Source: Streptomyces celluloflavus (lineage in GTDB: Bacteria > Actinomycetota > Actinomycetes > Streptomycetales > Streptomycetaceae). From it: DNA of 35,253 bases. The stretch is from assembly GCA_000720995.1 (NCBI GenBank), contig JOEL01000061.1, positions 1 through 35,253 on the forward strand, given 5' to 3'. The notes below the pieces were generated by a model. The model did no database searches. It saw only the letters and a list, made by a program, of their open reading frames with translations, and was not told where the DNA came from. Shown piece after piece: positions 1 to 35,253 of this stretch; position 1 is the stretch's first letter; each line of letters starts with the position of its first letter. The position numbers and the translations under genes were made by a program.

Positions 1-56
1 ACGGCATACGAGATTCGCCTTAGTCTCGTGGGCTCGGAGATGTGTATAAGAGACAG
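1..56 (+). other. Illumina Nextera adapter (sequencing artefact)
   Basis: These bases are not genomic. Positions 1-14 match the end of the Illumina P7 flow-cell primer, 15-22 (TCGCCTTA) are an i7 index, 23-37 are the Nextera read-2 linker, and 38-56 are the 19-base Tn5 mosaic end AGATGTGTATAAGAGACAG. Genomic sequence begins at about 57. The order and exact spacing of all four adapter parts leave little doubt. It implies that the left edge of this window is a contig end that was not adapter-trimmed. Confidence 0.98.
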
Positions 57-135
57 CCCCTGAGCCGGGAGACAACCGCACCCGACGCCACGCAGCTACG
101 GCGACCGCGTCACCAGAGGCCGTACCCAGTGCCCT

Positions 136-666
136 CTACCAGAGATCCCCGTTGCGCCAGTCGCAGGTGAGGTCCGCGTCGAGGTCGAGGGGGGCGGTCG
201 TCGGCAGGACGTAGAGGAAGCCGTCCTCGTCCGCGGTGCGGTGGACGCCTTCCGGGGTGAGTGCCCAGGAGTGGCCGCGCCACAGTTGCCAGCCGCGGGC
301 CGCGTAGAAGGTCGCCGCCTCGTCGGCGGCGCCCAGCGCGCCGAGGTCGTACGCGTCGCGCACCACCCGCTCCAGGGCTTCCATCAGGGCCTGGCCGTGC
401 CCCCGGCCGCGCCGGTCCGCGCGGACCCCCACGCCTTCCACGTAGCCGCAGCGCAGTGCCCGGCCGCCGTGCAGCAGCTGGCGCTGGACCACCGACGCGT
501 GCCCGATGAGTTCACCGTCCTCGTGGATCAGTGCGTGCAGGCCGCCGAGGGCGTGCTCCCAGTCCTCCGCGGTCATGTCGTCGAAGACGTCGTACAGCAG
601 GCTGCGGGCCGCGTTGCGCGTGGCGGTGTCCAGGTCGGCGGTGTGGGCGATGCGTACCTCGGTCAT
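136..666 (-). CDS. GNAT acetyltransferase, aminoglycoside 2'-N-acetyltransferase AAC(2')-I-like
   Basis: This 176-residue protein resembles the chromosomal AAC(2')-I enzymes of mycobacteria, which transfer acetyl from acetyl-CoA to the 2'-amino group of aminoglycosides. Visible family features are the segment DWEHALGGLHALI (35-47), the RCGYVEGVGVRAD strand (72-84), the acetyl-CoA pyrophosphate loop RRGRGHG (85-91) and the C-terminal CDWRNGDLW (168-176), which closely parallel AAC(2')-Ic as I remember it. The length is typical. The start at 666 is chosen because GAGG (complement of 676-679) lies 9 nt upstream; an in-frame ATG at 675 would abut that site. The gene is transcribed away from kdpD. 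Whether it gives resistance or acetylates a cell-wall or other amine is unknown. The family call is fairly sure, the substrate is not. Confidence 0.8.
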   Translation of the reverse strand: MTEVRIAHTADLDTATRNAARSLLYDVFDDMTAEDWEHALGGLHALIHEDGELIGHASVVQRQLLHGGRALRCGYVEGVGVRADRRGRGHGQALMEALERVVRDAYDLGALGAADEAATFYAARGWQLWRGHSWALTPEGVHRTADEDGFLYVLPTTAPLDLDADLTCDWRNGDLW

Positions 667-1033
667 GCGGGGCATCCTCGCAGCCGGTATGTGCCGGGGC
701 GACGGAATTTCGGAGTGCCGACGCCCGACCGCCACTACGGCCCCCCCTACCCGAACTCCACACGCCCCCTCCCCGGACTCCACACGCGCCCTCCCCAGTC
801 CCACCCGTCGTCCACCCCCGGCGCCCGACCGCCACCCGCCCCCGCGGCCCGCTCCGCCCGCCGTGTTCGCCCCGTTCGTCCCCCGTTCCGCGGCCCTTAC
901 AGATCCCCGTATCAGAGTCGCGTAAAGACCGGGCTCGCAGCCGCCACCTGCGGCTTTTGTCCTGGTGTTCGGTCGGTAGGGTCGAAACAGGTTCAGCCCG
1001 GTGGGGGCGGCCTTCACGTAAGACAATGGGGCC
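667..1033. other. Divergent intergenic region between aac(2')-like gene and kdpD
   Basis: No gene is supported here. The stretch contains a strongly strand-biased, C-rich segment (about 720-860) with short tandem and direct repeats listed separately. Closer to kdpD, TAGGGT at 977-982 could be a weak -10 box, but no well-spaced -35 is visible. The ribosome-binding site of kdpD is also weak (GGGG at about 1028-1031). Confidence 0.5.
755..798 (+). repeat. 22-bp C-rich imperfect tandem duplication
   Basis: Two adjacent 22-nt units, 755-776 and 777-798, share the body ACTCCACACGC-CCCTCCCC with only two mismatches. A separate 14-nt direct repeat, CGCCCGACCGCCAC, occurs at 722-735 and 822-835, exactly 100 nt apart. 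The opposite strand is correspondingly G-rich and runs in the leader direction of the aac(2')-like gene. No function is assigned. Confidence 0.7.
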
Positions 1034-3586
1034 ATGGCACGCGGCAAGCTACGGATATATCTCGGCGCGGCACCGGGCGTCGGCAAGACGTACTCGATGC
1101 TGTCCGAGGCGCACCGCCGGGTGGAGCGGGGTACGGACGCCGTCGTGGCGTTCGTCGAGCACCACGGCAGGCCCCGTACCGAGGTCATGCTGCACGGGCT
1201 GGAGCAGATCCAGCGCCAGGAGCTGGAGTACCGCGGGACGGTGTTCACCGAGATGGACGTGGACGCGGTCCTGGCGCGCCGGCCCGCCGTGGCGCTGGTG
1301 GACGAGCTGGCGCACACCAACGTCCCCGGTTCGCGCAACGCCAAGCGATGGCAGGACATCGAGGAGCTGCTGGAAGCCGGGATCGATGTGATCTCGACGG
1401 TCAACATCCAGCATCTGGAATCGCTCGGGGATGTCGTCGAGTCGATAACGGGGGTCCGTCAGCGGGAGACCGTGCCCGACGAAATCGTCCGCCGCGCCGA
1501 CCAGATCGAACTGGTCGACATGTCGCCACAGGCGATCCGCCGCCGGATGGCGCACGGCAACATCTACCAGCCCGACAAGGTGGACGCCGCCCTGTCCAAC
1601 TACTTCCGGCCGGGCAACCTCACGGCCCTGCGCGAACTGGCGCTGCTGTGGGTGGCCGACCGCGTCGACGAGTACTTGCAGCAGTACCGCGCCGAGCACT
1701 CCATCCGCTCCACCTGGCAGGCCCGTGAGCGCATAGTCGTCGGCCTCACCGGCGGCCCGGAGGGACGTACGCTGATCCGCCGCGCCGCCCGGATGGCCGC
1801 CAAGGGGTCGGGCAGCGAGGTGCTCGCCGTCTACATAGCGCGCAGCGACGGGCTGACGTCCGCCTCGCCCAAGGAACTCGCCGTCCAGCGGACGCTGGTG
1901 GAAGACCTGGGCGGTACGTTCCACCACGTCATCGGCGACGACATCCCCAGTGCGCTGCTGGAGTTCGCGCGGGGGGTGAACGCCACCCAGATCGTGCTGG
2001 GCTCCAGCCGCCGCAAGGCATGGCAGTACATGTTCGGGCCAGGGGTGGGGGCGCTCGTCGCCCGCGAGTCCGGGCCGGACCTGGATGTGCACATCGTCAC
2101 GCACGACGAGGTCGCGAAGGGCCGGGGGCTGCCGGTGGCGCGCGGTGCGCGGCTGGGCCGGGCCCGGATCATCGCCGGCTGGCTGGTCGGTGTCGTCGCG
2201 CCGGCCCTGTTGTCGCTGGGTCTCACCCGTCTCGCGCACGGTCCGGGCCTCGCCAATGACGTGCTGCTCTTCCTCTTCCTGACGGTGGCCGCGGCGCTGC
2301 TCGGCGGGCAGCTGCCGGCGCTGGCGTCGGCGGCCGTCGGCTCGCTGCTGCTCAACTTCTACTTCACGCCGCCCACCCACACCCTCACCGTCAACGACCC
2401 GCACAACCTCTTCGCCATAGTGATCTTCTTCTCGGTGGCGGTGTCGGTCGCCTCGGTGGTGGACCTCGCCGCGCGCCGTACCCATCAGGCCGCCAGGCTG
2501 CGCGCCGAGTCGGAGATCCTCTCGTTCCTCGCGGGCAGTGTGCTGCGCGGTGAGCAGACGCTGGACGCGCTGCTGGAACGGGTGCGGGAGACGTTCAAGA
2601 TGGAGACGGTGGCGCTGCTGGAGCGGCGCAGCGACGTCGATCCGTGGACGTGCGCGGGCCGGGCGGGCGGCACGGAGCAGAGTGCGCCGGTGCGCCCCGA
2701 GGACGCGGATGTCGACATGCCGGTCGGTGACCACATGGCGCTGGCGCTGACCGGCCGGGTGCTGCCCGCGGAGGACCGGCGGGTGCTGGCCGCGTTCGCC
2801 GCCCAGGCCGCCGTCGTCCTGGACCGGCAGCGGCTGGTGGGCGAGGCGGAGCGGGCCCAGGAGCTGGCCGAGGGCAACCGGATCCGGACGGCGCTGCTGG
2901 CCGCGGTCAGTCACGACCTGCGCACGCCGCTCGCCAGTATCAAGGCGTCGGTGACGTCCCTGCGCTCCGATGACGTGGCCTGGTCCGAGGAGGACGAGGC
3001 GGAGCTGCTGGCCGGTATCGAGGCGGGTGCGGACCGGCTGGACCATCTGGTCGGCAATCTGCTGGACATGTCCCGGCTCCAGACCGGCACGGTCACCCCG
3101 CTGATTCGGGAGATCGACCTCGACGAGGTGGTGCCGATGGCGCTCGGCGGGGTGCCGGAGGGCAGCGTCACGCTCGACATCCCCGAGGAGCTGCCGATCG
3201 TCGCCGTCGATCCGGGGCTACTGGAGCGTTCGGTGGCCAATCTCGTCGAGAACGCGGTGAAGTACAGCCCCGACGGCGAGACGGTGCTGGTCGCCGCCAG
3301 TGCGCTCGGCGACCGGGTGGAGCTGCGGATCGCGGACCGCGGACCCGGCGTTCCGGACAGCGCCAAGGACCGGATTTTCGAGCCGTTCCAGCGCTATGGT
3401 GACGCCCCGCGCGGCGCCGGTGTGGGCCTCGGTCTGGCCGTGGCGCGGGGCTTCGCGGAGGCGATGGGCGGCACGCTCGCCGCCGAGGACACCCCCGGAG
3501 GGGGGATGACGATGGTGCTCACGCTCCGGGCCGCGGCCGGCCGGCCGCCGGCCAGACCCGATCTTCCGGCCCAGGCCACGACATGA
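1034..3586 (+). CDS. kdpD: Sensor histidine kinase KdpD
   Basis: This is an 850-residue KdpD, the inner-membrane kinase that senses potassium limitation and phosphorylates KdpE. The N-terminal cytoplasmic KdpD domain carries a Walker A motif GAAPGVGKT (11-19) and the Walker-B-like VDELAHTNVPGSRN. A universal-stress-protein-like domain follows at about 235-360, then a cluster of hydrophobic segments (about 375-480) matching the four-helix DUF4118 region, a GAF-like linker, and the kinase core. The phosphoacceptor is His627 in SHDLRTPLASIKAS, and the HATPase shows an N box (VENAVKYSPDG) and late G boxes. The length is close to the roughly 895 residues of the E. coli protein. kdpE follows after 79 nt. 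The transporter genes kdpFABC are not next to it, which is unusual compared with kdpFABCDE operons. Confidence 0.95.
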   Translation: MARGKLRIYLGAAPGVGKTYSMLSEAHRRVERGTDAVVAFVEHHGRPRTEVMLHGLEQIQRQELEYRGTVFTEMDVDAVLARRPAVALVDELAHTNVPGSRNAKRWQDIEELLEAGIDVISTVNIQHLESLGDVVESITGVRQRETVPDEIVRRADQIELVDMSPQAIRRRMAHGNIYQPDKVDAALSNYFRPGNLTALRELALLWVADRVDEYLQQYRAEHSIRSTWQARERIVVGLTGGPEGRTLIRRAARMAAKGSGSEVLAVYIARSDGLTSASPKELAVQRTLVEDLGGTFHHVIGDDIPSALLEFARGVNATQIVLGSSRRKAWQYMFGPGVGALVARESGPDLDVHIVTHDEVAKGRGLPVARGARLGRARIIAGWLVGVVAPALLSLGLTRLAHGPGLANDVLLFLFLTVAAALLGGQLPALASAAVGSLLLNFYFTPPTHTLTVNDPHNLFAIVIFFSVAVSVASVVDLAARRTHQAARLRAESEILSFLAGSVLRGEQTLDALLERVRETFKMETVALLERRSDVDPWTCAGRAGGTEQSAPVRPEDADVDMPVGDHMALALTGRVLPAEDRRVLAAFAAQAAVVLDRQRLVGEAERAQELAEGNRIRTALLAAVSHDLRTPLASIKASVTSLRSDDVAWSEEDEAELLAGIEAGADRLDHLVGNLLDMSRLQTGTVTPLIREIDLDEVVPMALGGVPEGSVTLDIPEELPIVAVDPGLLERSVANLVENAVKYSPDGETVLVAASALGDRVELRIADRGPGVPDSAKDRIFEPFQRYGDAPRGAGVGLGLAVARGFAEAMGGTLAAEDTPGGGMTMVLTLRAAAGRPPARPDLPAQATT

Positions 3587-3665
3587 GCCGGGCCATCCGG
3601 GCCACACCCACCGACCGTCCCGCGGGCCGTGCCCGGCGGGGACCGACACCACGAGGAGAACGCCA

Positions 3666-4349
3666 GTGAACCGGGTGCTTGTGGTCGATGACGAGCCGCA
3701 GATCGTCCGCGCACTCGTGATCAACCTGAAGGCGCGCAAGTACGAGGTGGACGCCGCTCCCGACGGGGCCACCGCCCTCAAGCTGGCCGCGGCCCGCCAC
3801 CCCGACGTCATCGTCCTGGACCTGGGGCTGCCCGATATGGACGGCGTCGAGGTGATCAAGGGGCTGCGGGGCTGGACGCGGGTGCCGATCCTGGTGCTCT
3901 CCGCCCGGCAGACCTCCGACGAGAAGGTGGAGGCGCTGGATGCGGGCGCGGACGACTACGTCACCAAGCCGTTCGGGATGGACGAGCTGCTGGCCAGACT
4001 GCGGGCCGCGGTGCGAAGAGCCGAGCCGACCGGGCCGGCCGATGACGAGGTGATCGTGGAGACCGGCGGGTTCACCGTCGATCTCGCGGCGAAGAAGGTC
4101 AACCGCGAGGGCCGGGACATCCGGCTGACCCCGACCGAGTGGCATCTGCTGGAGGTCCTGGTCCGCAACGCGGGCCGGCTGGTCAGCCAGAAGCAGCTGC
4201 TCCAGGAGGTCTGGGGCCCGTCGTACGGCACGGAGACCAACTATCTGCGGGTCTACATGGCGCAGCTGCGCCGCAAGCTGGAGAGCGATCCCTCGCATCC
4301 GCGGCATTTCATCACGGAGCCGGGGATGGGGTACCGCTTCGAGCAGTGA
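3666..4349 (+). CDS. kdpE: Response regulator KdpE, OmpR/PhoB family
   Basis: A 227-residue two-domain response regulator. The receiver domain has the acidic pair D8/D9, phosphoacceptor D52 (in LDLGLPDMDG), the switch residue S79 and K101 (in VTKPFGMDELL). The C-terminal winged-helix DNA-binding domain (about 130-225) ends with the typical YLRVYMAQLRRKLE and GMGYRFEQ motifs of KdpE proteins. Translation starts at GTG 3666, with GAGGAG at about 3654-3659. It lies 79 nt downstream of kdpD on the same strand and is the obvious partner. In the known system KdpE-P activates kdpFABC; here the target genes must be elsewhere or may include neighbouring potassium genes, which is inference. Confidence 0.95.
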   Translation: MNRVLVVDDEPQIVRALVINLKARKYEVDAAPDGATALKLAAARHPDVIVLDLGLPDMDGVEVIKGLRGWTRVPILVLSARQTSDEKVEALDAGADDYVTKPFGMDELLARLRAAVRRAEPTGPADDEVIVETGGFTVDLAAKKVNREGRDIRLTPTEWHLLEVLVRNAGRLVSQKQLLQEVWGPSYGTETNYLRVYMAQLRRKLESDPSHPRHFITEPGMGYRFEQ

Positions 4350-4434
4350 GCCGCAGGGGGAGGCGGCCGGCCGGGGTGCCGCGGGCCGGATACGGGCGTG
4401 TGTGCGGGCCGTGATCGGGGACCGGCCGCACCGG

Positions 4435-4440
4435 TACGCT
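4435..4440 (+). promoter_or_regulatory. Candidate -10 box for a leaderless transcript of the OB-fold gene
   Basis: TACGCT at 4435-4440 ends six bases before the ATG at 4447, and no Shine-Dalgarno sequence precedes that ATG. A TSS at or next to the start codon would give a leaderless mRNA, common in actinomycetes. The -35 candidate (GTGATC, 4411-4416, 18-nt spacer) is weak. Confidence 0.4.
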
Positions 4441-4446
4441 GGGTTT

Positions 4447-4845
4447 ATGAGTGCTGGGATCCGATCCGAGAAGCCGGCCGGTCGTTTCCGCCGGATGCTC
4501 GACAGGCTGTCCTCCTCCGAGGAGGAGTTGCAGTCCGCAGAGCTGCGGCAGGACACGCAGGCGACGGGCTGCACCCGCATCTGCGACTGTGCCGACCGTC
4601 AGATAGTGAAGGTCACCGGCACCCTGCGGCATGTGACGCTGCGGCCGCGCGCCGGAGTGCCCGCGCTGGAGGCGGAGCTGTTCGACGGCTCCGCGGCTCT
4701 GGACGTGGTGTGGCTCGGCCGCCGCTCCATCGTCGGGATCGAGCCGGGCCGTAAGCTCATCGCCTCGGGCCGGGTCTCCATGAGCCACGGACGCCGGGTG
4801 CTCTTCAATCCGAAGTACGAACTGCGACCGCTCGGACAGGAGTAG
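4447..4845 (+). CDS. Small OB-fold nucleic-acid-binding protein
   Basis: A 132-residue protein. The region from about residue 38 to 128 looks like a single OB-fold of the tRNA-anticodon/RecG-wedge type: alternating beta strands such as VKVTGTLRHVTLRP, LEAELFDGSAALDVVWLG and RKLIASGRVSMSHGRRVLFNPKYEL, a pattern common in actinobacterial OB-fold proteins annotated as nucleic-acid binding. The N-terminal 35 residues are charged and probably helical. The start at 4447 is favoured over 4402 because of the adjacent -10-like box and the start of conserved-looking sequence. The stop is followed after 3 nt by the DUF3159 gene, so the two are almost certainly translated from one mRNA. Its biological role is unknown; binding to DNA or RNA is inferred only from the fold. 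Confidence 0.8.
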   Translation: MSAGIRSEKPAGRFRRMLDRLSSSEEELQSAELRQDTQATGCTRICDCADRQIVKVTGTLRHVTLRPRAGVPALEAELFDGSAALDVVWLGRRSIVGIEPGRKLIASGRVSMSHGRRVLFNPKYELRPLGQE

Positions 4846-4848
4846 CCG

Positions 4849-5685
4849 GTGCCGTCTTACGACCGACCGACCACCGACACCGCCCAGCAGACCGACACTT
4901 CCGCCGACCCCGCGCGCACCGGCGCGGGTGCGGGTAAGGACGCCGACGGCAGGGACGTCACCGAGGCGGCCTTGTTCGAGGCGTTCGGCGGCGTGCGCGG
5001 CATGGTGGAGACCGTGCTGCCCGGCCTGCTGTTCGTCACGATCTTCACAATCAACAAGGATCTGCACGTCTCGGCGATCGCCGCACTGGCCGTCTCGCTG
5101 GTGCTGGCGGCCGTCCGCCTGGTCCGCAAGGACACCGTCAAGCACGCCTTCGGCGGCGTCTTCGGGGTGGCCTTCGGCGTCGTCTTCGCGATGATGACCG
5201 GCAACGCCAAGGACTTCTATCTGCCGGGGATGATCTACACCCTCGGGCTGAGTGTCGCCTATATCGTCACGTCGTTGGCGGGGGTGCCGCTGATCGGCCT
5301 GATCCTGGGCCCGGTGTTCAAGGAGAACCTCTCCTGGCGCACCCGTAACCCGGGCCGGAAGAAGGCGTACACCAAGGCCAGCTGGGCCTGGGGGCTGATC
5401 CTGTTCGCCAAGTGCGCGATCCTCTTCCCGCTGTACTGGTGGGCCGACACCGCCCAGCTGGGCTGGGTGCTGATCGTGCTGAAGATCCCGCCGTTCCTGC
5501 TCGCCGTCTATCTCACCTGGGTCTTCCTGGCGAAGGCGCCGCCGCCGATCGATGTCTTCGCGGAGATGGAGGCGGCGGAGAAGGCGGCCGAGGAGCGTGC
5601 GGCCGGGGACGGTCCGGCGGCGGGCGCCGCGGCCGAGGCGGTCGCCGAGGGGTCGCCCTCGCCGGGGCCGCGCCACCGCCGCTGA
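4849..5685 (+). CDS. DUF3159 family integral membrane protein
   Basis: A 278-residue membrane protein beginning at GTG 4849, with the ribosome-binding site ACAGGAG overlapping the upstream stop codon. The first 40 residues are polar and Thr/Asp-rich. Five to seven hydrophobic helices follow (for example LPGLLFVTIFTIN, IAALAVSLVLAAVRLV, VFGVAFGVVFAMMTG, IYTLGLSVAYIVTSLAGVPLIG as two parts, and WVLIVLKIPPFLLAVYLTWVFLA as one), then an Ala/Glu-rich cytoplasmic tail. This layout fits the actinobacterial DUF3159 family, whose function is not established. Tight coupling to the OB-fold gene and proximity to potassium-regulation genes suggest a role in membrane or ion homeostasis, but that is guilt by association only. 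Confidence 0.8.
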   Translation: MPSYDRPTTDTAQQTDTSADPARTGAGAGKDADGRDVTEAALFEAFGGVRGMVETVLPGLLFVTIFTINKDLHVSAIAALAVSLVLAAVRLVRKDTVKHAFGGVFGVAFGVVFAMMTGNAKDFYLPGMIYTLGLSVAYIVTSLAGVPLIGLILGPVFKENLSWRTRNPGRKKAYTKASWAWGLILFAKCAILFPLYWWADTAQLGWVLIVLKIPPFLLAVYLTWVFLAKAPPPIDVFAEMEAAEKAAEERAAGDGPAAGAAAEAVAEGSPSPGPRHRR

Positions 5686-5755
5686 CGGCGCGGGGCGTAC
5701 GTACCGGCGGGCGCCGCGCTCCGTACGCGTACGCCGCGCCCGCACCCCGTACACA

Positions 5756-5792
5756 GGAGGGCCCCGGGACCACATCGGTCCCGGGGCCCTCC
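5756..5792. terminator. Bidirectional hairpin terminator between convergent genes
   Basis: A perfect 16-bp inverted repeat: GGAGGGCCCCGGGACC at 5756-5771 pairs with 5777-5792 around a five-base loop ACATC. It sits between the DUF3159 stop (5685) and the convergent trkA stop (5808), so it can terminate both transcripts. There is no T tract, as is usual in Streptomyces. Confidence 0.85.
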
Positions 5793-5807
5793 GCCGTCCG
5801 CGGTGTC

Positions 5808-6485
5808 TCAGCCTGTGGTGTCCTCGCGGCGGACCGACAGCAGGTCCTCCAGCTGCTCCTCGCGGGACTGGGCCGCGACGAACAGCAGCTCGTCGCCGGC
5901 TTCCAGCGCGTCCTCCTTGTTGGGGGTGAGCACCCGCGTGCCGCGGATGATCGTCACCAGGGAGGTGTCCTCGGGCCAGGCGACGTCGCCGACCCGGGTG
6001 CCGGCCAGCGCGGCCTCCGGGGGCAGCGTCAGCTCGACGAGGTTGGCGTCGCCGTGGCTGAAGCGCAGCAGCCGGACGAGATCGCCGACGCTCACCGCCT
6101 CCTCGACCAGCGCCGACATCAGGCGCGGCGTGGAGACCGCGACATCGACGCCCCACGCCTCGTTGAAGAGCCACTCGTTCTTCGGGTTGTTGACCCGGGC
6201 GACGACCCGGGGCACGCCGTACTCGGTCTTGGCGAGCAGCGAGACGACGAGGTTGACCTTGTCGTCGCCGGTCGCCGCGATGACGACGTTGCAGCGCTGG
6301 AGCGCCGCCTCGTCCAGCGAGGTGATCTCGCAGGCGTCGGCCAGCAGCCACTCCGCGAGGGGCACCCGCTCGACCGAGATGGCGGTCGGTGCCTTGTCGA
6401 TGAGCAGGATCTCGTGGCCGTTCTCCAGCAGCTCACCGGCGATGGAACGGCCCACCGCGCCCGCGCCCGCGATCGCGACCCTCAT
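5808..6485 (-). CDS. TrkA-family RCK protein (potassium channel/transporter regulatory subunit), CeoC-like
   Basis: A 225-residue cytoplasmic protein with one TrkA-N (Rossmann) and one TrkA-C domain, the usual KtrA/CeoB/CeoC layout. The nucleotide-binding loop is GAGAVG (7-12), with the acidic D30 at the end of the second strand that selects NAD-type ligands. The C-terminal part (about 145-215, GTRVGDVAWPEDTSLVTIIRG and EAGDELLFVAA) is the RCK_C fold, which in several bacteria binds c-di-AMP. Its ATG overlaps the stop of the upstream trkA gene by 4 nt (ATGA), so the pair is translationally coupled and probably forms a hetero-oligomer. No TrkH/KtrB pore subunit is encoded nearby, so the partner is unknown; the KimA-like permease 10 kb away is one candidate. 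Confidence 0.9.
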   Translation of the reverse strand: MRVAIAGAGAVGRSIAGELLENGHEILLIDKAPTAISVERVPLAEWLLADACEITSLDEAALQRCNVVIAATGDDKVNLVVSLLAKTEYGVPRVVARVNNPKNEWLFNEAWGVDVAVSTPRLMSALVEEAVSVGDLVRLLRFSHGDANLVELTLPPEAALAGTRVGDVAWPEDTSLVTIIRGTRVLTPNKEDALEAGDELLFVAAQSREEQLEDLLSVRREDTTG

Positions 6486-7150
6486 GCGTGCGCCTCCTCG
6501 GGACCTTCGGCGAATGCCGCTTCGACCTTCTCGACGTCATCGGCGCGCATCATCACATGCACCAGATCGCCTTCCTGGAGCACCGTCTGCGACGTCGGCA
6601 GCATCGCCTCGCCCAGCCGGGTGAGGAAGGCGACGCGGACGCCGGTCTCCTCCTGGAGCGTGCTGATCTTGTGGCCGACCCAAGACGCGGAGGTGTGCAC
6701 CTCGGCGAGCTGGACGGCGCCGCTGGGATCCCGCCACAGCGGCTCGGCGCCCGAGGGCAGCAGCCGGCGCAGCATCTGGTCCGCCGTCCAGCGGACGGTG
6801 GCGACGGTGGGGATGCCCAGGCGCTGGTAGACCTCGGCGCGCCGGGGGTCGTAGATCCGGGCCGCGACGTTCTCGATGCCGAACATTTCGCGGGCCACCC
6901 GGGCGGCGATGATGTTGGAGTTGTCACCGCTGGAGACGGCGGCGAAGGCGCCCGCCTCCTCGATGCCGGCTTCGCGCAGCGTGTCCTGGTCGAAGCCGAC
7001 GCCGGTCACCCGGCGGCCGCCGAAGGCGGAGCCCAGGCGGCGGAACGCGGTCGGGTCCTGATCGACCACCGCGATGGTGTGCCCCTGGCTCTCCAGGGTC
7101 TGCGCGAGCGCGGAGCCCACGCGCCCACACCCCATGATGACGATGTGCAT
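6482..7150 (-). CDS. TrkA-family RCK protein, CeoB-like (first gene of trkA pair)
   Basis: A 222-residue second RCK protein with the same two-domain layout as its neighbour: Rossmann loop GCGRVG (7-12) and acidic D30 in VVDQD, then an RCK_C domain with EEAHA at the end. The start at 7150 gives MHIVIMGCGRVG, the expected TrkA N-terminus; upstream in-frame sequence does not look like protein. The two genes overlap by 4 nt (6482-6485). Together they match the CeoB/CeoC pair of actinobacteria, thought to gate potassium uptake in response to NAD(H) and possibly c-di-AMP. They run divergently from pucR across a 616-nt gap. Confidence 0.9.
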   Translation of the reverse strand: MHIVIMGCGRVGSALAQTLESQGHTIAVVDQDPTAFRRLGSAFGGRRVTGVGFDQDTLREAGIEEAGAFAAVSSGDNSNIIAARVAREMFGIENVAARIYDPRRAEVYQRLGIPTVATVRWTADQMLRRLLPSGAEPLWRDPSGAVQLAEVHTSASWVGHKISTLQEETGVRVAFLTRLGEAMLPTSQTVLQEGDLVHVMMRADDVEKVEAAFAEGPEEAHA

Positions 7151-7766
7151 GCTGATTACCCCGTGCTTCGGACTAGCGCGTTGACCTGCACAAACACCCT
7201 GCTCACTACTCTTTTCTCCAACTACCGGCAACACGGAGCTACGGCTCGCGACGGGGACCTGGCGCGTCGACGACGATGTCACGCGCACGGCGGTCCGGTA
7301 CAACCGTAGCCGCATTGCCGCGTCCGGCAGGGGGCGCGGTCGGCCCCGCCGGATGCGGGCGGGCCCGGCGCCGTCGCGGCGGTGCGCCGGTGCGCGCCCG
7401 TGGGGCCCGCCGCGCGGTGTCTCCCACCGGCCCCGGGACGCGTACGGCGCCCCCCGCGTAACCGCATCACGCGTCCCGCATCGCCCATCCGGCCCCCCTT
7501 CCGCAGGTCTTCCACGGGGCCGCCCACCGGATCGCGCCGCGCCCATCTGCCGCCCGCCATCCGCCGGGGCCGGGCTATCCGGTGACCCGGTGTCGGCGCA
7601 CTGCCGGGATCCGGCAAGATTGGGGCGGTCCCGATGTCCGGGACCTGGCAACCAAGGCGTGAGGAGTACGTGACGTGGTGGGTGTGCGTGGGGGAGGACG
7701 GCCGGTGCCGGACCGGTTGCGGCCCACCGGAGCGGGCGGCGCGGCGGCTGCGCGTGGCGGTGCCCG
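7151..7766. other. Divergent intergenic region between the trkA pair and pucR
   Basis: No convincing gene is visible. The region holds a near-perfect palindrome at 7601-7617 (listed separately) and a looser relative at about 7315-7330 (TTGCCG-N4-CGGCAG). A strong ribosome-binding-site-like GAGGAG (7661-7666) precedes a GTG at 7670, but this GTG is out of frame with pucR. The remainder is GC-rich with no other motif I can support. Confidence 0.5.
7601..7617. promoter_or_regulatory. Candidate PucR operator (autoregulatory copy)
   Basis: The sequence CTGCCGG-GAT-CCGGCAA is a palindrome with a 3-nt centre, 150 nt upstream of the pucR start. It differs in one half-site base from the palindrome upstream of the yqiJ-like gene (8997-9015). 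Two such sites flanking the regulator gene suggest a shared operator, with autoregulation here. Confidence 0.55.
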
Positions 7767-8888
7767 ATGACCCGTGCCAGCACCTCCGCGGCCGCCATCT
7801 CCGCCGACTTCCTGGACGGCTACGCCACGCTCCTCAGCGAGGTCTCCGCGACCGGGCGGCTGCCCCGCCGCCCCGAACTGGACGCGATGCGCGACCTGGG
7901 GGAGCGGGCCGCCGAGGCCGGACACGGGCTGCGCGAACTCGTCGGCCTCTTCCTGGGGGAGACCCGCCGCGTCTGGGGCACCCTCCCCGGTGTGGCGCGG
8001 GCGGCCGGCGCCGCCGAACGCGTCAGGACCGGCGACGCGGTGCTGGGCGCCGTCGATGCGGCGATCGCCGCGCTCGGTGAAGGCCACGAGCGCGCCCAGC
8101 GGCTCTCGGTGCGCCAGGAGGAGGCCGCCCGCCGGGAGTTCGTCGACGATCTGCTGTACGGGCGCAGCGACCTGGGGCGGCTGGCCGAGCGCGCCGAGCG
8201 GTTCGGGCTGCGGCTGGCCCATGAGCACGCGGTCGCGGTCGCCGAGGGCGAGGAGCCCTTCGACGATGTGCATCCCCTCGCCCGGCGGGTGGAGCGCGAA
8301 CTGGTCGGCCGCTTCGGCGACCGCGATGTGCTGATCACCACCAAGGAGGGCCGGCTGATCTGTGTCGGTGCCAGCAGTGAAGGCGCCGTCCTGGACGCCT
8401 TCGCGGCCTGCGCGCGCCGGCCGGACGCCGGCCGGCCGGCCGCCGGCCGGGTGGCCATCGGTCGGCCGCACTCCGGTGCGGGCGGTGTGGTGCGCTCCTA
8501 CGAGGAGGCGCTGAGCGCCCTGGACCTGGCGCAGCAACTGGAGCTGGCCGAACCGGTGCTGCGCGCCGCGGAGCTGCTGGTCTTTCCGGTGCTGCTGCGC
8601 GACCGGGCGGCCATGGCCGATCTCGTCCGCACCGTGCTGGGGCCGCTGACGCAGGCCCGCGGCGGGGCCGGGCCGCTGCTGGAGACGCTCACGGCGTGTG
8701 CCGCGGCGGGCTATGTCAACGCCGAGGCCGCCCGCCGGCTCCAGGTGAGCGTGCGCACCCTGTCCTACCGGCTGGAGCGCATCAAGTTCCTGACGGGCTA
8801 CGACCCGTCGGACGGTCTGCAGCGGTACTCGCTGGAGACCGCGGCGATGGGCGCCCGCCTGCTGGGGTGGCCCGACAAGCCCCTGTAG
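7767..8888 (+). CDS. PucR-family transcriptional regulator
   Basis: A 373-residue regulator. The C-terminal helix-turn-helix (about 310-345) carries the characteristic YVNAEAARRLQVSVRTLSYR followed by LERI, typical of PucR/CdaR-type proteins. The middle (about 120-290) resembles the GGDEF-like ligand domain of this class, and the helical N-terminus resembles RsbRD-type domains found in Streptomyces PucR-like proteins. The ATG at 7767 is forced: a stop lies in frame at 7671 and no other start codon occurs between. Its ribosome-binding site is poor. It precedes the yqiJ-flotillin genes by about 200 nt on the same strand, and a matching palindrome occurs before both, so it is a plausible direct regulator of that module. 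The inducer is unknown. Confidence 0.85.
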   Translation: MTRASTSAAAISADFLDGYATLLSEVSATGRLPRRPELDAMRDLGERAAEAGHGLRELVGLFLGETRRVWGTLPGVARAAGAAERVRTGDAVLGAVDAAIAALGEGHERAQRLSVRQEEAARREFVDDLLYGRSDLGRLAERAERFGLRLAHEHAVAVAEGEEPFDDVHPLARRVERELVGRFGDRDVLITTKEGRLICVGASSEGAVLDAFAACARRPDAGRPAAGRVAIGRPHSGAGGVVRSYEEALSALDLAQQLELAEPVLRAAELLVFPVLLRDRAAMADLVRTVLGPLTQARGGAGPLLETLTACAAAGYVNAEAARRLQVSVRTLSYRLERIKFLTGYDPSDGLQRYSLETAAMGARLLGWPDKPL

Positions 8889-8892
8889 CCGG

Positions 8893-8961
8893 GGCGTGCG
8901 GCGGGCCGCGGCGGGGGAATACGGGGCTGTGCGGCGGCCCCGCGGTCCCCCGGCGCACGCC
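8893..8961 (+). terminator. Possible weak terminator after pucR
   Basis: GGCGTGCG (8893-8900) can pair with CGCACGCC (8954-8961), and an inner GGGGC/GCCCC hairpin (8923-8927 with 8937-8941) lies between. This starts 5 nt after the pucR stop. The stem is interrupted, so termination would be partial at best. Confidence 0.3.
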
Positions 8962-8984
8962 GTACGGCGATAGCAGGCCATCAA

Positions 8985-9021
8985 GAACACATAAAGATTG
9001 CCGGGTTCCGGCAATGTGTTC
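8985..9021. promoter_or_regulatory. Nested palindrome upstream of the yqiJ-flotillin module (candidate PucR operator)
   Basis: The core ATTGCCGG-GTT-CCGGCAAT (8997-9015) is a perfect inverted repeat with 8-bp arms. It is framed by a second inverted repeat, GAACAC (8985-8990) and GTGTTC (9016-9021), separated on the left side by ATAAAG. It lies 72-108 nt before the start at 9093. The core matches the palindrome upstream of pucR except for one base in the shared TTGCCGG-N3-CCGGCAA consensus. Confidence 0.6.
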
Positions 9022-9092
9022 GAGACCCCCGTGGTGCGAGGATCCTGCCATCGACAGCAGCACGTCAGCGGCACCGCAACGGGGGCATGATC

Positions 9093-9686
9093 ATGGGTGA
9101 TTTTCTGCGCGCCGCGCTCACCTTCCCCGCGGCGCTGTTCAGCTTCGCGCTGCTGGTGATCGCCGGGTACTGGCTCCTGGTACTGATCGGCGGCGCCGGC
9201 GTGCACATCCTCGACGGGGGTGAGGGTGCGCACGGCGACACCGCCGAGACGGCCGGGCTGCCGGTGACGGTGACCCTTTCCCTGGGGATCCTCATCGCCT
9301 GGCTCGTCAGCCTGGCCGGCGCCGCGCTGACCGGCAGCACCCCGCTGCGCGCCGCCACACTGGCCGTGGCGCTGGCCGCCGCCTGGGCCGGCACCCGGCT
9401 CGCCGTCCGCCTGGCCCGGCGGATGCTGCCCCCTGAACGGGTCGCCTCCCGGGACGACTTCGTCGGCCGATTGTGCGTCATCCGCACCGGCCGGGTCGCC
9501 CACGACTTCGGCCAGGCCGAGGTGCGCGCCGAGGACGGCTCCACCGCGATCGTGCAGGTGCGCTGCGAGGAGACCGGACTGACCGCGGGCAGCAGCGCCC
9601 TCATCTTCGACTACGACGCCGACGGCGAGTTCTTCCGGGTCGCGCCCTACGACAGCGCGCTCGACCCGCACCGGTCCGCCGGCTGA
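9093..9686 (+). CDS. YqiJ-like membrane protein with C-terminal OB-fold
   Basis: A 197-residue protein (199 if the ATG at 9087 is used). GGGGG at 9081-9085 fits a start at 9093 (7-nt spacing) better than 9087. Three hydrophobic helices are visible at about 6-32, 57-78 and 86-105. A soluble C-terminal domain (about 118-190) has the strand pattern of an OB/NfeD-like fold: GRLCVIRTGRVAHDFGQAEV then IVQVRCEE and EFFRVAPYD. This matches the YqiJ family, which in E. coli is encoded directly before the flotillin YqiK. NfeD/YqiJ proteins are thought to anchor or assist flotillin assemblies in the membrane. The flotillin gene follows after 135 nt on the same strand. Confidence 0.8.
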   Translation: MGDFLRAALTFPAALFSFALLVIAGYWLLVLIGGAGVHILDGGEGAHGDTAETAGLPVTVTLSLGILIAWLVSLAGAALTGSTPLRAATLAVALAAAWAGTRLAVRLARRMLPPERVASRDDFVGRLCVIRTGRVAHDFGQAEVRAEDGSTAIVQVRCEETGLTAGSSALIFDYDADGEFFRVAPYDSALDPHRSAG

Positions 9687-9821
9687 GGAACCGCCCGGCG
9701 CCCGCCACCGCAGGCCCGCCGGCGGCACCGGACACCCGCTCCGCCGCCCCGCCCGCCGCGGCTTCGCCCTGCGCGCTCCGTACGCGCCGTCAACTTCCCG
9801 AACCGACACAGGGATTCACCG

Positions 9822-11963
9822 ATGGATGCCATCACCGTAGGAATCGGCGTGACCGTCGCCGTCGTCGTACTCATCGTGCTGGTGGCGGTGTTCGCCGTCA
9901 CCCGCCTCTACCGCAAGGTCAACCAGGGCCAGGCGCTGATCGTCTCCAAGTACCGCAAGGTCGATGTCACCTTCACCGGCGCCGTCGTGCTGCCCGTGCT
10001 GCACAAGGCCGAGGTGATGGACATCGCGGTGAAGACCATCGAGATCGGCCGCACCGGCCGCGAGGGCCTGATCTGCCAGGACAACATCCGCGCCGATATC
10101 CGCATCGCGTTCTTCGTCCGGGTCAACAAGACCAAGGAGGACGTGGTGAAGGTGGCCCAGGCGATCGGCACCGAGCGCGCCAGCCACGACAGCACCCTCC
10201 AGGAACTGTTCAACGCGAAGTTCTCCGAGGCGCTCAAGACCGTCGGCAAGCAGCTGGACTTCCAGGACCTCTACACGATGCGGGACGAGTTCCGGGACCG
10301 CATCATCGCCGTCATCGGCACCGATCTGAACGGCTACAGCCTCGAAGACGCGGCCATCGACTACCTGGAGCAGACCCCGCTCGCCCAGCTCGACAGCTCC
10401 AACATCCTCGACGCCCAGGGCATCCGCAAGATCACCGAGCTGACCGCGATCGAGCACGTCCGCACCAACGAGTACCAGCGCAACGAGGAGAAGGAGATCA
10501 CCCGGCAGAACGTCGACGCCCGGGAGGCCGTCCTGGAGCTGGAGCGCCGGCAGGCCGACGCGGAGATCAAGCAGCAGCGCGAGATCGAGACCGTACGGGC
10601 CAGGGAAGAGGCCGAGACGGCGCGCGTCCAGGCCGAGGAGCGGCTGCGCTCGCACTCCGCGCACCTCAAGACCGAGGAATCGCTCGGCATCCAGAACGAG
10701 AACCGCGAGCGGGAGATCGCCGTGGCGGTCAAGAACCGCGAGCGGGTCATCGCCATCGAGAGCGAGCGCATCGAGAAGGACCGGCTGCTGGAGGTCATCG
10801 CCCGCGAGCGCGAGACGCAGCTGTCGCGGATCGCCGCCGACAAGGAGGTCGAGGCGGAGAAGCGGGAGATCGCCGATGTGATCCGGGAGCGGATCGCGGT
10901 CGAGAAGACCGTCGCCGCCCAGGAGGAGGAGATCAAGAAGCTGCGCACGGTCGAGGAGGCCGAGCGGGAGCGCCAGTCGCTGATCATCCGCGCCGAGGCG
11001 GAGGCCCAGCAGCGGCTGGTCAAGGACATCAAGGCGGCCGAGGCAGCCGAGCAGGCGGCCACCCACCGCGCCGCCGAGGAGATGACCCTCGCCGAGACCC
11101 GCCACAAGACCGCGGAGCTGGACGCCCAGGCCAAGATCCGGCTCGCCGAGGGCGTCCAGGCGGAGGCGGCCGCGGCCGGCCTGGCCGACGTCCGGGTCCG
11201 CGAGATGAACGCCCAGGCCATCGAGAAGTCCGGGCTCGCCGAGGCCGAGGCGGCCGGCGCGCTGCTCCGGGCCGAGGCCGAGGGCGCCCGCGCCAAGGCG
11301 CTGGCGGACGCCGAGGGCACCAAGGCCCAGGCGCTCGCGGACGCCGTCGCCATCGGCGAGAAGCTCAAGGCCGAGGCGGCCGGGCTCACCGAGAAGGCCG
11401 CGGCGATGGCCGCACTGGACGCGGCGAGCCGCGAGCACGAGGAGTACCGGCTGCGGCTGGCGGCCGAGAAGGAGATCCGGCTGGCGGACATCGACGTCCG
11501 GCGCCAGGTGGCCGAATCGCAGGCGACGGTGCTGGCCACCGGCCTGGAGAACGCCCGGATCGACATCGTCGGCGGCGAGAGCACCTTCTTCGACAAGCTG
11601 GTCGGTTCCATCGGCGCCGCCAAGGGTCTGGACGCGCTGGTCGACCGCTCCGAGACGGTGCGCACCGTCGCGGGCCCCTGGCTCGACAAGGAGCACTCCA
11701 CCTTCACCAGGGACCTCGGCGCCATGGTCGGCGGTTTGGGGGCGGCCGGGCTGCGGGACCTGACCCTGGCCGGTGCGCTCGGCCGGCTGATCGCGGACGG
11801 CGGTCCGCAGGCCGGTCCGTTGCAGGGCCTGCTGGAGTCCGTACGGGCGAGCGGGCTGGCCGAGACCCGGCTCGCGGACCTGGCCGGCGCGCTGCCGGCG
11901 CAGGCGGGCGGCGCCGGGGTGAACGGGACCGCGGTGCCCGCCGCCGGGGCTCCCGGCAAGTAG
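9822..11963 (+). CDS. Flotillin (SPFH/Band 7), YqiK type
   Basis: A 713-residue flotillin. A single N-terminal membrane helix (about 5-27) precedes the SPFH/PHB domain (about 30-200, from NQGQALIVSKYRKVDVTF to the segment ending LEDAAIDYLEQ). A long coiled coil spans about 225-560 and is extremely rich in Glu, Ala, Arg and Lys. The C-terminal 130 residues include the conserved-looking NARIDIVGGESTFFDKLVGS and a Gly/Ala-rich tail. Flotillins assemble into large membrane scaffolds. The ribosome-binding site is modest (AGGG about 9 nt before ATG 9822). The gene lies between the YqiJ-like protein and a giant AAA+ protein, and a strong hairpin follows it, so expression may be stepped. Confidence 0.92.
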   Translation: MDAITVGIGVTVAVVVLIVLVAVFAVTRLYRKVNQGQALIVSKYRKVDVTFTGAVVLPVLHKAEVMDIAVKTIEIGRTGREGLICQDNIRADIRIAFFVRVNKTKEDVVKVAQAIGTERASHDSTLQELFNAKFSEALKTVGKQLDFQDLYTMRDEFRDRIIAVIGTDLNGYSLEDAAIDYLEQTPLAQLDSSNILDAQGIRKITELTAIEHVRTNEYQRNEEKEITRQNVDAREAVLELERRQADAEIKQQREIETVRAREEAETARVQAEERLRSHSAHLKTEESLGIQNENREREIAVAVKNRERVIAIESERIEKDRLLEVIARERETQLSRIAADKEVEAEKREIADVIRERIAVEKTVAAQEEEIKKLRTVEEAERERQSLIIRAEAEAQQRLVKDIKAAEAAEQAATHRAAEEMTLAETRHKTAELDAQAKIRLAEGVQAEAAAAGLADVRVREMNAQAIEKSGLAEAEAAGALLRAEAEGARAKALADAEGTKAQALADAVAIGEKLKAEAAGLTEKAAAMAALDAASREHEEYRLRLAAEKEIRLADIDVRRQVAESQATVLATGLENARIDIVGGESTFFDKLVGSIGAAKGLDALVDRSETVRTVAGPWLDKEHSTFTRDLGAMVGGLGAAGLRDLTLAGALGRLIADGGPQAGPLQGLLESVRASGLAETRLADLAGALPAQAGGAGVNGTAVPAAGAPGK

Positions 11964-12080
11964 GCCCGAGGGCGGGGGAGCGGCGGTCCGGGGGCACGGG
12001 GGAGACCGCCGCGGGGGAAACAGGGCGGGGGGCGGGGGAAACGGGGTGCGGCGGCCGGTCCGCCGCAGCGGGAGCGGGGC

Positions 12081-12132
12081 GCGGGGCAGGTGGTGCGTGG
12101 TGACCGGGGGGTTCCACGCACCACCGCCCCGC
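12081..12132. terminator. Very strong hairpin between flotillin and AAA+ genes (terminator or attenuator)
   Basis: GCGGGGC (12081-12087), a single bulged A (12088) and GGTGGTGCGTGG (12089-12100) pair perfectly with CCACGCACCACC (12114-12125) and GCCCCGC (12126-12132) around a 13-nt loop. That is 19 bp of nearly pure G-C pairing. The stem ends 22 nt before the AGGAG of the ATPase gene. It could end flotillin mRNA, allow partial read-through, or protect a 3' end after processing. Confidence 0.75.
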
Positions 12133-12166
12133 CCGCCGCACATCGGCAGGGAGCAGGAGCAGGGAG

Positions 12167-15100
12167 ATGGGGAACGTGAACGCCGACAGCGCACCGCGCA
12201 CGCCGGACGAGACCCCGGGCACGGCCACGCCCGGCGGCGGGCTGGAGGCCGGCACCTACGAGGTGCTGCGGGACCGGCTGGCCGCGGCCGCCGGGGAACT
12301 CACCGCCCGCGCCCAGGCGCTCAACGCCCGCCGCCTCCAGACCTTCGGCGGCACCGAACTGGCGCTGCTGGCCGCCGACCGGCTGCGCACCGGCGAGGCG
12401 TGCGTACCCCGCGATGTGGTGCAGGTCGGCGGACTGCTGCTGTTCGGCCACCACCCGCCCGCGACGGCGGGGGAGCCGACCGCCGTCGCCGACGTCTTCG
12501 CGCTCCACCGGCGCACCGGCGACCGCTTCGAGGCGGCCGGCCCCGACGCGCTGCCCGGCCTGCTCGACGACCCGCGCTTCGTCCGCGACTTCGACGAACT
12601 GCACCGCTACTACCGCCAGGCCCGGCTGCTCCAACTGCGCCGCACCGGCGCCCTGCTGCTCGCCGTCTTCCGCACCGGCGAACGGCTCACCGACATCCGG
12701 GTGCTGCGCTGGCAGCTCGCCGCCGACGGCACCCCCGGCTACCTCGACGCCAAGGGCGAACGGGACCACACCTTCCCGCCCGCGCACGACCTCACCTGGA
12801 CCCCGGCCACCCGCGAGGACCACGTCCCCGGCCGCCATCCGCACATCGCCGTCCAGGGCGCCGTCTACGTCTCCACCTCCGGCGGGGTGCTCACCCTCAA
12901 GGCCGAGGACGACACCGGCACCGCCGACGGCATCCACACCGAACCCGTCGACGAGCCGTTGCAGTCGCTGGCCGACGCCGAGGTCGCGCACGCCCGGGTC
13001 GGGCCGCTGATCCTGCTGCGGATCCGCCCGTACAAGGAGAGCGCCCACCGCTACCTCGTCTTCAACACCCGCACCCGTCAGGCGTGCCGCCTCGACGGCA
13101 TCGGGCAGGCGTGCCGGGCGCTCCCCGAGGACCAGGGCATCGTCTTCCCCGGCGGCTACTACCTCACCACCGGCACCACCAAGACCTTCGACACCGACAC
13201 CACGGACCTCGAATTCGAGCGGGCGGTGTTCTCCCCGAACGGTGAGGACCTCCTCTACGTCTTCCACGCCCGTGCCGCGGGCCGCACTCTGCTGCTGCCC
13301 TACAACGTGATCCGCGAGGAGGCCGCCGCCCCGCTCACCGCCCACGGCTACGCCCTCTTCGACGACGGCACCATGGCCGTGCTGCGCGCCCAGGGCACCG
13401 ATCCCGCCCGCGTCCACCCGGTCCAGGTCTGGCGCACCCCCTTCACCTCCGACGCGTACGCCGCGGCCCAGCCCGAGGGCGACGGGCCGCTGGCCAGGAT
13501 CGGCAACGCCGAACTCGTCCGCGGGATCTCCGACGCGCTCGCGGTGGCCCGGATGGCCGCCGAGATGGCACCGGCCGGCGCCGTCTTCACGGCCATCGAG
13601 GCCGCCGCGACCCGCGCCGCCGACGGCCACCACTGGCTCGGCGAGGCCGAACTCGGCACACTGGCCGAGCCGTTGGAGGCGGTCCGGGCCACCGCCGCGC
13701 AGGTCATCGACGAGTTCGAGCGGGTCACCGAACTCCGCGCGCGGGCCGCCCAGCAGCTCGCGGAGGCCGACACCCGCACCACCGCCCTGGTCCGCAGGGT
13801 CCGCGGCGACCAGCCCGGCACCGCCGACGCCTGGGTCCGCAACCTCGCCGAACTCCGGCACGCCCAGGGCCACTTGGCGACCCTGCGGGAGATCCGCCAT
13901 ATCGACCTGGACCGGATCGACGCGCTGTCCGCGGCGCTCACCGACGACCTGGCCGCCACCGGCCGCCGCGCCGTCGCCTTCTTCAGCGGCGACGACGCCT
14001 TCACCGCCACCCACCGCACGGTCGCCGAACTCACCGCCGAGGCCGCGGCCGTGCCCACCGTGGCCGAGGCCGCGCCCCTGGCGGAGCGGATCGACGCCCA
14101 GGCCGACGGACTGCGCATCGTCACCGAGGTCGTCGGCACCCTCGACCTGGCCGACACGACCGTACGGACCTCCATCCTGGCCCGCATCGGGGACGTACTG
14201 GGCGCCGTCAACCGGGCCCGCGCCACCCTCGACGCCCGCCGCCGCACGCTCGCCGAGGCCGAGGGCCAGGAGGAGTTCGCCGCCCAGTTCGCGCTGCTCG
14301 GGCAGGCGGTGGCGGGCGGCCTGGCCGCCGCGGCCACCCCCGAGGAGTGCGACGAACAGCTCGGCCGGCTGCTCCTCCAGGTCGAGAACCTCGAAGCGCG
14401 CTTCGGCGGCCTGGAGAGCTCCGGCGCCCCGGAGCACGGCGGCGCCCCGCCCGCCCAGGACGACCGGCTGGAGCGCATCGCCGCCCAGCGCGAGGAGATC
14501 TACGAGGCGTTCGCCGCCCGCAAGCAGGCCCAGCTCGACGCCCGCGCCCGGCACACCGACCGGCTCGTCGAGTCCGCCCGGCGCGTCCTGGCCACCGTCA
14601 CCCGGCGCGCCCGCGCGCTCGGCACCCTCGACGAGGTCAACGCCTACTTCGCCGCCGATCCGCTGGTCGCCAAGGTCCAGGCCACCGCCGGTGAACTGCG
14701 CACACTCGCCGACCCGGTGCGCGCCGACGAGCTGGCCGGCCGCCTGACGGCCGCCCGCCAGGAAGCCGCCCGCGCGCTCCGCGACCGCGCCGACCTCTAC
14801 GACGAGACCGGCACCATCCGCCTGGGCCGGCACCGCTTCGCCGTCAACACCCAGCCCGTCGACCTCACCCTCGTCCCGTACGAGGGGCAGCTCGCCTTCG
14901 CCGTCACCGGCACCGACTACCGCGCCGCGGCCCGCGACGAGCGGCTCACCGCCGACCGCGCGTTCTGGGACCAGCCGCTGGTCTCCGAATCGCCCGCCGT
15001 CTACCGGGCCGAGCACCTCGCCGCCCTCCTCCTGGCGCGCGCCGAGGCCGGCGAGGACGCGCTCACCGTGGCCGCGCTGCACACCGCGGCCGCCGACGGC

Positions 15101-17104
15101 ACCCTGCACACCCTCGTCCGGCAGGCCGCCGAGGCCCGCTACGACGAGGGCTACGACCGCGGTGTCCACGACCACGACGCCACCGCCGTGCTCACCGCGC
15201 TGCTGCGGCTGCGCGCGGCGGCCGGACTGCTGCGCTTCACCCCGAGCACCCGCGCCGCCGCCCAGCTCTTCTGGCACCACGGCACCGACCCCCACGCCCG
15301 CACCCGGTGGACCACCCGCGCGCACTCCCTGGCCCGCGCCCGCGCCCACTTCGGCCGCACCGCCGCGGCCGGCGACCTCGCCGCCGAGCTGTCCGACGCG
15401 GCGGCCGGTTTCCTGGCGGCCGCCGGACTGCTCCCGGACGGCGCCGGGACCGCGACTGCCGGACTGCCGGCCGTCGGCAGCTACCTCTTCGAGGAACTGG
15501 CCACCGGCAGCCCCCGCTTCGCCACCGGCTCCGCCGCCCGCGCCCTGCTCGCCGGCTTCCACCGCGCCCTGGGCGGCCCCGAGGCGCCCGCGGTCAAGGA
15601 GTTCGCCGAGGACCTGCGGGCGCTCGGCGCCGACGGGCTCCCCGGCGCCGAGCACCTCGCCGCCCGCCACCAGCTGGTCACCGGCTGGCTCGGCGCGTAC
15701 GCCGACGCCCGCGACGCCCCGCGCGAGGACCTCGCCGAGGCCGTCGCGATCGAGGTGTGCGGCCCCGCACTCGCCCGGCGCGAGATCGACGACCCGGTCG
15801 GCTGCGCCGTCGAAGGACTGCTCGGCAGCCATCCGCGGATCGCGGCCGACGGGACACTGCCGGTCCGCATCGACGAGCTGCTCGCCCGGACCGACGACTT
15901 CCGCACCACCCGCGTCCCCGCCCACCGCGCCTACACCCGCCGGCGCACCGAACTGCTGGACGCCGAGCGCCGCCGCCTCCAGCTGGCGCGCTACCGCCCC
16001 GAGGTCATGCCGGCCTTCGTCCGCAACCGCCTGATCGACGAGGTCTACCTGCCCCTCATCGGCGACAACCTCGCCAAGCAGCTGGGCGCCGCGGGGGAGG
16101 CGCGGCGCACCGACAGCCAGGGACTGCTGCTGCTCCTGTCCCCGCCCGGCTACGGCAAGACGACGCTGATGGAGTACGTCGCGGCCCGGCTCGGCCTGGT
16201 CCTGGTCAAGGTCGACGGCCCGGCGCTCGGCCACGGCACCACCTCCCTCGACCCGGCCGCGGCCCCCGACGCCGCCGCCCGCCGCGAGGTGGCGAAGATC
16301 TCCTTCGCCCTGGAGATGGGCAGCAACGTGCTGCTCTACCTGGACGACATCCAGCACACCTCGCCCGAGCTGCTCCAGAAATTCATCCCGCTCTGCGACG
16401 CGCAGCGGCGGATGGAGGGCGTGTGGGACGGCGAAGCCCGCAGCTACGACCTGCGCGGCAAGCGGTTCGCGGTCTGCATGGCGGGCAACCCGTACACCGA
16501 GTCCGGGGGGCGCTTCCGGCTGCCGGACATGCTCGCCAACCGGGCCGACGTCTGGAACCTCGGCGATGTCCTCGCCGGCAAGGAGGCGCTCTTCGCGCTC
16601 TCGCACATCGAGAACGCGCTGACCGCCAACCCGGTCCTGGCCCCGCTCGCCGCCCGCGACCGCGCCGACACCGACCTGCTGGTACGGCTCGCCCGCGGCG
16701 ACGCGACGGCCCGCGCCGACCGGCTCGCCCACCCCTACACCCCGGCCGAGCTCGACCAGATCCTGGCCGTGCTGGCCAAGCTGCTGCACGTCCAGGAGAC
16801 CGTGCTGGCCGTCAACCGCGCCTATATCGACTCCGCCGCGCAGGCCGACGCCACCCGCACCGAGCCGCCGTTCCTCCTCCAGGGCTCGTACCGCAACACC
16901 AACAAGCTCGCCGCCCGCATCGTCCCCGTGATGAACGCCACGGAAGTCGAGGCGCTGATCGACGACCACTACCGCGGCGAGGCCCAGACCCTGACGAGCG
17001 GCGCCGAGGCCAACCTCCTCAAGCTCGCGGAGCTGCGCGGCCGCCTCACCGAGGAACAGGCCCGCCGCTGGCACCAGGTGAAGGCGGGGTGGCGGGAGCA
17101 CTGA
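12167..17104 (+). CDS. Giant AAA+ ATPase (DUF3686-type, often called DNA repair ATPase)
   Basis: A 1,645-residue protein starting at ATG 12167, with AGGAG 7 nt upstream. The first 430 or so residues resemble the DUF3686 beta-rich domain of proteins automatically named DNA repair ATPase. Long helical, probably coiled-coil regions rich in Ala, Arg and Glu occupy about 450-1000. The AAA+ domain is C-terminal: Walker A PPGYGKTT with K1331, Walker B LLYLDDIQ with D1393-D1394, and sensor-1-like AGNP at 1439-1442, followed by RLPDMLANRAD. The GNP motif and spacing recall MoxR-class ATPases. No nuclease or helicase motif is seen, so a DNA-repair role is not supported by sequence. Its position directly behind flotillin suggests a remodelling ATPase acting with the membrane scaffold. 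It has no membrane segment of its own. Confidence 0.85.
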   Translation: MGNVNADSAPRTPDETPGTATPGGGLEAGTYEVLRDRLAAAAGELTARAQALNARRLQTFGGTELALLAADRLRTGEACVPRDVVQVGGLLLFGHHPPATAGEPTAVADVFALHRRTGDRFEAAGPDALPGLLDDPRFVRDFDELHRYYRQARLLQLRRTGALLLAVFRTGERLTDIRVLRWQLAADGTPGYLDAKGERDHTFPPAHDLTWTPATREDHVPGRHPHIAVQGAVYVSTSGGVLTLKAEDDTGTADGIHTEPVDEPLQSLADAEVAHARVGPLILLRIRPYKESAHRYLVFNTRTRQACRLDGIGQACRALPEDQGIVFPGGYYLTTGTTKTFDTDTTDLEFERAVFSPNGEDLLYVFHARAAGRTLLLPYNVIREEAAAPLTAHGYALFDDGTMAVLRAQGTDPARVHPVQVWRTPFTSDAYAAAQPEGDGPLARIGNAELVRGISDALAVARMAAEMAPAGAVFTAIEAAATRAADGHHWLGEAELGTLAEPLEAVRATAAQVIDEFERVTELRARAAQQLAEADTRTTALVRRVRGDQPGTADAWVRNLAELRHAQGHLATLREIRHIDLDRIDALSAALTDDLAATGRRAVAFFSGDDAFTATHRTVAELTAEAAAVPTVAEAAPLAERIDAQADGLRIVTEVVGTLDLADTTVRTSILARIGDVLGAVNRARATLDARRRTLAEAEGQEEFAAQFALLGQAVAGGLAAAATPEECDEQLGRLLLQVENLEARFGGLESSGAPEHGGAPPAQDDRLERIAAQREEIYEAFAARKQAQLDARARHTDRLVESARRVLATVTRRARALGTLDEVNAYFAADPLVAKVQATAGELRTLADPVRADELAGRLTAARQEAARALRDRADLYDETGTIRLGRHRFAVNTQPVDLTLVPYEGQLAFAVTGTDYRAAARDERLTADRAFWDQPLVSESPAVYRAEHLAALLLARAEAGEDALTVAALHTAAADGTLHTLVRQAAEARYDEGYDRGVHDHDATAVLTALLRLRAAAGLLRFTPSTRAAAQLFWHHGTDPHARTRWTTRAHSLARARAHFGRTAAAGDLAAELSDAAAGFLAAAGLLPDGAGTATAGLPAVGSYLFEELATGSPRFATGSAARALLAGFHRALGGPEAPAVKEFAEDLRALGADGLPGAEHLAARHQLVTGWLGAYADARDAPREDLAEAVAIEVCGPALARREIDDPVGCAVEGLLGSHPRIAADGTLPVRIDELLARTDDFRTTRVPAHRAYTRRRTELLDAERRRLQLARYRPEVMPAFVRNRLIDEVYLPLIGDNLAKQLGAAGEARRTDSQGLLLLLSPPGYGKTTLMEYVAARLGLVLVKVDGPALGHGTTSLDPAAAPDAAARREVAKISFALEMGSNVLLYLDDIQHTSPELLQKFIPLCDAQRRMEGVWDGEARSYDLRGKRFAVCMAGNPYTESGGRFRLPDMLANRADVWNLGDVLAGKEALFALSHIENALTANPVLAPLAARDRADTDLLVRLARGDATARADRLAHPYTPAELDQILAVLAKLLHVQETVLAVNRAYIDSAAQADATRTEPPFLLQGSYRNTNKLAARIVPVMNATEVEALIDDHYRGEAQTLTSGAEANLLKLAELRGRLTEEQARRWHQVKAGWREH

Positions 17105-17129
17105 GCCCCGGCGGGGTGGGCCCCGCCAT

Positions 17130-17163
17130 CCGGCGGGGTGTGCGGCAGCCCACACCCCGCCGG
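17130..17163 (+). terminator. Hairpin terminator after the AAA+ gene
   Basis: CCGGCGGGGTGTG (17130-17142) pairs perfectly over 13 bp with CACACCCCGCCGG (17151-17163) around an 8-nt loop. It begins 26 nt after the stop codon and precedes the KimA-like gene, so it should separate the two transcripts. Confidence 0.8.
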
Positions 17164-17207
17164 CATTCCGGCCGGGTGGCGGGTGGGCGAGGGCCTTGAC
17201 GAAGGCT

Positions 17208-17213
17208 TAGCAT
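17208..17213 (+). promoter_or_regulatory. Candidate -10 box for leaderless kimA-like mRNA
   Basis: TAGCAT at 17208-17213 lies 7 nt before the GTG start at 17221. There is no Shine-Dalgarno sequence in between, which fits transcription starting at the GTG. A TTGACG at 17196-17201 is too close to serve as its -35. Confidence 0.45.
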
Positions 17214-17220
17214 CCTCTCC

Positions 17221-19272
17221 GTGTCCAAACTGACCGACGTGCCCAAACGGATCCTGATCGGGCGCGCGCTGCGCAGCGACAAGCTGGGGGAAACGCTTCT
17301 CCCCAAGCGCATCGCACTCCCCGTCTTCGCCTCCGACCCGCTCTCCTCCGTGGCCTACGCGCCCGGCGAGGTGCTGCTCGTCCTGTCCGTCGCGGGTGTG
17401 TCGGCCTACCACTTCAGCCCCTGGATCGCCCTCGCGGTCGTGGTGCTGATGTTCACCGTCGTGGCGTCGTACCGGCAGAACGTGCACGCCTACCCGAGCG
17501 GCGGCGGCGACTACGAGGTCGCCACCACCAACCTCGGGCCCAAGGCCGGTCTGACCGTCGCCAGCGCCCTGCTGGTCGACTACGTGCTGACCGTCGCGGT
17601 CTCCATCGCCTCCGGAGTGGAGAACCTGGGCTCCGCGATCCCCTTCGTCGTCGAGCACAAGACGCTCTGCGCCATCGGGATCATCGTGCTGCTGACGCTG
17701 ATGAACCTGCGCGGCGTCAAGGAATCGGGCAAGCTCTTCGCGATCCCGACGTACATCTTCGTGGCCGGCGTCTTCATCATGATCGCCTGGGGCGCGTTCC
17801 GCGGCCTGGTGCTCGGCGACACCATGAAGGCCCCCACCGCAGACTTCACCATCCACGCCGAACAGGGCGGACTGGCCGGCTTCGCGCTGGTCTTCCTGCT
17901 GCTGCGCGCGTTCTCCTCCGGCTGTGCCGCGCTCACCGGCGTCGAGGCGATCAGCAACGGCGTCCCCGCCTTCCGCAAGCCGAAGTCGAAGAACGCCGCG
18001 AGCACCCTCGCGCTCATGGGCGGCCTGGCCGTCACCATGTTCTGCGGCATCATCGCGCTGGCCATGGCCACCAACGTCAAGATGGCGGAGTCCCCGGCCA
18101 AGGACCTGCTGCACAACGGCACCCCGGTCGGCGCGGGCTACACCCAGAACCCGGTCATCTCGCAGGTCGCGGAGGCGGTCTTCGGCAACGGCTCGTTCCT
18201 GTTCGTGGTGCTCGCCGCCGCCACCGCGCTGGTCCTCTTCCTCGCCGCCAACACCGCCTACAACGGCTTCCCGCTGCTCGGCTCGATCCTCGCCCAGGAC
18301 CGCTACCTGCCCCGCCAGCTGCACACCCGCGGCGACCGGCTGGCCTTCTCCAACGGCATCGTGCTGCTGGCCGGCGCCGCCGCCGTCCTGGTCTACGTCT
18401 ACGGTGCGGACTCCACCCGGCTGATCCAGCTCTACATCGTGGGCGTCTTCGTCTCCTTCACGCTCAGCCAGATCGGCATGGTCCGGCACTGGAACCGCCA
18501 CCTGCTGACCGAGAAGGACGCCGCCAAGCGCCGCCGCATGCACCGCTCGCGGGCCATCAACGCCTTCGGCGCCACCCTCACCGGCCTGGTCCTCGTCGTC
18601 GTCCTGCTGACGAAGTTCACCCACGGCGCCTGGGTGGCGCTGCTGGGCATGGTCATCTTCTTCGTCACGATGTCCGCGATCCGCCGCCACTACGACCGGG
18701 TCGCCGACGAGATCGCCGCCGAGGACACCCCCGACGACGACGTCGTCCGGCCCTCCCGGGTGCACTCCCTCGTCCTGGTCTCCAAGGTTCACAAGCCCAC
18801 CCTGCGCGCCCTGAACTACGCCAAGCTGATGCGCTCGGACACCCTCGAAGCGGTCAGCGTGGACGTGGACCCCGCCGAGACCAAGGCCCTGCGGGCGGAG
18901 TGGGAACGCCGCGGCATCGAGGTCCCCCTCAAGGTCCTCGCCTCCCCGTACCGCGAGATCACCCGGCCGATCATCGACCACGTCAAGTCGCTGCGCCGGG
19001 AGAGCCCCCGCGACGCGGTCTCCGTCTACATCCCCGAGTACGTCGTCGGCCACTGGTACGAGCACCTGCTGCACAACCAGAGCGCGCTGCGCCTCAAGGG
19101 CCGGCTGCTGTTCACCCCCGGCGTCATGGTCACCTCCGTGCCCTGGCAGCTGGACTCCTCCGAGGCCGCCAAGAAGCGCGCCCGCAAACGCGCGGAGTGG
19201 AACGCTCCGGGCGCGGTCCGCCGCGGACCGGTCACCCCGCCCAAGAAGGAGAAGTCCGCCACGAAGAAGTAG
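17221..19272 (+). CDS. APC-superfamily permease, KimA-like potassium importer candidate
   Basis: A 683-residue permease starting at GTG 17221. The membrane part (about 30-490) shows some twelve hydrophobic helices and the APC first-helix motif FASDPLSSVAYAPGE. A cytoplasmic C-terminal region (about 510-660) contains strands and helices such as VHSLVLVSKVHKPTLRALNY, consistent with the USP-like domain of KimA (YdaO). KimA of Bacillus subtilis is a proton-coupled, c-di-AMP-inhibited K+ importer of about 607 residues. The tail here is longer and ends in a Lys-rich stretch. The neighbourhood (kdpDE, two RCK proteins) agrees with a potassium role, but many actinobacterial relatives are annotated only as APC permeases and an amino-acid substrate is not excluded. 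Confidence 0.8.
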   Translation: MSKLTDVPKRILIGRALRSDKLGETLLPKRIALPVFASDPLSSVAYAPGEVLLVLSVAGVSAYHFSPWIALAVVVLMFTVVASYRQNVHAYPSGGGDYEVATTNLGPKAGLTVASALLVDYVLTVAVSIASGVENLGSAIPFVVEHKTLCAIGIIVLLTLMNLRGVKESGKLFAIPTYIFVAGVFIMIAWGAFRGLVLGDTMKAPTADFTIHAEQGGLAGFALVFLLLRAFSSGCAALTGVEAISNGVPAFRKPKSKNAASTLALMGGLAVTMFCGIIALAMATNVKMAESPAKDLLHNGTPVGAGYTQNPVISQVAEAVFGNGSFLFVVLAAATALVLFLAANTAYNGFPLLGSILAQDRYLPRQLHTRGDRLAFSNGIVLLAGAAAVLVYVYGADSTRLIQLYIVGVFVSFTLSQIGMVRHWNRHLLTEKDAAKRRRMHRSRAINAFGATLTGLVLVVVLLTKFTHGAWVALLGMVIFFVTMSAIRRHYDRVADEIAAEDTPDDDVVRPSRVHSLVLVSKVHKPTLRALNYAKLMRSDTLEAVSVDVDPAETKALRAEWERRGIEVPLKVLASPYREITRPIIDHVKSLRRESPRDAVSVYIPEYVVGHWYEHLLHNQSALRLKGRLLFTPGVMVTSVPWQLDSSEAAKKRARKRAEWNAPGAVRRGPVTPPKKEKSATKK

Positions 19273-19402
19273 CGGCCACGGCCCGCGCCGCCCCCGCCCG
19301 GCACCGGGCACCGCACCCCGCCGCGTAGACTCGAAGGCTGTTGTCCGGCCGTACCCCGGCCGCGGCCCCGCCGTACCACCCCACCCCAGGAGCCCCGCCG
19401 CC

Positions 19403-20731
19403 ATGCAGACAGAACCGAAGAAGTCGCTGGTCGGCGAGGAGTACGAGGTCGAGGTCGGCCCCGTCGCACACGGCGGCCACTGCATCGCCCGCACGGACGA
19501 GGGCCAGGTCCTCTTCGTCCGGCACGCCCTGCCCGGCGAGCGGATCACCGCCCGCGTCACCGACGGCGAGGAGGGCGCCCGCTTCCTGCGGGCCGACGCC
19601 GTCGAGATCCACACCCCCGCCAAGGACCGGGTCCCGGCGCCCTGCCCGTTCTCCGGCCCCGGCAAATGCGGCGGCTGCGACTGGCAGCACGCCGCGCCCG
19701 GCGCCCAGCGCCGCTTCAAGGGCTCCGTCATCGCCGAGCAGCTGGCACGGCTGGCCGGCCTCTCGCCGGAGGAGGCCCGCTGGGACGGCACCGTCGAACC
19801 CGCGCCGGGCGACAAGGTCGCCAAGGGCGAGGTCCCGGCCTGGCGCACCCGCGTCCAGTACGCCATCGACGACCAGGGCCGCGCCGGGCTGCGCAAGCAC
19901 CGCTCGCACGACGTCGAGCCCGTCGACCACTGCATGATCGCCGCCCCCGGCGTCTCCGAGCTGGGCATCGAGCGCCGCGAGTGGCCGCAGATCGCCACCG
20001 TCGAAGCCATCGCCGCCACCGGCTCCCACGACCGCCAGGTCATCCTCACCCCCAAGCCCGGCGGCCGGCTCCCGATCGTCGAACTCGACCGGCCCGTCTC
20101 GGTGCTGCGCATCGGCGAGAAGGACGGCGCGGTGCACCGCGTGCACGGCCGCCCCTTCGTCCGCGAACGCGCCGCCGGCCGCACCTGGCGGGTCGGCGAC
20201 GGCGGCTTCTGGCAGATCCACCCGAAGGCCGCCGACCTCCTCGTCGAGGCCGTCATGCAGGGCCTGATGCCCAAGAAGGGCGATATGGCCCTGGACCTCT
20301 ACTGCGGCGTCGGCCTCTTCGCCGGCGCACTCGCCGAACGCGTCGGCGACAAGGGCGCGGTCCTCGGCATCGAATCCGGCAAGCGCGCCGTCGAGGACGC
20401 CCGCCACAACCTCCAGGACCTCGACCGCGTCCGCATCGAACACGGCAAGGTCGAGCAGGTCCTGCCCCGCACCGGCATCACCGACGTCGACCTCGTCGTC
20501 CTCGACCCCCCACGCGCCGGCGCCGGCAAGAAGACCGTCGACCGGATCGCCGCCCTCACCCCCCGCCGCATCGCCTACGTAGCCTGCGACCCGGCCGCCC
20601 TCGCCCGCGACCTCAAGTACTTCCGCGAGGCGGGATACGGCCCGCGCCGGCTGCGGGCGTTCGATCTCTTTCCCATGACGCATCATGTGGAGTGTGTGGC
20701 GATCTTGGACCGGGTGACGAAGGACGCCTGA
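19403..20731 (+). CDS. TRAM-domain class I SAM-dependent RNA (uracil-5-)-methyltransferase, RumA/TrmA family
   Basis: A 442-residue enzyme. An N-terminal TRAM domain (about 8-68, EVEVGPVAHGGHCIAR) binds RNA. A likely 4Fe-4S site follows with Cys81, Cys89 and Cys92 and a further Cys in VDHCM; the spacing CX7CX2C is looser than the CX5CX2C of RlmD. The methyltransferase domain has the SAM motif ALDLYCGVGLFAGALAE, the catalytic region VVLDPPRAGAGK and the nucleophilic Cys in AYVACDPAALARDL. AGGAG lies about 10 nt before ATG 19403. It methylates C5 of a uridine in rRNA or tRNA; the exact position cannot be told. It is 130 nt downstream of the permease and marks the end of the core-like DNA before an accessory patch. 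Confidence 0.9.
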   Translation: MQTEPKKSLVGEEYEVEVGPVAHGGHCIARTDEGQVLFVRHALPGERITARVTDGEEGARFLRADAVEIHTPAKDRVPAPCPFSGPGKCGGCDWQHAAPGAQRRFKGSVIAEQLARLAGLSPEEARWDGTVEPAPGDKVAKGEVPAWRTRVQYAIDDQGRAGLRKHRSHDVEPVDHCMIAAPGVSELGIERREWPQIATVEAIAATGSHDRQVILTPKPGGRLPIVELDRPVSVLRIGEKDGAVHRVHGRPFVRERAAGRTWRVGDGGFWQIHPKAADLLVEAVMQGLMPKKGDMALDLYCGVGLFAGALAERVGDKGAVLGIESGKRAVEDARHNLQDLDRVRIEHGKVEQVLPRTGITDVDLVVLDPPRAGAGKKTVDRIAALTPRRIAYVACDPAALARDLKYFREAGYGPRRLRAFDLFPMTHHVECVAILDRVTKDA

Positions 20732-21422
20732 GCTGCGGGTTTGGGTGTTGTGTGTGATGTGAGGTGTGGGCGTTGCGGGTGAGATCCTGACGTTGGGATG
20801 ACGCTCGGAGAGGCATCTTGACGCTCGATCGACGCTCGTTCTGATGGGGCGTCAGCAGTGTTGCTTCGCTGGTCAGTCGATCCGGTGACTGACCGGCCGA
20901 GGCCGGATCGCCGAGAATTCTGTGGTGCCAAGTGGTCATGCTCAACCACATGCGCGGAGCATCCAACAGGCTGCTGGCCTGCTGGTGGTACGAGCCTCTC
21001 CGCTGACTCGGAGGCGCAACAGCTCGCCTTTTTCTCCGTTGGCTCTCCTCCTGGTGCGAGCGGGGCCGGATCAGGACGATGTCGTCTCCGTCCCGGGGGC
21101 AGGCGTGCCCGGCGCGCATCGCCTCGGGCACTCGCACCGCGAGTTCGCCACCGCCGGGGCACTGGCCGATGACACCGAACTCCCGGAGCCTGTAGCCCGC
21201 AGGCGCTGTCAGCAAACCCTGTCATCAGCCGCCATCGGATCTGATGGGACCGGCGTCGTCGCGAGGCCGCGGAAAGTCCGGGTTCATTGGATGCGGGCGG
21301 CGCCTGTCGTCATTCGTTCCCTTGCCGACAAGAGCCTGCGGCTGATCGGGGCAGTTACGTCACGTGGCCGAAAGGCATGGAGCAAGCGCTCCCCGAGTCA
21401 AGGAGATCCGGGATCATGAAGC
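20732..21422. other. Gene-poor stretch after the RNA methyltransferase
   Basis: No gene can be supported. The first 50 bases are strongly GT-rich on the plus strand. A cluster of TGACG-type motifs follows at 20788-20854 (listed separately). The rest (about 20,900-21,400) has lower GC than the flanks and open frames without family resemblance, which looks like decayed DNA at the edge of an accessory region. Confidence 0.5.
20788..20854. repeat. Cluster of TGACG(C)-type motifs
   Basis: TGACGTTGG (20788), TGACGCTCG (20799), TGACGCTCG (20819) and CGACGCTCG (20830) are direct copies with start spacings of 11, 20 and 11 nt. A fifth, inverted copy (GGCGTCA, 20848-20854) follows. The near-helical spacing suggests a protein-binding array. 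No gene adjacent on the left needs it; the GNAT gene begins 570 nt downstream. Confidence 0.45.
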
Positions 21423-22310
21423 ATGCTCCCGGATGACTGGCACCTCACCCAAGACGTTGACGACTTCCTCGCCCGAGCCGGGGACTTCCTGCGCTCGCGC
21501 CCCGCGTTACATAACACGCCGCTGACGGACATCGAGAAACTGCGGATACGCGGGGCGGACGAACACGACGCCGCCGCCCCCGTCTTCGGCCGACTGGAGT
21601 CAGGAGGCGAGGTCCACGCGATCTTCTATCTCACTTCGCGCGGCCGTCTGGGCCTCACCCCCCTCTCCGTCGAGCAGACCGACGCCCTCGCCGCCCACTT
21701 GGCCGTCCTCGGCCACTCACCCGCCAACGTCATCGCGGACCACGACACTGCCGGCGCTTTCGCCGAGTCATGGCAGCGGCACACGAGCGCGGCTCCGGTA
21801 CTTTTCTGGCGGACGCATCTCTACCGTCTCGGCACACTCACCCCACCGCAGCCGCGCCCGGAGGGCTGGGGTCGTATCACGGGCGGGCAGGATCGTGAGC
21901 AAGTCGTGCGCTGGTGCCGTGAGTTCTGTGTCGACGTCGGGGAGCAGACCTCCATCGACTTGATCGACGCCGGCTCCTGGGACGACTCGCGTTTCGGCGA
22001 CAGGCACTTCACGTTCTGGGAGACCTCGGACGGCACCCCCGTCTCGATGGCGGCCGCGACCTCGATCGTCGGCGGCATGGTCCGGGTGGACCCCGTCTAC
22101 ACCCCGGCCCACCTCCGGGGCTGTGGCTACGCGGGGGCCGTGACGGTCGAGGTGAGCAGGACCGCGTTGGCCGCGGGCGCGACGGACGTCGTCCTGTTCA
22201 CGGACCCGGACAACCCCACCAGCAATGCCCTCTACCAACGCATCGGGTACGTCCACGTCGCCGACTTCGCTGGGTACAAGTTCTCCTACGGCGCACCACA
22301 AGCCGGGTGA
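21423..22310 (+). CDS. GNAT-family N-acetyltransferase with a TTA codon
   Basis: A 295-residue protein with an N-terminal domain of unknown role (about 1-120) and a C-terminal GNAT domain (about 130-285). The acetyl-CoA loop is RGCGYAG, and the late motif NPTSNALYQRIGYVHV is typical. ATG 21423 is forced by an in-frame stop at 21417. AAGGAG (21400-21405) sits 17 nt upstream, which is long; an out-of-frame ATG at 21416 has better spacing and encodes only MKHAPG. Leu29 is encoded by TTA (21507-21509), rare in Streptomyces and read by the bldA tRNA, so translation is probably development-dependent. The substrate is unknown. The gene stands alone in lower-GC DNA, suggesting horizontal origin. Confidence 0.75.
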   Translation: MLPDDWHLTQDVDDFLARAGDFLRSRPALHNTPLTDIEKLRIRGADEHDAAAPVFGRLESGGEVHAIFYLTSRGRLGLTPLSVEQTDALAAHLAVLGHSPANVIADHDTAGAFAESWQRHTSAAPVLFWRTHLYRLGTLTPPQPRPEGWGRITGGQDREQVVRWCREFCVDVGEQTSIDLIDAGSWDDSRFGDRHFTFWETSDGTPVSMAAATSIVGGMVRVDPVYTPAHLRGCGYAGAVTVEVSRTALAAGATDVVLFTDPDNPTSNALYQRIGYVHVADFAGYKFSYGAPQAG

Positions 22311-23094
22311 GATCACGGTCGACGCACAACGCACCTGCTACCAGTACCGGCTGCGACCGCCGCGAAGCGGCTGACGAAAGCGGTGGCGCGCACTCTGATC
22401 AGCCTGCCGGCCGGTGAGGCTCAGGGGAGCTCGGGGGAACTCACGGGATGTCGTACACCTCGGCTTGCTCGGTGTCGGCGTACACGGATAAGTGGCTCTG
22501 GCAAGATTTTCGTAGCCGGAGATCATCCCTGTCGACGATCACGCATTTCCCCATCGTCAGCGTCGCTTCCTCGCCCAGACGCTCGGGATTCAGGCCCGTG
22601 GCTGTACCCGGCTCTCTGACCGAACAGCTGACGAAGCGGTGCCCGGCAGGTCAATCCCTGTCGGACCGCGGCTGGTTGGCTCAGCCGCCCTTGTGCTTTT
22701 GTCGAGCCCGACGTCGCCCCGGATGGCGGGCCGCGCATAGCGCCGCCGCCAGATCGCGGCGCCCGAGGATACCGCGCTGCGCCGGCCCCGCCGTTGACGG
22801 TGGGGCCGCCTCTAAAGGGGCAGACGGCGCGAGGGGAAGACTGAGGTCGCGGTGAATGGGCCTGGTGGTTCGTCTGGTGATGCTCGGCAGGTCTACTGCC
22901 GGGCGGGCACCAGTTCGGTGGCCCGTGGACCTGGTCAGGTTCTGCGGATGAGCGCGGCGCAGTCCGCCTGGCGGACGCACGAAAGTCGCAGCCGTTCCTC
23001 TTCATCGTCTGTGAGATCGCCCCGTCCGATGCCCACATCAACGGCTGGAACGGAGACCGATCGCAAGGTCATCCGGGCAATTCCTCAGGCGGTG

Positions 23095-23172
23095 GTCTTA
23101 AGGCCGTTTCCTACGTGACGTAGGACATGGCCTAAGTTCATGTGAATCAGGGCGAATCAGAGTCTTAAGGCC
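23095..23172. promoter_or_regulatory. Repeat-rich control region upstream of the secreted protein gene
   Basis: Three ordered elements occur here. GTCTTAAGGCC is repeated exactly at 23095-23105 and 23162-23172. TCCTACG-TGA-CGTAGGA is a perfect palindrome at 23109-23125. GAATCAG is repeated at 23144-23150 and 23154-23160, one helical turn apart. They lie just upstream of a promoter-like pair, so they are probable regulator-binding sites. Confidence 0.55.
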
Positions 23173-23178
23173 CGGCTC

Positions 23179-23206
23179 TTTACAGAGAACTTATGAGACA
23201 TTAAAT
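23179..23206 (+). promoter_or_regulatory. Candidate sigma-70-type promoter of the secreted protein gene
   Basis: TTTACA (23179-23184) and TTAAAT (23201-23206) are separated by 16 nt. Both are AT-rich for this genome. The predicted transcript would have a leader of about 25 nt that includes the strong GGAGG (23226-23230) 7 nt before ATG 23238. Confidence 0.5.
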
Positions 23207-23237
23207 GCAAGATCATCCCAGTCGTGGAGGGTTCTAA

Positions 23238-24011
23238 ATGGACAAGAAGATTTCGCGCCGCGTTTGGGCGGCTTTGTCGGTGACTCTTGGGGTTTCGTTC
23301 CTTACTGTTGCCACACCCCCAGCCTTGGCGGCGGGTGGCTCACTCCCGATATCCACATACTCTTCGTGGGCAGACAAGAAGTGGGAGGAAGTCTCGCTGA
23401 TCGACACTGACAAGGGGTGGAGTAAGAGCTTGTACGCGACCGACGCAATGATCATCAATAGCACCGGACAGCGCCTCAACCTGATTAGTTCCAACCTGCC
23501 TTGGGGGGAGTGGCGTTCGGCCCCGCCGAAGGTCATCGAGCCCGGGGAGCTGGTTCATGCGGCCTCGAACGGGAAAACCGCTTTTTCCGGCACAGAGGCT
23601 TACTTTGTATATGGCAGCGCGGACGGGAAAAGTAAATTCAGTCTCCACTACGACAACCCAGTGGGGAAGAACTCGTACAAGGTGGTCTCCGAGGGTGATG
23701 TGCGTGTTGCCGCGCGGGACTACGCAAACAAGTCCTGGATTCCCCGAGCGAATGCCACCGACCGAATCACCAGTTCGGACTTCGGCGGCAACAACTGGAC
23801 CTCCGAAGCGTTTGAGATCGGAACGCCGGAAAACCTGCCCGGAAAGAATCTTCCTGCGGCCAAGTTCAGCGGTCCTTCGGACCTGTGCGAAAACTATAAG
23901 ATAGTCCTGCGACAGAACGGGATGCCGGCGAGCAATCCCGTCGGCTGGTGGCAGTCGGGTGGCGCCGGTGCCCTGGCAGGCGCCATGATCGGCTCGCTCA
24001 TCTACTGCTGA
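23238..24011 (+). CDS. Secreted aegerolysin-like beta-sandwich protein with glycine-zipper C-terminus
   Basis: A 257-residue secreted protein. The signal peptide has a KKISRR positive start, a hydrophobic core (about 10-25) and an ALA-type cleavage site near 31-32. Residues 68-160 resemble aegerolysins (pore-forming partner proteins of fungi and bacteria): the INSTGQRLNL strand, LPWGEW (87-92), an EPGELV turn, GTEAYFVYG (118-126) and a FSLHYDNPVGKNSYKV strand (134-149). The C-terminus GGAGALAGAMIGSLIY (241-256) is a glycine-zipper-like helix ending in Cys257; the only other mature cysteine is Cys217. The ribosome-binding site is strong. GC is clearly lower than in the neighbours. Membrane activity is inferred from the resemblance; a generic secreted protein is the alternative. 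Confidence 0.65.
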   Translation: MDKKISRRVWAALSVTLGVSFLTVATPPALAAGGSLPISTYSSWADKKWEEVSLIDTDKGWSKSLYATDAMIINSTGQRLNLISSNLPWGEWRSAPPKVIEPGELVHAASNGKTAFSGTEAYFVYGSADGKSKFSLHYDNPVGKNSYKVVSEGDVRVAARDYANKSWIPRANATDRITSSDFGGNNWTSEAFEIGTPENLPGKNLPAAKFSGPSDLCENYKIVLRQNGMPASNPVGWWQSGGAGALAGAMIGSLIYC

Positions 24012-24340
24012 CCAAGATCGCCTCATCCTCAGGCAAGAGGACGGCGGCTTCGTAAGGCGACACGGCTCCTGGCCGTGCGGCGTCCAGCACCGTGAGGACA
24101 TCGTCCTCGCGGTCGGTGAGCCGCGACCGGCTGGAGCACCGCCCAGGCGAAGAACACCGCTGTCGCCGCCTTCCCGCGGCAGAAGGAGCGTGGGGCCCGG
24201 TGCGCCCCGGCCGCGGGGTCTGCCAGGCGCCCGGTCGTCACTCCCACCTGCCGCAGCAGCAGCCGGGCCGCCAGGTCACCCTGCGGCTCCCGGGTTCGAA
24301 GAGGTGGAACTCCACGTCCCTGACCGGCCCTCGTCGCCGG
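24012..24340. other. Convergent intergenic region
   Basis: No gene is supported. A 6-bp stem CACGGC/GCCGTG (24061-24077) may weakly end the secreted protein transcript. The right edge overlaps a better hairpin at the end of the minus-strand operon, listed separately. Confidence 0.45.
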
Positions 24341-24344
24341 TCAG
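24320..24344 (-). terminator. Likely terminator of the biosynthetic operon
   Basis: CTGACCGG (24320-24327) pairs perfectly with CCGGTCAG (24337-24344) around a 9-nt loop. The right arm includes the stop codon of the acyl-AMP ligase gene (24341-24343). Its position at the end of eight co-directional genes supports a terminator, though the stem is short. Confidence 0.45.
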
Positions 24345-25966
24345 GCGAACGTCACCCGCGCCACGGGCACGAGCCGCCCCTCGTCGAGCAGTGCACGGCA
24401 GCGGAACCGCTGGATCTTCCCGCTGGGCGTCTTCGGGAGCACTCCACGCGCCAGGAACAGGCACTCCGCGAGCGCGACCCCGGCCTTCTCCAGGGCCAGC
24501 GAGGCGGCCTCCTCGGCGATCGGTTGGAAGTCCTTCGGGTTGCCCTGGGGCTCCACCATCAGCACGAGACGGGACATGCCCGAGTCGCCCGCGTCGACGA
24601 CGACGGCGCAGCCCTTGCGGACGTTCTTCAGGGAGTCGACCGCCGACTCGATCTCGGAGGCGTAGACCTTCCGGCCGCCCACCGAGAGCATGTCGTCGGC
24701 CCGGCCGAGGACATACAGCTCGTCGTCGCGTACGAAGCCGAGGTCGCCGGTGCGCAGCCAGCCGTCCTGGAACCGTGCGGCGGTGCGCACGGGGTCCGCG
24801 TAGTAGCCGTCGGCCAGGCTCGGCGACGACACCAGGATCTCGGAGATGCCGCCGCCGCTCCCCGCACGGACCGATACCCCGGGCAGCATCACGCCGTTGG
24901 AGACCAGCCGGGCCGCCTTCGGATGGTCGGGCGCCACCTCGATCACCGAGCCCTCGACGAGCGCGGGACCGTCGAAGGCGAGCGCCCTGGGTGCCTGGGC
25001 CCACGGCTTCCCGGTCACGGCGAGCGTCGCCTCGGCCATGCCGTACGCGGGCTGGAACGCGGTGTCGGACAGGCCGAACGGCCGGAACTTCTCCGTCGCC
25101 GCCGCCAGCGTGTCCCAGTCGACGCGCTCCGCCCCGATCACGGCCGCCCGCAGCTTCAGCTCCTTGGGCAGTGCCCCCCGGCCCTGCGCCCGCGCCGCGA
25201 GGTACACGGCGGTGCTCGTGCCCGCGGTCATCGTCGCCCCGTACTCCGACATGTCCCGGAACCATGTACGCGGCGCCATCCCGAACCGGTCGGGCGACGA
25301 CAGCACGAAGTCGAAGTCGTATGCCCACGAGTACAGCAGGCAGCCGAACATGCCCATGTCGTGCGAGAGCGGCAGCCAGGAGGCGACGGTGTCGGCGCCG
25401 GGGCGGCCGCCGGTCAGATGCAGGATGATCTGCAACTGCTGCTCGATGGCGCGGGTGGTCAGCGCGCAGCCCTTGGGGGTACTGGTGGAACCGGACGAGT
25501 ACTGGATGAAGGCCAGGTCGTCCCGGCCCGGTGGGCTCGGCTCGATGCGTCCCCCGCCGCGCAGCGCCGACCAGCCGTGGACCGGCAGCTCCTTGCCGAG
25601 CTCCGCGGGGACCATGGCGGTCAGCCAGTCGTCGACCAGGAGCAGCGTCGGGTCCAGCCGGGCCGAGAGCGCCACCAGCTGCTCGCCGTACGCCTCCTGG
25701 CTCTGGCCGCGGGTCGGCAGCGGCAGCGAGGCCACCGCACCGCCGGCCAGCCAGACCGCCAGCAGGCCGCGGACCGTGTCGGGTGTGTTGGTGAGAATGG
25801 CGGCGACCCGGGTGCCCGGCCCGACGCCGAGGGCGCGGAGCTCGGCGGCCATGCCGTGGGCGTCCCTGACGACATCGCGCCAGGGCGTGTGCTCGAATCC
25901 CTCGCCCGCCCACTCGTGCAGCACGCCGTGCGAAGCCCCGTTGGTCAGGGCGTGGAAGAACTCCAT
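24341..25966 (-). CDS. Fatty acyl-AMP ligase (FAAL), ANL superfamily
   Basis: A 541-residue adenylating enzyme. Core motifs are YSSGSTSTPKG (the AMP-binding P-loop-like A3), PAYGMAEATL, the ribose-binding TGDLGF, the hinge GRADDMLSVGGRK, and the A10 lysine in PKTPSGKIQRFR. SWLPLSHDMGMFG and the overall pattern fit FAALs, which form acyl-adenylates and pass the acyl group to an acyl carrier protein or PKS loading domain rather than to CoA. The length is slightly below the usual 570-590. The start at 25966 gives MEFFHALTN; the ribosome-binding site is weak. It is the last gene of the minus-strand operon, 59 nt after the desaturase gene, the gap being filled by an 8-bp repeat. It probably primes the polyketide synthase or a missing ACP with a fatty acid. 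Confidence 0.88.
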   Translation of the reverse strand: MEFFHALTNGASHGVLHEWAGEGFEHTPWRDVVRDAHGMAAELRALGVGPGTRVAAILTNTPDTVRGLLAVWLAGGAVASLPLPTRGQSQEAYGEQLVALSARLDPTLLLVDDWLTAMVPAELGKELPVHGWSALRGGGRIEPSPPGRDDLAFIQYSSGSTSTPKGCALTTRAIEQQLQIILHLTGGRPGADTVASWLPLSHDMGMFGCLLYSWAYDFDFVLSSPDRFGMAPRTWFRDMSEYGATMTAGTSTAVYLAARAQGRGALPKELKLRAAVIGAERVDWDTLAAATEKFRPFGLSDTAFQPAYGMAEATLAVTGKPWAQAPRALAFDGPALVEGSVIEVAPDHPKAARLVSNGVMLPGVSVRAGSGGGISEILVSSPSLADGYYADPVRTAARFQDGWLRTGDLGFVRDDELYVLGRADDMLSVGGRKVYASEIESAVDSLKNVRKGCAVVVDAGDSGMSRLVLMVEPQGNPKDFQPIAEEAASLALEKAGVALAECLFLARGVLPKTPSGKIQRFRCRALLDEGRLVPVARVTFA

Positions 25967-25984
25967 GTACGTGATCCCCGTCTA

Positions 25985-26016
25985 CTCGTCCGCTCGTCCG
26001 CTCGTCCGCTCGTCCG
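25985..26016. repeat. 8-bp tandem repeat, four perfect copies
   Basis: CTCGTCCG is repeated four times without a mismatch between the desaturase stop (26026) and the FAAL start (25966). On the coding strand it reads CGGACGAG. Copy number of such a repeat can vary by slippage; here it could alter spacing or structure just ahead of the FAAL start. Confidence 0.9.
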
Positions 26017-26025
26017 GTGGCCGGG

Positions 26026-27042
26026 CTATTCCACGTCCACCAGCGAGGCGTCGGCCTCCCGGGCCTCGCGGTGGCGCTCCGCCATGGGCGCGATGTTCTG
26101 CTGGGTCTCCAGGAGTTCCCTCTTGTCCAGGGAGGCCGCGTTGACGCGGCTGACGCCCGCCTCGCGCATCTCCATGCGCTCGGGGTCGATGCGCACGACC
26201 TTCCAGGCGAGGTGGGTCTTCTCCAGGCTCCAGATGAGGATCGCGGAGAGGTCGATCTCGTACCACTTCATGCCGTGGCGGGCGGAGCGCGGGAAGGCGT
26301 GGTGGTTGTTGTGCCATGCCTCGCCGAAGGAGGGGATGGAGAGCCAGGCGACGTTGCGCGACTGGTCGGTGGTCTCGTAGCGGCGGCGGCCGAAGACATG
26401 GCCGACGGAGTTGACCGCGTAGGTCATGTGGTTGATCAGGAAGATGCGGACCAGTCCGCCCCAGAGCATGCCGGTCAGGCCGGCCTGCCAGTCGCCGCCG
26501 GTGATGGCGTAGGCGATGAGGCCGGGCAGTACGACGCTGGAGGCGGTGACCAGCAGGAGGTTCTCGCTGAGCCAGCGCAGCGGCTTCTCGCGCACCAGAT
26601 CCGGGCAGTAGCGCATCGGGTCGGAGGTGAGGTTGACGTCGAAGAGCCAGCCCAGGTGGGCGTGCCAGAGACCGGCCATTGTGCCCTGGAAGCCCGGCTC
26701 GAAGTCCAGGTGGGGGCTGTGCGGGTCACCGGGCTTGTCGGCGACGCGGTGGTGCTTGCGGTGGTGGGCCGCCCAGATCAGCGGCGGACCCTGCCCGGCC
26801 ATCACCCCCGCGGTGGCCAGGGCGACGCGGATGGGCTTGTGCGTCTCGAACGAGCGGTGGGTGAGCATCCGGTGGTAGCCGGCCGAGATACCGAAGCCGG
26901 AGACCGCGTACATGATGACCAGGACCACCACGTCCGACCAGCCGAAGATCTCGTTCCACAGCAGGGCCATGGCGCCGAACACCGCGATCAGCGGTATCAG
27001 CGACGCCCCGAGGATGAACCAACGGTGCTTTCTGCCGTCCAT
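26026..27042 (-). CDS. Membrane-bound fatty acyl desaturase
   Basis: A 338-residue di-iron desaturase of the acyl-CoA/acyl-lipid type. All three histidine boxes are present: HRMLTH (57-62), HRKHH (94-98) and HNNHH (244-248). Hydrophobic helices surround them (for example about 8-29, 37-56, 165-182). The start at 27042 follows a GAGAGG about 9 nt upstream and lies 13 nt after the SDR stop. Enzymes of this class use O2 and electrons to introduce a double bond, and some relatives in natural-product clusters (JamB type) go on to acetylenes. Beside a FAAL this suggests modification of the fatty-acid starter. Regiochemistry cannot be predicted. Confidence 0.9.
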   Translation of the reverse strand: MDGRKHRWFILGASLIPLIAVFGAMALLWNEIFGWSDVVVLVIMYAVSGFGISAGYHRMLTHRSFETHKPIRVALATAGVMAGQGPPLIWAAHHRKHHRVADKPGDPHSPHLDFEPGFQGTMAGLWHAHLGWLFDVNLTSDPMRYCPDLVREKPLRWLSENLLLVTASSVVLPGLIAYAITGGDWQAGLTGMLWGGLVRIFLINHMTYAVNSVGHVFGRRRYETTDQSRNVAWLSIPSFGEAWHNNHHAFPRSARHGMKWYEIDLSAILIWSLEKTHLAWKVVRIDPERMEMREAGVSRVNAASLDKRELLETQQNIAPMAERHREAREADASLVDVE

Positions 27043-27055
27043 GTACCTGTGCCTC

Positions 27056-27901
27056 TCACTTGCGGAAGTGGGGAATACCGACTGACGGGCGGGTGCGGGA
27101 GCCGCTCCGCGCATTGCGGAAGACGGGCAGCACCGCCGCGCGCAGCACGGGAAAGAGCAGGGCACGCGGCGTGTGGCGGCCCGCGAGGTACTGGGCCTTG
27201 GCGACCGGCCCCGGGACCACCACGCGGCGCCCCTGCGCCAGGCCGCGCAGGCCCGCCTCGGCGACCCGCTCGGGCGTCAGCCAGGCCAGGAACTTCCGCT
27301 CCTGGAGCCGTGACATGCCGCCCACCGTGTAGAAGTTGGTGCGCACCGGCCCGGGGGCGAGCAGGGTGCAGCTCACCCCGGTGCCGCGCAGTTCGGCGTG
27401 CAGCGACTCGGCGAAGGTGTTGGCGAACGCCTTGCCGGCCGAGTAGGTGGCCGCGGTCGGCACGGGCTGGCAGCCCGCGGTCGAACCGGTGACCAGGATC
27501 CCGCCCCGCCGCCGGGCCAGCATGCCCGGCAGCAGCGCCTGCGTCAGCGCGTGCAGCGAGACGACGTTGACCTGGACCGAGGCGCTCTCCTTGGCGGGAT
27601 CGTTCTCGCTGAACGGCCCGCAGGCGGGAAAGCCCGCGTTGGCGCAGAGCACGGAGACCGGCTGCCCGGCCAGCTCCTCTCCGAGTGCCCGCCGCGCGGC
27701 CGGGTCCGCGAGATCGCAGCTCCGCACGCGCACCGGCACGCCGTGCCGGTCGCGCAACTCCTCGGCGAGCAGTTCGAGGGCGTCGGTGGAGCGGGCGACG
27801 AGCCACAGCCCGTACCCCCGCGCGGCCAGGCCCCGGGCGAGGTGCTCGCCGATGCCGGAGGAGGCGCCGGTGACCACCGCCCAGTCGGCCGGGCCGCTCA
27901 C
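27056..27901 (-). CDS. Short-chain dehydrogenase/reductase (SDR)
   Basis: A 281-residue NAD(P)-dependent oxidoreductase. The GTG start at 27901 overlaps the upstream stop by 4 nt (GTGA) and puts the Rossmann motif TGASSGIG at 11-18, as expected; an earlier ATG at 27982 would add unrelated residues. The NAG motif is CANAGF, the catalytic Ser lies in VTGSTAG, and the active-site YxxxK is YSAGK. The C-terminal 60 residues are basic and partly hydrophobic. It probably reduces a ketone or oxidises an alcohol of the pathway intermediate or product. Overlap with the FAD oxidoreductase gene indicates translational coupling. Confidence 0.88.
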   Translation of the reverse strand: MSGPADWAVVTGASSGIGEHLARGLAARGYGLWLVARSTDALELLAEELRDRHGVPVRVRSCDLADPAARRALGEELAGQPVSVLCANAGFPACGPFSENDPAKESASVQVNVVSLHALTQALLPGMLARRRGGILVTGSTAGCQPVPTAATYSAGKAFANTFAESLHAELRGTGVSCTLLAPGPVRTNFYTVGGMSRLQERKFLAWLTPERVAEAGLRGLAQGRRVVVPGPVAKAQYLAGRHTPRALLFPVLRAAVLPVFRNARSGSRTRPSVGIPHFRK

Positions 27902-29259
27902 ACCGCCGCCCGCGCGGGCGCCGAGGGCGACGTGAGGTGTGCGGCGAGCCGGCCGGCCGCGGCACGGCCCGTCCGGGCGCACGCCTCGATGGACACGCCC
28001 TGGATGTAGTCGCCCGCGAGCTCCAGGCCCGCCACGCCCGCGACGCTCTCCCGCACCTCGGCGAGGAAGCCGGCGTGGTGCGGAAGGTAGCCGCTGTAGG
28101 CCGCTTTCCAGTGCTTGACCAGGAGGTTGACGCGCTCGGCACGCGGCGCCCCCAGGTACGTCACCAGGCGCTCCTCGGCCTCACCGGTCAGCCGGCCGAT
28201 GTTCTCCGGACTGAGGTCGGTCAGACGCCCCTCGCGCCCGCTGTAGGTGTAGCGGACGATGTGCCGCTCCTCCATGCCGTACGAACCGGCGTTGCTGCAC
28301 GGCCCGTCGTCCATGGCGAGCGCGCGCACGTCGTGGCCGAAAACGGGCCGGTCGTACTCGACGAGCACCACGGTGGACGGGAAGTAGTTCACGTCCGACA
28401 GCCGCCGGGCGAGCGCGGGCCGCGCGGAGCGGACGATCTCGGCTGTCGCGTAGGCCGGGGTGGCCAGCACCACGCCGTCGTAGTCGCTGGTCCGCGCGGG
28501 CGCCCCGGCCTCGGAGACGCGCAGTCCGGTGACCCTGCCGTCGCGGACCTCCAGGCCCTCCACGGTGGCGCCGAGCCGCACCGGGACCCGCTTGGCGAAC
28601 GCGTCCAGGACCGGCTGGATGCCACCGGCCAGCTGATCGTAATGGTCCATCAGCATCGCCAGGTTGGTGCCGAACGTGCCGGGGTAGACCTCGTCGGGCT
28701 CGGCCCCGTTGTTGCGGATGACCATGGGCCTGACCAGCATGTCAGTCATCTCGCGTCCGAAGAACGAGCTGAGCGGGGCGTGGTCGTGGCGGCGCGAGAC
28801 GCCGCTGAAGTAGCGCGAACCGAGGAAGCGGTTGCGCTCGTCGGCGCGGATCCGCGCCGCCATCGCCGCCATCCGCGCGAAGTCGCGGGCCGAGCCCATC
28901 CGCCGGATGTTCTTCAGGGTCTGGCTCCGCCGCTCGCTGTCGAGGGTGAGGATCTGGCCGTCCTTGATGCGGGACGCGTTGTAGCCGAAGGACTCGTACG
29001 CGTCCGCGCCGAGCTCCGAGGTGAACCAGCGGAACGTGTGGTAGCGGCGGCCGATGTTCTTCCCGCCCGTCATGACCTGCCGGTCGCCGAGCTTGTCGAG
29101 GCCGAAGCGGCCGCCGAGGATCCCGGCCGCCTCGACGAGCTCGACCTCGTACCCGAGGAGATCGAGGCGGAGTGCCGCGGTGAGGCCGGAGATGCCCGCC
29201 CCCACGACCGCCACGCGCCGCCGGTTTCGTGCGCTGTCACCTGAGTGTGCAACTGCCAT
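27898..29259 (-). CDS. FAD-dependent oxidoreductase, amine-oxidase/phytoene-desaturase-like
   Basis: A 453-residue flavoprotein. The N-terminal dinucleotide-binding fold is RVAVVGAGISGLTAALRL (about 15-32) with the ribose-binding Glu at EAAGILGGRF. The C-terminal FAD motif is GLELAGDYIQGVSIEACARTG, as in protoporphyrinogen oxidase and carotenoid desaturase relatives. Family members remove hydrogens from C-C or C-N bonds. The substrate here is unknown; desaturation of a polyketide intermediate is possible. The start at 29259 lies 3 nt after the AfsA-like stop, and the end overlaps the SDR start by 4 nt. Confidence 0.82.
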   Translation of the reverse strand: MAVAHSGDSARNRRRVAVVGAGISGLTAALRLDLLGYEVELVEAAGILGGRFGLDKLGDRQVMTGGKNIGRRYHTFRWFTSELGADAYESFGYNASRIKDGQILTLDSERRSQTLKNIRRMGSARDFARMAAMAARIRADERNRFLGSRYFSGVSRRHDHAPLSSFFGREMTDMLVRPMVIRNNGAEPDEVYPGTFGTNLAMLMDHYDQLAGGIQPVLDAFAKRVPVRLGATVEGLEVRDGRVTGLRVSEAGAPARTSDYDGVVLATPAYATAEIVRSARPALARRLSDVNYFPSTVVLVEYDRPVFGHDVRALAMDDGPCSNAGSYGMEERHIVRYTYSGREGRLTDLSPENIGRLTGEAEERLVTYLGAPRAERVNLLVKHWKAAYSGYLPHHAGFLAEVRESVAGVAGLELAGDYIQGVSIEACARTGRAAAGRLAAHLTSPSAPARAAV

Positions 29260-29262
29260 GGA

Positions 29263-30321
29263 TCAGACTCCGTGCGCTCGCGCGGTCGATGGGGGAAGCG
29301 GGGCCGCGTCGGGAAGCAGATCGATGCGGCCCTCGACGATCGGTTTGCCGAACTGCCGCAGGACCACGGCCACCGGGACGCGGCCGTCCGGGCCGGGGGC
29401 GCCGGCCTCCGCCTCGTGGACCAGGTCGGCCTCGAACTCGGCGAAGTCCAGAAAGGCTGCCTCGCAGCCGACGGTGAGGGCGTGCGGGGTGGCCATCGCC
29501 CCGGTCCGGCAGGCCGCGGCCACGGCGGCCTGCCGCATGCCCTCGACCATCAACGGGCCCGGCACGTGGTCGTACTCGTGGTCGAAGAAGGCGGGGTGGT
29601 GCGGATCAGCCGCCAGCAGGCAGCGGAACGCGCCGTCGTCGGGCCCGCCGTCCGTCCGCGCCTCCGGTCCCGGCAGGCCGATGACGACGTTCCGCGGGTT
29701 CTCGCGCCCCACCAGGCCGGCGTCGAGCCGCCGTGCCGGAGTCAGGCGGGCGTCGGCCACCGGCTTCTGCGCCCGCTGGAAGGCCCGGAAGATGTCGTAG
29801 TCCTCCTGCGACATGAAGGCGAGCACCGCACTCAGGGTCATCGCCGGGCGCCCGCCGATCTCCATGGCGCCTTCGAGGATCATGCCCACCACGTCGGAGC
29901 CCTTGCTCCGGCGTTCGGCGACCCGGTAATGCACGTAACCCTGGAGCGCCGATATCCCGTCGTGGGTGTACGCCTGCGGGTCCGTCACCCGCAGCGTGAT
30001 CCGCTGGAGGCTGAAGGGCAGCCCGAGGGGCACCCCCAAATGGCGGTGCAGCAGCACGAAGATGGACTGCCGCGCGGCCTCCGCGGACGCGAACGGGTCG
30101 TGGAATCCGGGTCGTTGGTCCGACCACAGGCTGTGGGCGCGGGGGATCTGGAAGGAGAGGTGGAAGTCGTCGTCGGACCCCTGTGCGGAGTCGGTGACGA
30201 ACACCTCGCCGATCTGCCTGCGATGGGCGAGGGCGCGGGGCACCGTCTGCTCGAAGGCCAGCTCCACGCCCGGAGGCGGAAGGTGGCCGCGCGCGGCGGT
30301 GCTCGGGATCGTGCTGGTCAT
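29263..30321 (-). CDS. AfsA/ScbA-like hotdog protein (A-factor biosynthesis family)
   Basis: A 352-residue protein with two hotdog repeats. Recognisable AfsA-family features are TVPRALAHRRQIGEVFVTD (repeat 1), RAHSLWSDQRPGFHDP with FASAEAARQS, and in repeat 2 FFDHEYDHVPGPLMVEGMRQAA. AfsA enzymes condense a beta-ketoacyl thioester with dihydroxyacetone phosphate en route to gamma-butyrolactone signals; AfsA-like domains have also been linked to butenolide formation in polyketides. The ATG overlaps the upstream stop (ATGA, 30318-30321), and the stop is 3 nt from the next start, so it sits mid-operon. This favours a biosynthetic rather than a signalling role, although a pathway-specific signal synthase is the main alternative. 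No butyrolactone receptor gene is visible in the window. Confidence 0.85.
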   Translation of the reverse strand: MTSTIPSTAARGHLPPPGVELAFEQTVPRALAHRRQIGEVFVTDSAQGSDDDFHLSFQIPRAHSLWSDQRPGFHDPFASAEAARQSIFVLLHRHLGVPLGLPFSLQRITLRVTDPQAYTHDGISALQGYVHYRVAERRSKGSDVVGMILEGAMEIGGRPAMTLSAVLAFMSQEDYDIFRAFQRAQKPVADARLTPARRLDAGLVGRENPRNVVIGLPGPEARTDGGPDDGAFRCLLAADPHHPAFFDHEYDHVPGPLMVEGMRQAAVAAACRTGAMATPHALTVGCEAAFLDFAEFEADLVHEAEAGAPGPDGRVPVAVVLRQFGKPIVEGRIDLLPDAAPLPPSTARAHGV

Positions 30322-31781
30322 CGGCTCAGCTCCGGTTCGGGCGTGTCCTGCTGCACGGGGCGCGGCGCCGGGCCGCTCTGGAAGACGGGCTTGCGCATCG
30401 CGTTCCTGCGCCGGATCTCGGTGGCCGCGAGCCGCCCCAGCTCGCGGAGCGTGGCGCGGCGTTGGCCGGGGGCGCCCAGCAGGTGCCCTCCCGTGGCGCC
30501 GAGCACCCGCGCCGGGGTGAGGACCTCCAGGACGGAGGACCGGTGGCTCAGCAGGTTCAGGACGCCGTCGACCTTGCCGCGCGCGTGCAGCCCGCGCACG
30601 ACCCGCGGGACGACGCCCGCGATGGGTCCGGCCACACCGAGGTCCGCGGCCAGGCCGTAGTACTCGGCGTACGTGCGGTCCCGCCAGCGGCCGAACTCCG
30701 CGACGGCGCGGTCGAGCCGGACGCCCGACCCGATGGCGTCGCCGACCGCGTCGGCGAGCCGTTCCGCCTGGTGGAAGGCGTCGCCGATGCCGCGCCCGCC
30801 CGCCGGGTCCTTGAAGTGACCGGCGTCGCCGAGCAGCACCCAGCCGGCGCCCGCCGCCTCGCGGAAGTAGCCGAAGAAGCGCCGGATGCCGTAGATCCTG
30901 CTCGCCCTGGTGGCGCCCGAGAGGGCCTCGGCGATCGGCGCGCAGCGCATCGCGTGGGCGCGCACGGAGCCGTCGAGGTCGGCGCGGAAGCTCTCCCGCT
31001 CGTGCCGCTGCGGGGAGACGCCCACGATGTAGAGGCCGTTGTCGGCAGGGCCGCCCAGCATGTGCCGGTCGCCCCAGCGGTGGAAGACGAACGTCGGCCG
31101 CGGACCGGTGTCCGCGCCCTCGAAGTACGTCCAGTAGTAGCTGCGTTCGCCGGAACTCACGTGGTACATGCGGGACCCGCACGCCTCGGCGACCTTCGAG
31201 TTGCGTCCGTCCGCACCGACCACCAGGCGGGCCCGCAGCCGCGTCTCGACGCCGCCCGACACCGCCCGGACCCCCGTGACGCGGCCGCTCTCACGGATCA
31301 TCCCGACGACCCGGGTGCCCAGCCGCACGTCGGCGCCGGACGTGCGGGCCGCGTCCACCAGGACCGGGTCGAGGACCTCGCGGCGGATGCACGCCGCGCC
31401 GCCCACGTCACCGGCCTCCTGCGGGAACGCGGCCCGGCAGCGGAACTCCTCCAGGCGCATGTCGACATGGCTCATGGTGGTGGCCCCGGCCGCACGCAGC
31501 CGCTCCATCACGCCGAGGCGGTTCAGAAACGCCAGGGAGTCGGCCTGGAGGATGTTCGAGGAGAGGGTCGAGCGGATCTCGGTGGCCTGGTCGAGCACGG
31601 CGACCCGCAGACCGCGGCGGGCGAGGAGCGCGCCGAGCGTGGCCCCGGCGCAGCGGGCGCCGACGACGATGACATCGAACTCCCCGTTCCCGCCCGGGTG
31701 TTCCGCCGTAGCGGACCGCTCTGCCGCGTCGGGCCGCTCGGTCTCGCCGGACTGCCCGGCTTGCCGGGACGGCCGGCTCAT
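30318..31781 (-). CDS. FAD-dependent monooxygenase/oxidoreductase (group A-like)
   Basis: A 487-residue flavoprotein. After a 35-residue polar N-terminus, the FAD-binding fold is VIVVGARCAGATLGALLARRG (two parts, about 37-57) and the second FAD motif GDAGHFKDPAGGRGIGDAF, typical of PHBH-like hydroxylases, halogenases and geranylgeranyl-reductase relatives. The halogenase motif WxWxIP is not present. The C-terminal 90 residues are basic and probably helical. It overlaps the KAS III-like gene by 4 nt at its start and the AfsA-like gene by 4 nt at its end. It probably hydroxylates or epoxidises the product; substrate unknown. Confidence 0.85.
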   Translation of the reverse strand: MSRPSRQAGQSGETERPDAAERSATAEHPGGNGEFDVIVVGARCAGATLGALLARRGLRVAVLDQATEIRSTLSSNILQADSLAFLNRLGVMERLRAAGATTMSHVDMRLEEFRCRAAFPQEAGDVGGAACIRREVLDPVLVDAARTSGADVRLGTRVVGMIRESGRVTGVRAVSGGVETRLRARLVVGADGRNSKVAEACGSRMYHVSSGERSYYWTYFEGADTGPRPTFVFHRWGDRHMLGGPADNGLYIVGVSPQRHERESFRADLDGSVRAHAMRCAPIAEALSGATRASRIYGIRRFFGYFREAAGAGWVLLGDAGHFKDPAGGRGIGDAFHQAERLADAVGDAIGSGVRLDRAVAEFGRWRDRTYAEYYGLAADLGVAGPIAGVVPRVVRGLHARGKVDGVLNLLSHRSSVLEVLTPARVLGATGGHLLGAPGQRRATLRELGRLAATEIRRRNAMRKPVFQSGPAPRPVQQDTPEPELSR

Positions 31782-32794
31782 GAGGCGCCGTTCCAGCGCA
31801 CCGCCGCGGCGGCCGCGAAGTCACCGGCGTGCGCGAACCCCGACATCACCACGAGGTCGCCGTCGCGCAGGTCTCCGGCGCGGGCAGCCCGGTCGAGGGT
31901 GACGGGTACGGCGGCGCCGTACAGGTTTCCGTAGCGGTCGAAGGTGTCCAAGTGCCGTGCCTCGTCCAGCTTCAGGGCCTGGCGCCAGTTCTTCAGGAAG
32001 ATCCGGTTCGGCTGGTTGGTGACGAGCACGTCGATGTCGGACGGCTGCTCCCCGAGGTCGGAGCAGAGTGTCCCGACGAGCTCGGGGACGAGGGTGTTGC
32101 CGCGCTGGAGGATCTCCGTCGTCTTGTCGGCGTCGAAGCCGATGTCCATCTGGCCTTCGCCCGGCTCCCAGTACTTGCGCCCGTCCGGGGTCTTGATGCC
32201 GAGGTCCACGGAGTACGCGGGGATGCTGCGGGTCCGTACCCCGAGGAGCGGCGAGCCCGCGCCGGCCTCCAGGTAGGCCACACCGCAGCCGTCGCCGGGG
32301 ATCGGAGCGTGCGACAGCTTGCGTACCTCGGACTGGGCGAACATCTGGCCCGCGGTGTTCTGCACGTTGGCGATCAGCGCGGTGCGTGCCGCTCCGTCGG
32401 CCATGATCTTCCGGGCCAGCGAGAGCATGTACGGGAATGAGGCGCAGCCGCCGTTGTGCAGGTCCACGATCCATTCGGGATCGATGCCGAGGGCGTGCGC
32501 GGCCTGGGCGCCGACGCCCATGAACGGTTCGTCCGGCAGCAGCACGTTCGTCAGCAGCACGTCGACCTGGCCCGCGGGCTCCTTGCCGAGGCGCTCGAAG
32601 ACCGGCCGGGCCGCCTTGGCGATCATGTCGGCGGCCCGCTCGCCGGGGGCGACGTGGTGCCGGGCCGGGGGCACGCGGAACAGCGGGGTGTTGGCGAGCG
32701 GGTCCACCGGGGCGCTCCCGTCCAGGAAGAACTCGGGTCCCACCACGTTCTCGGGCAGATAGCTCCCGAAGTCGACTATGCCGACGGGCTGCAT
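31778..32794 (-). CDS. KAS III (FabH)-like enzyme with altered catalytic triad
   Basis: A 338-residue thiolase-fold protein. The nucleophile Cys117 is present in LHNGGCASF, and the triad Asn is N290 in YGNLYGAA. The position of the active-site His, normally HQAN, reads TNQPNRIF, so His is replaced by Asn260. Normal decarboxylative condensation needs that His, so this enzyme may act as an acyltransferase or use a different base. The start at 32794 has AAGGA 6-7 nt upstream and overlaps the PKS end by 19 nt. It probably transfers or condenses an acyl unit with the PKS product. Confidence 0.85.
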   Translation of the reverse strand: MQPVGIVDFGSYLPENVVGPEFFLDGSAPVDPLANTPLFRVPPARHHVAPGERAADMIAKAARPVFERLGKEPAGQVDVLLTNVLLPDEPFMGVGAQAAHALGIDPEWIVDLHNGGCASFPYMLSLARKIMADGAARTALIANVQNTAGQMFAQSEVRKLSHAPIPGDGCGVAYLEAGAGSPLLGVRTRSIPAYSVDLGIKTPDGRKYWEPGEGQMDIGFDADKTTEILQRGNTLVPELVGTLCSDLGEQPSDIDVLVTNQPNRIFLKNWRQALKLDEARHLDTFDRYGNLYGAAVPVTLDRAARAGDLRDGDLVVMSGFAHAGDFAAAAAVRWNGAS

Positions 32795-35253
32795 GACAGT
32801 TCCTTTCGAAGCCAGTCCTCGACGGTGCGTGCCGTGTGAGCGGCGTGCTCCTCAAGGAGCGAGAAGTGGTCGCCGGTGACGGGCGTGACGGTGTCCGCGG
32901 CCTGCCAGAGCCGCCAGGCCGCGCCGTCGGGCGCGTCGGGCCCCCGCTTCGCGGTCAGGAGCAGCGCGGGCGCCGCCAGCGGGTCGGCCGCCCAGTCGTC
33001 GAAGAGCCGCAGATAGCCGCCCATGGCCAGTACGCCGTCGTCGTCGATGTCGGCGGGCGCGCCGTCCCGGGCGAGGATGCGGCCCATCGCCCAGGCGAAC
33101 ACCGCTTGCTGCTGGGCGGGTTCGGGCTCGTACGTGTCGATCAGCACGACCCCTTCGACGCGGTGCCCGGCGCGCTCCAGCGACGCGGCGGCGGCGTGCG
33201 CGAGGGCGCCGCCGATGGAGTGCCCCGCGAGGACCAGCGGGGCACCGCCCGCGGTGTGCAGCGCGGCGGCGGCCAGGCCGTCGACCGCCGTCCGCCACGA
33301 GCCGGGCAGCAGCGGCGAGGTGCCGAGGCCGGGCAGGGTGAGCGCGGACATCCGTGGCCGGTGGGTGAATCCGGCGGCGAACCGCGCGAACTGGTGCGGG
33401 CCCGACCCGGCCAGGAAGGACGGTACACAGACCACGGCGGGCGTGGCGGGCCCGTCGGAGACCAGCACGGACTCGGACGGGCCCACGGGCCGTTCGTCCG
33501 TGGAGAAGGCGGGCCGGCCCGCGGCGGCCGCCCGCAGCAGCGGTACGGCGTCACCGAGTTGCCCTCGCCGGTGCAGGTCCCTGAGCAGGTCGGCGGGGCC
33601 GCTCGGGGTGCTCGGGGCGAGCAGCGGCCGCAGGTGCTCCGCGAGGGCCGCCGGGGTGGGGTGGTCGACCAGGAGGGTGGCAGGAAGGTCGAGGCCGGTG
33701 ACCGAGGCCAGGCGCCGCTGGAAGCGGACGGCGCCGAGCGAGTCGATGCCGAGCTCCAGCAGCGTCAGGTCCGGGTCGATCCGCGCACCGTCCTCGTAAC
33801 CGAGGACGAACGCCGCCTGGGTGCGGACCAGCCCGAGTACGCCCTGCTCCTGGTCCGCCCGCTCCGGCTCGTCCCGGTCCGGCTGTTCCTGCGCGGCCGG
33901 TGCCGCAGCCGCCTGGTCCGCGGACGGGCCGGGATCCGTGCTCCGTACGGTCTGCGGCACGTCGATCCAGTGGCGGCGCGGTTGGAAGGCGTACGTGGGG
34001 AGGGGCACCTGGCGAGCCGCGTCCCGGGGCAGGAGGGCCGCCAGGTCGCCGCACGCGCCGTGTGTGTGCAGCTCGGCGAGCGCGGTCGTGAGCGCGGCGG
34101 GCTCGGGCGCGCGCCCGTCGAGGGCGGGAACGAGCACCGCGGACCCCGGGTCGCGCAGGCAGTGCCGGGTCATCGAGGTCAGCACACCGCTCGGCCCGAG
34201 CTCCAGGAACGCCGTCGCCCCCGCGCCCTCCAGGCGGCGTATCCCGTCGTGGAAGCGGACGGGGCGCTCGGCGTGGCGGACCCAGTAATCGGGCGTGGCC
34301 AGGGCGGCCGCGTCGGCGAAGGTCCCCGTCACGTTCGAGACGATCGGCACGGTCGGCGCGTGGTAGCTCAAGCCGCCCGCCACGGCGGCGAGTTCGCCGA
34401 GCACGGGCCGCATCAGGGGCGAGTGGAAGGCATGGCTGACGTGCAGCCGGCGGGTGCGGCGGCCCTGTTCCTGCCACGGTCGCAGCCAGGCCGCGAGGGG
34501 TTCGGCGGCGCCCGACACGACGACCGAGCGGGGCCCGTTCACGGCGGCGACGGCCAGCCGGCCGTCGCCGCGCAGACGCTCCAGGACCTCCTCCTCCGTC
34601 GCCTCCACGGCGACCATCGCGCCGCCCTCCGGCAGGGCCTGCATGAGCCTGCCGCGCGCGGCGACCAGGGCGCTCGCGTCGGCCAGGGACAGCACCCCGG
34701 CGACATGCGCGGCGGACAGTTCGCCGATCGAGTGGCCCATCAGGAAGTCCGGCGTGAGACCCCAGGACTCGACGAGGCGGTAGAGGGCCACCTCAAGGGC
34801 GAACAGCGCCGGCTGCGTCCAGCCCGTGCGATGCAGCAGCTCCGCGTCCGGGGTGCCCTCGGGAGCGTCCATCACCTGGCGCAGGGGCAGCTCCAGATGC
34901 CGGTCGAGCTCGGCGCAGGCCGCGTCCAGGGCGTCGGCGAACACCGGGTGGGCGGCGGCGAGTCCGCTGCCCATGCCGGGCTGCTGGGACCCCTGCCCGG
35001 AAAAGAGGAAAGCGGTCTTCCGCGCCCGCGCCGCCACTCCCAGGAAGGCGTTGCCCGGCAGTTCTCCCGCGCCGAACGCCGCCAGCCCTGTGAGGAGTTC
35101 GGTGCGGGTGGTGCCGGTGAGGGTGGCTCGGTGGTCGAAGTGGGTGCGGGTGTGGGCGAGGGCGGCGCCGATCTGGGTGGGGGTGGCGTGTGGCTGCGTG
35201 GCCATGGGGTGGTTTCGGTGAGGAGGGCGATGCTGTTGTCGGTCCAGTTGGCT
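32776..35253 (-). CDS. Type I polyketide synthase, terminal module (AT-ACP-TE), 5' end missing
   Basis: The C-terminal 809 residues are readable. From the N-terminus: a short linker; an acyltransferase (about 65-360) with FSGQGSQQPGMG, catalytic Ser159 in GHSIGE and the HAFH motif (258-261) that indicates malonyl-CoA; the YAFQPRRHWI post-AT linker; an ACP with Ser489 in LGIDSLGAV; and a thioesterase (about 585-800) with Ser663 in GHSIGG and a likely catalytic His in GDHFSLL. No KR, DH or ER lies between AT and ACP, so the last extension would leave a beta-ketone. The KS must lie beyond the right edge. At about 35205 the frame breaks: the last 48 bases encode KS-AT-linker sequence in another frame. 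The frame shown stays open to the window edge but without PKS similarity there. Confidence 0.92.
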   Translation of the reverse strand, partial: SQLDRQQHRPPHRNHPMATQPHATPTQIGAALAHTRTHFDHRATLTGTTRTELLTGLAAFGAGELPGNAFLGVAARARKTAFLFSGQGSQQPGMGSGLAAAHPVFADALDAACAELDRHLELPLRQVMDAPEGTPDAELLHRTGWTQPALFALEVALYRLVESWGLTPDFLMGHSIGELSAAHVAGVLSLADASALVAARGRLMQALPEGGAMVAVEATEEEVLERLRGDGRLAVAAVNGPRSVVVSGAAEPLAAWLRPWQEQGRRTRRLHVSHAFHSPLMRPVLGELAAVAGGLSYHAPTVPIVSNVTGTFADAAALATPDYWVRHAERPVRFHDGIRRLEGAGATAFLELGPSGVLTSMTRHCLRDPGSAVLVPALDGRAPEPAALTTALAELHTHGACGDLAALLPRDAARQVPLPTYAFQPRRHWIDVPQTVRSTDPGPSADQAAAAPAAQEQPDRDEPERADQEQGVLGLVRTQAAFVLGYEDGARIDPDLTLLELGIDSLGAVRFQRRLASVTGLDLPATLLVDHPTPAALAEHLRPLLAPSTPSGPADLLRDLHRRGQLGDAVPLLRAAAAGRPAFSTDERPVGPSESVLVSDGPATPAVVCVPSFLAGSGPHQFARFAAGFTHRPRMSALTLPGLGTSPLLPGSWRTAVDGLAAAALHTAGGAPLVLAGHSIGGALAHAAAASLERAGHRVEGVVLIDTYEPEPAQQQAVFAWAMGRILARDGAPADIDDDGVLAMGGYLRLFDDWAADPLAAPALLLTAKRGPDAPDGAAWRLWQAADTVTPVTGDHFSLLEEHAAHTARTVEDWLRKELSCSPSA
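35206..35253 (-). other. KS-AT linker fragment in a different reading frame (suspected misjoin)
   Basis: Read on the minus strand in the frame shifted from the AT, this end encodes NWTDNSIALLTETTPWP, the conserved linker after a ketosynthase. In normal modules it is followed by an RRAGVSSFG-type segment and about 100 more residues before the AT. Here it runs directly, out of frame, into the pre-AT sequence ATQPHATPTQIGAALA at CATGGCCAC. Confidence 0.8.

Follow-up and report, generated by a model that had tools for sequence, protein, structure and literature searches.

The window analysed here, a 35,253-nucleotide stretch of Streptomyces celluloflavus DNA, carries on its plus strand a PucR-type regulator gene (7767..8888) followed by three genes that form an operon: those of a YqiJ-like membrane protein (9087..9686, with its start ATG at 9087 or 9093), of a YqiK-type flotillin with an SPFH domain and a long coiled coil (9822..11963), and of a DUF3686-DUF7902-AAA+ ATPase of 1645 residues (12167..17104). 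The preliminary description of this DNA had named these four genes in this order, and all are present; the span that it gave, 9093-17104, suits the three-gene part but not the PucR gene, which sits outside it. The module is flanked by a TrkA pair on the minus strand (5808..7150) and an APC/K_trans-type permease on the plus strand (17221..19272), both of which belong to a core locus outside the module.

In the regulator, Pfam identifies a GGDEF_2 domain (1e-18) and the PucR C-terminal helix-turn-helix HTH_30 (2.9e-12), the architecture also found in activators of the PucR/CdaR type. As single sequences, the YqiJ-like protein gave no match in Pfam or NCBIfam and the flotillin none above the cut-off, and PADLOC returned nothing usable for either. 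Profiles built from 14 members matched both E. coli proteins: the flotillin aligned with YqiK over 382 columns (hhalign probability 99.9%, E 9.7e-34), and the YqiJ-like protein gave a moderate match to YqiJ (90.9%, E 1.1e-6), consistent with a membrane protein of the YqiJ/YuaF type. A flotillin homologue on plasmid pQBR103 matches Band_7 at 9.3e-11. Against the PDB, the flotillin had no sequence match at 0.01 and the YqiJ profile two chance-level matches only. In the ATPase, Pfam lists DUF3686 (1.1e-187; 12296..13633, plus strand), DUF7902 (1.2e-27) and AAA_5 (4.6e-6), the AAA+ core spanning residues 1321-1449 (16127..16513, plus strand). The AAA_5 match is what bears on the label 'MoxR-like' of the preliminary description. 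Of 46 full-length relatives, at least 45 keep each of the residues K1331, T1332, D1393, D1394, N1441 and R1459; this set comprises 46 of the 47 loci described below and leaves out L060, where the ATPase gene is broken. Its PDB matches are confined to the Walker A stretch (RuvB, Rix7, AFG2 and similar), and its N-terminal half, or the profile made from it, found no PDB relative (best E 0.19).

The machine itself is not new, since its three-gene core has been published: the operon of flotillin, YqiJ/YuaF-type protein and AAA+ ATPase described by Ravi et al. 2024 (PMC11237479) holds the same three protein types with the same linkage, occurs with and without CesT/Tir-PspA, and includes an abbreviated form associated with the phage-shock-protein (PSP) system. 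The arrangement is therefore better described than the preliminary description supposed when it called it hardly described. The same source assigns the DUF3686 domain to the beta-propellers. The window proteins belong to this operon type, judging by the YqiK profile and the Band_7 match for the flotillin, by the moderate YqiJ match for the membrane protein and by the AAA_5 match and conserved residues for the ATPase. What is added here is the PucR regulator, a conserved operator and promoter, an insertion site and a clustering with ion-transport genes; neither 'PucR' nor 'Streptomyces' appears in the main text of Ravi et al. In the literature searched, most of it outside the subscription journals, we found no account of control of the trio by PucR or an operator; DUF3686 returned no paper, and PucR combined with flotillin only unrelated titles. 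The pairing of a membrane partner with a flotillin is likewise in print (YqiJ-YqiK, YuaF-FloT; SPFH2/NfeD2; PMC2636767), and E. coli YqiJ-YqiK and B. subtilis YuaF-FloT show the same order, partner then flotillin. E. coli K-12, however, has no ATPase after yqiK, and its flotillin counts 553 residues against 713 here; a yqiK deletion in E. coli is described as having no growth phenotype (PMC10434171). A likeness to HflKC-FtsH, an SPFH cage with an AAA+ protease, may be drawn at the level of SPFH-with-AAA+ logic and implies no sequence kinship; in contrast to FtsH, the ATPase of the window has neither a protease domain nor a transmembrane family among the domains listed by Pfam or NCBIfam.

The genes of the operon stay together. 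A flotillin gene lies upstream of DUF3686 on the same strand in all of 47 distinct loci (37 from Streptomyces, one each from Nonomuraea, another actinomycete genus and Hymenobacter, two from Deinococcus and five from Gammaproteobacteria), and a YqiJ homologue was detected in 36 of them, namely 26 of the 37 Streptomyces loci and all ten others, none being detected in the remaining 11 Streptomyces loci. Of 61 genomes, 20 have both flotillin and DUF3686 and the other 41 have neither (Fisher 2e-16, a value which, like the one given below for PucR, overstates independence because the loci share ancestry), and the two genes have been lost jointly where YqiJ and PucR remain, in two genomes (L092 in G036; L101 in G026). 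The ATPase thus does not occur mostly without flotillin or YqiJ, and the linked YqiJ-flotillin-AAA+ unit suggested in the preliminary description is borne out. Its distribution is patchy: the module is present in 20 of 37 genomes of the genus, and in a sample of the phylum Actinomycetota in 9 of 396 genomes and 2 of 236 genera. A search of a plasmid collection gave 12 matches, 11 of which were retrieved (H8 was left out). In the window the module is an insertion of about 10 kb in a K+ locus: TrkA and the permease stand 121-566 bp apart in 12 of 19 relatives, as against some 10 kb here. A tRNA was considered as the insertion site and discarded, the window having none.

In Streptomyces the module is accompanied by a PucR subfamily of its own. 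For 27 PucRs of related loci the identity is 56-86% over the full length, whereas the next-best PucR match within the window's own genome reaches 38% over 105 residues. A search of the 61 genomes found the subfamily in all 20 that hold the module, compared with 6 of the 17 module-less genomes of the genus (Fisher 1.4e-5, with the same shared ancestry). At 28 of the 37 Streptomyces loci the PucR gene lies in the fetched stretch, and at 21 it is adjacent to the module (17 divergent, 4 co-directional). No PucR adjoins the module at any of the 10 non-Streptomyces loci, so that the dedicated PucR control proposed earlier would apply to Streptomyces and does not extend to the module in general.

If up to 3 mismatches are allowed, all 37 Streptomyces loci carry the palindrome ATTGCCGGnnnCCGGCAAT upstream of the operon; the window has a perfect copy, ATTGCCGGGTTCCGGCAAT, at 8997..9015, which is the predicted PucR operator of the operon. 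With at most 2 mismatches it is found at 33 of the 37 Streptomyces module loci and at 8 of 10 PucR loci away from the module (a set that includes four, L103-L106, whose genomes hold the module elsewhere), compared with 0 of 10 non-Streptomyces module loci, and even at 3 mismatches it is absent from 40 control regions. A de novo count of palindromes recovered ATTGCCG with a 5-nt gap in 14 of the 37 upstream regions, the best of 10 shuffles giving 2-3 and the best control 3. A -10-like element, [CT]AnnAT, stands at +41 from the palindrome in 33 of the 37 Streptomyces loci (background 0.15%); in the window the hexamer at this offset, GAGGAT (9038..9043, plus strand), keeps three of the four conserved bases, as do those of L028 and L059, and in L046 the element is one base out of register. 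The palindrome recurs in front of PucR genes, of a second NfeD/flotillin pair and of some antiporters; the fixed-offset element is mostly missing at the sites before PucR and antiporter genes, as it is at the copy with 2 mismatches 5' of the window's own PucR gene (7600..7618). Finally, a variant, [TG]TTGCCGnnnnnCGGCAAA, lies 111-150 bp 5' of three of four examined PucR paralogues of about 50% identity. From these sequence patterns we infer that PucR would bind the palindrome and activate the operon.

Genes for antiporters and TrkA cluster near the module. Within 15 kb of DUF3686 in the 20 genomes, and for Pfam families chosen after the module loci had been viewed, Na_H_Exchanger was observed at least 10 times (0.58 expected), TrkA_N at least 8 times (0.70 expected) and NhaA 4 times (0.13 expected), the near-module counts for PF00999 and PF02254 being lower bounds and the totals of TrkA_N and NhaA 195 and 37; the control family Xan_ur_permease was observed 0 times (0.39 expected). 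We rely on this family-level enrichment because the count of individual ion exemplars, near the module in 21 of 37 loci against 0 of 40 controls, is biased by the choice of seven exemplars from such loci; at the other 16 loci, none of the seven lies near the module. In the window's genome the palindrome is missing from eight ion-gene stretches at other places, so the ion link in this strain is one of location.

The model that we propose, and which we regard as probable by a modest measure, combines these observations in a mobile flotillin-AAA+ remodelling module, activated by PucR through ATTGCCGGnnnCCGGCAAT and answering ionic or membrane-energy stress. The YqiJ-flotillin-DUF3686/AAA+ operon would be a horizontally moving unit in which the flotillin would act as a membrane-anchored scaffold and the YqiJ-like protein as its small membrane partner. 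The ATPase, recruited to the scaffold, would take membrane proteins or polymers of the scaffold apart, or put them together again, with no degradation. In Streptomyces, the dedicated PucR-type activator would bind the palindrome, which overlaps the -35 position of the predicted promoter. In some strains this PucR would have further targets: its own gene, cation/H+ antiporter or RCK genes, and the second NfeD/flotillin pair; it is from this wider control that we propose an ionic or membrane-energy stress as the signal. The stress, the PucR ligand, the contact between scaffold and ATPase and the mechanism of remodelling are, like binding and activation by PucR, parts of the model that we infer. 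The predicted targets of this PucR, a membrane scaffold and ion genes, would set it apart from other PucR/CdaR-type activators. More tentatively, and as a possibility to which we give less than an even chance, a new PucR regulon would tie a giant, non-proteolytic AAA+ remodeller and flotillin/NfeD membrane scaffolds to K+/Na+:H+ antiport. Ionic or membrane-potential stress would call up this one transferable response, which would be an actinobacterial counterpart of membrane maintenance of the ESCRT and PSP types and have its own sensor and operator. Bacterial flotillins are not known to have clear inducing signals or partners. Here a flotillin is paired with an ATPase, a regulator, a predicted exact operator and a promoter geometry, through which the inducing signal may be reached via pucR or the operator, and the antiporter/TrkA clustering points to a first candidate stress. 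The regulator and its conserved switch make control of the module, and its possible role in membrane or ion stress, testable.

Could the operon instead be a PSP-like envelope-stress chaperone that relies on PspA made from another locus, with PucR and the ion genes as neighbours of no functional meaning? Such a use of distant PspA by abbreviated operons is proposed by Ravi et al. 2024 (PMC11237479); Tir-PspA lies directly upstream of the module in Hymenobacter, and PspA shares a gene row with it on pQBR103. As to the analogy with PspA-type systems in the preliminary description, no CesT/Tir-PspA dyad adjoins the module in the set of window genes that were called and scanned, and a single PspA_IM30 gene of the window's genome lies on another contig. 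The annotated neighbours of the module at the Deinococcus and Streptomyces plasmid loci, however, include no PspA, ion families are over-represented around the module, unlike the control transporter family, and the palindrome precedes PucR and operon alike, so that we consider this alternative rather unlikely. It seems still less likely that the palindrome is bound by another factor, or forms a terminator hairpin, with PucR as a passenger that regulates something else. It is indeed listed as terminator-like on the minus strand, and 9 of the 37 Streptomyces loci have the site with no PucR found in the fetched stretch; but two of these nine (L047 in G019, L054 in G034) hold PucR elsewhere in the genome, the spacing from palindrome to -10-like box is fixed, the palindrome occurs between divergent genes, where no terminator is needed, and there are sites before PucR genes that lie apart from the module, as well as variant sites before diverged PucRs. 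A cassette-borne system for defence or conflict, as the preliminary description had also imagined, would suit the patchy distribution, plasmid copies, variable chromosomal sites and losses, but is highly improbable: PADLOC gave only a weak IetA match over 33 residues of the Walker A region (best E 0.0022), 50,697 phage records held no homologue at E 1e-5, and the neighbours seen, which lay outside the PADLOC scan, are transporters and not defence genes.

The DUF3686 ATPase carries the annotation name 'DNA repair ATPase'. In the PucR-activated remodelling module that we favour, it would shift from DNA repair to membrane biology.

The three-gene core of the module is already known, and the control layer and the genomic context are what is new, since Ravi et al. 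2024 (PMC11237479) describe the same three-protein operon, with and without CesT/Tir-PspA, and PucR control was not found in the literature searched: neither "PucR" nor "Streptomyces" occurs in the main text of that paper, and a search for PucR and flotillin returned only papers with unrelated titles. PspA neighbours also stand beside the module in the Hymenobacter and pQBR103 loci; in Hymenobacter (locus L034), a LexA-family regulator gene (2577-3362) lies 5' of a Tir-PspA-YqiJ-flotillin-ATPase row; regulators seem to have been swapped between the lineages carrying the module.

In the window, the PucR regulator gene (7767-8888) is followed, also on the plus strand, by those of a YqiJ-like membrane protein (9087-9686), a flotillin (9822-11963) and a DUF3686-DUF7902-AAA+ protein of 1645 residues (12167-17104). 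As single sequences the YqiJ-like protein and the flotillin had no Pfam match; profile alignment related them to E. coli YqiJ (probability 90.9%, E 1e-6) and YqiK (probability 99.9%, E 1e-33), respectively. The ATPase is likely to be active, because the nucleotide-binding and hydrolysis residues are kept in at least 45 of 46 full-length homologues. In all 47 distinct loci the flotillin gene precedes DUF3686 and shares its strand, the two are jointly present in 20 of 61 whole genomes and jointly absent from the other 41, and YqiJ was found in 36 of the 47 loci. Two module-less genomes, G036 and G026, have kept PucR and YqiJ and lost flotillin and ATPase together; in G036 this is seen at the site that the module occupies in the window, where remnants of the ATPase persist. 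The window belongs to a Streptomyces-like genome: the L022 module of G239, a genome assigned to the window's genus, equals that of Streptomyces aureus NRRL B-1941 (L063) over the compared part. In L060 the ATPase gene is split between two reading frames and PucR pieces flank the module on both sides. Four module loci in which YqiJ was not detected (L023, L026, L027, L028) have a DUF4396 homologue nearby, in L023 a four-TM protein directly 5' of the flotillin; it is a possible replacement partner for YqiJ in such loci.

The window PucR shares 56-86% identity over its full length with the PucRs of 27 related loci, the next-best PucR of its own genome reaching 38% over 105 residues. This subfamily is present in 20/20 module genomes and, among module-less ones, in 6/17 within the genus and 0/24 outside it. 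Of the 37 Streptomyces loci, 28 have it in the stretch examined around the module, and in 21 of these it is the module's direct neighbour (17 divergent; 4 co-directional, the arrangement of the window). PucR was found at none of the 10 non-Streptomyces module loci.

An inverted repeat, ATTGCCGGnnnCCGGCAAT, was first noticed by reading upstream regions and then counted. At up to 2 mismatches it occurs in 33/37 Streptomyces module loci, 8/10 PucR loci with no intact module nearby and 0/10 non-Streptomyces module loci; at up to 3, it precedes all 37 Streptomyces operons and is absent from 796 kb of control sequence, taken as 40 regions from the same genomes. The window holds two copies (7600-7618 and 8997-9015) versus 0.15 expected, and a de novo palindrome count put the same element at the top of the list (14/37 versus no more than 3 in shuffled or control sequences). 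The aligned operon upstream regions contain, in order, GTAAAG, the palindrome, ATGCG, about 19 nt and [CT]AnnAT, with an upstream GGCAT as a further element, an arrangement that would constitute the operon promoter. [CT]AnnAT lies at +41 in 33/37 Streptomyces operons (background 0.15%), the exceptions being the window, L028 and L059, with 3 of 4 bases, and L046, one base out of register. The palindrome covers the -35 position, which suggests activation. Of four examined PucR paralogues about 50% identical, three are preceded by a shifted variant of the palindrome, which fits a site that tracks its regulator; the fourth, in L106, has no variant in front.

Nineteen relatives have the permease that follows the module, at 81-93% identity, and in 12 of them 121-566 bp separate it from the TrkA gene. 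The corresponding interval in the window is about 10 kb long (about 7.23-17.17 kb) and takes in PucR as well as the rest of the module, which is an insertion there. Gap contents, read for three of the seven other relatives, are a decayed module in G036, other sequence of about 7 kb in G018 and about 1.4 kb in G009. Other strains carry the module at different sites, also on plasmids. The locus around the window module is K+ related: a KdpD-type K+ sensor kinase (1034-3586; PF02702, 3e-98) adjoins a response regulator. Together they span 1034-4349, on the flank of the module where the TrkA pair is also found. The module has landed in a K+-homeostasis neighbourhood.

Within 15 kb of DUF3686 in the 20 module genomes, which are related to one another, the ion families, picked after a first look, gave at least 10 Na_H_Exchanger (0.58 expected), at least 8 TrkA_N (0.70) and 4 NhaA genes (0.13), versus none of a control permease family (0.39). 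Palindrome copies also stand before PucR genes, near an RCK protein gene, 132-135 bp in front of Na_H_Exchanger antiporter genes in eight loci (3 mismatches allowed), and, in six cases, in front of a second NfeD-type gene, after which L102 has a Band_7/Flot protein but no ATPase. Common descent may explain the constant antiporter spacing, since these antiporters are 84-100% alike. Such second NfeD-like genes near PucR or the palindrome in Streptomyces lie at L102:4454-6505, L101:1-1440, L030:16175-16711 and L098:7631-8203. The sites outside the operon mostly have no -10 at the operon's offset, and eight other ion-gene stretches of the window's own genome have no palindrome. An island in L166 (G006:C4) groups antiporters, a PucR paralogue, two NhaA, AlsT, RCK and an NfeD-like gene; three of these genes are preceded by weak palindromes.

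Flotillins are membrane scaffolds, and AAA+ proteins pull or remodel. In the mechanism we propose, PucR, with its GGDEF-like domain as a possible sensor, would turn the module on under ionic or membrane-energy stress, and the ATPase would act on or beneath the flotillin scaffold, whose YqiJ-like partner would sit in the membrane. Disassembly and re-assembly would be more likely than degradation, because Pfam and NCBIfam revealed no protease domain in the ATPase.

At the far end of the window (24341-35253, minus strand), genes for an AMP-ligase, amine and FAD oxidoreductases, a KAS III-type enzyme and an acyltransferase-ACP-thioesterase are probably the end of a polyketide cluster interrupted by the contig end.
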